From assembly GCA_009801085.1 (NCBI GenBank), contig VNWV01000032.1:1-64000 (forward strand): a stretch of 64,000 bases of DNA. Direction: 5' to 3'. The stretch comes from Lasiodiplodia sp. COLG20 (Eukaryota > Ascomycota > Dothideomycetes > Botryosphaeriales > Botryosphaeriaceae). The first letter of the stretch is position 1. Every line of letters begins with the position of its first letter. Position numbers and translations under genes: made by a program. Positions 1 to 64,000 of the stretch are shown one piece after another. The notes beneath the pieces were generated by a model. It ran no database searches, was not told where the DNA came from, and was given only the letters and a program-made list of their open reading frames with translations.

Positions 1-2463
1 TACCTGGTGTCCTCTGCAAACGCCGACTTCCTCCCCACCTGCACCGTCTCTCTCGGCTGCCGTCCCGCACTATCCGCATCACTCCCATCCGGAGGAGTGC
101 CCCTCGGCCCCTCCCACTGCCTGTTCGCCCCCTCCTTCGTAGCGCTCACGCCGTAACCATTACCGCCCAACTCGTGCATCTCCGGCCCCACGGCGTCTAG
201 CTCCTGCGGGCCCAGGTCCTCGCCGGCGGGCGGCGGCCTCACCGCCCCCTTCCTCCCGGCGTCGTCCTCCTTCTCGCCCGCCAGCCCTGGGGCGTCGGCA
301 GGCTTCTCGTGGATCTCGGCCGGCTGGCCGGGCAGCTCTGACGGCCGCCGCGCCTTCTCGTCGGCCATGAAGGCCGCGGCGCGAGCGTCATCGCTGTCGC
401 GCTGGCGCTTCTGGTGGCGGCGGCGGCGGCGGCGGCAGCAGAGCCATATGGCCAGGCCGAAGATGAGCGCCGCACCGGCGACGGAGCCGACGACGGCGCC
501 AGCGATGGCGCCGCCCGAGATGGATGAGGACGAGGAGGAAGGAGTGGATGACGGAGACGATGCGGAGGTGTTGGCGGGCGGGGGCGGGTGGAACATGGTG
601 TAGACGGCGGGGTCGTCGAAGCCGTTTGCGGGCGCCATCATGGTTGCGTTGCCGTCGGGTCTGTTGGATTCCACAACCACCCATCTCGTTAGCACAAGCA
701 CAGCAGCAACAACATGACGATTACAGGCTTTTTTTTTTTTTTTTCCAACCCGGAGGTTGGGGATTGGAAAAGGAAGCGAGTGGGCTCAGGGGTCGACTAC
801 GTACGTCCCGCCAATCCTCTTCACGACCGCGTCGGGCACGCGGAACAGGGCGGCCTGGCTGGCGTTGTAGAAGGTGCTCCACGTCGCGCTGGCCATGTCG
901 AACAGCCGCACGCCAGCGGCGCTGTCGTCGCATGTCGAAGCATTTAGATTGGGTACGTCGCCCGTGGTCTCGACGCCGAGCAGCGAGGCGTCGCGCGCGC
1001 CGCCGGTTGCCAGCATCTGCCGCTTGCCGGCGCTGTTGCACGTGTGGCCGAAGTAGCCCGGCGCGGTGCTGGAGCCCGGGTTCACGAGTGTCCAGGTGAA
1101 GGACGGGAACGAGAGGACGTACACGTCGTCGTAGACGGTGCCGCTGCCCGGGTCGATGCCGCCATGGATGTAGCTGGAAGGGAGACATTAGTCAGAGGAT
1201 TAATGGCGGTTAGAATCATGGGCATCTTTTGGAGGTGTGAGGAGAGAAATGGTGATGGGAGGGAGGAAGGACAACGGACAAGTTGAAGCTGGAGTTATCC
1301 TGAGGCGATTTCTGTCCTGGACAAACACAAAAGTCCATTCGCGGCGTAGGAATATCGCCGGTCGTGGTTTGATTGACCCAGGTAACGTTCTCATCTCTGA
1401 AGCTGTCGCAAAGACCGACGGTCGTGAAGTTGATCTGTCACCGTGTCAGTTCTTTTGCCAATCATTGTACCTGCAGTGGAGCAAACAACAAAAAGGAAAA
1501 TGGAAAAGAGCAAAGACTCACGAGCTGGCCATTCGTAAACGTATCTGACCCCTGGCCGGAGCTCATCATGCCGCCGAAAGCAACCAAGGTCCCGTTTTTC
1601 GACTTGCCAAAGCCCGGGGCATGCAGCAAGCCGCCGGCGACGCGCGGGCTGCCGAGCGTCGTGGTCGACAGATTGCGCGTCTCCTGGGTGTGCAGGTCAA
1701 TCATGACCATGCCCCCCAGGTAGCTGATCTGGTTGAACGTGTCGTTGGTGACGGTGCCGCCGCGGTACTGCACCGACGTGTACAGGCCGTAGGAGCTGCC
1801 GCGGTCATACTGGCCGTTCAGGAAGAAGCCGACGCTGTGGGCGACGTCCTCGGTGACGGGGCCCCAGTTGGGCCGCCAGGGGATCGAGGCCGAGATGTCG
1901 TACGACTGCCAGTTGCGCAGCTCCGTGTCGAAGGACCAGAGGGTGGTGGGGTCCTTGGACGGCGGCGCCCAGTCCGGGTCCGAATCGTTGGCCAGGAAGG
2001 TCGAGCCGCCGAAGGTGAAGAGGCGGTTCGACTCGGACATGGCGGCGTAGAGGCCGCCGCGCAGCATGTTGGGCGGGTTGCTGTCGGTCGAGTTGTCGGC
2101 GTAGCGCCCGATGCGCGACTCGGTGAAGTTGGTGCTGGCGTTCCAGGATTGCGACATGTCGAACTCGTAGATGTACTTGTCTGCAATTGCTCAGAAACAG
2201 AAGCGAACGGCTGCAAAAAGGACTCACTGAAGCCGAGCCATCGCGTCCGATTGTCCTGGTACAGCTCCACGCCGCCGTCGATGAAGATGGAGCTCCGGCG
2301 CAGCATTGCTTCGAGAGTCAGCGCACGCGGCAGGGCGGAAAAGCGAGGGCGGAAGCCAACCGGAATGATGCCATCGCGCGCACCGGTCATAAACAGGGTC
2401 GAAGTCCTGGCCGCGCGCCCAGGTGGCCAGCGCCAAAAGCGCGACGGCGAGTCTGAGCAGCAT
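1..2463 (-). CDS. Secreted, single-pass membrane kelch-repeat protein (C-terminus cut by window edge)
   Basis: Predicted exons (minus strand): 2463-2384, 2292-2228, 2180-1522, 1434-1280, 1173-805 and 684 to the edge; all phases agree. The chosen ATG opens a signal peptide ending near ATWARGQ. About 440 extracellular residues follow with kelch/galactose-oxidase-like blades (FIDGGVELY, FTFGGSTFL, LVAFGGMMS, IYIHGG, TGDIPTPRMDFC) and many N-glycosylation sites. A Pro/Ser-rich linker leads to a transmembrane helix at roughly residues 500-525, closed by a Cys-Cys-Arg stop-transfer run. An acidic, charged cytoplasmic tail runs off position 1. Such proteins are common in Pezizomycotina and often named cell-wall-anchored kelch proteins; ligand and role are unknown. 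Introns 1 and 4 use weak donors (GTGCGC, GTCCGT) and are the least certain. Confidence 0.82.
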
Positions 2464-3275
2464 CGCGCCCAGAGTGGGACATGAAACGCTCATTGCGAGG
2501 AAGGGAAGAAGTTTCAAGAGAGCGGATCCGCGTTTCGCAGGGCTGACGGCGGCTGGGGTGAGGGGGACCGGCCTCTAATCAACCTGAGCTTCTTCTGCCG
2601 ATCATCCTGGCCAGAAAGTTAAGCCGTCGATGTATAAGCAAGCCATGACGCGGGGAGAAGGGCTGGTGATTGGCCTGCTTGCGATTCGTCCTGCAGGTAA
2701 CGGACGGCTACGACCACGTGTTTGGCTTGGGTCGGGCTGAGGATAATCCATTGGCGTGCCGGGCTCCGGAACTGGGTGAAAACCCCATCAGGCTGAAAAG
2801 GTTAAAGATAGAGAAGTGCATATGCGTCGGTGCTACCCTTGGGTCGAGATGGGCGTGGGTGGGCTGCATTTTTCACTGAGCACTCTCGACCCAACGCCAT
2901 CGATGGTCGAATGGGATGCGAGTGGCGCAAAGCGTGCATCCCACGGATCGCATACCATGGTGTGTGTTACTAGTCTGTCTGACGTAAGCGAGCTTGGTTG
3001 GTCGTCGGCATGCAGTGAGAGGAACCCCAGACGTGCGCTATTCTGAGATGGCGCTTTGCGGTGTTAGGTCATGTTAAGCGTTCGCGCACGTGCGAGGCCG
3101 GCATTGTGATTGGCTGATCTTGTTAGGTATTAATAGGAGTCTCAGATTATAAAAAAACGTTGCGCCGCCAATGCTTCCCTTCTATATGGACCTTTTCCCA
3201 AGTGAACGCCGAATCCATACGAAGCCCAGATGTATATGCTTTGCCTTTCCCCAAGTCAAAAAATGTCGTTAATTA
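2464..3275. other. Intergenic, upstream of kelch gene
   Basis: This stretch lies between the start of the kelch gene and the 3' end of the surface-protein gene. It is of mixed composition with short pyrimidine and A-rich tracts (for example AAAAAAC near 3150). I see no coding exon with flanking splice signals and no RNA gene. It presumably holds the kelch promoter and the neighbour's 3' UTR. Confidence 0.4.
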
Positions 3276-5483
3276 TCATCGAGCCAAAACAGCCATCAGG
3301 GCGAGGCTGACGGCCGTCGTCCAGAGGCGTCCTGCATGACGCAAGGCGGCGGCGGCGGACTTGGTCGACGTCGTCGCCGCGCTCGTCGGCTGCTCCGTCG
3401 CCCAGCCCAGGCCGGGCACGCTCGTCGTTGCGTCGAGATCTCCAGACGAGCGCGTCGCGAAGGACGAAACGGCAGCCGTCGTCGTGGTGCCGTCGACGAC
3501 GGCGACGACCGACAACTTGCCCACGGCACTGATGGTTACGCCGGACACGGTGGCGGCGGATCCTCCGGCCGAGATGGTCTGGGTTCCGATGACGAGCAGG
3601 CCCGGGGTGGCTTGCTGGGCGGTGATGGTGCGCGAGCCGACGCTCAGCACGGCGCCCACGCCTGGAAGCGAAATGGTCGAGCTGCCGCCGACCACGAGGG
3701 CCGAAGAGGCGGCCGAGATGGTGGCGCCATCGATGACGGTGACGGAGCCGGGCGAGAGCGTCTTCCCGCCCGGCAGCAGGAAGTTCTGGCCGACGGCCGA
3801 GATGACCTGCGAGCCGAAGGTCGCGACAGGGCGGTCGCCGTCAGGCAGAGAGACGGTCGAGCTGCCGCCGACGACCAGGGCCGACGAGGCAACCGAGATG
3901 GTGACGCGGTTGATGACGGTGACCTGGCCGGGGGTCAGCGTCTTGCCGCCGGGCAGGATGAAGTTCTGGCCGTCGGCGGCGATGACCTGCGAGGCGACGG
4001 TGGCGACGGGCTGAGCGCTGTCGGAGATGGGCAGGGCGATGGTCGACGAGCCGATGACGACCTCGCCGGTGCGCACGATGATGGGGGCGGTGCCAATGGC
4101 GCTGATCTGGCCGGGCACCATGGTCTCGCCGGCGATGACGATGTTGTGCGGGTTGTGCGGGTCGGCCGAGACCGTCTGCGAGCCCACGGTGGCGATGGGG
4201 CCGGCGCCGTAGCGCGGCTGGGCGATGGTCGTCTTCACGGGGATGGTGACCATGGCCGTGGCCGAGGGCTGCTGGGCCGACAGGGCCGTGTGGCCCGTCG
4301 TCTTCGCCGTCGGCGTCGGCGGCAGCAGGTCGCCGACGGGGGTGAGGAAGTAGGGCGGGTCGAAGACGTACTTGCGCCAGAACAGGCTGGTGCAGTTGGC
4401 GAACAGCGGGTCGATGGCGGTGAAGAAGGCGGGGTTCGTGGGCAGGGCCAGCCACGGCAGGTAGTCGTCGTAGACGGTGTTGCAGCCGTCGCCGCCGGCC
4501 GCGGTGCCGCGCACGCCCAGCCAGTTGTCCCAGCAGCTCTGCTGCGCCTTGTACGCGCTCAGCGGCACTGGCGAGTTCATGTCCTGCCAGTTCATCGACG
4601 TCGTGCGCTCGATTGGGTCCGTCTGGCCGAAGACGAGGCTGGAGATGGCCGTCGACGGCACGGGCACGATGGCGTCGCTCCACGTCTTGTAGCACGGCAG
4701 GCCCTGCAGCTGCTTGAACGAGAGGTAGACGGTCGGCGAGGTGAAGGTGTAGTCCCCGGACGTGGCGATGACGGGCGTCGTGGGCGAGGGCGCGGCCGTC
4801 ACGGGGGCGCCGTTGCTGGCGCAGAGGTCGGCGGGGTCCTTGGAGTGCGGCCAGAAGATGAGCTTCACCTCGCCCGCGTCCAGGCGGCAGTGGTCCTCGC
4901 CGTACGGGATGATGCACTCGCCCGGACCCCATTCGCACAGCGGCGGCGCGGGCGGATCGACCGTGGCGGGATGCGTCGTGGCGTACCAGGACCGGTACGA
5001 CTCGACGACCAGCTCGCAGCCGCGGTAGTTGAAGGTGCACGTGGGCGACGGCGCGGGGAACGGGGGCGGGATCGAGTTCACGTATATTTGGCCCAGCGTC
5101 GTCGTCGTCGGCGCGGGGCCCGAGGCGCGCGGCACGCCATCGCAGAAGGTCGACAGCGGGCCGGTGTAGTTGGCCAGCCAGACGGTGTCGTAGGTGGTGA
5201 CGGACGTGTAGGAATACGACGAGTGCGAGGCCCAGTACCAATCGGACGACGACGTGTACCACGCGCGCTTCGCAGACTCGCAGGCCTGCACGTCGCGGAC
5301 GAGGCTGCTGTCGGTGCCGGTCCACGGGAAGGCGGAGGTCGAGGGTCCAGGTGTCGTCAATGCGGCCGTGTCGGGAGATCCGGATGATAAGGGGTCATTC
5401 GTGCCCGAGGCATTGGGCCATGCTGCGGCGGCCGTCAGCGCGGCCCGCAGCAGCGCCTGCCAGAGCCACAGTCGGCGATGCAT
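3276..5483 (-). CDS. Cell-surface protein with signal peptide, tandem repeats and likely GPI anchor
   Basis: This is one uninterrupted exon of about 735 codons. The ATG at 5483 is preferred because a signal peptide follows at once (WLWQALLRAALTAAAAW); the frame is open further upstream but without an ATG. The N-terminal half is rich in Trp, Tyr, Cys, Ser and Thr, with paired cysteines suggesting disulphides. The C-terminal half holds degenerate repeats of about 60 residues built on the pattern ...SQVI-A-GQNF-LPGGKTL-PG-VTVI...SSALVVGGSSTxSLP. The tail is Ser/Ala/Thr-rich with a small-residue site followed by a hydrophobic end (LWTTAVSLALMAVLAR), as in GPI-anchored wall proteins. I do not recognise a catalytic domain. 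A structural or adhesive surface role is inference. Confidence 0.8.
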   Translation of the reverse strand: MHRRLWLWQALLRAALTAAAAWPNASGTNDPLSSGSPDTAALTTPGPSTSAFPWTGTDSSLVRDVQACESAKRAWYTSSSDWYWASHSSYSYTSVTTYDTVWLANYTGPLSTFCDGVPRASGPAPTTTTLGQIYVNSIPPPFPAPSPTCTFNYRGCELVVESYRSWYATTHPATVDPPAPPLCEWGPGECIIPYGEDHCRLDAGEVKLIFWPHSKDPADLCASNGAPVTAAPSPTTPVIATSGDYTFTSPTVYLSFKQLQGLPCYKTWSDAIVPVPSTAISSLVFGQTDPIERTTSMNWQDMNSPVPLSAYKAQQSCWDNWLGVRGTAAGGDGCNTVYDDYLPWLALPTNPAFFTAIDPLFANCTSLFWRKYVFDPPYFLTPVGDLLPPTPTAKTTGHTALSAQQPSATAMVTIPVKTTIAQPRYGAGPIATVGSQTVSADPHNPHNIVIAGETMVPGQISAIGTAPIIVRTGEVVIGSSTIALPISDSAQPVATVASQVIAADGQNFILPGGKTLTPGQVTVINRVTISVASSALVVGGSSTVSLPDGDRPVATFGSQVISAVGQNFLLPGGKTLSPGSVTVIDGATISAASSALVVGGSSTISLPGVGAVLSVGSRTITAQQATPGLLVIGTQTISAGGSAATVSGVTISAVGKLSVVAVVDGTTTTAAVSSFATRSSGDLDATTSVPGLGWATEQPTSAATTSTKSAAAALRHAGRLWTTAVSLALMAVLAR
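3661..4210 (-). repeat. In-frame tandem repeats of about 180 bp in the surface-protein gene
   Basis: Units starting near 3661 and 3841 are similar over their whole 180 bp. Shared blocks include GGTCGAGCTGCCGCCGAC and GATGACCTGCGAG. A third, more diverged unit continues to about 4210. The period is a multiple of three, so units encode about 60 residues each and copy number can change without breaking the frame. Confidence 0.75.
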
Positions 5484-8210
5484 CGATGGAGTGCTGCATT
5501 GGACCTGCGCAGAGGGGAGCGCGGAGAGAAGAGGAGAAAGCCTGGGGTTGAGACGCGTCAACCAGAATTGGCCGAGTCAGGACGTGACGTTCATCAACTC
5601 GTATTTTCTGCAGCTTGGCCCGGTCGGGAAAGGGCGGCCGCCTGCCAGCGGCCCGATCAGCAAGCCCCTGGTGCCGATCCGCCCTCTCTTTCCAGACCCG
5701 AACGCCTTCTGGACGCCCGTAGAACAGCAATTCAGCGCGATCGACGCGCTTGCTTCAACAGGCACAATCAAACGCCTCACCGCCGGCCGTTTTCGATGCG
5801 CTGTCTTGCCTTAGTCGCCAGTGGCCTGAGGTTTTCTTCGCGAAGGATCCAATGGCGTCGAACGTGAGGCTGTCGGCTTGCGCCACTACAACGCTTAGCC
5901 CCGCCCTCCGCCTCTGCGCTTGATGATGCCACTCTGCTGTGGAACCTGACCATGCGTTCTTCGGACCTGCCGAGCGGTGGGTCCGTCGACAGCAGAGCGC
6001 CCCTATGACGCGGGCCGAATTGTCACCACCTACCCGAAAGAACAACAGACATCAATCAGGAAATGGCTCACTGCAGCCGATCGGCAAATTGCTCAAAGCT
6101 TCCCCGCATCTTCTTTGTCGTGCTAAAGTTCCCAATCGCCCGTCTATTTCCATCCCAGTGCCACGCTGGCGCGCCACGATACTGCAGGATTTTTTGCGTG
6201 GCGGCACGTGGCTTGTTCTTTTCTCAACGTCGACTGTGCTGCCATCATGCACATGAAATGCTCCCTTAAAGTGAACACGAGAGGGAGCATTCAAGTTCCA
6301 TTTGCACGTAAAATTCTGTGGTCTTCAATTCAGCTCTTGAACCGTGCATGTCAAAGTTCTCGTGTTTGAAAAAATTATTTTTTACTTCATTTAGCATCTA
6401 TAAGCTTTATTGATGCCAAACAACCATAAATAAGCTCGGGTTTAATTTTGCTTGAAGTTTGGTCAAAGGAGTGAAATTTGGTGTAAGAGTTGGAATTAGG
6501 ACACTCCAAAAAAAATTCCACAGAGTTCGTAGGGAAGATTACGGCCAAGGGATGGGCGACTTCTGTGAGAACAGTGATGGTTTCGGAGGAAGGATACGGC
6601 CTATGTGCACGTGTGGCTAGGTATGCTACCAATGTGGCTGTCGTGTGAGCATCGCGCGTTCGTGTCTGGAGCCGCCGGCGGTATGTTCCTCGGTGGAGTG
6701 TTGGGAAGAGTGAATGGCTGTATGCGATTGCTCATCTCATAAAAGCACAACGTCTATTTGTGAAATGTTAATGAGCCAGACAGACGTAGTACAGGAGACT
6801 AAGACATGCGTTTCAGCCTGCGGCGTGGACCAAGGGACAATGATCATCTTGTGGCACCCTGAGAAGGCGGTCAGGGAATCTTTTTTTTGCACCATTGTCA
6901 GCTTCGGGCACGACATATGGACGACAATGCGAGCCAGGAATGTGGAACAAATAGAAGATTACAATGTACTTCATGAGTTGTGTGATTACAAGTAGCTCGC
7001 TGGATGTGTTAGGCCCAGACTTCGAAACCGTCGCCCAGGTGATGTTAGCCACACGTATTTATCGCTTTCGCACGGACTGCAATCTTCAACTCACTGCCTT
7101 TGTCAGAGAGACTTGATCTTGATGCCAGTAATTGCTGGCGTTGACGTGCTGTGTAGAGTCAGCAGGGCAAGCTGCAGCGAGACCGAAATGTGTTGATGAT
7201 CGGCAGTCCCCACGGCCCTGAGACCGCTCGTCTAGTCCCCCACATGCTCAGATGCAATAAGTAGAAAGTGCTAAGCATTCCTGGATACCACAGCAGAGGG
7301 CGCCTTGAGGCCGTGTGGAACCCCGCACAACCGAATTTCTAAATGATAGAAGTTTGAGTGATGACTGAACAACGAAATCTGGATGGGAAGTGGTTGCTCC
7401 GGAGATGGACATATCTTCCACCTCTCCTTGGGCGAAGAACATGATGGGCCCTGAATCTCGACTTCCGGGCGAGGGCCTGATCTATTATTGTGCATCTGGT
7501 CCCCAGAAGCACGTGACTTCTCCGTGATCGTACGATCTCTTTGCTGGGCGTCTCGGAGACCCACTCAGGTTGGGATCCGGTGTGCAGCGCCACCTCCAGG
7601 TCAGAATCAGGACCAGCACGCGGAATATCAGGGTGCCGACGAGGCGTGGGCTGGATGCATGACGATGGGTCCGTTTCCACGGGCGCTTCCAAGCAGCGTC
7701 AAGGCGATGCTGGAGGCACGAGGGCGACGACTTACGGGCCCAATCAGACTTAGCCGAGAGTGCAGACGAACACGTCGGTCGCCAGGGCCAACCACAAGGC
7801 TGCGACGCGCCGTGTGCCACATATTTAAGCGCCGACTCCAACCACGCTGATTGAACGGCTCCTCGCACATGCTGCGTTTAGGAACGCCTTATCACCCGCG
7901 AGAAAACTCAGAGCGGTCGGTCGACTCTCACGCGATTCCAAGCCTTGGTGTTCTTTCAGCCCTGTCTGCTTTAAACCCACAGTTCCTGCGATACTCCCCA
8001 GAAATCTGCTGCCGCATGACAACCCGCAACTCCATGTCGCACATCGGCCCCTGCCGCCCCTCTGATCTGCCCACATCCGCGTCCCTTTAACCCGCTCGCA
8101 CTCGCCTCTCGCCGAGTGGCAATTGCTGTTCAATCGTTCGCTGGTCGTTCGCTACTTTGTTTTGTTGCTTCCTTTCGTTACTATACCCGTTAATTCACTG
8201 GGAATCTGCA
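5484..8210. other. Long gene-poor interval upstream of noxA
   Basis: About 2.7 kb without a supported gene. Open frames here are short, lack splice partners and show no recognisable family. A short AT-rich patch lies near 6360-6480 (TTTGAAAAAATTATTTTTTAC). The right end, roughly 7900-8210, is pyrimidine-rich with several CCGC and CCCC blocks and probably contains the noxA promoter and 5' leader. Confidence 0.4.
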
Positions 8211-9952
8211 ATGGGATCCCAAATCCGGTGGAAATCTCACCTCGAGCCGCGGAAGCTCGTCTTCTACTTCTTCTTCTACGGGCTGCACATTTTCCTGTTC
8301 GCATATGGCTGGTAAGACGCCCTCGGCACTTGGTTGGTATGTATTCTGCTGACGTCGCCAAAGGTACAAGCAGGCCTCGGACCCGCGTCTGGCACCGCTG
8401 AACCTGCTCAGATTCTCGGTCTGGATCTCTCGTGGCGCCGGCCTCGTGCTGACCGTCGACACGATGCTGATCGTGTTGCCCATGTGCCGGACGCTCCTGC
8501 GCCTGATCCGGCCCAAGATCCGCTGGCTGCCCCTGGACGAGTCGATCTGGTTCCACCGCCAGGTGGCGTACAGCATGGTCTTCTGGACGGTGGTCCACAC
8601 GTGCGGCCACTACGTCAAGTGAGTGTCCCCCGCCCGCGGCCAGAGCAGCGGTGCTGACAGTTCGCCGCAGCTTCTTCAACGTCGAAGCGACGCAGGTGCG
8701 GCCAGAGCTCGCAGTGCAGATCCACTACACGCAGCCGGGCGGCATCACCGGACACGTGATGCTGCTGTGCATGCTGCTCATCTACACGACGGCGCACGCC
8801 AAGATCCGGCAGCAGTCGTTCGAGACGTTCTGGTACACGCACCACCTGTTCATCCCCTTCCTGCTGGCCATGTACACGCACGCCACGGGCTGCTTCGTGC
8901 GCGACACGGCCGACGCCATCTCGCCGCTGGCCGGCGAGCAGTTCTGGAAGCACTGCCTCGGCTACAACGGCTGGCGATGGGAGCTCGTGGGCGGCGGGCT
9001 GTACCTGGTCGAGCGGCTGTACCGCGAGGTGCGGGCGCGGCGCGAGACGAAGATCGTGAAGGTGGTGCGGCACCCGTACGAGGCCGTCGAGGTCCAGTTC
9101 GTCAAGCCGTCATTCAAGTACCGGGCCGGGCAGTGGCTCTTCCTCAACTGCCCGTCGGTCAGCGCGCAGCAGTGGCACCCCTTCACCATCACCTCGTGCC
9201 CCTACGACCCGTACGTGTCGGTGCACATGAAGCACGTCGGCGACTGGACCCGCGACTTCGCCAACGCCGTCGGCGCCGGTCCCGCCCAGGCCGACTTCTA
9301 CGACGGCATCGACCCGCTCGGCATCTACGAGGTGGCGCTGCAGGCCGGCCAGGAGATGCCCGCCATCCGCGTCGACGGGCCGTACGGCGCCCCCGCCGAG
9401 GACGTGTTCGAGAACGAGATCGCCGTGCTGATCGGCACCGGCATCGGCGTGACGCCGTGGGCCAGCGTGCTGAAGAACATCTACCACGAGCGGACCAAGG
9501 GCGCCCTGAAGCGCCTGCGCCGCGTCGAGTTCGTGTGGATCTGCAAGGACACGCGCGCCTTCGAGTGGTTCCAGGCCCTGCTGGCCTCGCTCGAGCAGCT
9601 CGATGCCACCGGCGCCTTCCTCAACATCCACATCTACCTGACCCAGAAGATCGACGCCGACACGGCCAACAACATCGTGCTGAACAGCGTCGGCACCGAC
9701 ATGGACCCCCTGACCCAGCTGAAGGGCCGCACCAACTTCGGCCGCCCCGACTTCAACAAGTTCTTGGGCGGCCTGCGCGACGGCATCACGAGCCAGGGCC
9801 CCGAGTTCATGGCCGGCTTGGAGAGCAGCTTGAAGACGACCGTCGGCGTGTATTTCTGCGGCCCCACCGTCGCAGCGAGGGACATCAAGCGCGCGTGCAA
9901 GGACACTTCGAGCCCGGATGTGAGCTTCAAGTTCTGGAAGGAGCATTTCTAA
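8211..9952 (+). CDS. noxA: NADPH oxidase catalytic subunit NoxA (gp91phox-like)
   Basis: Exons 8211-8311, 8364-8618 and 8671-9952 give 545 residues, the usual NoxA size. The enzyme moves electrons from NADPH through FAD and two haems across a membrane to make superoxide. Fungal NoxA needs NoxR/Rac and controls sexual development, hyphal fusion and infection structures. Visible features: membrane helices with the paired haem histidines (WFHRQVAYSMVFWTVVHTCGH and WYTHHLFIPFLLAMYTHATG), the FAD motif HPFTITSCP, the NADPH motif GTGIGVTPWASVL, the late FCGP motif and the C-terminal FKFWKEHF typical of the family. There are no N-terminal EF hands, which excludes NoxC, and no long N-terminal extension, which argues against NoxB. 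Both introns are short with clean GTAAGA/GTGAGT donors. Confidence 0.95.
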
Positions 9953-10502
9953 TTGTGATGGTGTATACCCAGACTTGCTGTGCAGTCTTCTCTATTTCAA
10001 TGATTACGAATACGGATGATCACTTCTCACTTGTAATCAGTCGTAAAGAATGCAAATAAAAGTAACTTGTACTGTCTCTCTCAACTTCCCCTCCAAGCCT
10101 GTAATATCAGTGACATCACCCCTTTCCAGACGCTCTACACTGACGTGGAATTTGGTGCCTACCGCTCAAAATGAGTACGAACCCTGTCGCATTTGTGCTG
10201 TCACTTACCTTTCGGGGTATAAAGCTCCGCTACGCCGCATCGCGTGGCACGACCAATGATTTTCCGGCTGCATCTTCGCGGCACTGCTTTACTCGCGTAG
10301 GAAACATCGGCCGACGTATTGGATCGAGAGCCATGACTATACCCGCTTCAGAATAGGCGAAGTGGCCCAGGGTGAACCAACTGCGCGGGACAGTGCGGCA
10401 CAGCAATCTACGTAGTTTCTATAAAGCACTTGGATGTGACCCCGCGTGCTGAAATACGTGCAGGAAAATCCCAGCAGCACTCCGAACTTCGTATCGCAAA
10501 GC
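9953..10502. other. Intergenic between noxA and the methyltransferase gene
   Basis: About 550 bp with the noxA 3' UTR (AATAAA-like run at 10054-10060) and the methyltransferase promoter. An in-frame ATG at 10446 lies 57 bp before the chosen start of the next gene and could extend that protein by 19 residues. Nothing else is apparent. Confidence 0.4.
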
Positions 10503-11519
10503 ATGTCCGCCGAACAAGCAGCCGGCCCAATTGAGGTCGACACGGCAGCCGAAAACAACGACGATGGCTACGCCGAGTCCAGCGCATCCAGCACCCTGAC
10601 ATCGATCAAATCAGAAATCAGAAAAGGAATGGAGGAGAATGGTAGAATATACGCCGTGTACGGGGAGAACGGTAAGCACTGGACAACCAGAGCAAAAAGT
10701 CCACCCCCCTAATTCCGCGCAACAGAGTACGCCATGCCGGTGGACGAGCGCGAGCAGGACCGGCTCGACATGCAGCACCACAAGTACACGCTCCTGACGG
10801 ACGACAAGCTGCACCTCGCGCCGCTGCCGGCCAAGCCGCAGCGCATCCTCGACATCGGCACGGGCACGGGCATCTGGGCCATCGACATGGCCGACAAGTA
10901 CACGGCGGCCGAGGTGGTGGCGACCGACATCGCGCCCGTGCAGCCGACGTGGGTGCCGCCCAACTGCTCCTTCATCCTCGAGGACTGCAACGCGCCGCAG
11001 TGGCAGTTCGCCGACGCCAGCTTCGACCTGATCCACTGCCGCGACGGCTTCATGACGGTGCGCGACTGGGCCGCCTTCGCCCGCACCGCCTTCGCCCACC
11101 TGCGGCCCGGCGGCTGGACCGAGCTGGCCTGCATGATGCCCGTGCCCGAGTGCGACGACGGCTCCATGCCGCCCGACTGCGCCTACGTCGAGGCCTGCAG
11201 CGTCTTCCGCCGCATCGGCGAGGCCATGGGCGTCGATTTCCTCGACCCGAAGCGCTACAGGCACTTCTTGGAAGACGCCGGATACGTGAATGTCGAGCAG
11301 CGCCTGTTCAAGATGCCGTCCAGTGAGTGGCCGAAGGACAAGCGGCTGAAGACGATCGGCGCCCTGGAGCGGCTCAACGTCGTCGACGGCGGCGAGGCCT
11401 TCTTGGTGAGGGGTGTCACGAAGCAGTTGGGCATGACGAGGGAGCAGATGGAGGTGCTGCTTGCGAAGATGCGGAAGGAGCTTAATTCGAATAGGATACA
11501 CGCCTGGGTTCCCTTGTAA
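10503..11519 (+). CDS. LaeA-like SAM-dependent methyltransferase
   Basis: Exons 10503-10671 and 10726-11519 give about 320 residues. The fold is a class I SAM methyltransferase: motif I is ILDIGTGTGIWAIDMADKY, followed by ATDIAPVQP and the post-I acidic segment FILEDCN. The order N-terminal acidic/Ser-rich tail, ENGRIYAVYG, DEREQDRLDMQHH, then motif I is that of the large LaeA-like family of Pezizomycotina. Most members have no known substrate, and true LaeA is a velvet-complex regulator of secondary metabolism. Whether this one is LaeA itself or one of the many paralogues cannot be told from sequence inspection. The start at 10503 is preferred for its MSAEQAAG opening; 10446 is an alternative. 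Confidence 0.88.
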
Positions 11520-12046
11520 GTCTGATTATTCCGTTAGGCTACGAGTTCGCTGCTGACCTGGGATCGAGTTATGTCGTCTACGGACAAAAACCACATGAAA
11601 ACTCTTAGCCAGGTCTGAATCGCACGGGGACGAGAAACGTGATGAGGTGTCTGCAGCCAATCAGAACTCCCGCACGCCGCAACAACCCGGAGGGTAATCA
11701 AGACAGCCCTAGTTATCGGGAGGCTCCCACTCCAGCCTAGCCTAGGTCTATCGTTTCCCCCTATGATATGCAGATTTAGGTAGTAGCCTCAAGGATAAGG
11801 GGTATAACCAACATCATACACCAGCAGCATGCAAGACAACCAATGCCAATCTTTGAGCCTCCCACTGAGGATGCTTGTATTGCATTATTAATGAGTGTGA
11901 TGCGTAACTCGTCAGTCGTTACAGCGGTCTATATCCATCCCTCCGAATTTTTGAATAGCCTAAAATGCCCATTATCATTACCATACCATCATTTACATTC
12001 CGTCCCTCACTCTTCGAATCGTTCCGATTTGCTTCTAATTAAGAAT
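11520..12046. other. Convergent 3' intergenic region
   Basis: This separates the 3' ends of the methyltransferase and zincophore genes. It is AT-richer than the flanks, with several short palindromic and TA-rich patches (for example near 11760-11830). No gene or RNA is visible. Confidence 0.4.
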
Positions 12047-13188
12047 TTATGCGCAGTGCACAACACCGTCGGCGTGCGTGTGGCACTCCTGAATTTTCCG
12101 TTAGCATATCAACACAGCTCAAACAGAGCAAACGAGAACTTACAGCGGGAGCGTCGGCGGTAGTAGAGGCAGCCTCAGAGCTAGTCGAGGTAGGCGTGGC
12201 AGTCTCGTCGGCAATGCAGTGGACGATGCCATCGCTGTGGGTGTGGCACTCCTGGCCGGCAGCGGCGGATTCAGCAGAGACCGAGGGCGCGGAAGTGGTC
12301 GTGGGAGAAGAAGTCGGCGCCGGGGTCGAAGACGCGGAGGCAGAAGAAGACTCGGAGGCGGAGGTATCTCTGCCTGTGCAGCCCTCACCCGGCAGAGCGA
12401 TGTCGTAGGCGTAGACGTCGAGGGCGAAGTACTGCAGCGTGTGCGTGTTGCGCACGGCGTCGGCGGGGTTGGTCTTGGCCAGCTCGAGGCACTCGGCGTA
12501 CGTGTCGGCATAGTGCTCGACGATGGTCTCGCCGATGGCCGGCAGGTGGTACAGACGGTGGATCAGGTCGGCGGCGAAGTAGAAGTTGAGCTTGCCCGAG
12601 GCGACAGTGTAGCCGTAGCCGCACATGCCCTCGAGCGGCTTGCGCGTCTCGTAGGACAGAGGGCAGATGACCGTCTCGTCGGTTGCGTTCTCACCACGCC
12701 AGTGGCCGCCCCAGCCTGTGCGTCTGAATGTGAGTGGGGGAATGGTGAGTATGGTGGCGTAACTTACCGTCCTGGTGGCAGTTGCCGTCAATGTCATCGC
12801 AGCGGAACCAGATGCCACCGCGGTCGGCACTGACGATCCTCTCGTACCATCCAATGACCTCGCCGGTGGGTGCCTCGCCGAAGTACTTGGTGTAGAACTC
12901 AGAGCTGTTGCCAAAGCGCAGGACGTGCTCCTTGGCGTGCTGGGCCAGCTTGATGGCCTCGTTCAAGCCCTTTGTGAGCAGAGCACGCTCAGTAGCGTTG
13001 CAAGAGGGATGGATGGGGTAGTCAGTCGTCGCGCCAGCAGCCCAGTCAAAGGGTGTCGCGCCCGGGTTGGAGCCAGTGACGGTCTCGGTGACGGTGACTA
13101 CCTCACGCCTGGCACGAGGGCTAGCTGCTGAAGCAAGCGGGTTGAAAGCCAAGGAGGCAAGGAGGGCGCGGAAGAGAGCTTGCTTCAT
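12047..13188 (-). CDS. Pra1/Aspf2/Zps1-like secreted zinc-binding protein (zincophore)
   Basis: Exons 13188-12768, 12715-12144 and 12088-12047 give about 344 residues. A signal peptide (MKQALFRALLASLAF...) precedes the Zps1/Pra1 domain: HPSCNATERALL, AQHAKEHVLRFGNSSEFYTKYFGE, FRCDDIDGNC, GGHWRGENATDETVICP and the zincin-like DLIHRLYHLPAIGETIVEHYAD. Family members (Candida Pra1, Aspergillus Aspf2) are secreted, bind zinc and deliver it to a ZIP transporter. After a Ser/Thr/Pro-rich linker come two copies of the metal-binding motif, CHTHSDGIVHC in exon 2 and CHTHADGVVHC in a 42-nt last exon ending in the stop. If the last intron stays unspliced, the second copy is lost and an unrelated tail is read. 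A TATA-like TTTATATATT lies about 95 bp upstream. The gene is divergent from the ZIP transporter. Confidence 0.92.
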
Positions 13189-14131
13189 GATTGAGGCTGG
13201 GCGGGGGTTCGACTGGCTGAGAAGCGCTCGTGAGGAGAGGACGAGAGGTAGGGATTGTCACTGGCCACGAAAAACGGGACTTTATATATTTGCCAGACGA
13301 GAGGTCACTCTCCAGGTCCGATGCATCTTACTGAATACTACCTTGCTGTCCTCGCCAAGGTGGCAACCGGCGTGCAAGGAAGGACGCATAGGCGTTCTCC
13401 GATGCTGGCTCCCACAAGCGAGTGGGCTGAATGGCGGAAAAGGTCGAAAAAGAAGCAATTTTGCGAGTATCGGCAGACACGAGCTGCTGACGGGCAGAAA
13501 AGGCGGCCACAGCCAAGACGGAAGTCAAGTGTGCAGGCGCGGGCATCAGCACAGTTGCGGCATGGTAGGTGGAGGTTCCAAGAAGGCCAAGCCAGCGCTG
13601 GTGCCACCAACAGCATTTGCCGATTCGGCGTGTAGTCATGGTTTGTAATGGCGTCGCCGTGACACGCGAGCGCGTGCTTTTGAGCCGCCTGTATAACGCA
13701 TTTCCCGTTTTGGACAGGCCCGGGTACCGCGCACTCGGAGAAACACCATCGCAGCGCAGTCGATGAAACAGTTCTGGGGAAAGGCGGAGTGGAAGTTTGC
13801 GGTTCCATGGGGCGGCTGAGAGTCAGGGCGCGAGACAAATGGCGCGGGGACTCCGGCGGGACATCAAGGTGCTCAAATCGGGGCGCCCACACACCGCAGA
13901 ACCGCCATCCTGCCCGCCCTTATTGGCCACACCCACCCTCCGCTGTTGAGATGTCAGCCTGGCCCCAGTTTTGCACTCCGCCTGCTCGGCGGGCTGCTTG
14001 GCGTGCCAAGACGCCCAAAGCTGCCTTGCTTTTCCGGTACGGCTTGCTCATACCTGTGTCCTTAAAGTAGTCCAAGCACGTCTTTCTCGCTCTTCCTCGG
14101 CCCTTGCACCGTCTTCACCCCCAACGCAACC
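13189..14131. promoter_or_regulatory. Shared divergent promoter of zincophore and zinc transporter
   Basis: The 943-bp spacer carries three copies of CAAGGT, the core bound by the zinc regulator ZafA/Zap1: 13340-13345 on the minus strand, 13356-13361 and 13865-13870 on the plus. The first two form an inverted pair ACCTTG-N10-CAAGGT. GCCAAG, the PacC consensus, occurs at 13354-13359 (overlapping a zinc site), 13512-13517, 13586-13591 and 14005-14010, and in reverse at 13997-14002. A TATA-like element at 13281-13290 serves the minus-strand gene. In Aspergillus fumigatus the aspf2/zrfC pair has the same arrangement and dual zinc/pH control. Binding here is inferred from motif matches only. Confidence 0.65.
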
Positions 14132-16110
14132 ATGGCTCTCAGCACGAGGCTGCTGTTGCTTGCATACGGAGCCATCCTGGCCCAGTCCCAGACGCTGTTG
14201 CTGTCTGCATGCTCCCGCATTGGGAACGAAAGGCGAGCTCGAGCCTCCTTGTGTATTTTTCTTTTGGATTTACTGACTGGAAAATTTGCACAGGTGGTGC
14301 CTTGACCAAGATGGATCAAGCGTCCTCTGGACTACTTATGCATCGTCAACAGTTGCGTCTACCGCACCTGTTACCACTGCGGCCTCAACAACGGCTGCCA
14401 CGTCTTCGAGCTCGTCCATAACCGCAGTTACCTCTTGCCATATGCACGAGACAATTCAGTACAGTCAACGCCTTCCTACATGCTTCGCCAATGCTGATCA
14501 CTATTCAGGTACTGCATGGCTGGCACTTCTGAATTCCAGGTCATGAACACAGCCACCGCGACTGAAGAGCTTCCTGCGCAATATACTGGTTGTCACTCGC
14601 ATGGCACTGAAATGTATGAACTCTCGCTTGCAACCACCCGATGTTGCCGAATCTAACAGATGGACAGGTACTGTTTTGACGACACGGGCGAGGAATACGT
14701 CGTTGTGCCAGAAGGTACGGAAGCGTCCGAGGATCATGAAGATCATGACCATGAAGAAGAATCCACTGAGGGCTCGAGCTCGAGCCAAGAGGGTCAGAAC
14801 TGCCACTTCCATGCCGGCGTTGAGTAAGTGCAACTTATGTCCAAGTCCAGAAAGTATGCTAATCACAGCCTCAAAAAGACACTGCGTGGGAGCAGGAGAA
14901 TCAGAGAGCGGGGGTACGAGGTCGTGCGAGCGCACTGACAGAGAATACAACGTCCCACTCCGAATCGGTCTCCTCTTCGTCGTTCTCGTAACAAGTGCTA
15001 TCGGTATGTTCAACACCAATTTTGAATTCTCTTGCTGACAAAATTAGCTGTCTTTGCACCGATATTGCTGGGGTCGTATCTCCAGAACAGTGCCGTCAAC
15101 TTCTGCTTGATGATCCTCAAGCAATTTGGCACCGGCGTCATGGTGTCAACTGCATTCATCCACGTAAGCATATCAATCAGCGTGACAACTCAGCTTCAAG
15201 CTAATGCTGTGCAGCTCTTGACCCATGCCACCCTGATGCTCACGAATGAATGCATTGAATATCCGGTCGAGTACGAAGGCACGGCCGCCGCCATCATGAT
15301 GGCCGGCATATTCCTCGCTTTTCTGACCGAGTACCTTGGAGCCCGGCTGCTCTTCTGGAGGAACGACAAAAACGCCCCTGAAAGCAACTCATCTGTTGGT
15401 TCGTCAGATCACCACCACGAGACTGGTGGAGGCAGCCTTGAGAGTGGCGACAAACAGGTCCCCGCCAACACTCTCACCACACTTGCCGGTTGTGGCAACG
15501 CCCTTACCCACGTGCACCCCGGGCAGGAGAAGCTCGCCGTGACGGTCATGGAAACCGGCATCATCTTCCATTCTCTGCGTAAGCTTTTCCCTCTTTCCTT
15601 CAAAGTACACCAACCAAACGCTGACAAACACGCCAACTGGACACAGTCATCGGCCTCACCCTGGTCGTCTCTGGTGACTCCTTCTTCCTCACACTCTTCG
15701 TCGTCATTATTTTTCACCAAGCCTTCGAGGGCATCGCCCTGGGCGCCCGCATCGCCGAGCTCCCTTCCCCTTCTTCTTCGCTGCTCGTCCCCGGCACTCA
15801 GCCCGTCACCATGACCACCAAGCTCGTCATGGGCGCTCTTTTTGCCCTCGTCACCCCCGTCGGCATGGCCATCGGCATCGGCGTGCTCGACCGCTTCAAC
15901 GGCAACGACCCGTCCACCCTTATCGCCATCGGCACTCTCGACGCCGTGTCAGCCGGCATCCTGGCCTGGGTCGCTCTGGTCGAGATGTGGGCCGGCGATT
16001 GGATGCATGACGGCCCGTTGGCGAAGGCGGGGCTGGCGAGGACCTCGGCCGCCCTGGTGTCGCTGGTGGCCGGGATGGCGTTGATGAGTTTGCTGGGGAA
16101 GTGGGCGTGA
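14132..16110 (+). CDS. ZIP-family plasma-membrane zinc transporter with Cys/His-rich N-terminal domain (ZrfC-like)
   Basis: Eight exons (14132-14250, 14294-14458, 14509-14613, 14668-14823, 14879-15003, 15048-15163, 15215-15578, 15647-16110) keep phase throughout and give 537 residues. A signal peptide and a Ser/Thr linker lead into an extracellular domain with three CHxH-x5-C modules (CHMHETIQYC, CHSHGTEMYC, CHFHAGVEHC) and an acidic His-rich stretch (EDHEDHDHEEE). The ZIP core follows: FGTGVMVSTAFIHLLTHA, a loop with HHH and HVH histidines, and the paired signature helices around HSLLIGLTLVVSG and FHQAFEGIALGARIAEL. The long N-terminus matches alkaline-zinc transporters such as ZrfC, expected to accept zinc from the neighbouring zincophore. 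The exact first-exon join is the least certain. Confidence 0.9.
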
Positions 16111-18016
16111 TGGGTTGCAGCCGAGAACGGAGACGAGGACAAGGGAGTCGGTAATGCTTAATTGATGGGAAATGACAACGGAAAAAAAGGCAGGTACAGG
16201 ATTTTTTTATGAATGTTAGTGCTGGTTCATATGGTATGGCTATCAAGGGTGTTGGGAGAAGATGGACACTCATTCATCCCTTCGCAGTAACGAAATACTA
16301 GATATGATGCTCGGATAGATTACAAGTCTTTAAACCGAAGCCAAGGATCCTTGAGGATGCATTTTATGCTCATGGAAGATTGTCAATGGAATTGCTCGCA
16401 GACCGCACTTGTTGAAGCACTTAGCTATCAGGTAGATGGACTTTGACTCAACAGGGTCTATTTTCCCGCAACATCAGCGGGGGGTGTCGCCATAACCAGC
16501 CTCAACTGGTACGCTAGAGATGCACCCAACGTACCAACCAGCCACGCCAAACAAGGCTATGTCATACATCCAGTTTTGGATATCTTGAGATAACCCGAAG
16601 ACATTATCATAATAATCAAATCAGGGTTGGTTTAGTCTAATCACGTAATATTCACATATTCGTGGCAATTGACCATTGCCTTACTTCGTTCTCCCCTGAT
16701 TGATCGCCTCACCTCATGGCTTAGACTAAAGGATGGATGCGGCTCCGAACGTTAAATTTGTGGCGGTGAAACCGCCGTTCACATGTCATCTGCGAGTCAA
16801 GTGACCACGAATGAAGACAAGCGCCCATGCTCTATGTCGGGCTATCTAATTTTCTCCCCAACGCACAAATAGTAGCTCGTAGAGCAAACCAAGGACGAGG
16901 TGGCCGGGTAGGGCCCGGAAAAAGTGTCCGTAGTGGATGCCTTCCAAAGCATGGTTGGCGTTTCTAAAATAATTTTCAGCTATTGATGAGCAAATGCCGC
17001 GGAATTTCGAGAAGGTTGCATTGTTTTCTGCGGAGAATCCACTGCAAGGCGAGTGTCTATGTTGGTGCGAATAAGCGTGCTTGGCCGGATGCGAGGTAAG
17101 GATGCCATTGGTTGGGCTAGAGATCGGACTGCTCGGCGCGACGATCTGTTGCACGCTGCTCAGTGTCGGCCGTCTCATACAACCAGGAATGCATTTTGAG
17201 CTGAGAGAAACGAAAAGTATGTTTTGAATTCGTTTGTAAACCCGTTCAGATGCTCTTTGAAACTTTCCTGGTGTGTTTCTCGACAAATGAATTCAAATTC
17301 ATGCTGCGAGGAGTGTCGTTGGGTAAGCCGTATGTGCAACCACGATGAGACTAAGCGCTGGTGAAGTGAGTCCTACGGTGTCTCCATTTATGAGAAACCG
17401 GGCAGGGGTTTAGCATTCGTACAAAGATAAAGACTGTTGACAACTGCGAGGGGAGTTGTCTTCAGGAATCGCTTTCGTTCGGGAGAGTCTGACACAGGGT
17501 TTCCAGTGAGTAAATCAAAATTTCAATCTGAAACAATTTCGCAATTCTAACCATGTCAAATATCGATTTACCAAATCGTCAGGTTTATAAGTAAATAAAA
17601 TAAGTTCTTTACGAATTTATAAAAAGAAAGTAATAGTATTAAAGCGCGTGGTAGTCTCTTTTTATAAGTACTAAAGATCTATCTAACTAAAGATACTTAT
17701 AAAAGAGCGAATAAAAGAGCTAGAAAGAGTACTTTAAATTACGTATGTATAGTATAGTGGAGAGATGCTAGGGTATACGTCAGGTATGCGACACCACATA
17801 CGCCACCTAGAAATTGACCTATCCAATAATAATCCTTGTCGAATCCTTGTTAGTCACGTGTAATTCGTTTGGTTAAACTAGTATTAAATCAATTTGAGAT
17901 CTAGAAATTACAAACCGAGATTCAGAATGGCTTGGACTGTTTATATTTACTCACTTGAAACGCTGGTCTGACAGCAGCTCGGACATATTCCATCAGTCCA
18001 CCAATCAGTCAACAAG
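16111..18016. other. AT-rich, gene-poor stretch with probable RIP-degraded DNA
   Basis: No credible gene is present. The interval becomes strongly AT-rich at about 17510-17770, with long runs of TATAAG, TAAAG and AAAGAG-like words and almost no CpG, as left by repeat-induced point mutation of a transposon remnant. No terminal repeats, target-site duplication or transposase remnant could be made out by eye. Confidence 0.45.
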
Positions 18017-19141
18017 ATGAACAACTCACTTTACAATTCAAATTCTGTAAAGGTCGCATTCTTCAGTACAACGAACGGCACCAGCGGTTATGCCATTGTC
18101 GAGCATCTCATCCGCACGCCTAAATCGGAATGGTATGTCGCCATCAGAGTGTTTACTTTCCCCAGACCCCAACATACTACCGAGGCAATCTCCCGATGAG
18201 CTAAAATGAACCTCTTTGCGGGGCGAATATCATCATATCCTCGCGGCGGGAGCTCCCAAACTACTGCATCGCCCCCTGAATCTACTTCCTCGCCGCCGAC
18301 TTTCTCGCTCTACAAGAAGAGACGGCGGCAAGACTGATGCACGTTTGCGAGGACGTGATTCACGCCTTCTTTACCTCCTACGTGCACATCGATGATTTCT
18401 CGAAGTTGCGTGACATGAACGTGCCCCTATCCGAGAACTTCATTGATATGATCGGTAAGGTCTACCTGAAGTTAGGGATAATATGCCTACAGACCGGCGG
18501 AAGGATTAGCATACGTGAAACAGGGAGTGCAAATGACTGGCCGTGCTCGCAGCACTACGGTGCCCATATTGGCCCAGTCCCAGTCCCACTCACCGAAAAA
18601 ATCCCGCGCTCCGAAGAACTACGGCCCGAACTTCTACTATACTCAGGAGCTATATGTTTGTGGTCTAGAAGTGTCGGAATGACTGGACATATAACATTAT
18701 CAGTCCGAACGGCATTGTCGGATTTATGCCTTACTGTAAGCTGGCCTTCAAACTGTGTTCGGACATAGCGTTTGACCGTCATGTTCTGCAGCAAACGGCA
18801 TGTCCGAGGCGCCTACCATTGCATTGTACTTCTTGATCTCCCGTGAACTCGATGGAAATGGTCTGTTCCCCGGCAAAAAATTCTTCTACGATTCCATCGA
18901 CAACCAGTCGTACGCCCCGAGAATTGCCGACATGAACGTCTGGGAGGCGATGTCGGATCACTGTAAGAACGAAGCATTCAACCACTGCAACGGAGATATC
19001 ATCGTGTGGCGCTACTTCTGGCCGCAGCTTGGCAAGTACTTTGGCCTCGAGGTGAGCAGAAAACCTGGAGCGGCGAATATTCACTGGCACTGCCCACCCG
19101 ATCCATGCTTCCGAGCAGTGCGTCGAGAAGACCAAGGATAG
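18017..19141 (+). pseudogene. Decayed PRISE-type NAD(P)-dependent short-chain reductase
   Basis: Fragments in several frames line up in order with fungal PRISE (progesterone 5-beta-reductase/iridoid-synthase-like) proteins. They are KVAFFSTTNGTSGYAIVEHLI (nucleotide-binding start), SSRRELPNYCIAP, HAFFTSYVHIDDFSKL, the CLQTGG and HIGPVPVPLTE blocks, SPNGIVGFMPY, and the long C-terminal piece from APTIALYFLISRELDG to VWRYFWPQLGKYFGLE. A TGA interrupts the frame near 18276-18278, just after the IAP block. The expected intron acceptor before the SSRRE block is missing, and at least two frame changes fall between 18480 and 18790. The neighbouring AT-rich tract and a CGA-to-TGA-like stop fit RIP or neutral decay. 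A functional gene with unusual splicing is unlikely. Confidence 0.75.
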
Positions 19142-20062
19142 GGCCGACACTATGGCCGACGAGATAGACCTGGCTGAGTAGCGAAGGACAGGAAGCCGGT
19201 ACAGGCTCGCGTCGTCGCCAAGTACGGAGGCAATCCGGAGATATTTGACTGGGGCGCCTGGGGCTTCTTTATATGGGTGACGAGAAATAGCAGGCTAACG
19301 ATCGGATCTACGGCTAAGGCGAGGAAGGTTGGGTGGATCGAGACGTTTAGGTTGCGGACATTCGGCCCAGAGCAAGCACCATGCAGAACTAAAAGGGCAC
19401 TTGTTGCCAGATGCAGACGGGTAGCCGATAAATCCGATTTCGAGAAGTTCCACAGCAGTCTCCACGTGGTGGTGCGTAACGCACGCCTTGTGCATCGTGC
19501 GGTGCTCACAGCTGTATATCCGCAAATCCGACGGACGTCGGATTTCGCACAGCAGTGCAAACATGGCCAATTGCCCATTTCGGAGAAGCACGATTGAAGA
19601 GTGAATCGGTCAGCGGCAGCGTCACGAGGGGTGCAGACGGAGGAGTGCTGACGTCACGTACAGAGCAGGGGTGGCTGTCCGTCTTGGCAGCAGATCTCAT
19701 CACCCGTGCCTCGCAGAATTGCTGGACGGAACACAGAGGAATCACCAAGTCCGATTAGACGTCCGTCAATTCCCGCAGTCTTGTCCGCACCTGTCGGGCA
19801 TCTGCTCTCGGCGATGACAGATGGGCCAACGGCCAACCAGAATGCGTCAATATTTGAGCCTCGTGTCAGCATGGACGCTGCAGGCGGAAATGCTGGCTCC
19901 GCTGATGTTCTAATCATGATACCATCATCAGACCGCTCAAGGGCCAGAAGCATGCACCGAAAGTGCCAGTGCCGATATGTCCGGACTGAAGGAAATGTAT
20001 AAGAGTGTTCGGAGTGGTGGTTGCGGCAAACCATCAAACTTTCAACTCTCAACTCTCTTGTC
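19142..20062. other. Intergenic with promoter of the amidohydrolase gene
   Basis: No supported gene. A TATAA element at 19998-20002 lies about 60 bp before the amidohydrolase ATG, and the leader just upstream of it is rich in AACTCT repeats (20042-20058). Confidence 0.45.
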
Positions 20063-21589
20063 ATGGCATTTTCAAACCGGAAAAACGTGGCCTTGTGGCA
20101 GGCCTGCATCGCGTTGCTCGCTTCGACTGCAGCGTCAGCCGATTCGACTCTATTTGAGCGGGGAACCGTCATCTCGTTCGACGATGCAAGCCAGAGTCTC
20201 AAGGTTCTCCGGAACACGTCGGTGCTCATAACTGGAGATAGAATCGCGGCCATTTTCGACTCCTCCCAGAACGTCACCATCCCCTCCGGCACCGAGAGGA
20301 TCTCTGCCGAGGACAAAATCATCTCGCCTGGATTTGTCGACACGCACCGTCACGGTTGGCAGACAGCCTACAAGACGTTGGGCTCGAACACCACGCTTGC
20401 GGAGTATTTCTCGCGCTATGGGGAATTTACGCAGGCGTCGACCGTCTTCAGTGCCGACGACGTGTACCTGGGTCAGCTTGTGGGAATATACGAGGCGCTC
20501 AACTCGGGCGTCACGTCCATCCTCGAGCACGCGCACGCCACGTTCTCGAACGACACGTCGGCGGCGTACCTGAAGGCTTCGATGGACAGCGGCGTGCGCA
20601 TGTGGTGGTGCTACGCCTTCCACGAGCTGTCCAACGGCTTCTCGATTGCGGAGCAGGTGGCCAACTTCAAGGAACTGAACCAGAACGAGCGGCTGGGCGA
20701 GAGCCTGGTCGAGATGGGCATGGCGTACGACGCGTTCGCGTCTGGCTCGTCCGAGGAAATCCAGTCCATCATCGATCTCGCCAAGACGTCCAACATCTCG
20801 GCCTTCACGACGCACTTCCTCGGGGGGCCGTGGTTCGACGCCAACAGCCCGTCGCTCCTGCAGCAGCTCGACTTCCTCAACACGACGTTCCCGATCGTCT
20901 TCTCGCACGCCAGCTACATCAGCGCCGACGACGTGGCGCTGCTGCGGCAGCACAACCACTACGTATCGACGACGCCCGAGTCGGAGATGCACTACGGGCA
21001 CGACCACGTCGACACGTCGCTGGCGCAGGACCAGGCGGCGCTGGGGGTGGACACGCACTTCACGTACTCGACCGACATGGTGGGCCAGGCGCGCATGTGG
21101 CTGCAGGCGGTGCGGCTGCAGTTCTTCCGGCGCACGCTGCAGGGCTGGCGCATCCCCGCGACCAGCCCGATGAGCGTCAACCAGGCGTTCCTGCTGGCGA
21201 CGCGGGCGGGCGGGCTGGCGCTGCGCAGGGACGACGTCGGGGTGCTGCGCGAGGGTGCAAAGGCCGACGTCGTCGTCTTCGATGGCTCGTCGCCCAACAT
21301 GCTCGGATGGGTCGACCCTATCGCTGCTATCATCCTACACTCACACGTCGGCGACGTGCAGCACGTGCTCGTCGACGGCCAGTGGCGGAAGCGCGACGGC
21401 CAACTGGTGCTACCGGCGGGCCAGAACAGGACCGACGTCGAGCGCAGGTTTCTGCAGAGCGCGAGAAGGATCCAGAAGGTGTGGCTGGACACGCCGCTGC
21501 CGCAGCTCGAGGGCGAGTACCAGAACGGCGTCGAGTATGCAAAGACTTATCAGATGGACGTGGTGAGGGGGACCGGTACCGGGTATTAG
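20063..21589 (+). CDS. Secreted-looking metal-dependent amidohydrolase (TRZ/ATZ/chlorohydrolase type)
   Basis: A single exon of 508 codons. The ATG at 20063 opens a signal-peptide-like segment (WQACIALLASTAASA). The amidohydrolase barrel follows: the metal-binding DTHRHGW (H95, H97), a third-strand EHAHATFSN, a later VFSHASY histidine and the STDMVG aspartate. These are the usual metal ligands and catalytic Asp of cytosine-deaminase/atrazine-chlorohydrolase relatives. The composite end domain (GVLREGAKADVVVFDG, VLVDGQWRKRDGQLV) is also typical. Members remove amino or chloro groups from heterocycles or guanidine-like compounds, and the substrate cannot be read from sequence. Most relatives are cytosolic, so the leader and seven or more N-glycosylation sites are notable. 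Confidence 0.88.
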   Translation: MAFSNRKNVALWQACIALLASTAASADSTLFERGTVISFDDASQSLKVLRNTSVLITGDRIAAIFDSSQNVTIPSGTERISAEDKIISPGFVDTHRHGWQTAYKTLGSNTTLAEYFSRYGEFTQASTVFSADDVYLGQLVGIYEALNSGVTSILEHAHATFSNDTSAAYLKASMDSGVRMWWCYAFHELSNGFSIAEQVANFKELNQNERLGESLVEMGMAYDAFASGSSEEIQSIIDLAKTSNISAFTTHFLGGPWFDANSPSLLQQLDFLNTTFPIVFSHASYISADDVALLRQHNHYVSTTPESEMHYGHDHVDTSLAQDQAALGVDTHFTYSTDMVGQARMWLQAVRLQFFRRTLQGWRIPATSPMSVNQAFLLATRAGGLALRRDDVGVLREGAKADVVVFDGSSPNMLGWVDPIAAIILHSHVGDVQHVLVDGQWRKRDGQLVLPAGQNRTDVERRFLQSARRIQKVWLDTPLPQLEGEYQNGVEYAKTYQMDVVRGTGTGY

Positions 21590-22221
21590 GAGCGCTGGTT
21601 GGAGTCATGGGAACTGTCATCAATTCTAACAACAGTTGAGCACATAGCCCGTAATACGTAATACTCACCAACATATCGCATTCATGCACATTTTCCTGGA
21701 TCCGCAGGACCTGCACGTCTGATTTTTAGACAGGAGTCGCGGCTGATGCTCGGCAGGGTGACTTCAAAAGTACTTTCCTCGGTCTTTTCTTGCGGTTTCA
21801 TCCGTGCCCTCGTCTGAAAGTACAAAACCGGCATGTTAACTAGCAGTTTAGTGGAAAGATGCCAACGTTGATCAAATGAACGACCAGGATAGCCGAGGGA
21901 CCGTAATCCTGAATGTTCGGAAGGCTGTGGTTGTGTTGACTCGCTAAATTAAGAATCTAGCGCGTGCGGGGTTTGCCACACAACTTCTCACTCTCCGCCG
22001 GAGCTTTCGAGACTGGCCCGGCGGAGGACCCAAACGTCAACCCCGGCGGAATGGTAGGAAAGGCAGTCCTTCACGCTGCCGGCGGAGAGGATGCAGGGGT
22101 TCGTTGAGCTCGCAGCGCTCACGAACTACTCAGAGACTAGCCGCATTCGATAATAGCACACGGCAAACATATGTATACTGGCCCGGCGCCCTCGAGGAAA
22201 AAGCGACCAATTCCTTTCAAG
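21590..22221. promoter_or_regulatory. Promoter of polyol dehydrogenase with four TCCG-N-CGGA-like elements
   Basis: Within about 95 bp there are four matches to the everted element TCCG-N-CGGA: a perfect one at 21994-22002 (inside the 11-bp palindrome CTCCGCCGGAG) and three 8/9 matches at 22017-22025, 22042-22050 and 22078-22086. They lie 136-228 bp before the ATG. The same word recurs upstream of the next two genes. CCG/CGG half-sites are what Zn2Cys6 regulators contact, and the regulator encoded next door is the obvious candidate binder (inference). Confidence 0.55.
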
Positions 22222-23442
22222 ATGGCTTACAGCATTGCCAATCAGACCGAGACGCCCGAGGTAAGCTCGTACGATGCTGAGGACTGAGAAGCATATTGAC
22301 CTTCTGAGCAACAGGTCAACGATGCGTTCGTTCTGCGTCCGGGCGGAGAATTCTACTACGAGCAACGACCGGTGCCAACCGCCGTCACAGGAAGGGATGT
22401 CCTCATAAGAGTCGTAGCTACCGGCATCTGCGGGTCGGATGTGAGCACCACACGCTCATATCTCTCCCTCCGGCTGACAGACGTGCAGGTCCACTACTGG
22501 CAACACGGCCGGGTCGGGCCCTACGAAGTCACGCAGCCGATCGTCCTGGGCCACGAATCGTCGGGCATCGTCGTGGCCACGGGACCCGAGGTGCGTAGCG
22601 GGCTGGCCGTGGGCGACCGCGTGGCGCTGGAGCCGGGCAGCTCGTGCAACGTGTGCACCTACTGCCGGGCTGGCCGCTACAACCTGTGCGCCTCGATGCG
22701 CTTCGCCGCCACGCCGCCGCACGACGGCACGCTCGCCACCTTCTACACGCTGCCCGAGGAGTGCTGCTTCCGCCTGCCCGCCGCCCTGTCGTTCGAAGAG
22801 GGCGCCCTGATCGAGCCGCTGAGCGTTGCCGTCCACTGCAGCAAGCTGGCCGCCCTCGCCCCGGGCGTCTCCGTCCTCGTCTTCGGGGCCGGGCCCATCG
22901 GCCTGCTGGTCTGCGCCGTCGCCAGGGCGTTTGGGGCCGCGGCCGTGGCCGTGGCCGACATCAACGAGCCGAGGCTGGCCTTCGCGCGCGAGTATGCCGG
23001 CGTCGAGACGGTGCTGATACAGCCGGGCCAGACGGATCTGGCAGCGAAGGTCGTGGCGCAGATGGGGCTCGCCGACGGCTTCGACGTCGTCATCGAGGCC
23101 ACGGGCGTCCAGTCGTGCATCAGCGAGGGCGTGTCGGCACTGAAGCGCGGCGGTACCTTTGTGCAGGCCGGCTTGGGCTCGTCGCAGGTGCAGTTCCCCA
23201 TCGGCCTGATCTGCGACAAGGAGGTCAACTTCAAGGGAAGCTTCCGCTACGGGCCTGGTGACTACGCTCTTGCCATCGATCTCGTCCGCAGGGGCTCGGT
23301 CAGCGTCGCCGAGCTCATCACGCATAGATACTCGTTTGCCGAGGCCGAGAAGGCGTTTCAGGGTGTGGCCAGGCGGGAAGGGATCAAAACTATGATTTAT
23401 GGGCCAGGCGTCAAGGCCGCCGATGCTGCGAGCCGGCTATGA
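22222..23442 (+). CDS. Zinc-dependent polyol dehydrogenase (sorbitol/xylitol dehydrogenase family)
   Basis: Exons 22222-22260, 22315-22440 and 22489-23442 give 372 residues, the normal size. It is a medium-chain dehydrogenase: catalytic zinc ligands in GICGSDVHYWQHG and LGHESSG, four structural-zinc cysteines in CNVCTYCRAGRYNLC, and the Rossmann motif VFGAGPIGLLVCAVARAFGA. The HYWQHGRVG segment and overall layout fit the fungal sorbitol, xylitol and L-arabinitol dehydrogenases, which oxidise a polyol to a ketose with NAD+. The aspartate in ADINEPR after the glycine motif favours NAD+ over NADP+. The gene lies next to a Zn2Cys6 regulator and a sugar transporter, supporting a role in sugar or polyol use. 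The exact polyol is unknown. Confidence 0.9.
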
Positions 23443-23850
23443 ACGGAGAGCGGGGTTGGGATAGAATAACGGATGACATTATGATAGATCGTTGTAAAAA
23501 TAGACTTTTCCCCTATCCATGTTGTTCTTCAACGCTGCTGTTTCGGGGTTTGGGTCATCGCCGGGTCCGGTTTCGGTGGTCCAGTTTGCTGTCTCCCCAC
23601 AGACTGACACGGCACTCAGTAAAGACGACAAGGCACAGGGAAGTGCCGGGAAGCACACTGTTACTCACCTCCGCTAGGCCGGGCCACAAGCGAGACAAGA
23701 CGTCAAGAGTAGGCGGGGAAGGAGCGGAGTTGGAGGCGGTAATTGCCTAGCGGGTGCCGTAGATTCCGCCGGCGCTGCTCCGGCGGGCCGCGGGATCGGC
23801 CAGCTAAATACCCATGCCCCTTCGAACCTGTCTTGTGCAACCGCTCCAAA
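23443..23850. promoter_or_regulatory. Promoter of Zn2Cys6 regulator gene with two TCCG-N-CGGA-like elements
   Basis: Two 8/9 matches, 23765-23773 and 23779-23787, lie 64-86 bp before the ATG. A perfect copy also falls in the first exon at 23896-23904. The placement suggests autoregulation by the encoded factor (inference). Confidence 0.5.
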
Positions 23851-26427
23851 ATGGACACTCGCACTGTCCCGCCGTCGAATCAGCCCCAGATGTCCTCCGC
23901 CGGAAAGGTCAGCAAGGCTTGCCAGCGCTGCCGTCGCCACAAGAGCCGCGTGCGTGCCCAGCCCCGCATTTTGGCCAAACCCTTCCGCTAACCACATGCC
24001 AAGTGCGACCTCTTCCGTCCATGCACTCTCTGCGTCCGCGCCGAGGCCGAGTGCGTGTCCGATGCTGCGCCCACGCGCCCGCGCGCCAAGTATATTCTCC
24101 GCTCCTAGTTTGCGGCCGCGGCAGTTGACCCGACCAGGCGCCAGAAGCTCTCGAATCCCAGCACCGATCGCCAGCCTGCAGAATCCGCCTCGGGAGATGC
24201 CCGTACGAGCAACACCACTCGGGAGGTGCCCGAGGTGGATCACGCTGCTCCGACCCCCGTGTCAGTCCGTGAAATGTCCCACGGCGACGACTATGGCGAG
24301 GCCGACTCGACCATGGGCATTACCCGCAGGGTAATTACTTTGCCTTTAAGCTGGCCCGGGCCCAGCTGATCGAGTCCTTTGTAGATATTCCAGCTGGGGA
24401 GCCGGGACATGGACCTGAGGGTCTGCTCGGCCATCCCTGACGGAGAAAACCTCGCCCGTGGAGCTCCTCCCGCCGCCACTCGCGATCTTCGCCCCATATC
24501 CGCCATCCTCGGATACTCGCTGCCATCGCGCCCTGTCGTAGAGTTCCTTCTCGAAGAGTACTTTGAGCTCGTGCACTGGTTCTCGCTGGTCATCTACGAG
24601 CCGCTGTTCCGCAAGGAGTACAACACCGTTGCTGATGGCTTCGCATCACCCTCACAAAAGGGCTTTTTGACCCTGCTAACCATAGTCCTCGCCCTCGCTG
24701 CCTGGTACCGCTCTCAGAAGCATGTCGCCGAGGAAGCCTTCCCTGGCGAAGACTTCCGCGCCTGGAGCTCCGACCTGCTGCGTCACACGGAGCTGCAGCT
24801 GTTCGATTTGATGGACGACTGCTCGCTAACTTCGGTCCAGGTTTGCATCCTGCTGGGTTCGTACGGTGTGTACCATGGGAAGCCTAACGTCTCGTTCGCT
24901 CTGCTGGGCGCAAGCATCAAGATGGCCCAGGCCCTCCGCTTGCACAGAGAGTCCTCTCGGGGCGATCCCAGCGCCATCGAGGAGCGGAAGAGAGTGTGGT
25001 GGACCATTTACACCTGGGATAGGTAAGTGCTCCTCTTTCAGCGCCGGGCAGCCCACACTGAATACTGGTAGGTTCGCTTCCATCACTTACGGGCGGCCCC
25101 TGGGAATTAATGAGAAAGATTGTAACGTCTCAATGCCTGCGGATGTTCTAGAAGACCCCTCCTTTAAGTACAGCGGCAGCAGCGGCGCTAATACCCTGAT
25201 TCACTATTCGGCCTATCAGCGCGAGCTGAACACTCTGTACCAAATTGCTTCGCCCATGATTGAGGCTATTTTTGGTGCACGCGGCGGCGAAGCCTCCACT
25301 GCAGCCTCCCAGAGCGATCGTGCTGCCATGGTCACGGAAATTGACAAGCAGCTAAGGGATTGGCACCAGCGGCTGCCGACGCATTTAGTCCTCGATCTCA
25401 ACAACGACACCCGAGTGGATAGTCTTGCAGAGGCGAGGGCCCACAGGCTCCAGGCCCTGTCCCTCCAGCTTACGTACGATAACATTGTCATCGTCCTCCA
25501 CCGGCCTTTCTTCGCTCAGCAGGTGCACTACCTGACGAGAGTGCTGCCGGTGAACTTGCAAGGCTCGACGCCATCTACGCACGCGGCCGACACGCCGCAG
25601 TCCATGGTCATGCCCGGTAGCTTCAGCTCCGAGACGTGGTGGAACGCAGCGGTGAGGACCTCCCGGGTCACGGAGCTGCCCAACCTCGCCCAGCTCGCCA
25701 CCGAGACCCACCTCGTCGCCTTCCTGGCCATCAACCTCTTCAACTCGGCCATCGTCATGGTCGTCTGCGCCCTCTCCGACCCTCTCTCGGACCGAGCGCA
25801 GGAAGCGAAGCGGAACATCACGCGCATCTACCGCCTGCAGGAACTGCTGGGCTACCGCTCCAAGCTGCCAATGCAGAGCAGCGTCATCCTGCAGGACGTG
25901 ATCCGCGTCTTGCTGAATCGAGAAGCCGAGGCCATGTTGACGTCTGTCATCATGCCGCCGGCCCAGTCGCTGCCCGAGCAGGACGCGGCTTTGACCATGG
26001 CTTCGCACGGACGCTCGCGTACTGTCGAGGATACCTTGAGGCTGCCGCTCGATATCCCTTCCAGCACCGTGGAATCTGCCGGGGCCATGGGTGATCCGCA
26101 GACCGAGTCTTTGCGTGAGGCTGCCCGACTGAATGGCGGTCTTGCATCTGTACAGAAGGGTACGTAATCTCTTGCGAGCTCTTCTGTGTGAGAAATGTGT
26201 AGCTAACCGTCCGAACAGTACTGCCGACTACCAGGGCCGAGTCTTTGAGTTCTGCCGCCTCACAGATGGGCCAAGCTCGCCAAGAGCTTATGCAGGGCGA
26301 CTTTGAGGGCACTGCCTCCCAGAGAGATCCAAACGGATACAGTGGGATGGGGTCTCCTCTGGGGAGCGCGCTGCAAGGCGAAAAAGATCTATACTGGATC
26401 TGGAGTTCAGTGGCGGATTGGCCATAG
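23851..26427 (+). CDS. Zn2Cys6 transcription factor with fungal-specific regulatory domain
   Basis: Six exons (23851-23949, 24004-24089, 24138-24330, 24394-25022, 25072-26159, 26219-26427) stay in phase and give 767 residues. The zinc cluster reads CQRCRRHKSR, an intron, then CDLFRPCTLCVRAEAEC: spacing C-x2-C-x6-C-x5-C-x2-C-x6-C, the classic binuclear cluster. The first intron splits it exactly at the third cysteine. A basic linker (RPRAKRQKLS) follows. The middle homology domain is clear: LLEEYFELVHWFSLVIYEPLF, ALRLHRESS and ERKRVWWTIYTWDRFASITYGRPLGI. The gene lies between a polyol dehydrogenase and a sugar transporter whose promoters share a motif with its own, so it is probably the local regulator. 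Confidence 0.9.
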
Positions 26428-26833
26428 CGCTTTCCACAAGTATGATCAAGTGACCCTCTAACCCGCCGATACCCTTTTATGAAAGATTTGCTTGAGAATG
26501 CCACATCCTCAGCGAATGCGAGAAGTTCGGTCCGAGGAAGAATCATCGACTAATCGAGCCCGGCGAAATCGTCATGCTTGGCGAGAAGAGGTGCCGCCGG
26601 CCGCCATTCTACTTGGTGTTCCGGCGGCCATGGCTGCTCTTCCGCCGGACCTCTACGCATGTATGCTAGAATCCCCGTGGGGATCCCGCAAGAGGCTGTT
26701 TTGGCTCAACAAGCAGCGTCCAGTGATCTGAGCATATATTCGAGCAGATTCCCCGCATTCTCTGGCGTTTCGAGTCTCCAGCCCACAGTATCCTCTCTCT
26801 TCTCTGACCGAGCCTCTTTTCCTGCAACCCGTC
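26428..26833. promoter_or_regulatory. Promoter of sugar transporter with TCCG-N-CGGA elements
   Basis: A perfect TCCGCCGGA is at 26641-26649 and an 8/9 match at 26620-26628, about 190-210 bp before the transporter ATG. A related GCCGCCGGCC lies at about 26593. The rest shows no gene. Confidence 0.5.
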
Positions 26834-28548
26834 ATGACGACCACGGAGAAAGTCGGCGAGTCCACGATGGAGCGTCCTGCCCCAGGCCAGATCACCTCTA
26901 CCGACAATGGGGTTAGCTGGCTGGAGCGCACTCTGAAGCCCAAGACCTACAAGCCTCGCTATCCATTCGTCGGGAAGCCTCTTTTGTGGATGACGTGCGC
27001 CTTTGGCAGCTTGGGAGATGCGCTTTTCGGTTACGATCAAGGTATGACAGCCCTGATGCCCAAGACTGCCATGTCCATTAACATCATGATTAGGCATCAT
27101 GGCTGGCCTCCTGGTGAACCCCGTCTTTGTGAAGCGCTTCTTCTCTGAGCACGGAGGAATGTATGGCAAGCACGGAGATGTCGACCCGTCCATCACCGGC
27201 ATCACCGTTGCTTGTCTCCAGGCATCTGCAGCAATCGGGTCCCTGATCGCAGGCCGATTAGGAGACATCATCGGCAGGAAGAAGTGCGTCCGCATCGGCG
27301 CTTTCCTCTACTTCATCTGCGCCTTCATCCAGGGGTTTGCCCCCAATCTCGCCTGCTTCATCGCCGGACGCACAATCCAGGGGCTCGCGGTCGGCTTCTT
27401 GTCCATGACCGTCCCCGTCATCCAGACCGAAATAGCTGCGCCGCATCGCCGCGGTCTCATGGTCGGCATCGAATACACGTTCTTGATCGGAGGATACGCG
27501 CTGTCGTGCTGGGTGGACTACGGATTTTACTTCGCATTACCCAGCAATGTCTCCTGGCAGGGTCCATACTTCGTGCAGATGGGCGTAGCTTTTGTCTTGT
27601 TCTCCATGTCCTTCTTCCTCCCCGAGACTCCTCGTTGGCTTGCGCGCAACGGCTTCGCTGAAGAAAGTCTGCAAACCCTCGCCGATCTCCACGCCAACGG
27701 AAACATCAACGACCACCACGTCCAGCACGTTTTCCTCGAGGTTCAGGAGGCTGTCCGCTACGAGTCGACTCTCGGACAATGTTCCTGGCTGGTAAGTCTC
27801 TCGGAACACACCAAAAAAACACTAGCACACAGCCAGCTAACGCAAGCACCAGGAAATGTTCACCCGCTACAAGAAGCGTACATTCGTCGCAATCACCGTC
27901 CAGGCCTTTGCCCAGCTCAACGGAATCAACGTCGTCTCATTCTACCTGCCCAGCGTTCTCGCCAAGGCCGGCTACTCAGACGAAAAATCCCTGCTCTACA
28001 CGGCCGGCAACTCGGTCCCGTACGTCGCCGCCACTATCAGCGCCTGGTTTCTCATGGACCGGTGGGGCAGGCGGCCGCTGCTCATGCTGGGCGGCGTGCT
28101 CATGGCTGTCATGCTGAGCATTGTGTGCGTCTTCACCGAAGCAAAGCTCGACATCGTGACCAAGGCGAACGGGCTGTACGCCTTCGTGCTGCTCTACAAC
28201 GTCATCTACGGCTTTACCTGGGGCCCCGTACCGTGGCTGCTTCCAGCGGAAGTGTTTCCGCTACGTAGCCGCAGCAAGGGCATGGCCCTGGCCACCTGCA
28301 GCAACTGGACCTTCAACTTCATCATCGGCATGTCTTCGCCAGACGCCTTTGCCGGCATCTCCGGCTACTACTACGTCGTCATTGCCGGCTTCTGCCTGTT
28401 TTCGGCGGGCCTGGCCAAGTTTTGCTATGTTGAGACAGCGAACCATACGTTGGAGGAGATTGCGACGGCGTTTGGTGATAAGGCCTTTGCGTTGGACGAT
28501 GAGCAGGTCATGCAAGGAGTTGTCCCTAACGGAGACGAGAAGGCTTGA
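26834..28548 (+). CDS. MFS sugar transporter
   Basis: Exons 26834-27041, 27094-27791 and 27853-28548 give 533 residues. Hallmarks of the sugar-porter family are all present: GYDQGIMAGL in the first helix, GRLGDIIGRKK in loop 2-3, PETPRWLARNG after helix 6, QAFAQLNGINVVSFYLPSV in helix 7, DRWGRRPLL in loop 8-9, and WGPVPWLLPAEVFPLRSRSKG with the following ATCSNWTFNFIIG. Twelve membrane helices can be drawn. Such proteins are proton symporters or facilitators for mono- or disaccharides in the plasma membrane. Together with the polyol dehydrogenase and regulator upstream, it probably imports the sugar or polyol that this module uses. Substrate is not predictable by eye. Confidence 0.93.
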
Positions 28549-28840
28549 AGGCCGATTAGGATGAGGAGTGCGAGGTCAGAGAATAGTTGGCCACGAAATA
28601 AAGTTGTTTCTGATGAGATGAAATGTGCTCCGTACTATTGTAGCTAAAATAACGAATTCTTATTGACCGAGGACCCCGTACACTACTATTATTGATTGCC
28701 TGTCTCTTTTTCAGAAGCCAATGAAGCAGCACACCATTTATTCGGATCGATTTCACATTCTGAAGATTTAGAAATGGTGATTAAACGAAGAGCTGCGATC
28801 ATGTTCGGAGCAGTCAGATATGACCGGCGGAACGCTAAAT

Positions 28841-30492
28841 TCAGTATAGACTCTTGCATTCCCAGCTCTCAGCTTTTGCAACCTCCCCACCGATGTACTT
28901 TGCTTGGAGTGGGTATGGGCAGAGCGGTCTCTGACTTTGTACGCCATTCGAAGCGCTGTCATCCTTGTACTTTGTCGCCACCAACCTCTCTGGCGCAGTT
29001 CCATTCTCAACCCAGCGCATCAAAGCCAACATTCCGTCGTGCTCGGCATCTTCGAAGCCTGGAACACCATAAGTAGCTCCAGTAAGTGACTGTGTGCCAC
29101 CAGCAATGTAGTAGGGCGACTTGTCGCTTCCGGAGCAATGGCCCATTCCCGCTATAGGAAAGAAGCGGTAGGATTCGTCCAGGTCAACGCCATGCGGGAC
29201 CAGAGCTTGCTTGACCTGGTTATAGAAGTAAAGGCTCGAACCGAAAGGAATGACGGGATCCGCAAGGCCATGCCAGTGAATCAGCTTGCCTCCACGGTTG
29301 AAGAAAGGTCTGAGGTCGTAGTCGTTTGGCGTTGCCTCTCCAGGGTTGATCTCCTCAGCTAATTTGACTAGACTGTAGTTGAACGTGCTCCAGTCGTAGT
29401 CGTTTGTTGTATTGAGGATGAAGTGTTGGATAAAACCGGTACCCATGGAAGCAGGTTCGGTATCGTCTCCAATAAAATCACCGATGGATGCTCCCAAAGC
29501 TGGCACGGGGAAGATGAATGTCTGATCAACATCAACCCAGTCATTCAGAGCCTTGTAAAGCGTGTTCATCTGAGGTTTCTGTAGACAATTGGTCGTGTTC
29601 GATGTTGGCGTGCAAAGCAGCGTGTTCGGGTCGAACCTGCATGAGTATGGTTCCATGACGATGCCGTCCTTCACGCCATCCTGGGGATCACACTGTCGAA
29701 TGATCTCGTCGGTGATTGCTGAGGCGAGCGTCGAGGAAATGTGATGAGAAGAATTCTTTGGCAGGTTTGCAAGCGTCGCTTGAGAAGTCCAAATGCCAAG
29801 ATGCGGCAGCCACCAAGCAGGCGCGCCAACAAAAGCGCCATCAAAATCATCAGGGAACTTTTCAATCTCGTTGAGGCCCTGCCGCCCTCCGGTAGAGCAC
29901 GAAGAATAATAGGAATACGTCGCTGCTTGGTCGTAGTAAGATTTGACAAGATCTTTACCGATGACGACGGATCCGTGCAGAGCGCGCCAACCCCAGTCCT
30001 GTGAATTCAGGGTTCAGAACTTGCATGACGTATGCATCGAGAAGCACATACCGTCAAAGACTCCTTATTCAACGCCCAGTCCGAAGTGGTGAACCCACCG
30101 TCATGACCAGTGTTTGTTGACACAGCCGCAAAACCGTAGTGGGCGTAGATGCCAATGTCTGACCACGCAGTGAAGCCGCCATAGCCAGCGTTGCCAACAG
30201 CAAGGAAGCGATTGTTCCATGATGATGGAAGATACAAGGCCAACGAATAGGAGGAATTGCCAGAACTCGGTACCTCGACCCCAACAGCACAGCCTTCAGG
30301 AAGTGATGTGGCGTTCGACATGGCATGAGAATCACCGAAGGTGCCATTCTCCTGAATATGCTTCACATAAGTGAGCGTGGCGTTCGAGGGAATTGCATTA
30401 GCAAATGTATTTGTGGAACAGCTCAGGATCGCTGCTTGCGACGCACGAGCGAGGCCTGAAATGGCCGTAAATTGAAACAGATGAATTTTCAT
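28841..30492 (-). CDS. Tannase/feruloyl esterase family secreted hydrolase
   Basis: Exons 30492-30052 and 29998-28841 give 532 residues with a signal peptide at the ATG. The catalytic triad region is plain: the nucleophile in SCSTGGRQG (Ser about 182), the acid in HGLADPVIP and the histidine in GMGHCSG. The Cys before the Ser and the Cys after the His form the CS-D-HC disulphide that marks this family. A calcium-loop-like, Asp-rich segment and many N-glycosylation sites are present. Enzymes here cut ester bonds of gallic or ferulic acid in tannins and plant cell-wall polysaccharides. Which of the two is cleaved cannot be decided. It is convergent with the sugar transporter and may supply the carbon source taken up by its neighbour. 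Confidence 0.92.
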
Positions 30493-33211
30493 GACCTCAA
30501 AGGAACGTATATATCATGAAACATAAATTCCAGTGCGTCAGGGAAAGAGTTTGATTCTTTGGATGCAGTTTTAAGCTTTCTGAAGGGCCGAGCACCGAAG
30601 AAAGTACGCAATCTGATGACGCATGTGTTTGTGGTACTTTTCTCTAAGTGACACATTTTATCAGATCTATGCCGATCACTCCCGAAAATTGGCAACGTCA
30701 ATCTTATCGAATCACTAGAACGCCATGTTCCGCCCCTTTTCCTTATACACGTTTTGCCCAATAGGCGGCACTGTGCAGGGATCTGCCGACGCAAGGACCG
30801 GGAAAACTTACCGAATATGAGCGCTGTCGGCAGGTGAAAACGGTAAGGCAGTGGCGCGAGCGTCGACGCAGGAACGGAACAATCGGCATATGTCCTTCAA
30901 GGAGAGTTGTTTCTTCAACGGTTTGCATTCTGATATTTTGCGATCACTGAAGTAAAATAAAAGTGTTAGGGGGCTCACGTATTTGGCAACAGAGTGGACC
31001 TCACGAGCTATTTTGACTAAAATAAAAATAAAACAGAATATCCTGTACGAACACTATATAAATTTGTGAGTTCTTTAACTTCTTTATGATTTCTTCTCTT
31101 CTAAAAAAAAAAAAAGAATTCTGCTGCTTCGACATCACCCTCAGCAGCACACTAAAGGATTGTATTCTTGCAAATAGGTTGGTCGGTCTTCGGTCTTTGC
31201 AGTGCCGCCTTTCCTCACTTGTACCGAGGGCATTGCTACAAGGCGCTTTGCACTTCATGGTGCCATAAAGGCGGCCTTGTAGTAGAAGAAGCGGATTGCT
31301 TTCTCGGTGTCATAGCATTGGCAAGCTTCGGTGTGGTCCACGCACTACAAAGCGCTTAGTGTGGTTGAGCTCATGTCGGAAAAGCAGTGATAACTTTCTG
31401 ATATTGATGAATCAATACTGCTTTATTTTGAGGCTCATAGTACGGTTTATTTCAATCGTAATGGCGCTTGACGATGGAGTCGAGACTTACATGAAAATCG
31501 ACCCGCGATTTCCTTTCCAACTTGCTGTGTTTCACCACATACACGCAGACAGTACGCTTCTAGTTCTAATTTAAGTGATTCTAGAATGTCTCTATGAGAG
31601 CATATTCATACCAACTAGTCCCATTTCTAACTATCTTGTGCAAGGAAGCCGTTGAAGTAAGAGTGTGCCTTACCAGTCAACTACCCTAGACTACTTATAT
31701 CAAAATCGTATACGAGCTTGGGGAGCTTCTCTCTTACATAAATTGATAGCAAGGTCTTTCTATATCGTGGTATAGCGTTTAATGTAAATAGTCTCTCTCT
31801 ACAGAATCTCAGAGGGAGAATCCAATGAGTTCAAATACATTTCCCCATCGTTGATTCTATCAAGGTGATAGTTGAATTTTCCTTGCACTACTTGAGTCTT
31901 TATCTACATCACATTCAAGTTTTTTCCATAAAGCTCCATCTGTCGATCACAAAATTAGTATTCGTCTGTGGTAAATTTGAACTTATATCCGGGACCTCCT
32001 ACTATCCTCTTATTCGTTTCTTTTACGTCTCCAGCATTTCAAAATGTCACATGCATGAGTATTGCTGCTGGGCAAAGCGCTGGATTTGTGAAATGTTGCG
32101 GAATAAGTCTTTTCCCCCTGTTGATACCAAATTTTCCAGGCAGTTGGAAAGACCCAGATTTCCGGATGTCAGAAAACCTTTAAACTATTCAGAATTTGGG
32201 GATACCTGCTTATAATGAGAGCTTTGTAACCCGCATGGCCCGATATCATGGTAGTTCCTTTTGTCTAAAGGGATCTAATGAGAGTAAGGGAATTGACCGT
32301 AGTAGTGTTGTTGCCAAGCAGCGCCATGCCTGTGGCGATACCCTCCCGAGTCCGTAGTTGTGCCGATAGAGCGGCAATTATGGTAGCTTGGCGATTACTG
32401 ATTCCGTTGCCTAAAATGGATTGAGCCCACAGTGCCCATAGAATGCTTTGTAAGCCGTAAGTTCAGCCACGTTATCTGAGTCCTGAGTTATGCCAGTAGT
32501 GAGTCATCGGGTAGAATGTTAGCATGCCTATCCGTCAGGTCTTCATTTGAGACCAATTTGGACTTTTTTTCGATCAACTCGACCGAATCATCAGATGATT
32601 TTCTCGATAATCACACCATGACCAAAGGAAGCCTTCGAAATGGAGCTGCACACATCCACACAAACAAAGCAGCACCGGTGAGAGGCGATATCGCCGATTA
32701 CCCCGCAGCATTTGCGCAAGAACCCGAGCTTACGGAAGGCCCCCGAGATGAAGACAGCTGCCAGATTGACCTGCAGAGGCGCCTACAGCGGCATGGGTCA
32801 AGTGACCCAAGCAACTAGGGCCAGGCGAAGAAAGTGCGGGGTTGAAGGGGCCAGTGGGTCTGTTTGAGCGGGCTAGCGACGCAACGGATAACGGGACCGA
32901 AATACTCTATCTGTACAACACTTCCCGTACGATGTTCGAGGAGCGTATCATGTAGCCCCGGTAGCTGTCCCTATTGGCTGTCCGGAGGATCCGAATGGAC
33001 GATGATGGTTAGTGTAGTCGGGGGAGGTCCGATGCACCACACAGTGTCCTAGAACTGATACCGGGAGGGTGACCGATGCATTTCCAAGCGATAGCAAATG
33101 CGGGGAAGAGCTACCACATGGCTTGATAGGGAGGGGCATTTGATATTCAGAGTCGTAGTCGCCTGTTGCTTGTAGAGCATTCACAACCACAGTCTCCTCT
33201 ATCCGCACGAT
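30493..33211. other. Long AT-rich gene-poor region
   Basis: About 2.7 kb separates the esterase and proline dehydrogenase genes. From roughly 31000 to 32520 it is AT-rich with scattered short open frames that show no family and no good splice sites. It resembles degraded repeat DNA, but no repeat boundary was found. The right 400 bp return to normal composition and hold the proline dehydrogenase promoter, including the dyad CGGAGGATCCG (CGG-N5-CCG) at 32983-32993. Confidence 0.45.
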
Positions 33212-34721
33212 ATGGCAAATTCATCCATTGCAAGGACACACACGACGAGATTACTGAGGATTCGGGGATCACACCAGAGACCATGCATCTCAAGAAGAAT
33301 CGCAACGGTCAGCACTCAGCGTTATGACTCGATCCCACAGAAAGAGGCAAGCAAGCAAAGCAGTGAAGCAGCGACGGAAACTCCCCTCCCGCCGCTGTCC
33401 GGGCTGCCGACAAGCATGCTCCTTAGATCGGTCTGCATCAACGCCATATCCTCCAAACCGCTCCTCCTCACGCCCTCTCTTTCCATCCTGTCGGCGCTTT
33501 GCAAGCCGAGAAGAAGTTCCCTCTTGAACGTTGACCGGAATCCACTGTTCCATGCCATCTTGAAGGGGACGTTCTACAAGCAGTTTTGCGCCGGGGAAAG
33601 TGGAGCCGAGGTCACAAGAACGATGCGGCGGCTGAGAGAGATCGGGTTCCGCGGCACCATCCTCACATACGCAAAAGAGACAGTCTTCGACCACCGCACA
33701 AACACGCAGCATGGGCTGGGGGTAGCGGCAAAAGAGGAGGGAAATACCACAGCCTGCGAGAACATTGCAGCATGGCGGGAAGGCACGCTCAAGACGGTTG
33801 ATCTGCTGGAGGAAGGCGATCAGCTCGCGCTCAAGTAGGTCCAGCCCTATACATGGCGGCAAGCAAAGCCGAGGATGCTAACATTGACGCACCAGGATGA
33901 CGGGCGCCGGGCCCCTGGTCAACGAGCGCTTCACGGCAGGCGATCTCCCGCCGGCGCAGATGATGGACGCGCTGGACGAGATCGCGCGGCGGTGCCGCGA
34001 CCGCGGAGCGCGCATCCTCATCGACGCCGAGTCGCAGCACTTCCAGGCGGGCATCGAGCGGGTGGGCGTGGAGCTGATGCGCAAGTACAACACGACGCCG
34101 GGCTACGCCCTCATCTACAACACGTACCAGGCGTACCTGAAGAGCACGCCGGGGCGGCTGGCGAAGCAGCTGGCACTGGCGGCCGACGAGGGTTGGACGC
34201 TGGGCCTCAAGCTCGTGCGCGGGGCGTACATGGCGTCGGACGAGCGGGCGCTGATCCACGACACGAAGCAGGCGACGGACGCGGCCTACAACGCCATCGC
34301 CCAGGGCGCGCTGCGCCAGCACATCGGCGACTTCGGCAGCACCCGCGCCTTCCCGTCGGTCAACCTGATCCTGGCCAGCCACAACCGCGACAGCGTGGTG
34401 GCGGCCCACGAGCTGCACCGCCAGCGCGTCGCCGCCGGCCTGCCCACCGTGCCCGTCGCCTTCGCCCAGCTGCACGGCATGTCGGACGAGGTCAGCTTCA
34501 GCCTGCTGCAGCTGAAGGCCAAGGGCCGGGGCCCCGAGGTGTACAAGTGCTCGACGTGGGGCAGCTTGGGCGAGTGCTTGGCCTATCTGACGCGGAGGGC
34601 GGCCGAGAATCGCGATGCTGCAGGCAGAACGGCCGACGAGTACGCGGCGCTGAAGACCGAGGTGGGGAGGCGGCTGAGGGCGGCGCTGTCGCCTTCCCGG
34701 TGGTTCGGCGGCGCGAGATAG
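33212..34721 (+). CDS. Proline dehydrogenase (PrnD/Put1 type)
   Basis: Exons 33212-33834 and 33896-34721 give 482 residues. The enzyme is an FAD-linked mitochondrial dehydrogenase that oxidises L-proline (or hydroxyproline in some relatives) to the pyrroline-5-carboxylate level and passes electrons to the respiratory chain. The N-terminus is Arg/Ser/Thr-rich and lacks acids for about 45 residues, as in a mitochondrial presequence. Core motifs follow: ILIDAESQHFQAGIE, YNTYQAYLKST, KLVRGAYMASDER, NLILASHNRDS, QLHGMSDEVSF and the late TRRAAENRD. The usual Tyr-rich VYKY segment before the end reads VYKCSTWGS here, a variation close to the substrate pocket in known structures. It heads a run of proline/hydroxyproline genes. 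Confidence 0.93.
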
Positions 34722-34868
34722 GAAGGAAATCGGATGCGATGCCGGTCCGCCTGAGGCTGCACGTGATTTAGGCGGGGTTGGGCCAGTACTTAGCGAAACG
34801 ACATGAACGTCTCAACTGTCTTTTCTAGCGTTATACAAACATTCAAACCATTTCTGTTCAGTTTCGTC

Positions 34869-35854
34869 ATGGCCGAGGTGAAAAGTGGCTCTACGCTGTG
34901 CATTCTGGGCTGCGGTAGGCACCCCGAACGCCGACTCCAAAGCGACTGACACTCACGACGTCCCGAACAGGCAACCTAGGCAAGGCCATTCTCACGAGTT
35001 TGATCGAGGCAGCCCCGAGTGATGCTGGGGCATTACCATTCACGCACTTCATCGCCTGTGTGCGGAGCGAGAAGTCGGAACAAGCCTTGAAGGAGCGCTT
35101 TTCCCAAAACTCTCACAAATTAAGCATATCTAGAGGCAACAACACCAAAGCCCTGCAGGAATCCGGCGTCGTCATCCTGGGCGCGGATCCGGCCGACATC
35201 GAGACGGTGTTGACGCAGCCCGGCGTCAGCGACGCGCTCGCCAACAAGCTGCTGATCAGCGTTGTGGCCGGCTGGACGCGCGCGAAGCTCGAGACGACCC
35301 TCTACGGCAGCGAGACGACGGCCAGCAACCAGCAACAGCCGGACGGCAGCCGCCGCGCCTGGGTGGTGCGCACACTGCCGAACATCGCGGCGCTGGTGTC
35401 GCAGTCGCTCACGGCCATCGAGATCTCGGAGCCCGCCCTGCCCGACGCCCACCTCAGCCTCGTCGAGGCCGTCTTCCAGCGCATCGGCCGCACCGTGCGC
35501 ATCGCCCCGAAGCTCATGGACGCGACCACGGCGGTCGCCGGGTCGACGCCCGCCTTCTTCGCCGTCATTTGCGACGCCTTGGTCGATGCGAGCGTGGCCG
35601 TCGGCATGCCCCGCGACGCCGCCAGCGCCATGATCTTCCAGGCCATGCAAGGCACCGCTGCCATGCTGCAGAGTGGCGTGCATCCCGGCTTGCTGAAGGA
35701 TCAGGGCACCTCGCCCGAGGGCTGCACGATTGGTGGGTTGATGGTGATGGAGGAGGCGGGCGTGAGGGGCCACATGGGGCGAGCGCTGCGAGAGGCTGTC
35801 ACGGTTGCGAGGCTGATGGGGAAGACCGAGCATGTAAATGACACAAGACAGTAG
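34869..35854 (+). CDS. Pyrroline-5-carboxylate reductase family protein
   Basis: Exons 34869-34914 and 34971-35854 give 309 residues. The glycine-rich nucleotide site (ILGCGNLGKAIL) is cut by the intron. The family tail is clear: MDATTAVAGSTPAFFAVICDALVDA, then AMQGTAAMLQ, HPGLLKDQGTSPEGCTIGGLMVMEEAGVRG, the region that forms the dimer and binds the imino acid. P5C reductase makes proline from pyrroline-5-carboxylate with NAD(P)H. Here it starts 148 bp after a proline-degrading enzyme on the same strand, so it would oppose its neighbour. It may instead act on a hydroxylated or other cyclic imine, or be a regulated branch. The substrate is not resolved. Confidence 0.9.
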
Positions 35855-36061
35855 GGCAATCGATGGTTTGGAAATTCTGAAAGTGTTGTGTTGCTTCGAA
35901 CACGTTGTGACCTGACACAATAGCCGAGTCGCCGGGTACTTACGGCGTGTGAAGGTTCAGTGGCTCTTTCCTGGAGCGGTCATGTCGAAAAACGCAAGAG
36001 TGTGCAATCTATTCCATTATCCACTCCAATCCAATCATCCAAAGTATCATCCACGCTCTGC

Positions 36062-36962
36062 TCACTCAGCCCCCAGCTTTCCATGCAAGAACCATCGCAC
36101 TTCCCTATTAGTGAGCAATCCCAACCCGAAGGCCGGGATGATTCGAACGCAGCGCACAGCCGTCGCGGCCGGCATGACTCTCCAAATGCCCGCAAGCCTA
36201 TCTGAAAGAGCCACTTTTCCAGATCGGTCGTACAGACTGAGGCCGAGCAGATGCACCGGCGTTGCCACCAATTGCGATACGACGGGCACCGTCATCTGCG
36301 TAAACGTCGCCTTGGCGTGCGGACCAGCAACGTCATCGGGAATCGATGCCGCTACGCGCGGAGGAAGCACGAAGGATCCGAAGATGGTCAGCGCGTCGCG
36401 AATCAGGAACGTGACGGTGGCCGCCTTCGGGACCGCTGCCGATGTGGGGGGTTTGATTGCGCCTTTGGCCGCCAGCTCGGCTGCGCTCCCGTAGCACTGC
36501 GCGAACCGCAGATCCTTCTTGACTCCCAGCGGGATGTTGACTGCGAGTGTCGACGCGAATACGATGGTGCCGGCTGCTGCTATCCCGAGGTCCTTTGTGA
36601 TGCTTTCGGCGCCGTTGGCTACCGCGTACGTCGCGGCGTACAGTGTCCAGACGGAGGCAAACGGTCGCGCCAGGAAGAGGTTCCTCGGTCGCTCCAGAGC
36701 AGTGAGGGTGTGAGCGCGCAGCCCACGGATAAGTGGTTTGTTGCTTGCCGCCTTTTCGACCACCACTCTAATGGCACAAGGTTAGCACATTCCTGACCCA
36801 ATGCAGCGCGACTTGCCTGTCAATGAGCGTCACCGACGGAGCCACCAATGTTGCTGTGAACGCCGCCGCGCAAAAGTCCCCAAACAACTTGCCCCCAAGA
36901 AATTGCCGGCCGTTGAGGCCATACTGCTCGCTCGAGAAGCTTTCGATTTCTTGTTGCGCCAT
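36062..36962 (-). CDS. Orphan polytopic membrane protein, possibly mitochondrial-carrier-like
   Basis: Exons 36962-36817 and 36767-36062 give 283 residues. The intron between them appears to start with GC (GCAAGT) rather than GT; only this join keeps the phase and the segment VTLIDR-VVVEKAASNKP. The protein has several moderately hydrophobic stretches with intervening basic residues (FGDFCAAAFTATLVAPSVTLIDR, FASVWTLYAATYAVANGAES, AAAGTIVFASTLAVNIPLGVKK, TFLIRDALTIFGSFVLPPRVA), in a layout reminiscent of mitochondrial carriers, but I see no PxDxxR signature. I do not recognise a studied family. It is divergent from the P5C dehydrogenase gene and shares its 322-bp promoter, so a mitochondrial role linked to proline breakdown is a reasonable guess. 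Confidence 0.75.
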
Positions 36963-37284
36963 GAAGCCTGTCGACCGTTTCTCACTGTGGATGTGCAGCA
37001 CGTCAATAGACCATTATGGTGACCCTGGTCGGATTCCTTCCCGACCGAGCGACACCAGCAATCTACCCTTTTTGGCAACCAAATGCGGTGCTGAAGTGCG
37101 GGGATATCGTGCAGCATGCTCTCTCGGGAGAGCTCCCGGATCCCGGCGTCATCCACGCCTTGCCGGTGATCTCATCCATGCAATGAGCAATGCGGGGCAG
37201 CTGGCCTCCGATAAAACATGTGCTTTTGCACCTCAAGCTGTCCTCGTCTTGCATTCTTCCTGTAATTATCACTCGTCCAAGACA
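36963..37284. promoter_or_regulatory. Divergent promoter of orphan membrane protein and P5C dehydrogenase
   Basis: It contains a perfect 6-bp inverted repeat GGTCGG-N8-CCGACC at 37027-37046, which embeds CGG-N8-CCG, a spacing style used by Zn2Cys6 proteins. No other strong element was seen. Confidence 0.45.
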
Positions 37285-39202
37285 ATGGCTGTATCCTGGA
37301 AGCTCGCGTCTAGTTCTGTTCGGCCGTCGCCGGCATTGCTGAGACCTTCGCGCGCCGTTCCCACCGGAATCCGTCTTCAACAACGGACCAAGGCAACCGC
37401 TCCATTCAGATTACCCGACCCTCGAAATGAGCCCAATGTAAGCAGTTTGTTGTCCTGAGTGGAAAGCCAACATATACTGACGCGAATTGAATCGTAGCCC
37501 GCCTATACGAGGGGCTCGCCCGAGCGGTTGAAGGTGGAAGAGGCATTGACAAAGCTCCGTTCGCAGCTGCCAGTACAAAGCGACATTTACTACAACGGCA
37601 AATCGCAACAATCATCCAAATCTTGGGACCAGGTCCTGCCATCCGAACACGCCACCACCTTCACCAACTACCCTCTAGCGTCTCGAGAGCAAGTCTCAGC
37701 TGCCATTGAGTCTGCGCTCAAGGCGAAGAAGGATTGGGAAGAGACACCGTTCGTCGACAAGGCCGCCATCTTCCAGAAGGCAGCCGAGCTGGTCACGGGA
37801 AAGTACAGATATGAGCTCATTGCAGCCACCATGCTTGGCCAGGGCAAGAACATCTGGCAGGGTGAAATTGACGCCGCCGCCGAGTTGGCAGACTTCTTCC
37901 GTCTGAACTGCAACTATGCCGCTGAGTTGCTGGAGAGGCAGCCCACCCGCGGAACCGATGGCATGTGGAGGTATGTGCATACAAAAATTGAGCTTACAGA
38001 TGGCAAACTAACACTCAAGACAGCCGCATGGAGTACAGGCCTCTGGAGGGTTTCGTTTACGCTGTCTCGCCATTCAACTTCACCGCACTTGGCGGTAGCT
38101 TAGTGTCTGGCCCTGCGCTGATGGGCAACGTTGTCCTGTGGAAGCCCTCGCAATACAACATCTACGCCAGCACCATCGTGTACAAGATTCTGCTTGAGGC
38201 TGGCCTGCCGCCGGATGTTGTCCAATTCGTACCCGGCGATGCCGAAGAAGTCACAGACGTCGCCCTCTCCCACAAGGACTTCGCCGGCCTGAACTTCATC
38301 GGCTCCTCGGACGTGTTCCGGTCTATCTATGCCCGCATCGGCGAGGGTATCGGCAAGAAGGCGTACCGCGAGTTCCCCCGCGTCGTTGGCGAGACGAGCG
38401 GCAAGAACTTCCACCTCCTCCACAACACGGCCGACGTACCCAGCGCTGTGAACCACACCATCCGCGGCGCCTTCGAGTACCAGGGCCAGAAGTGCTCTGC
38501 CACGTCTCGCGTCTACGTCCCCCAGTCGCGCTCGGAAGAGTTCCTGTCGCTCCTCAAGAAGGGCATCAACGAGATCACCATCGGCAGCCCGGACAAGGAC
38601 CTCGAGGCTTTCATGGGTCCGGTCATCCACAAGCATTCCTTCAACAAAATCAAGTCCATCATCGATGAGAGCAACAAGGACAAGGACCTGAAGCTGATCG
38701 CCGGTGGTACCTACGACGAGTCGGTCGGCTACTACGTCAACCCCACCGTCTACCAGGCCAAGTCTCCGGACCACAAGCTGTTCAACGAGGAGATTTTCGG
38801 CCCCGTGCTGGCCGTCTACGTCTACCCGGATGCCGAGTGGACCAACATCCTCCAGAGCGTCGACCAGAACGGTGGCGGCCTCGCCCTGACCGGCGCCGTG
38901 TTCGCCCAGAACCGTAGTGTCATTCGCCAGGCCGAAGACGCGCTCCGCTACTCTGCCGGCAACTTCTACATCAGTAAGTTTCCCTATGACGGTAATCATT
39001 GTTCAAAAAGCTAACATGGCTGTGCTTAGACTGCAAGACGACTGCGGCGCTGATCGGCCAGCAATCCTTCGGCGGTGCTCGGTCAAGTGGTACTAATGAC
39101 AAGGCGGGCAGCTCTGACATCCTGCGCCGCTTCACTAGTCCCCGCATGATTAAGGAGGAGTTCTTTCCGCAGACTACGTTCAAGTACCCCAGCAACCACT
39201 AG
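37285..39202 (+). CDS. Delta-1-pyrroline-5-carboxylate dehydrogenase (PrnC/Put2, ALDH4 type)
   Basis: Exons 37285-37437, 37498-37970, 38024-38973 and 39030-39202 give 582 residues. It oxidises glutamate-5-semialdehyde (open P5C) to glutamate with NAD+ in mitochondria. It accepts 4-hydroxy-P5C in animals. A Ser/Arg-rich, acid-free N-terminus looks like a presequence. Key parts are SPFNFTALGGSLVSGPALMGN, WKPSQYNIYAS, FIGSSDVF, the glutamate in VVGETSGKNFH, the nucleophile in GQKCSATSRVYVP and the late EEIFGPVLAVYVY and QQSFGGARSSGTNDK. All are diagnostic for ALDH4 rather than generic aldehyde dehydrogenases. In this cluster it completes proline oxidation, and could also oxidise 2-oxoglutarate semialdehyde if the hydroxyproline route runs (inference). 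Confidence 0.95.
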
Positions 39203-39952
39203 TAGAAGTGCAGCATGAGTAAACGGATGGGTTGTATTAAAAAGGGAATGGATATTATTCAATGAAATCAAAGTTCATCTACGTAATTGGGCTGCCTGTT
39301 GTGCGTTTTGCATTGTAGCTTCTATTTTGCGGTTTCATCCAGCTATTCAATCGAGCACGACGAGCCTGCCAATCCCTTGTTTTCGGAGTCAGTGTGAAGA
39401 TGCAACAATAAAATTTACGGACCTTACTCCCAGTTATTTTGCGAGCTCGTGAACTCTAATCACTGTTGAGAATGATGCATGCAGCATATGACAGAGGCTC
39501 GTCGGGTAGGAGACTGGTCTGGGTCTCGCCGGGTGGGTGCGGCGTGCGGGAGTTCTAATTGGCTCTGGCGCTCGAACATCAGATACCAAATGCCCCGCTG
39601 CAGCTCCCGCTGATATGCGTACTATCTCCCACTTTGATATCATTCCGGGGTAGAATCCGGTAATCGGACCCGAATGTGGCGTGAGTGCTGCGGGGTGACT
39701 GACTTGGGTAGCAGAAAGCGGGGGTGTTTAGTCTCACCGGGACGTCTCCCGAGTTATCTCTGCTTCCCCGCAGCTCAACCCGGGATCTAGTTTCTGATCC
39801 CGACTCGCGGGGACCACGCGATATGGTGATGCCGCTAGGGCATGGCGAGTATGCGGCGACCGTGCTGGGAATTCCGGAGTGTGCACTTATATGTCAATGT
39901 GCACCCAGTTGCGATAAGGAGTCAGTAATATTCCCGATACGTCATCTTAACC
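39203..39952. promoter_or_regulatory. Promoter region of FAD oxidase with a 22-bp perfect dyad
   Basis: A perfect inverted repeat CGGGATC-N8-GATCCCG spans 39781-39802, about 150 bp before the ATG. It has outer CGG/CCG triplets and could be an operator or form a hairpin. An everted CCG-gtaat-CGG lies at about 39658-39668. The left part is the P5C dehydrogenase 3' region. No gene is seen. Confidence 0.5.
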
Positions 39953-41304
39953 ATGGACCGCAACGAGCCTATCATTGTTGTCGGCGCCGGTGCATTCGGC
40001 TTATCGACGGTATTCCACCTGTCGCAGGCGGGCTATACCAACATCTCCGTCTTTGAGCAGGACAGCCAGGTCCCTCCCCGCCAATCAGCCGCCAACGACA
40101 TCAACAAGATTGTTAGAGCTGAATACGAAGATCCGTTCTACACCGAGTTGACTGTGGTATGTCGGATGAGTCTTCCCTTCCAGATGATTCACTGACCTCT
40201 GGCCTCTAGAAAGCCATTGCTGCGTGGAAAACACCCCTCTTCGCCCCGCACTTCCACCAAACCGGCTTCCTGCACTGCGTCTCGGGAGCGGCACCGGACA
40301 AGGCGCTGGGCACGCTCAAGCGCTTCCAGGCGGCGGCCGAGAGCCACTCGCGCATCAACAAGCACCTCGTCCCCATCGACAGCGACAATGACATCCGGCG
40401 GCTGTTCTGGCAGTACGAAAATGCGCCGCTGACGGGCTGGCACGGCTACCTGAACCGCTTCGACGGCTACGCGCACTCAGGCGCCGCGCTGCAGGGCATC
40501 CACCGCGCGACGGCGGCCCGCGGCGTGCGCTACTTCCTCGGGGCGCGCGTGTTGGAGATCGTGTACGACCGGGACAGCAAGAGGGCGGTCGGCGTGCGCA
40601 CCGCCGACGGCACCATCCACGCCGCCAAGCGCATCATTGTCGCCTGCGGCGCGGCGGCGGCCAGGCTGGTGCCGGCGGCCGGGCGGCAGCTGGGCGTCGT
40701 GGCGAAGAGCTGGAGCGTGGCCCACGTGCGGCTGACCGACGACGAGACGTCGGCCCTGCGCGGCATCCCCGTCACCTACGCCCGCGACCTCGGCTTCTTC
40801 TTCGAGCCCGACCCGCGCACCAACCTGCACAAGCTGTGCCCCATGGGCGGCGGCTACGTCAACACCGACCCCCGCTCCGGCCTCTCGCTGGCCCCCACTG
40901 TCGAGGACAGCGCCTTCATGCCGCCCGACGACGAGAAGAAGGTCCGCGAGCTCCTGCGCCAGACCCTGCCCGCCCTGGCCGACAGGCCGCTCGTGCAGAA
41001 GAGCCTGTGCTGGTTTGCCGACACGAGCGACTCGGATTTCATCATCGACTACGTGCCCGGGACCGACAAGTCCGTCGTGCTGTTGTCCGGGGACTCGGGA
41101 CATGGGTTCAAGATGTTCCCCATATTCGGGGAGTGGGTGCGGGACCTGTTCGAGGCCCCCGATGGGCGTCAGCCGGTGGCCCAGTGGAGGTGGAAGGAGA
41201 AGAAGTCGGAGAAGGATAGTAATTGGGGAGGAGATGTAAGCTGGAGACTGGGAGAGACCAAGGAGTTCTCAGAGATCATGCCCTCGAGGGAGTCAAAGCT
41301 CTGA
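39953..41304 (+). CDS. FAD-dependent amine/imino-acid oxidase (DAO/MSOX superfamily)
   Basis: Exons 39953-40156 and 40210-41304 give 432 residues. The dinucleotide motif IIVVGAGAFGLSTVFHLSQ and the following FEQDS bind FAD. The C-terminal half has KSLCWFADTSDSDFIIDYVPG and SGDSGHGFKMFPIFGEWV. In the sarcosine-oxidase/fructosyl-amine-oxidase branch the cysteine of the C-x3-T-x-D motif carries the covalent flavin. These enzymes oxidise secondary amines such as sarcosine, pipecolate, saccharopine, D-proline analogues or Amadori products. Placed between P5C dehydrogenase and a hydroxyproline epimerase, the most attractive role is oxidation of cis-4-hydroxy-D-proline to the pyrroline, but that is inference. 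No peroxisomal SKL is present; the end reads ESKL. Confidence 0.85.
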
Positions 41305-41620
41305 ACACATAGTCATAGCTCACTTTAATGTCATGTGTTGATGTCCTTGAAAATATTCCATCACTTGCACGTATTTCGCAGTGTAAAGTCGTGGCGAGTA
41401 ATACTGGATGTCCACAGCAAACTTCGCTGGGAAGAAGTGCATTTTATCTTGTCGAGACAGCTACCTAAACTTTTTCGCCCCGCACATACAAGAGGTGCCT
41501 GGTTATCACAAGGCTATGGCGTTGCCGCCCATGCTCTCTGAGTTTACAACTACAAGTTCGAAAGTGTAAAAAGGAAACCCAAACAGAAACCTCGCTATGC
41601 ATTGCAAAGGACCCTCCAAT
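41305..41620. other. Convergent 3' intergenic region
   Basis: It separates the 3' ends of the FAD oxidase and the Zn2Cys6 regulator genes. No gene, repeat or RNA is visible. Confidence 0.4.
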
Positions 41621-44228
41621 CTACCAGATGCTGTGCTCCAGAATTTCATGAGACATCCACTCGTTATCCCCGCTGTCAATCGCATTCACTGTGTCCATAA
41701 TCTGGGCACCCGCCAAACCACCGTCGAAGCATATTTCATCAAGAATGCCAGAAATGGGAGAAGGTAAAATGTTGCCTCCAACACACTGTGCCGCTGCCTG
41801 CTGCATCGAAGCCCCGAGCTGTACTTCGGATGGTGGGTGACCCTGAAGCACGTCCTGCGGAGCATTGAAAGAGTTGGACGCGCGACGAGAATGCATCTGC
41901 GACAGCTGACAGAGCATGCTGTCTAGCTTCCGCAGCTCGACGATCCGGTACTCGGCAACAACATTTCCAGCCCCCGCCATCTCATCGAAGATTGCGTATG
42001 CTTTGTCCAGCCACGTCGCACGGTTGCCAACCAGCTGCGGGTCAAGTGAAGGAGCCAGTAGGATGTTTACCGTCGATACAGAGATGGCCTCGAGGTCGAA
42101 GGGTAGGAAAGTTTCTGTAGTTAATGGTGAGTCCATCTGGTTTTACCAAGACATGAATGTTTGAGCTCACCCAACAAATGCTGCGCTCTAACGCAACTCA
42201 AGATGCTGATCATTTGCTGAGAAGAATCCATACACATCTTCGCCAAGTTCAAGGTGGTCTGGGAGGAATGTAGGGTGATTCGGTCTGATCCTGAACTCTC
42301 AAAGCGGATCTTCAGGAAACAAAACAACAGTGGCCGTGTTGCAAGAACGATACACTAAATCACAAAGGTCAACCCTCCACTCCCTTCGAAAACAAGAATG
42401 GAAGACCCCAATGCAGGACTTACTTGATGATAGAGCAGATGTAAGTAAGCATATGTCCGCGAGATTCCGCTGATAGCGTTGCCCAACTGTAATGGGAATG
42501 AATCCCGAAGTTCGTCGGCAAGGTGTGCGATGCTGGCGAGGACCTCCTTCGTGCTAAGCAGAAATTTGCTGTTGAGCCGGCCGTCGGCCCCGTAGACGCC
42601 TGTGATGACTGCACTTAGATACAGGAAGCGTGGGCGACTCGATTTACTCACCCCTGTTGATACGGGCGATAGCCCGAGACAGCTTGATTTGCATGCTCAG
42701 GGCTGCAGTCCTCTGGATGGAGCCTGAAAAGGTCGGAAGATCAGGATGCACGTCGTCGTCGTGGATGGACTGAGGAAGCCCCATCAAGGATGTCATTTCT
42801 CGGTCCAAAACATATGTCGTCCACCAGGCTCTGCGGCATCTCTCGACGTGAGCCTCTCCGAGATGGCGCACTGGCATATCGGTGTGCATGCCATGGCAAA
42901 GTGCAATCCTCATGGCTTGTCCGATCTTGGCATTCATTAGCTTGGACTATGAGTTTGGGAGCTGCAGACTTACGTAGTTGTGCGCCGCATCTCGGTAGTC
43001 CAAGCACTGAAGGTACAAGGAGATGGAACAGAGAATTTCAGTGGAGACCAACGGCCGTCTCTCCAGTACGATTGTATTCGGTAGCAGCTGGACGGCTTTT
43101 ACAAAGTAATCGGTACCAGGGGGTCGCTTTCCTTGGTTTCTCTGAGTGGTAAATGCTTTACCAAAAGCAAGGATGATTAAAAAGTGAATGTACCATAGAT
43201 CGGCCTCGGCAATCTTGTGGGTAGGATCCGAATAGAAGTCGTATAAACTGTCCATAAAGGACATCTCGTCGAACAGATGGAACATTTGTCCACAGTGGAA
43301 CTTGACAGCATTGATTAGGTAGATGGCGTAGTCGAGTGTTGGTAAGGAAGGAGTTTCTAGATCTGCTGCCGTCCGACGGTCGTTCCAATTCAGGTCGTAT
43401 GCCGCTCCGTCAAAGAGAAGAGTTGTGCTGGGTACGCAGGTCTGGTGTACGTATTGGTGTGTCATGCACAGAAGGCGGCGAGTGAATGACCAATTCGACG
43501 AGGTTCCGAGATAGACTAAACTGCCGTCAGATAACTTACACCGCCAGCAGAGGTAGCAAAGGCGTACATGTTCTCCCATCGCTGGCTGCCATGAAAGTGG
43601 AAGGGCCGGTGGATAGCGGATTTGTCAAAGTAGAGGCCACGAGATCGGAACGCGAGCCGGAGCGGGTGCTTTGATCGTTTACCGGGGCAGCTACAGACTC
43701 GTTTGCTCCTTCAGACCCGTCGTCGGAATCGGCTGCAACAGAATCAGCTCTGCTTGATAACACAGACGTGGCTGAGATAGAGACAAACCACCGTCGGATG
43801 CTCCATCGGCATCTTGGCTGGCACACACGGACCCGGGGGTGGCACATTCTGCACCACTACGGCGCTTCCAGGCTTCGATCTTGCGCTCCAAGTCAATAAT
43901 GTACCTGGTCGTAGTTAGCAGGTATTGCTCAACATCAGAGTAAAGGCCGGCTACCCTCTGGTGACGAGGATTTTTTGGTCCCGTTCGTCAAAATCGCAGG
44001 ATAGTTTGCGTTTGCTACAAGCTTCGCAGGGCTGGGAGCCGGAGCATTTGATCTTCTGGCGGCGGCATCTCACGCAACTGAAGTCAAAGTTAGCTCGATG
44101 ATGCAAGGGCGGGCCGTTGCGGATGTGACGTACGCGTTGCAGGAGCGTCGCTTTGTGACCCGACCTCTGGCATTTCCCGGCTCCGCTGGACCTTCAGGCA
44201 TCCTAGAATGCCTGGATTGGGGAGGCAT
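41621..44228 (-). CDS. Zn2Cys6 transcription factor in the proline/hydroxyproline cluster
   Basis: Nine predicted exons (44228-44134, 44077-43955, 43904-43792, 43732-43683, 43585-42974, 42925-42652, 42599-42424, 42354-42171, 42114-41621) stay in phase and give 706 residues. The zinc cluster CVRCRRQKIKCSGSQPCEACSKRKLSC has C-x2-C-x6-C-x5-C-x2-C-x6-C spacing and starts just after the first intron. A short coiled segment (YIIDLERKIEAWKRR) follows. The fungal-specific domain is clear: LDYAIYLINAVKFHCGQMFHLFDE, ALCHGMHTD and ERCRRAWWTTYVLDREMTSLMGLPQSI. The fourth intron (43682-43586) is the weakest call. In Aspergillus nidulans the prn cluster regulator PrnA is of the same class. By position this is the likely pathway activator. 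Confidence 0.87.
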
Positions 44229-44638
44229 GGCAGCCTGTCGGCTCTGAGTGCAGTCGATGGGATGACCAGGCGCTGTGGACACGGCCTTGCTGCTGCCTCT
44301 CTGTTCTTATCTCGTGATGTGGATCTGCAGCCGAAATGCGGGGTAAAAACCAGCGGCTTTAGGCCGCATCGGGCCTATCACGGTTGCTGCCGAGATAAAC
44401 CCTCATGCACCTCCTGTCCACGCGGCAGTGCTGATAAAGGAAACGGAATCCGCAAGCGTCCAGATGCCTCTGCTCTGCCCTGTTCTCTTTTGCATTTGTC
44501 ACAATGGGCGAAAGGGCTCTGCAACGAGGGTCAACGACGTTGGCCGTGGTCATTGATAAGATAACCAGTTTTGACTAGTCCTTCCGACATGTTCCTATCA
44601 GCCTGGCTGAAACATCTAACGTCTCTACATGAAAAGTC
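44229..44638. promoter_or_regulatory. Promoter of the cluster regulator
   Basis: A palindromic CGGAATCCG (CGGA-A-TCCG) lies at 44444-44452, about 215 bp before the regulator ATG, and may serve autoregulation. The region also holds the 3' end of the neighbouring DapA-family gene. No other gene. Confidence 0.4.
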
Positions 44639-45652
44639 CTACAACAAAGACCGGCCAGCCTGCGAAGCCTGTTCAATCTTTCCCACCTCGGCCATGATCT
44701 CCTCAACCGCCTTCTTTGCCGCCGGTCCGACTTCGTCATACGGCGCTCTGGGCTTCAGCTTCTCCACCGCACCTTCAATGCCCGCCAGCCTGGCCGAGTA
44801 GCGCGCCACGGCGTACTTGGTCGCCGCGATGCCGCTCTTGCACGGACTCTCGGCCAACGACGTCTTCTTCTGCAGCTTCATGGCCTCCTCGACGCGCCCC
44901 TGCTTGTATAGTTCGTAGACCTTCACCGTGGTCCGGGGGAAAACGTTGGCAAAGGCGCCGATGCAGCCCGCGCTGCCGGCAGCCAGGCCGCCGATCAGGA
45001 AGTCTGCCTGGCCGCCAAAGGTGGCGAACTCGTCGGGGCTGAAGGTGGCGGCCAGGCGGGTGATCTTGGCGACGGAGCCGCACGTCAGCTTGACGCCGAC
45101 GACGTTGGAGCGGCCCGAGGGACTGGCGGCGGCGCTGGCGCGCACGATGGCCGTGATGGTCTCCGAGTCGATGTCGACGCCGTTGCAGACGCCCGGGAAG
45201 TTGTAGACGACGACGGGCAGCGGCGCCTTGGCCGCGACCTCGGCGAAGAAGGTCTTGACGACGCCCATGGTCGTGGCCTTGCCGAAGTAGGCGGGCGGCA
45301 GCACGAGAAGGTAGTCGGCACCCGCGTCCTTGGCGTCGCGCGCCAGCTCGAGCGTCTGCTTGGTCGAGTGGGCGCCCACGCCCGCCATCAGCGGGTACCC
45401 GGGCCCCACGGCCGCCCGCGCCGCCCGGATCACCTGCGCCCGCTCCTCGCGCGTCAGCAGGAACGCCTCGGAGTTGGTGCCGAGCACCACGATGCCCGTC
45501 AGCCCGGACTGCGCCAGGTACGCAAAGTACCGCGACTGCGCCGCCAGGTCGACCGTGTCGGTCGCGTGGTCGAAGAAGGTGACTGCCGGGCACCACACGC
45601 CTGCTGGCGGGACGTGGGGGAGAGAGGATGATGAGGCCGTTCTGGATCCCAT
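44639..45652 (-). CDS. DapA-family (DHDPS/NAL superfamily) lyase or deaminase
   Basis: A single exon of 337 codons. The ATG at 45652 is the first in frame. It is a TIM-barrel Schiff-base enzyme: GTNSEAFLLTREER (the GTTGE-type pyruvate or carboxylate site), the catalytic tyrosine in VVVYNFPG and the Schiff-base lysine in VVGVKLTCGSV. The superfamily includes dihydrodipicolinate synthase, 4-hydroxy-2-oxoglutarate aldolase (HOGA) and the bacterial pyrroline-4-hydroxy-2-carboxylate deaminase HypD. Fungi make lysine by the aminoadipate route, so a DapA role is excluded. With a hydroxyproline epimerase and an FAD oxidase nearby, the deaminase role giving 2-oxoglutarate semialdehyde is favoured, with HOGA-type cleavage as the alternative. 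Confidence 0.9.
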   Translation of the reverse strand: MGSRTASSSSLPHVPPAGVWCPAVTFFDHATDTVDLAAQSRYFAYLAQSGLTGIVVLGTNSEAFLLTREERAQVIRAARAAVGPGYPLMAGVGAHSTKQTLELARDAKDAGADYLLVLPPAYFGKATTMGVVKTFFAEVAAKAPLPVVVYNFPGVCNGVDIDSETITAIVRASAAASPSGRSNVVGVKLTCGSVAKITRLAATFSPDEFATFGGQADFLIGGLAAGSAGCIGAFANVFPRTTVKVYELYKQGRVEEAMKLQKKTSLAESPCKSGIAATKYAVARYSARLAGIEGAVEKLKPRAPYDEVGPAAKKAVEEIMAEVGKIEQASQAGRSLL

Positions 45653-46278
45653 GGTGGGCAAATTGCGGGAGGATGGAATGGTAGAACAATCAGCGAATCG
45701 CGGGATTGGGGCAAAAAGACTTCAGTGAAAGCTGCGCTTGACAACCCTCTATTCCGCAGGCTTCTTCATTCTCTACTTATTTGTTACGGGGTCTGAGAAC
45801 CCTGCTGCAAAGGGAGTTGGAGTCCATCGTGAGCCATGGACGCGGATCGAGTGCCGTGACGACGACCGGGAAAAGAGAAGACGGCAACTGATTGGTAGGA
45901 TTTCATGTTCATGCTCGTTTGATAAACCGGCACACCCACCGTAGCGGCCTATCAGCGCTCGCGCTAGTGATCCGTTGCCCGTATCAGGCAAGTCAGTGTC
46001 GGATACAGTCCCGTAGCACTTTGTGGGGGACGCGGGGGTTACCGTACGTGAAATCGGGGCGTGGAGAACATCTGCCAGCCACCGTTCATCTACCGAAGCA
46101 TTGGTGCGTCCTACGTCATCTTTTATGGGCGGGTGCCAACGGATCTGCTAGCAGGTCAAGTGGGGCTGGCGCCCTTCTAAATTAGACATCATTCAAGCAG
46201 TCGTCTTGACACAAATGCCCTCAGTAATGCCACAATCTTACATATTGAACCTTGTATTGAACTAATTCTACCCGCTGA
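45653..46278. promoter_or_regulatory. Promoter of the DapA-family gene and transporter 3' region
   Basis: A CGG-N8-CCG dyad (CGGATACAGTCCCG) is at 46000-46013, about 350 bp before the ATG, with the same spacing as the one upstream of P5C dehydrogenase. No gene is seen. Confidence 0.4.
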
Positions 46279-47852
46279 CTACACCGAGTTTGAGTTGTCG
46301 GCACAGGACCATGCCGCTGAGCCGCCTGACGCTTTGTAGTCGGCCACGATACCAACAATGGCACCGTACGTACCGGCCACCATCAGAAAGGTGCCAGACG
46401 CAATGACAAAGACGCACCAGCAAACCATAAGAGTCCACTTGGTAGACGCCCCCGTCTTGCGCTTGGCCCAGTTGTCGTAGAGCCACATGCAGCCCATGGG
46501 CTGGAAGCACATGAGCGTTCCGAGAAGCGCCCCGACAAGCGCAACGAGGCCGTAGAAGACGGGGATGGCGCTGGCTATGATGTACGCGATCAATGCAACA
46601 CTGAACGTGCAGCCAAGCCAGGTAACCCAGTGGATGACGGAATTCTCTGTGAGGTGGTGGGACCCGCGGAGAATGCGGACGAAGGCATACTTGGCCGGGT
46701 AGTGGGTCATGAGCGTCGTCGTGACGATCAATCCGGGCAGAGCCAACCCGTAGCACACCTTCTTCATAACCACTCCAGCCGAGCCCAATGCAGGCGATGC
46801 AACGTATGATCCGCAGTAGTAGTAGACGACGGTGCCGATGGCGATATAGATCGACGTCACGCACGTCTGGCAGATCATCAACGAGCGAGTGTAGTACCGA
46901 GGATCGCGCATCTCCGACGCGATGGAGAAAAACGCGGGCGTGCCGGCGTAAGCGAAGACGAGCGAGGCCAGAGCTGACGTAGCTTCGGCAAAGGTCGGGT
47001 TGCCGAAGAGTTTGTAGTCAGACGCCCATTCGCCTCCCTGCGGCGCTGCGTCAGGGCGATCTTGAACTCCGACGGCCACGGTAAGGGCGAAAACTAGCAA
47101 CCGTCAGATCAATTCAAGGGGAACACCAGAACTGAGAGGCTTACTCGATGTCACAATTCCAGCCAAGCCGATCCATGCCAGCCATGTAATGCGTCCGAGC
47201 GTTTGAATGCTCCCGCAAATGAACCCCACGATGGCAGAAACTGCAACGAAGACGGCCGTGCAGGTACCATGCGTTGAAAGGGCATTCAGCCCGATTGAAA
47301 TGCTGAGCATGCCAGATCCGGAACAGCAAATCCACCCTGTGAAACGTCAGAGGCCATCTCTTCCCGCGTTGCCACTGTACTCACAAAGTGCAAATGCAAT
47401 TGCAAATATCTCACGCCCAATCCGGCCAAACAGCAGGTCACCAACATCGTCGATGCTGTAGACTTGGCCGTGGCGCAGTTTGAAAACGCCAATCATATAC
47501 CCCGACCAGGTGGTGATGGTGGCGATGGTACACAGGCAAATGATGCCGGGGATGAGGCCGAGCGCGTCAAAAACGGCCGGGATGGACAGGACGCCCAAAC
47601 CAACTTGCGTTTTCATCATGAGAGCAATTGCGCCTAGCCATCCAACCTGTGCTTCGTTAGCAATCATACGGCCAAAGGAGATTGAGAATCGCGCACGTTG
47701 CGGTAGTTCGGGCCCCGTTCCGTAATGTCACCGAAAACTGCATCTTCTTGGACAGGGTTTGCTTCATTCTCTTCTTTCTTAATCGACGAGGGCCGGAGAG
47801 CAACCTCCGGGTCGAGCTCTCTCTTCTCCGATGTCTGTGACATATTGATCAT
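46279..47852 (-). CDS. Amino acid transporter, Aa_trans (AAAP) family, Mtr-like
   Basis: Exons 47852-47697, 47646-47385, 47336-47145 and 47093-46279 give 474 residues with about eleven membrane helices. After a charged cytosolic N-terminus come VGWLGAIALMMKTQVGLGVLSIPAVFDALGLI (the family's first helix), TTWSGYMIGVFKLRH, then SLVFAYAGTPAFFSIASEMRDPRYYTRSL, the conserved loop of fungal neutral and aromatic amino acid permeases such as Neurospora Mtr. It is proton-coupled and sits in the plasma membrane in studied relatives. The prn cluster of Aspergillus uses a different permease family (PrnB, AAP/APC). Here an AAAP member may bring in hydroxyproline or proline (inference). An alternative start is the ATG at 47843. 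Confidence 0.9.
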
Positions 47853-48436
47853 GCGCTGGAAGCGTTCCTGCAAAGGACAAACGGTTGAGGTGAAGGAATC
47901 GTTAGACCCGGCCGCTTATAACTCCCCAGGTCTTGGCCCGCTATCTAGGATGGGTCTCCTGGTGGCTCGTGCTACAGCCCCGGAAACAGGCTTTTTAGGT
48001 TAAGGCCCTATGTCATACCCCGCGTGCTTTCAGCTCCATCCTATTTAGATTAGTCGCCCGACGTTGACACGAGTGGGGTAGGGCGCCTCATATACGCCAC
48101 CGGGATGCTTCCCGAAGTTGCGGCCCAAATGTCCGAGCGCGCTGCTATCTGAGATATTTGTTTAAGACAACAGAGGCTTTCCACATTGATAAGCCTACGA
48201 ACACTCTGAGAGCACAAGATAAACTCATCAATGGCATGATAGATATCTTTGCGACGTGGGCTGCGATAGCATTATCACACTAATCTTAGCATACGAATGG
48301 TCTATCGGTGCCATCTCCATATAAATTGACAGACGTAAACGAGGCATTATCAGATTACGACGCAAAAGCCACACTGATATCAGGTCATGATCTATTCGCT
48401 TTAGGCCATCTGGCCGTGCTAGACTAAGCCTCCATC
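47853..48436. other. Intergenic upstream of the amino acid transporter
   Basis: This holds the transporter promoter and the epimerase 3' region. The middle part is AT-rich. No gene or clear dyad was found. Confidence 0.4.
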
Positions 48437-49492
48437 CTACGCCTGCCCGTCGTGACCCGGAATATGCCAGTGGTCTCCAACCCGGTATCCCACGGGAAAG
48501 GGGTCGGTAGGATCAAGCGTAGATTGCCTGAAGCCCGTGAGCCAGGCTCTTCCCTTCACTCTGGGATGCACGGCGTTGAACTCCCCAACCTTAGTTGTGC
48601 CGCGAATCTGACAAATGAATTCTGTTCCAATGATGCTTCGGTGCCGGAACGTCTCTCCCTCTTTCAACTGACCCCTAGCATGGAGAACTGCCATGCGAGC
48701 ACAGGTGCCAGTTCCACAGGGGCTCCTGTCGAGCCTGCCTGGCGAGACAATGACGGTGTTGATCGCAGTCTTGCTGTTTTCTGGGCCGTCTTGCAATGGC
48801 TCAGTGAATTCAAGGACCGTAACGCCACGGATGTCCGGGTTCTCTGGGTGGACCGGTGTGTACGCGTCCTGGACCGCACGCTTGATCTTCTCGCCAACTC
48901 GAACAAGATCGGCTCCGCACTCGTTGCGAATAGCAAGGCCGACGGACGGTGCATCTACAAGCACGTAATGCATGCCGCCCCAAGCAATATCGACAGACAC
49001 TGTGCCCAAGCCAGGCACTTCGACCTTGAGGTCCAGGACGTGCACAAACGATGGCACATTGTCGAATGCGACCGCCTTGCACTTGCCACCTTCGCAATCC
49101 GCCGTAACACCGATGAGCCCAGCCGCAGTATCTAAGCTGAGCCGCGTTGTTGGCTCTTTCATCTCCACCATGCCCGTCTCGAGAAGGACGGTAGTTGTCG
49201 CAATTGTATTGGCACCGGACATGGGAGGGTACTCGTCGCTCTCCATGGTCAGGAATGCTGCGTCGGCTCGAGGGTCGCAAGGGGCTAGAATCAAGTTCAT
49301 GCACTGCGAGGATCGTCCACGAGGCTCCTGCATGAGCAGCTGGCGCGTGTCGTCTGCTTTGTCGCGGAAGTAGACCAGCTTCTCGTACATGCTCGAGCAA
49401 CCGGTGGGGTCCAATACGCCGCCGACAATGACATCCCCAATCTCACCCTCGGCATGGACACCGACTATCGAGATTGAACGAGGGGCTGGCAT
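48437..49492 (-). CDS. Proline racemase-family protein, probable hydroxyproline 2-epimerase
   Basis: A single exon of 351 codons; the ATG at 49492 begins MPAPRSISIVGVHAEGEIGDV. The family works by two facing acid/base residues. Here the second is a cysteine in DRSPCGTGTCARMA. The first, normally Cys in an MCGH motif, is serine in PPMSGANT, and the following His is Ala. Published surveys divide the family into Cys-Cys (proline racemase, 4-hydroxyproline epimerase), Cys-Thr (trans-3-hydroxyproline dehydratase) and Ser-Cys (4- or 3-hydroxyproline epimerase) groups. This protein falls in the Ser-Cys group. A hydroxyproline epimerase starting the D-hydroxyproline route fits the neighbours, but 3-hydroxyproline chemistry cannot be ruled out. 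Presence in a fungus raises the question of bacterial origin. Confidence 0.85.
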   Translation of the reverse strand: MPAPRSISIVGVHAEGEIGDVIVGGVLDPTGCSSMYEKLVYFRDKADDTRQLLMQEPRGRSSQCMNLILAPCDPRADAAFLTMESDEYPPMSGANTIATTTVLLETGMVEMKEPTTRLSLDTAAGLIGVTADCEGGKCKAVAFDNVPSFVHVLDLKVEVPGLGTVSVDIAWGGMHYVLVDAPSVGLAIRNECGADLVRVGEKIKRAVQDAYTPVHPENPDIRGVTVLEFTEPLQDGPENSKTAINTVIVSPGRLDRSPCGTGTCARMAVLHARGQLKEGETFRHRSIIGTEFICQIRGTTKVGEFNAVHPRVKGRAWLTGFRQSTLDPTDPFPVGYRVGDHWHIPGHDGQA

Positions 49493-49866
49493 TGTAACGT
49501 CGGGCAGTGGAGTCTTGGAAAAGAAGGTGAAGTCAATTGGATCGTAGAGAAGGGTTTCGTGTATCAATCAACAGCAAGGCATACAAAGCAGCTCAAACGA
49601 CTTTCTATATTTCTTGGTCGGGCACCCGAGCAATGGTGAAGGTTTCGGATGCGTCATCCGTTAACCGGAGCTACCGACCGACCGGCTTTGTACCGACCGA
49701 TAACTGGACTCGGATGATCCGACATGAGCATAACCGTGGGCGTGGGACCAGTCGGGACGGCCGAGATCAGAACGCTTCGGAGTCGGATGCGGGGACCGAA
49801 ACTTGAGCTGTATTTCTATTAACGAGTCTCATGCTGTGGGCAATCATTCAACCAGACTCTTTCACA
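49493..49866. promoter_or_regulatory. Divergent promoter of epimerase and SDR genes with two CGG/CCG dyads
   Basis: Two inverted repeats are visible: CGGATG-CGT-CATCCG at 49646-49660 (CGG-N9-CCG) and CGGATGATCCG at 49711-49721 (CGG-N5-CCG). Between them are two copies of TACCGACCGA at 49672-49681 and 49691-49700. The second dyad differs by one base from CGGAGGATCCG upstream of proline dehydrogenase. A Zn2Cys6 activator is the expected binder. Confidence 0.55.
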
Positions 49867-50676
49867 ATGGCACACGAGACTACTAGATCCAGAGCAACAG
49901 AACCCCTTCATACCCGTACGCTGCAGGGCAAGGTCGCCATTGTCACGGGCGGCTCTCGCGGCATCGGCAGGGGGATAGCTCTCGAGCTCGCCAACCGCGG
50001 TGCCAATGTCCTCATCACATACGCAAGCGCGAAGGCCCAAGCAGAGGAGGTTACTCGCGAGATTCAGGCGCTTGGAGTTGATTCCATTGCGGTTGCTGCC
50101 GCGGGAACGGATCGAACAGCACCCCAAGCCATCGTCAAAGCTGTTACCGACAGATGGGGAACCATCGACATTATCGTCAACAACGCGGCTACCGGAGGCG
50201 AGTTCGGACTGCTTGAAACGACGACCGAACTTTTCGAGACACAAACCACCGTCAATCTTTGGTTCCCGCTTTTCCTCATCAAAGAGGCGGTCCCCTACTT
50301 CGGACCTGCGCCGAGAATCGTCAACATGTCCAGCATATATGCGCGGAGTGGCCACTCCGGGTGTTTGGTCTATTCAGCCTGTAAGGGAGCTATGGAGAGT
50401 GCTACTCGGTCGCTGGCCCGAGAGCTTGGGCACAAGTACAACGCTACGGTCAACTGCGTCAATCCGGGCCCTGTGAACACTGATTTGTGGGCCAAGGCAG
50501 TGGAAACTCCAGAAGCCCAGAAATTCTGGGACGCAGCCATTCAAGACACGCCTGCGGCTCCTAGAATCGCAGAGGTGGATGATGTGGCACAAATCATTGC
50601 TTTCCTTTGTGAGGAAAGAAGCCGCTGGACGACGGGGAGCGTGGTGAATGCAAATGGAGGTATGCTGTTCGTGTAG
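49867..50676 (+). CDS. FabG-like short-chain dehydrogenase/reductase
   Basis: A single exon of 269 codons. It is a classical SDR: TGGSRGIGRGIALELA cofactor loop, IDIIVNNAATGG, MSSIYA with the serine, and the catalytic YSACKGA (Tyr-x3-Lys), then CVNPGPVNTD and the C-terminal RWTTGSVVNANGGM. SDRs of this type reduce ketones or oxidise secondary alcohols with NAD(P). It shares a promoter with the epimerase and so may act on a hydroxy- or oxo-proline intermediate, but the family is too broad to name a substrate. The MAHETT start at 49867 is chosen over an upstream in-frame start because the fold begins about 30 residues later. It resembles the SDR at 54.4-55.4 kb. Confidence 0.9.
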   Translation: MAHETTRSRATEPLHTRTLQGKVAIVTGGSRGIGRGIALELANRGANVLITYASAKAQAEEVTREIQALGVDSIAVAAAGTDRTAPQAIVKAVTDRWGTIDIIVNNAATGGEFGLLETTTELFETQTTVNLWFPLFLIKEAVPYFGPAPRIVNMSSIYARSGHSGCLVYSACKGAMESATRSLARELGHKYNATVNCVNPGPVNTDLWAKAVETPEAQKFWDAAIQDTPAAPRIAEVDDVAQIIAFLCEERSRWTTGSVVNANGGMLFV

Positions 50677-51995
50677 CTAGATCTTATCTCTGAATACATG
50701 AAGCTTAAAATTGACTTTGTTTTTTTTTTCTTGGGGAGAAAGACTACAGCGTCTGTGTATATGTGCTATTGAACACGTGGGACAACGCAAGTGGTGGAGT
50801 GGCCGTGCTTTAATGGATAGCAGACGGTGTTGAAGGTGAACATTCATAAGCTGTGAGATACAAGTCTCAAATTAACTTCAGATATTCTGAATCTAAATCA
50901 TTGCATCAGCTTCATGTGTGTATATCGGTAGAAGCGTTCGGAAATTGTAGCTAGTCTTCGTGGCGGAGAGGAATCCGGTTCTTGATACGCGGACTGCATA
51001 ACTGGATAAAACACCGTTTATTTCAAGGATCTGACTTGTAGTTTGAAGTACTGTGCTCATATAACTGTCAAACATATATCACAATGCACACGATTATTGC
51101 CTTATCATATTCAAGACTAATTACTAGATTGCTGAGCACTCATGGTTCCATACTCCTTCTACCTTCTCTAGAACACGATTGACACCTCCTGGTATGGCCA
51201 ATCATCCTGATTGCTAGGCAGTTCGGTATCCTTCTATGACTTTTGTATACTTTCATTTGGAGGTGTTTAAGGATAAAATTCCATCACTTTAAGGAAAACA
51301 GCATCAAGCAAGTTTGTCGAACGAGGCCCATTCAGTTAAACCAGCTATACTATTCTCTTTGCGCTAACATATGGTTAAGTCGCAATACTATAGCACCCCA
51401 CTATTGAGCAAAGCTTTGAGAGTGGGTGGACCTGGAAATTCCAGCGGATTGCGTGATAATTCAGGTGCCTTTTCTTTCTCTTGGTGGTCTCGCCGCTGTA
51501 TGAAGAGTGGTCGTAAAAAAAAAAAAAAAGTTTCTGCGGCCGACTTAGTCGGGCAGAGATCTGAAGCAAAAAAATCTACACTCAGTAATATGAGTCTTGA
51601 ATATCGACCATTTGTTGCGGGGAGTTCCTATCGGCAGGCGGCTCGGCTCGATGCGCTCTACCCGAGCCACAGAGTTGAGAGTACTTCTACATTTGGAAAT
51701 ATACCCCACTTCTTCAGATTAACACACAACGTTGGGATTCCTTCTTCTTAAGGTGATTGAACCAACATTGATAAGAGCGTAATCATATGGTGGCCCGCCG
51801 TACCACTATTTTCAGTAGTCGGTGCTCTTGACTGCAAAATTGGGAGACACTCCGAACTTGTGTTCTGGATTGTTGCGCATGATAGGTGGATATAAGATGC
51901 GTGGTCGTTCGTGCTATGATAATTACTACTTACTGGTTGTACCTTTGCCTACACTGCTTCAAATTGCATAAACAGTTGCTTTTGTTACGTCAAAG
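50677..51995. other. Gene-poor AT-rich interval
   Basis: About 1.3 kb with no supported gene. It contains A/T homopolymers (T-run near 50720, A-run near 51516) and short open frames without family likeness. The right end carries the amine oxidase promoter. Confidence 0.4.
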
Positions 51996-54129
51996 ATGGG
52001 AAGACACGCTCAGCAACACCCTCTCGATCCTCTCTCCCATGTCGAAGTCCGCCATGCGGTTCGAATTCTCCGGCAGCATCTGAAGCTATCCTCAAATGGA
52101 CAGATTCGCTTCAAGACGATCGATCTTGCTGAGCCTCCCAAGAAACTCGTGCTCGACTACTTTGACAGCCAGCAGCATACACAAACGCCGCCACGACCAG
52201 CTCGGAAGGCACGAGTCTACTACCACGCGAAGGGATCGCAGCTTCTTGGCAAAGCAATCGTCGATATCTCTTCTGGGACGGTTGAGGAAAATGCGGAGCT
52301 GCCTGATGTGCAGGGCCCGGTTGACTGGGATGAGTATGAACGGGTACACAATGCGTGCACTTCTCACCCTGCCGTACTCGCCGAGGTTGAGAAGCTCAAG
52401 CTTCCTCCAGGGTTGGTACCTCTAGCACCCCAGAGCTAAGAGAAGAACTAACGACTGAGTTGTAGCGCTAAGGTGACGAACGACCCTTGGGCATACGGCA
52501 CCGATGACCCTCACGAGCGTCGGCGGCTTTTCCAATGCTACATGTACATCGCCCTCAATGACGACCCGGAAGCAAATTACTACTCTATCCCAGCTCCACT
52601 GGCTCCCGTGTTCGACGCGCATACCCTCGAGCTGATCCGCATAGAGAAACTCCCGCTCGGCGACGGGAACGAAGTCGACGACGAAACCCAGCCGTGGCAG
52701 CTTGTCAAGCCCGTTGAGTATAGCGCACGCTTGCTTGGGGAGCAAGCGTTCAGAAAAGATCTCAAGCCGCTGCAGGTCATCCAACCAGATGGGCCCTCCT
52801 TCTCGATCGATGGGCGGCGCGTTGCCTGGCAAAAGTGGACATTCCACCTGGGATGGACTATCCGTGAGGGCCCTGTTCTGCATGACGTACGGTACGATGG
52901 GCGTCCTCTGTTTTACCGCGTGTCAATGAGCGAAATGACGGTGCCATATGGTGACCCCCGAGCCCCGTATCACCGCAAGCAGGCTTTTGATCTCGGCGAT
53001 TCAGGTTTCGGGTTGACCTCGAATGCTCTTGTCCTGGGTTGCGATTGTTTGGGGCACATCGCGTACTTCGATGGGATCAGGGTGACGGGTGTTGGCGAGC
53101 CCGTTGAAATCCCCAATGCCGTCTGCATGCATGAGATTGATCAGGGAATAGGTTGGAAACACACGAACTGGCACACTGGCGCCTCGTCGGTCGTGCGTGA
53201 CCGTCAACTCGTCATTCAATGCACGGCTACTGTGGCGAACTACGAGTATATCCTGGCTTTCGTGCTGGACCAGGCCGCGAACCTCCACATCGAGGTTCGC
53301 GCTACAGGAATAGTGTCGACGATGCCCATGAGACAAGGGCAGCATTCACCATGGGGGACCACAGTAGCCCCGGGAGTGCTCGCCACCAACCACCAACACC
53401 TGTTCAATGTGCGCATTGATCCATTCCTTGACGGGGTGCGCAACAGCGTTGTGTACGACGACTGCATCCCCATCCACCCCGATCCACAGCTCGATCCGCA
53501 TGGCTGCGCATTCCGTGTACACACGACGCCAGTCACCAGGCCCGGGGGCTACGACCTTGATCTAACCAAGTCACGGACCTTCAGGATCATCAACCCCTCG
53601 CACGTGAACAGTGTTTCAGGGAAACCCGTAGGGTACAAGTTGCACCCTTGCCCGAGTCAAATGCTCATGATGCCGCCGCATACATTCAATCATCGGAGAG
53701 GAATCTTTGCCTCCAGACCCATCTGGGTGACGCGATACCAGGACGGCGAGTTGTGGGCTGCGGGAGAGTTTACGAACCAGAGCCGAGAGGACACTGGCTT
53801 GGCCGTGTATGCTGCCAGGAACGAAAATGTCGAGAACGAGGATGTCGTCTTGTGGCACACATTTGGCGTCACGCATGTTACGCGACCTGAGGGTATGTCG
53901 ATCTCACGCTGGTTGGAATTATTGCTGCCGCTAACTGCATGCAGATTTCCCGGTAATGCCGGCTGAGAAGTTCAGCGTGTCGTTGAAGCCGACCAGCTTC
54001 TTTGAGCAGAACCCGTCGAACGACGTACCACGCTCAGAGCAGAAACTCAACAGGTCGACCCTCTATACTCATGATGGTGCTGCGGCGGGCTGTTGCAATG
54101 ATGCATCAAACGTGGGGTCCAGGCTGTGA
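51996..54129 (+). CDS. Copper-containing amine oxidase
   Basis: Exons 51996-52411, 52466-53892 and 53945-54129 give 675 residues, the normal size. It deaminates primary amines to aldehydes with release of H2O2 and ammonia, using Cu(II) and topaquinone made from its own tyrosine. The topaquinone site is TVANYEYIL (first Tyr of NYEY), the catalytic base is in HIAYFDGIRVTG, two copper histidines are in NHQHLFN and the third is in PPHTFNHRRG. The N-terminal small domains are recognisable (HPLDPLSHVEVRHAVRIL, RKARVYYH). There is no signal peptide, as in fungal peroxisomal/cytosolic enzymes. The C-terminus reads SNVGSRL; SRL is a good peroxisomal targeting signal. Confidence 0.94.
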
Positions 54130-54436
54130 TAGATTCGATGAGACGCTCTTGGTCGTTTAGTCTATGCAATTGAATTTTTTGTGTTCAGATGGCAAGACAA
54201 TTCTTGATATTTCTGTGTGAGATGTTCATTATCCGAATTAATGGGCGTTCTTGTAGGACAGAACGAGCGAAATTTCTCTTCAAATCATTTGTTCGTTTGC
54301 TATGAGAAGAGGCAGGTTTCTCGGTCATTTTATGCGGCATAATGCACAATTGAACAGTAGGCAACGACTTGTTGAGCCATGGCTCGAAAGGAGAAAAGAC
54401 GGTAATTTCAATTCACCATCTATGGAGCCTCTGACA
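54130..54436. other. Convergent 3' intergenic region
   Basis: It lies between the 3' ends of the amine oxidase and the second SDR gene. AT-rich, with no gene. Confidence 0.4.
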
Positions 54437-55436
54437 CTAGAAGAACAGAAGCCCTCCACTTGCGCTAACAACACTTCCAGTAACCCACCGGCTCTCCTCA
54501 GAGCATAGGAAGCTGCGCACTCGTTAGAACAATGGCCTTGTTTTACTTTTCAGCAGACTTACCTGACGAGTGGTACAATATCTGCGACCTCACCCATCCT
54601 TGCCTCGGCAGGAGTACTATCAATCAGTGGCTTCAAGGCATCAATGAACTCCTGTGAACTGGCGTAGTACATCTCTGTGGCGACGGGTCCAGGATTCACA
54701 CAGTTTACGGTAATGCCGCGGGACTGCCCAAGCTCCGTCGCCCACACTCGCGCCAGTGCCTCTGTTCCCACTTTACTAGCCGCGTAGATACTTTGCTGGG
54801 GAACCCCCATCCTGGCCGACACGGATGAAATGATAACAATTCTGCCACCATGTGGCATGTGTGGAAGCGCAATCTGCGTCAAGAACACGGGTGCTGCCGC
54901 AATCGTCAGAGATAAGATCCCACAAATAGAACCGAGCGGCGTACCTTTCAAGTTCAGATTCATTTGCATATCGAAGAAATCTTCGTCAAGATCCACCAGA
55001 TAGCGGTCGTCGCCGTTCCCGGCGTTGTGAACAAGCATATCGATATGCTTGGAGGGGCTCAGCGTCAGTGCCGCGTCCACCAGCTTCTGGCGATCGGCCG
55101 CAACAGCCACGTCTGCGCGTACTGCGAGGGCGCGTGCTCCCGGTTTCATCGACTCGATGGCTTGGACTATGCTCTCGGCGGCGGCGCCGGATTTTTCGCT
55201 CGTATAGTTGACGACGACATTGGCACCGCGCCGACCAAGATCCAGCGCAATGCCTGCGCCAATACCCCTGTCCCATAGAAGTTCAGTTGAATGCATGAAC
55301 ACTGCAAGAACAATTTCCTCTTGCTATACCTCGAAGATCCCGTCACAATCGCTGTCCTTCCCGTAAGATTGGCTGAAAGCGAGGGCATTGGAGTGCCGTT
55401 GGCAACAGGGCTTGTCGCATCTCCTGAGGAAGGCAT
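54437..55436 (-). CDS. FabG-like short-chain dehydrogenase/reductase (second copy type)
   Basis: Exons 55436-55330, 55267-54945, 54893-54563 and 54512-54437 give 278 residues. The cofactor loop TGSSRGIGAGIALDLG is split by the first intron. NAG is present (VHNAGNGD), the serine is in IISSVSA, and the catalytic pair in YAASKVG. The last short exon encodes FLCSEESRWVTGSVVSASGGLL, very like the end of the SDR at 49.9 kb, so the two are related. Substrate unknown. Neighbours are an amine oxidase and a PhyH dioxygenase, which suggests either amine catabolism or a tailoring step. Confidence 0.88.
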
Positions 55437-56026
55437 GTTTGTTCGGCGCAGATAATTTCAGTTTTGACTCACAATGGTGTAGTGCAGATGCAGCGAGACC
55501 TCCACCGATTAAATAGTCACTTACTTGATTCGTGAATTCAACCGGGAGGAGGGCTTCGTCCTGATTGTAACGTCATAAGCTTGCTGATATCCCATGTCTA
55601 TTCTGGCAGCTCTGTCCTCTCCAAATGTCGCATAGTTGGAATTACTTCCGTTTTAGGCTCAAGTGCCAATCGCGGTGCCGAGGTGCAGATACGTGGGGCA
55701 GCTCTTCTGGCTTCCCCGCAATTTACTGCGGTTGGAGGGGCTATCTCTCATTAGCGTGATTCCGACGTAAATCATCGCTTTCGGTATTTACACAGTTTTC
55801 TATTGGCTATTCGCCCTTCCCAAGTCCGGTACTCCCCTTATCGGTGTGGGACCGCGAGCAAAAGGTGACCTTTGGAAATAGAATGCCAACATCAAAGCAC
55901 CGCATGTCATCCGTCATCTCTGTGGGGAAACGTGAGACACATTTATCAATTGAATCGATGTGCTATCATAGACGAGACTTGCTAACGAGCGTAAATACTA
56001 TCCGATCAGCATTGGGAGATACAGGC
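55437..56026. other. Intergenic upstream of the second SDR gene
   Basis: This holds the SDR promoter and the 3' side of the dioxygenase gene. No gene or notable repeat was found. Confidence 0.4.
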
Positions 56027-57090
56027 TCAGAAGTCCTTCGGCGCGGTCCCCTTCAGCAACTCCGGGTTTAGCGCATAGATGGGATCAAGCTGCTCGAGAT
56101 AGCCGCAAGCCGGCTCGCTCATGGAATAGCCGATGAATTCCTGAATTGGCCGGTCGTAACCCTTGACCACGTCCTTCGGCACAGCAAGAAATTGGTTCTC
56201 CTCTTGCCGCAAGTAGCCGCGCACTACAAAGGTGGAGAAGAGCATCCGCCTCTGATCCTTGGTGATATTGTCGCCGCCACCGTGATACGCAGACGCCAGC
56301 ATGATGAATGCGTCCCCCTTCTCCATGTCGGCAAAGATGCATTGATTCACCCGCGGTGGCGTGTCGCGGCCGGTGCCCCTTGAAGATTACAGTGAGTAAA
56401 TGCAACCCAGAGAGCTTGCGTGAACATGACTTACCAAAGATGGCTGCGAGGAATGAATTGCGTTCCGCCGTTCTCCTTTGTCACCCGCGACCCGGCCACG
56501 AAGAGCCCCACGGCCGTCTCGCGGTTTCGATCACGCTCGTCGTCCCATTCCTCGATCTCGGTATGGTGATTGTGGCTGATGTAGTCATCCCTATGCAGAG
56601 GCTGCGCCTTTCCTCCCGGCCCGATTCTCATTGCCGTGCATGAGTGAACGTAGGGCTTTGACACGGACTCCTTCTTCGTGTCACCCCACCAGAACCGGCT
56701 CCGAGTGGTGAGAAAGTGCGCGCAAACCGCCTGGTAGAGAGGATGCATCAATTGCGTCTTGGTGTAAGTCGGGCTTCTGGCTATCAAGGATGGTGCACGC
56801 TGCGTCTCCTCTAACGTGGTGGTACAAGATCATTACATGAGCAAGCACTTTTCGCAAATACTGATGGAGACTCGAGACTCACTGGGGAAGAAAGCGCCCT
56901 CCCATTCGACGTCAGCATCGAGGCGTTCTTTAACGTCCTCACAAGGCTTGTCGACATCCTCTTCAGAGACCAGGTTCTTGACGAAGACCCCACCATCGCG
57001 CTTGAGAAGATACACAATGTCCTCGAGAGGGGCGTCCGCAGGCACCTTCTGGACCTCTGGTCCGTACTTTTCAACGCGGGCTGCTGGCAT
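56027..57090 (-). CDS. PhyH-family Fe(II)/2-oxoglutarate dioxygenase
   Basis: Exons 57090-56883, 56810-56435 and 56378-56027 give 311 residues. The metal triad is visible: HxD in AQPLHRDDYISH and the distal histidine in ASAYHGGGDN, with the 2-oxoglutarate-binding arginine just after (DQRRMLFSTFVVRGYLRQEEN). The whole resembles the fungal phytanoyl-CoA-dioxygenase-like group that includes FtmOx1, used for hydroxylation or endoperoxide formation in secondary metabolism. Such proteins also act in primary catabolism, and the substrate is unknown. No peroxisomal signal is seen (ends APKDF). The gene is divergent from the permease at 57.9 kb. Confidence 0.88.
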
Positions 57091-57853
57091 CTTCGGTTTG
57101 AAGCGTGTGTACAGTAATGTGTGAAGTTGCTAGAATATGTCATCTGTCGGAGCGTCGAGTGTCGCATTATATGTACAGAAGTCATTTGGTTCACCACGGG
57201 GAAAGGAAAGGTGGATGTCAAAGCGGAGATTCCGGGGAGACTCTGTTCCACGTGCATTGGTAGTGGGGCTGGATTAGATAGGAACTACAACACATTTTTC
57301 TGGAAGCAATACCTGAATAGGGACTAGAATAAGCTATCGGCACGACCGAGCGCAAGGGATGCTCGATCAGGAACAAGAACGCACTGTTTCCATACCTTCC
57401 AGGAAGAGCATACTAACCAACGTCCCCGGATGCACGAGCCCCTCTTCCGAGCACACCCCACAGGCTTGGCAACTTCGTCATTCGGTGAATCTCGGATGTA
57501 TCCTCCGCCAAGAAATCTCATCTACCCACACACTTTATCTTGAGTTTCATCGCAAGCTCGCATTTCGATTTGGTCGATGCCAAATTGGGAACTGCACTGA
57601 CTTTTTGTTATCTACCTTTCCCGATGGTTGGAGGATATTCAGAGTAAGATGCTACATTAGGTATTCATTGCATGATAAGGGTGGTATCGGACAGATACTA
57701 TCTCCGAAATATGCAACACGCTATCCTGCGAACCCCGCAGTGCAGGGTCTTGATAACTGCGATGCGATAATGTACTCAACTCACTCTTAATAAAGCCCGC
57801 CATAGGGCTCTGAAGCAAGAAACCATGGAAAATTTACTCAGACTATTTTCACA
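57091..57853. other. Divergent intergenic region between dioxygenase and permease genes
   Basis: It presumably contains both promoters. An open frame at about 57359-57790 shows no family and no codon bias and is not called. No repeats stand out. Confidence 0.4.
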
Positions 57854-59583
57854 ATGCTGCCACAACAGTCGGTCGAACATTCACCCCCGAAGAAACCGTC
57901 ATGCAATGTGCAAGGCGAACTATGCGGTAGCATAATTGAAGGCTCTGTTCATGATTTTGCGAATCTCAATGATGATGAGATACTCAGAGCAAATGGGCAT
58001 GAGGCTGCCATGCCCCGGCAATTCAAATGGATCTCTGCTTTGGGGCTTGGCTTCTCCATCACGAATTCTTGGGTCGGGTACTTGGTAAGCACTTCCATAA
58101 TTCGTTGCGGAAGCATGTACTAAGCAATTCATCTACAGAGTGTCTTCGGCCAGAACCTTGTCTACGGAGGACCCCAAGTCTGCATATTTGGTCTACTTGT
58201 TGCGTTTGTCGTACAGTCCATCGTAACTCTGGGATTGAGTGAGTTGGCATCCGCATTTCCAGTAAGTCTTCAAGGCAGGAAATATTTATGATTAGGCTTC
58301 ATTGACTCCAACCTCAGACGAGTGGTGGACAATACCATTTTTGCTATGTTTTGAGCCCAGACAAAACCAAGCGTTTTGCCGCATACGTCATCGGCTGGAT
58401 GTCTACCATATCATGGTGTATTGTGACGTATGCGGTTTCTCACATTGCAAATGTTTGCTTTTACTAACGCTTTGCTAGCTGCTCTGGAATTTCCCTAGCT
58501 GCAACGTCTCTACTAGGCACAAGCGGGTGGGATTCAGGAACAGCTTGGCTACTGGGCATTACGAATGCCATGTACGCTTTCGGCGGAACTGACGGAGGTA
58601 ACCCAGAGCCTCTTCCCCCATTAAAATTGTATGTGCTAACTGAACAAGCTATCCACATCAGTGAAGAGATATTACACCCTGGAAAACATGTTCCCCAAGT
58701 GATGTGCATGACTATGGTAATAGGGCTTTGCACTTGCTTTCCACTTTTACTGGTCTTGATGTTCGGTATGAGTGATCTGACGGCTGTCAACAACTCTGCG
58801 TTGCCGAGCATCGAAATAGTCTACCAGGTGTACGTCAGTGCAAATCGTAGTATCATCATAATAATACTGACAGAGAAGCAGGACCGGTAATAGATACGTG
58901 ACCATGTTTCTGTTCGTTTGGCTTTTGGTGGTCTATGTTAGTAAGTGCCACCTGCTTCTCGCTACATGTTTCATCTTGATTAACTCTACGTACAGTCTGC
59001 CTTCCTGCACAGTGGGTGACATGTGGTAGAATGACGTGGGCTTTTGCTCGAGATGTATGTCGAACAATGTGGCGAAATTGTAGTGGTATATGGCTAACAC
59101 ATCTATGATCTACCGTAGGGTGGGCTTCCATATTCTACTTACTTCTCTGTTGTAGATGCTCGATTCGGCTTCCCCATTCGGACCATTGTCGCTGCCTTTA
59201 TCTTCGTTATTCTATATGGACTCCTGTACCTGGCTTCCACGACGGCATTCAACTCCATCGTTACCTCAGCCGTGCTGTTCTTGAACATCACTTATGTCGT
59301 ACCCCAAGGGATCCTTCTCTCAAGAGGCCGGAAAAATGCCCTTCCACCTCGGTACCTCAACTTGGGCTGGATTGGCCATTTTTGTAACATCTTTTCTGTT
59401 CTTTGGATCATAGTTCTGGGAGCCTTCATCTGCTTCCCGCCTGTTTTACCTGTGACTATCGGGTCTATGAATTACACAAGCGTTGTACTCGTGGGTCTTT
59501 TTGCTATGATTATTGGGGCATGGTTCAGGTTCGGAAAACATGAATTTGAAGGCCCCCACATCAGTTCGACCTTGCAGTCATAG
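57854..59583 (+). CDS. APC-family permease (choline/GABA/amino acid permease type)
   Basis: Eight exons (57854-58084, 58139-58261, 58318-58427, 58479-58597, 58649-58829, 58882-58940, 58996-59054, 59119-59583), two only 59 nt long, keep phase and give about 448 residues. This is somewhat short for the family's 500-530. Features are QFKWISALGLGFSITNSWVGYL, GGPQVCIFGLLVAFVVQSIVTLGLSELASAFPTSGGQYHF, AAYVIGWMSTISW, MYAFGGTDGAIHISEE, PAQWVTCGRMTWAFARDGGLPYS and a hydrophobic C-terminal third. This order is that of fungal choline/GABA/uga4-like permeases. It probably imports an amine or amino acid, in keeping with the copper amine oxidase nearby. The number and size of introns make the middle of the model less certain. 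Confidence 0.85.
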
Positions 59584-60245
59584 AAATATCATCGCGGTCT
59601 GCTCTACTTCTGGCAGATGACGCTTCAAATATGGGTGCGTGCAATGATAATAATCTACCCCTCGGTGGACAGTCTCCTCTGGCAATTGTGCAATCAGAAA
59701 AGAACAATAATAATATTTGAGGTTATCTTGCCATAATCAGCCAATAGAAGCACTTCCAGCTCCAGTGACACAAATTTCCAAGACATGCTGTTTTATGAGA
59801 GCTATGCTGACGGTAGCATTGCGCCAAAACAGTAGTGTAAGTGCAAGATCCACCTCGATATGGTATAGCGGCAATAGACTTAAGACAGCTGTATCTCTTC
59901 ACCAACACGGAGAAAGGGTAGAATTGTCTATCGATACGTATAAAGTATCAGATGGTATCTGTGCTATCCCCGCTAAATCCGAGTCTCTGACCGTCTATGC
60001 CGTTCAACGGAGTCTCCGTTGCGGAGACCTTAACGCCGTAAGTCATCTTATCTCCGGGTACCAACACCATAAGCCCTAATGCAGAACGGATTCGAAGTGA
60101 GGAACACGCATCCTGAAGGATGAATGATGCGGAAGAGCATCGATACGTAGAGCAGACAAATCTTCATGTCTCGTTCGTCTCAAGAAATCCCAAATCACCG
60201 ATACATACTATTTCCTGCAGGACTGCATGAGAAGGCGTCCTCATC
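59584..60245. other. Intergenic
   Basis: This spans the permease 3' region and the MDR reductase promoter. A short self-complementary segment (GGAGTCTCCGTTGCGGAGACC, near 60010-60030) could form a hairpin. No gene is supported. Confidence 0.4.
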
Positions 60246-61521
60246 ATGGCTAAACCTGCCAATATTGCTGCCTTCCTCACGGCTGAAAAGGCCTATCCGC
60301 TGGAAGTCCGGGAATCTCCCTACCCCACGCCTGCCAAGGACGAAGTAGTCATCAAAACAGCTGCAGTCGCCATCAATCCTGTCGAGTAATTCAGGCCCTC
60401 CCCTTTTAACCCAAGACTACTAGATCTCTAATGTACCATGTATAGCTTGATTGTGCAAGGTACGGCCATGGTTGCCTTTGCATACCCCTGGATTCTCGGG
60501 TAAGCCAACCACAATGCCTGCCTGCCTGCCTCTTCTTCCCTCCCCTCGCCCCCATCTTACCATTCGTTCCCGCTCACCACACCTCCTCGCTCATAACGCC
60601 ACGGCGCATTGCTAACCTCCTCGCAGCCGCGACTGCGCCGGCACCATCGTCGCCGTCGGCCCGGCCCAAAACACGCACCGCATCGGCGACCGCGTCCTCG
60701 GCCTCGCCGTCGGCTTCGCCACGAAAGACTCCTCCTGCAGCGCCTTCCAGGCCTACGTCAAGCTTTCGCCACCCCTCGTCACGAAGATACCGCCGGCGAT
60801 TTCCTTCGTCGACGCAGCCGTGCTGCCGCTCGGCACGGCCACGGCGGCCGCGGGTCTTTTTGAAGACTACCTGCTGGGGCTGCGGCTCCCTTCGTCAACG
60901 CCGCCATCGCGTGAGATCGAGGCTGAGCCAGGCATGGCGAAGAGCGAGTGCGAGGCGGTGTTAGTGTGGGGGGCGGGGAGCAGCGTGGGCAGCTGCGCCG
61001 ACCAGCTCGCGGTGCAGGCTGGTTACGTCGTGCTGGCGACGGCGTCTCCGGCGAACTTTTCGTATGTGCGGGACCGGCTGGGCGCTGCGGCCGTATTTGA
61101 CTACAAGGGCGCGGGAGCTGTTGAAGAGATCGTGCGGGCTGTGGAAGAGGGCCGGTACAGACTCGCTGGAGTCTTCGATGCGGTGGGTGGGGACGGCGCG
61201 GTCGAGAATTGCGTCGAGATTATGGCTATGGTACGCAAGGGGAGCGGATTAGTGTGCATAGTGAGGCCGCTACCGGACGGGTTGAGCGAGAAGTTGCCGG
61301 AGGGTGTGCAGTGCGGGCAAGTCATGGCGAGTGAGATCAGGAACACGCCGGTTGGCCCTGCCATATTTGAACAACTTTTGCCGAAGGCTCTGGAGGACGG
61401 TCGATTCAAGTGCTTGCCTAGACCAGAAATCGTTGGAGAGGGGCTGCAAAGCTTGCAAAAGGGGTTGGATAAATTGAAAGCAGGGGTTTCGGCGAAGAAG
61501 CTGGTAGTCGTCATGCCGTAG
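60246..61521 (+). CDS. Zinc-free medium-chain dehydrogenase/reductase (ToxD/enoyl reductase-like)
   Basis: Exons 60246-60385, 60446-60499 and 60627-61521 give 362 residues. The N-terminal GroES-like fold (VVIKTAAVAINPV, RDCAGTIVAVGP, HRIGDRVLGLAV) and the nucleotide motif VLVWGAGSSVGSCADQLAVQAGY with GVFDAVGGDGAVENC mark the quinone-oxidoreductase/ToxD-like branch. It lacks zinc ligands. Members reduce carbon-carbon double bonds with NADPH, and several are trans-acting enoyl reductases of polyketide clusters. Here there is no core synthase in view. It is convergent with the P450 gene. The second exon is only 54 nt. Confidence 0.88.
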
Positions 61522-61693
61522 CGTTGAATAGCTGTGCCGATTTTCTACAATCACAGTACCAGAATTATATGATAGGCGCACAGTAGCTATAGAATAAAAT
61601 AGACTATCATATAATGATTGCGTAGGATTCGCCTAATTTAGACCAGAAACACTAGAGCACCATCCACGATGCAGATACTATATGCAACTATAC

Positions 61694-63504
61694 TCATAAG
61701 TTGGTAGTATCCCGAACCTTAGCCGTGACCTTGATGTTCTGCTGTTTCACAAACCAAACATTGTGCGTGGTCGGCTCTTGATTCGGGTCCACCAGGGAAA
61801 GATCAAAGTGTCGAACCAGATGCGGAATCACCTTCGAGATCTCCATAAGAGCAATGTTCTTCCCTATGCAAGTTCTCGACCCGTGACCAAACTGTTCAAC
61901 GAATTAAAACTGCTTTGGACTTCTGGATTGAGATTGGATCTTACCGGCAGCCAGTACCTGTCCAGAGCTTGTTGTGCTTCTTTGCTGACTAGCCAGCGCT
62001 CTGGTCTAAATTCGTGCGCATCTTGGCCGAATACCTGTTTGTTGTAATGCGCAACCCATGTGTTGACGCCTACGACTGTCTGTCCTCTCTTTCAGTATGC
62101 ATAACAACAGAATACGAGAAATGTGGTGCATACCCCTTCTGGAAAGAAATGACCCGAGATTGTAGCTCCTCCTTTGGGAACCACTCGACTGAGAGGAAGG
62201 CCTGTGGCAGGATGTATCCTTAAAGCTTCTTTGATGGCGGCCTGTAAATATGGCATATCCTGTGAATCGGCAAATGTGATCGCCTTATCAATTCCCCTTC
62301 TTGAATACATTTCGTCGACCTCCGCCCGCAGCTTTCAATCCATCATGTCAGTACATCCTTGATCCAAAAGAACTTGAGACGCACCTTGGCCAGAGCATGC
62401 TGGTTTTTGAGAAGGCACCACATGATACTTGTAAGGCTGATGCTTGACGTATCACTTCCAGCAAACACATTCATCATGCAAATGCCTAGGACGTCAGTTT
62501 CCGAAAGCTTCTCTGGATTTTCCTGGTGGATCCGCAAAGCTTTTGCTAAGAAGGTCTCGCCCTCCACATTTTTCTTGTAAGATTGCACCTGCTCGGTGGC
62601 GAATTTGGCGACTTTCTGAAAACCGTTTGCTCCAAGCATATTTACCATCTTGAAGAGGACCGGATGCGTCTCAGGGAAGACACCGACACGGGCCGAATAC
62701 AACAGAAAATTGTCCAGTCCATCGATGATGTTTAGTGGATCATTGCCGGCATCAAGAAAGCCAAAACGCTTCGAGACCTGTCGTAAGTGTCAGCCCAGTA
62801 GCTTCGATGCTCTTGAGGAACTTGACGTACCGATATCTCCCCGATCGTGTCAAAAGCGAAACACTGCAGCCACCACTGCAGGTCAAATGTTGTCCCAGAT
62901 CTTGAGAGAATCAGCAATTCATGATTTTGCGAAGTTGCGGGATTTCAATACATACCGCGAAAAGTCCTTCAGTCTGTCCACTAAAAAGTCCGCGCAGTGA
63001 TCTACCGCCTGCTCCATCGTCACCAACGTCGACATTGAGTACAGTGACGCAAATTTCCGTCTTTCGACCGCATGAGACTTTGGATTCGAGTCTGAAAATA
63101 GGTTTGCCTGGTGCGGAACCCCGCTTGCCGAGTACCAAGGGCCTTTGACGAAGGCTGTTCCGTGCCCGTAAAGGATTTTCATGGCTTCAGGGTCGTCGAT
63201 TGAGTACTCGTTTGGCGCGATGCGGACAACCGGCCCTAACATGATCAGCCATTGGAATTTACCCGAGCTGGCTTGCCTCGTACATACCGTGCTTTTGATG
63301 CAGATCGATGTTCGTCCATGGAAATGTCCCGGTCCAGACTTCTTTGAAATACCAAAGGCGCGTAAAACGAGCCAGAAAGTGACCAGGTACTGAGCGGAGA
63401 GGGGATCTTATAGCTTGAAGGATCTTGCTGGCGAGCCATACTCCCAGGGCTAAGAAGATAAGGTAAGCTGTAAGCCCCATTGTTCCCGGCAAGCTTATTT
63501 TCAA
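61694..63504 (-). CDS. Cytochrome P450 (pisatin-demethylase-like)
   Basis: Seven exons (63504-63288, 63235-62956, 62900-62831, 62777-62385, 62331-62134, 62079-61945, 61891-61694) stay in phase and give 496 residues. An N-terminal membrane anchor (LTAYLIFLALGVWLASKIL) is followed by KHGPVVRIAPNEYSID, the I-helix MNVFAGSDTSSISLTS, the K-helix IKEALRIHP, FRPERW and the haem-binding FGHGSRTCIGKNIAL. Overall order and the AGSDTSSI sequence fit the pisatin-demethylase group (CYP57-related) of plant-associated and saprotrophic ascomycetes. These ER-bound monooxygenases detoxify phytoalexins or decorate secondary metabolites. The substrate is unknown. An alternative start is the ATG at 63480. Confidence 0.93.
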
Positions 63505-64000
63505 TTAAGGAGCGATGCGAGATAGAGAGTCGGAAAAGACCGCTCCTGCGAGTCTTTGAGAGTTAGATTCGATCCCGAGAAGGAAGTATTAAGCTTATTA
63601 TAGTTGGACTGACGTCGTGCCTACTCGGTTCATCGATTCCGGAGTCCGAGCGTAAAGGGCATGGTCGGGAAAAGAGCATCCGGCCCGGACCTTAAAAGAG
63701 ACCGCGACCAGTGAACGCTGCGGCATTTCATTTTTTGTTTCATCGTGCAGAATTTACGGGGAAGATCTCTCCAACCCCACCTGCGATCGACTTCTGATGC
63801 CTGCTTTGTGCGGGGTATTTCTGCTTTCGGCCCATCATATAAATCCGACTCGGCCGAAACATGTTCACCAAAACTACCAATTATGTGCTTCAATGAGCAC
63901 ATCATACTCCACTCAAAGCAGGTAGTACTCTACTGATTTCATTGTTGCATGCTGATTATACCTGATGTAGTATACAATGCGAGGAGACTCAAAATATCAT
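63505..64000. other. Right-edge intergenic region with P450 promoter
   Basis: Upstream of the P450 gene to the window end. No gene is visible; a next gene may begin beyond the edge. Confidence 0.4.

Follow-up and report, generated by a model that had tools for sequence, protein, structure and literature searches.

Which imino acids does a cluster of catabolic genes in the fungus Lasiodiplodia sp. COLG20 degrade, and by which route? We analyzed a window of 64,000 nucleotides (contig VNWV01000032.1, positions 1 to 64,000), for which a preliminary description had proposed proline use joined to trans-4-hydroxy-L-proline degradation. Plant extensins and animal collagen are rich in 4-hydroxyproline; our literature search found no gene-level description of its use by fungi and, as far as the accessible part of the source goes, returned for fungi only 3-hydroxyproline enzymes (PMC5144071). 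The enzyme classes of the cluster and a site common to six promoter regions were established at the level of sequence. We give about an even chance to a co-regulated catabolic cluster at ~33.06-48.11 kb with L-proline and trans-4-hydroxy-L-proline as presumed substrates and a HOG-aldolase-like last step. The route is probably animal-style rather than bacterial-style; if confirmed, this would be a first for fungi.

Gene content of the cluster

All ten gene classes named in the preliminary description were recovered at the coordinates it gave, and Pfam or NCBIfam matches confirmed each of them except a membrane gene. The ten genes look real and apparently intact; the spliced frames of PRODH, P5CR, P5CDH and the oxidase are unbroken with GT-AG introns, and the DapA-family and racemase genes are each a single open frame that needs no splicing.

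On the plus strand, a PRODH paralog (PF01619, 482 aa; spliced model 33212..34721, exons 33212-33834 and 33896-34721) is followed by a P5C reductase of the ProC family (P5CR, 309 aa; 34869..35854, exons 34869-34914 and 34971-35854), which passes the cut-off of the NCBIfam proC model TIGR00112 (210.2 versus 196.75 bits). An uncharacterised membrane-like gene lies on the minus strand (36062..36962, the ATG at 36962 being a guess); searches with its ORF (36,062-36,781) gave no match in Pfam (E<=10) or the PDB (E<=1). The P5C dehydrogenase gene (P5CDH; plus strand, 37285..39199, spliced exons 37285-37437, 37498-37970, 38024 or 38039-38973, and 39030-39199) encodes a protein that passes TIGR01236 (684.8 bits, cut-off 613.6), and all eight PDB sequences matched at E<=1e-100 are named P5CDH; by these matches the aldehyde dehydrogenase of the cluster is a true, ALDH4-type P5C dehydrogenase. 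Next on the plus strand is an FAD amine oxidase of the sarcosine/fructosyl-amine-oxidase family (PF01266, 432 aa; 39953..41304, exons 39953-40156 and 40210-41304). The minus strand then encodes a Zn2Cys6 transcription factor (41624..44230, ends and exon boundaries approximate; Zn_clus PF00172 in ORF 43954-44193), a DapA-superfamily, HOG-aldolase-like protein (PF00701; 44639..45652) and an amino acid transporter (PF01490; 46279..47852, exon boundaries approximate, ATG at 47852 or 47843).

A second proline cluster in the genome

The genome holds another prn-like proline cluster, on contig C56. Because of this separate cluster, the genes of the window are a paralogous set, probably a specialised one, and not simply the proline cluster. 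Pieces of the two PRODH proteins are 38-44% identical. Genes equivalent to prnC and prnD had been suggested in the window, and they hold up as prnC/prnD-type paralogs in a proline/imino-acid catabolic cluster. The suggested PrnA-class regulator stands in part: the cluster has its own Zn2Cys6 gene, but its assignment to the PrnA class is weak, as four paralogs elsewhere outscore the factor of the prn-like cluster and PrnA-type sites (CCGG-N6/7-CCGG, CCGG-N-CCGG) are absent at 33-51 kb. These sites are also absent from the stretch of the C56 cluster that was read, which makes them a weak criterion in this genome.

The tyrosine that contacts proline C4 is presumably Tyr540 of PutA, where we would expect a small residue in a hydroxyproline dehydrogenase (PRODH2). 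The window PRODH has Cys at this position, and so do the paralogs on contigs C56 (prn-like cluster) and C1, whereas those on C12 and C23 carry Tyr; since Cys is common to two other paralogs, this residue was dropped as a hydroxyproline marker.

A shared promoter site

The inverted site CGG-N8-CCG was found in 6/6 promoter regions tested (PRODH, P5CR, P5CDH/membrane gene, oxidase, DapA-family gene and transporter), with 10 sites in 2,147 bp at a spacing that was picked post hoc, after inspection of the data. None of 5,000 GC-matched genomic draws reached 10 sites or all six promoters, none of 1,000 Markov simulations reached 10 sites, and every other CGG/CCG spacing from 0 to 14 gave three sites or fewer in these promoters. 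Across 32.5-51 kb, coding DNA included, there are 28 copies, of which 10 fall within the six promoters. The site lies 5' of PRODH (33062..33075) and of P5CR (34731..34744), and three copies (45843, 45928 and 46000, spanning 45843..46013) lie 5' of the DapA-family gene. The strict form CGGGA-N4-TCCCG is located 147 bp 5' of P5CDH in its divergent promoter with the membrane gene (37125..37138), 202 bp 5' of the oxidase gene (39738..39751) and ~250 bp 5' of the transporter gene (48101..48114).

These three strict sites are among only 19 in the 43.5-Mb genome, and in 400 simulated 18-kb stretches no class of strict-palindrome form reached three; genome-wide the strict form is not enriched, the reversed control pattern having 53 sites. 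The flanks read around the 16 other sites (ORFs, by eye) contain no recognisable hydroxyproline-related gene. In the 16 kb read of the C56 cluster, CGG-N8-CCG occurs at three places, none of which could be placed by eye in the PRODH, P5CDH or P5CR promoters.

Because the six promoter regions have one site in common, their co-location goes beyond chance, and the Zn2Cys6 protein of the cluster is its likely reader. The earlier claim of one pathway, drawn from co-location, is thus strengthened for these six regions and turned from a guess into a testable regulon, which points to two genes, those of the oxidase and the DapA-family protein, as likely hydroxyproline-specific. It does not extend to the racemase/SDR promoter, where CGG-N8-CCG is missing and the spacings found are 5 and 9; one copy of CGG-N8-CCG lies at 49450, just within the racemase coding start.

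The DapA-family protein

In a phylogenetic tree, the DapA-family protein groups with human HOGA apart from Mesorhizobium DapA and DHDPS proteins (support 100/99, with long branches and a single HOGA sequence). It is ~24% identical to two Mesorhizobium DapA proteins and 28% to the second DapA of locus L035; their role as deaminases is surmised from neighbour genes, with no NCBIfam model at cut-off. Among the homologs listed (the best 120 of 1,535 matches), the HOGA Asn78 equivalent in G[ST]N[SA]E and the Schiff-base Lys segment VGVKLT are each present in 120/120. The YNFP motif of the window protein provides the Tyr of the DHDPS fold, and the G-X-X-G-E loop has Ser/Ala instead of the second Gly. 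Thr, a conservative exchange, occupies the HOGA Ser198 position in 120/120 and the Ser77 position in 113/120 of the homologs listed; according to the accessible part of the study of human HOGA residue roles, changes of Ser198 and Ser77 to Thr lowered efficiency (PMC3188589). Because of these threonines we class the protein, by its sequence, as HOGA-like rather than HOGA.

The closest DapA paralog, on contig C4, adjoins a class I/II aminotransferase gene (aspartate type by eye). One strict palindrome lies ~2 kb past the 3' end of the latter. CGG-N8-CCG also occurs ~340-350 bp upstream of both C4 genes; as the 10-kb stretch has six copies in all, these sites were not counted as evidence.

The FAD oxidase

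The oxidase ends in SKL, a peroxisomal-type signal, and its AlphaFold model has a mean pLDDT of 88.5. Foldseek ranks 1-24 all belong to the fructosyl-amine/monomeric sarcosine oxidase family (TM by query 0.80-0.87, identity 26-30%). Both PDB sequences and Foldseek place it nearest to fructosyl-amine oxidases, with sarcosine oxidases second; the fold matches include sarcosine-oxidase complexes with L-proline, D-proline and L-thioproline. In fructosyl amine oxidases the acidic Asp-Glu pair after the Lys-x-Cys segment has, we assume, a sugar-binding role. It is replaced by Pro-Met (CPMGGG) in the window oxidase and in 120/120 homologs listed.

Relatives of the window oxidase, named by similarity only, occur in many species of Aspergillus, Penicillium, Fusarium, Colletotrichum and the Botryosphaeriaceae, the L. 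theobromae homolog being 97% identical; if the proline and hydroxyproline reading is right, this family is predicted to consist of imino-acid oxidases. The Talaromyces verruculosus gene model (P0025) is fused to a class I/II aminotransferase domain. A short oxidase-like match is present on C40 (63% over 35 residues).

Co-location in other fungi was judged by eye from locus tags and contigs among the best 120 matches per protein. The oxidase and DapA genes share a contig in Neofusicoccum ribis (008258/008256), Fusarium nematophilum (012937/012938) and Macrophomina phaseolina, and one metagenome pair lies on contigs of equal size. Of the 15 species listed for both proteins, three carry the two genes on one longest contig; the other 12, the Eurotiales species among them, do not, some of these cases being different assemblies.

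The racemase-family protein and SDR

The proline-racemase-family gene (PF05544; minus strand, 48437..49492) and a divergent SDR gene (PF00106/PF13561; plus strand, 49831..50676, ATG at 49831 or 49867) adjoin the cluster and would be at most accessory to it. The racemase has PMSGAN (the MSGxN motif) and DRSPCGTG, with Ser and Cys each in 120/120 homologs listed. The epimerase assignment made earlier agrees with the Ser/Cys pair reported, in the accessible part of the source, for one proven 4-hydroxyproline epimerase family (PMC4113996). No NCBIfam model matched at cut-off; the best, T3LHypDht, scored 380 against 550, and a Mesorhizobium Ser/Cys protein scored similarly (366). The protein is 99% identical to its L. 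theobromae homolog and 43-44% to three Ser/Cys proteins from rhizobia; the two from Mesorhizobium (L035, L036) are encoded next to DapA and ALDH genes. Relatives in prokaryotes were found at seven loci.

Proposed pathway and alternative readings

In the pathway that we favor, the transporter would import imino acids and PRODH would oxidise proline, while hydroxyproline would be converted to pyrroline-3-hydroxy-5-carboxylate by PRODH and/or the peroxisomal oxidase, the candidate hydroxyproline-specific first enzyme. The shared P5CDH would yield glutamate or 4-hydroxyglutamate, an aminotransferase encoded outside the cluster would produce 4-hydroxy-2-oxoglutarate, and the DapA-family protein, as a HOG aldolase, would cleave the latter to pyruvate and glyoxylate; P5CR may recycle or detoxify the pyrroline intermediates. 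The HOGA-like grouping and the ALDH4-type P5CDH support the animal route, which had earlier been offered as an alternative. The aminotransferase gene next to the C4 DapA paralog, the fused T. verruculosus gene model and the species with oxidase and DapA on one contig also speak for the favored pathway. More tentatively, the locus may be a fungal hydroxyproline regulon made of a duplicated prn set, a peroxisomal sarcosine-oxidase-family oxidase replacing HYPDH, and a HOG aldolase, under a new Zn2Cys6 site, CGG-N8-CCG (core CGGGA-N4-TCCCG). Several observations count against the favored pathway: the oxidase and DapA genes are apart in most species listed for both, the DapA-family protein has Thr at both HOGA serine positions, its tree contains long branches and only a single HOGA sequence, and a hydroxyproline role of Mesorhizobium DapA is putative. 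Likewise, the PRODH Cys is common to two paralogs, one in the prn-like cluster; the presumed promoter of the Zn2Cys6 gene has no CGG-N8-CCG, a site that coding DNA also contains; and tblastn with one query found no aminotransferase in the window.

Under a bacterial-type route, the racemase would epimerise trans-4-hydroxy-L-proline, the oxidase would form pyrroline-4-hydroxy-2-carboxylate, the DapA-family protein would deaminate it and the ALDH would deliver 2-oxoglutarate. All four enzyme classes lie inside ~12 kb, and the motifs and rhizobial relatives of the racemase agree with this route. We nevertheless consider it unlikely: the DapA-family protein falls in the HOGA clade, the ALDH is P5CDH, the shared site is missing from the racemase/SDR promoter, and the oxidase, of sarcosine/fructosyl-amine type, gives no tblastn match to the Mesorhizobium locus carrying a D-amino-acid-dehydrogenase-like gene. 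Moreover, the three best-scoring solved racemase relatives have Thr for the Cys (one is named 3-hydroxyproline dehydratase), and the nearest listed relative of the racemase in N. ribis (79%) is not on the oxidase/DapA contig. The complete-looking bacterial pathway proposed earlier is thus not borne out as a unit. Somewhat less doubtful is degradation of proline plus a second, proline-like or N-substituted compound of the imino acid type (pipecolate, thioproline, N-alkyl- or fructosyl-proline), with proline or a pyrroline/piperideine as product of the oxidase and an unrelated aldol cleavage as the role of the DapA-family protein. The nearest relatives of the oxidase and its proline-bound fold matches fit this reading, as does the use of piperideine-6-carboxylate and thioproline by P5CR enzymes, described in the accessible part of one source (PMC12899673); however, it leaves unexplained a HOG-aldolase-like gene with the same promoter site, and the Pro-Met replacement speaks against a fructosyl-amine substrate type. 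Least probable, in our view, is that a duplicated set for proline utilisation lies by chance beside an oxidase-DapA pair of other function; the separate contigs in the Eurotiales species listed favor it, but promoters of both sets bear the identical inverted site at identical spacing.

Comparison with known systems

The Aspergillus nidulans prn cluster consists of prnA, prnX, prnD, prnB and prnC in the accessible part of its description (PMC5983819). As there, PRODH, P5CDH, a Zn2Cys6 gene and an amino acid transporter are grouped in the window, which differs by adding P5CR, the oxidase and the HOGA-like gene, by lacking PrnA sites, and by the separate prn-like cluster elsewhere in the genome. 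The animal hydroxyproline route, according to the accessible parts of two sources, comprises HYPDH/PRODH2, P5CDH, AspAT and HOGA1 (PMC8779045, PMC3188589). PRODH, P5CDH and HOGA-like classes are present here as well, with aminotransferase loci elsewhere in the genome; unlike the animal pathway, the genes are clustered, a peroxisomal-type oxidase is the candidate for the first step, and Thr replaces Ser77 and Ser198 in the HOGA-like protein, which by eye has no mitochondrial presequence. With the bacterial trans-4-hydroxy-L-proline operon, as far as the accessible part of its report goes (PMC4113996), the window shares the superfamilies PRS epimerase (Ser/Cys), DAO-type oxidase, DHDPS and ALDH, whereas it differs in the subfamilies to which its DapA-family protein, oxidase and ALDH belong, and its epimerase promoter is without the shared site. 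Finally, the oxidase resembles fructosyl amine oxidases and monomeric sarcosine oxidase in fold, in one aligned Cys and in its peroxisomal-type C terminus, and departs from the three fructosyl-amine oxidases aligned (CDE) in the Asp-Glu pair.

Gene content of the cluster and related proline loci

Contig C26 spans 132,653 bp of the 43.5-Mb genome, and its first 64 kb constitute the window. By ORF, domain-family and spliced-model analysis, all ten genes named in the preliminary description were found in the window: PRODH, P5CR, a membrane gene, P5CDH, an FAD amine oxidase (hereafter, the oxidase), a Zn2Cys6 gene, a DapA-family gene and a transporter (33212-47852), adjoined by a racemase-family gene and an SDR gene (48437-50676). 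Spliced models without interruption were obtained for PRODH, P5CR, P5CDH and the oxidase, and P5CR and P5CDH exceed the curated equivalog cut-offs. The closest named proteins among the homologs listed are from Lasiodiplodia theobromae (97% identity for the oxidase, 99% for the racemase-family protein), which points to a Lasiodiplodia-like ascomycete. A copper amine oxidase is located just past the cluster (52452-53963). The enzyme set favours a function in proline and hydroxyproline metabolism with a last step resembling 4-hydroxy-2-oxoglutarate (HOG) aldolase. No description of a fungal 4-hydroxyproline gene cluster was found in the literature searched, most subscription papers lying outside that search.

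A second, prn-like proline cluster lies on contig C56 (2.767-2.778 Mb), where PRODH and P5CDH occur together with a P5CR-like gene, a Zn2Cys6 factor and a flavin-reductase-like gene (flavin-reductase-domain ORF at L033:8291-9430). Identities between the window and C56 copies are 38-44% in pieces for PRODH, 30% for P5CR, 50% for P5CDH and 32-38% in middle pieces for the Zn2Cys6 factor, and a further P5CDH on C67 is nearer to that of the window than the C56 copy (54% over 548 residues). Given the C56 locus and these identities, the cluster in the window is a diverged, probably specialised set. At the residue taken to contact proline C4, the PRODH paralogs fall into two types, with Cys in the copies of the window (33212-34721), C56 and C1 and Tyr in those of C12 and C23.

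A site common to six promoters

CGG half-sites are typical targets of Zn2Cys6 factors. A scan of intergenic stretches identified the strict site CGGGA-N4-TCCCG 147 bp upstream of P5CDH, 202 bp upstream of the oxidase gene and ~250 bp upstream of the transporter gene. These are the only copies in the window, and three were reached in none of 100 shuffles. Genome-wide there are 19 strict sites, including the three in the cluster, against 53 matches to a reversed control pattern; ~0.008 are expected per 18 kb. Among 400 simulated 18-kb stretches, scored for 192 classes of strict-site form, three copies were reached in none and two in 31. The genes flanking the 16 remaining sites, as judged by eye, have no recognisable tie to hydroxyproline or proline metabolism.

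The relaxed site CGG-N8-CCG occurs in the promoters of PRODH (1), P5CR (1), P5CDH (2), the oxidase (2), the DapA-family gene (3) and the transporter (1). These six promoters hold 10 sites at spacing N8, which was picked post hoc among 15 spacings, and at most three at every other spacing from 0 to 14. When 125 kb of the same genome was sampled 5,000 times with GC matching (mean 0.90), no draw reached 10 sites or hit all six promoters, a conservative control because its pool included 16 loci fetched for carrying the strict site. The relaxed site is not promoter-only, as 18 of its 28 occurrences in 32.5-51 kb fall outside the six promoters. It is absent from the stretches taken as the Zn2Cys6 and racemase/SDR promoters, one copy lying just within the racemase coding start (49450), and no PrnA-type sites occur in the cluster. 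At the sequence level, a putative regulon sharing this site is well supported. The divergent racemase/SDR promoter (49493-49866) has palindromes of its own, CGGAT-N5-ATCCG and CGGAT-N-ATCCG, that differ from the site of the cluster.

The DapA-family protein and the aminotransferase step

The top match of the DapA-family protein in a PDB search is 3qfe (467 bits), which we take to be a Coccidioides protein, followed at far lower scores by a DHDPS (101 bits) and human HOG aldolase, HOGA (95 bits). A tree of 16 sequences groups human HOGA with the fungal clade, and DHDPS with DapA of two Mesorhizobium epimerase-like loci (support 100/99, long branches flagged). The bacterial-type route proposed earlier (epimerase, D-hydroxyproline oxidase, DapA-family deaminase and aldehyde dehydrogenase) is not supported; in this tree the protein falls on the HOGA side and not with Mesorhizobium DapA. 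Asn78 of HOGA, which PMC3188589 describes as important to binding of the substrate and as a Thr in E. coli DHDPS, has its equivalent in all 120 DapA-family homologs listed, the best 120 of 1,535 matches. Within the same 120, Thr occupies the Ser198 position in all and the Ser77 position in 113. In residue pattern the protein looks like a HOG aldolase; because these two HOGA residues are replaced, it is not assigned to HOGA proper.

According to PMC8779045, aspartate aminotransferase acts between P5CDH and HOGA in the animal pathway. A tblastn search with one aspartate-aminotransferase-type query revealed no such gene in the window. The nearest DapA paralog (55%; C4:320001-330000, L056) adjoins an aminotransferase gene; CGG-N8-CCG occurs ~340-350 bp upstream of both, and a strict site ~2 kb beyond the aminotransferase. 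A Talaromyces verruculosus gene model (P0025) fuses the oxidase to a PF00155 aminotransferase domain, which suggests that the two genes are adjacent in that species. The aspartate type of these aminotransferases was assigned by eye, and this evidence is supportive only, since three loci here resemble the Talaromyces segment about equally well (44-45%).

The oxidase and its linkage in other fungi

Within the genome, the top-scoring paralog of the oxidase reaches just 32% identity (147 versus 851 bits); a 35-residue stretch at C40:85784-85888 with 63% identity is perhaps a remnant or exon of a second copy. In a fold search with the predicted model (mean pLDDT 88.5), fructosyl amine oxidases took ranks 1-24 (query TM 0.80-0.87), followed by sarcosine oxidases, among them structures with bound L-proline, D-proline or L-thioproline. 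The motif CPMGGG, present in all 120 homologs listed (best 120 of 884), replaces CDE of the aligned fructosyl amine oxidases. An imino acid is a plausible candidate substrate. The protein ends in SKL, and a peroxisomal-type (PTS1-like) C-terminal tripeptide occurs in 65 of the same 120 homologs by a strict definition and in 108 by a broader one.

Linkage of the oxidase and DapA-family genes was read by eye among the matches listed, some contigs compared coming from different assemblies. Of 15 species with matches to both, three (Neofusicoccum ribis, Macrophomina phaseolina and Fusarium nematophilum) have the two genes on the same longest contig; the other 12, of which 11 are Eurotiales, do not. 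Locus tags are consecutive or next-but-one in two of the three linked species, and a metagenome pair lies on contigs of the same size (5,046 bp). Therefore, the two genes have stayed linked, or have become linked, in no fewer than two classes of ascomycetes.

The racemase-family protein

The earlier inclusion of the racemase-family and SDR genes in the set found no support, and no tie of the racemase-family gene to the set was found beyond adjacency. By eye, among the matches listed, the oxidase and racemase-family genes share the longest contig (6 Mb) in 1 of 11 species with matches to both, and they are on separate contigs in N. ribis. The racemase-family protein might extend the substrate range to D- or cis-hydroxyproline. 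It carries a Ser/Cys pair, as do two paralogs (each 67% identical) on C4 (508001-518000) and C5 (181001-191000), while C12 encodes one Cys/Thr protein of the family. The C5 paralog adjoins a Zn2Cys6 factor related to those of the window and the prn-like cluster. The nearest solved relatives by score, 4k8l, 1tm0 and 4k7g (the last named 3-hydroxyproline dehydratase), differ in having Thr rather than Cys at the second position. The Ser/Cys pair is shared with a 4-hydroxyproline epimerase from Agrobacterium vitis (PMC4113996).
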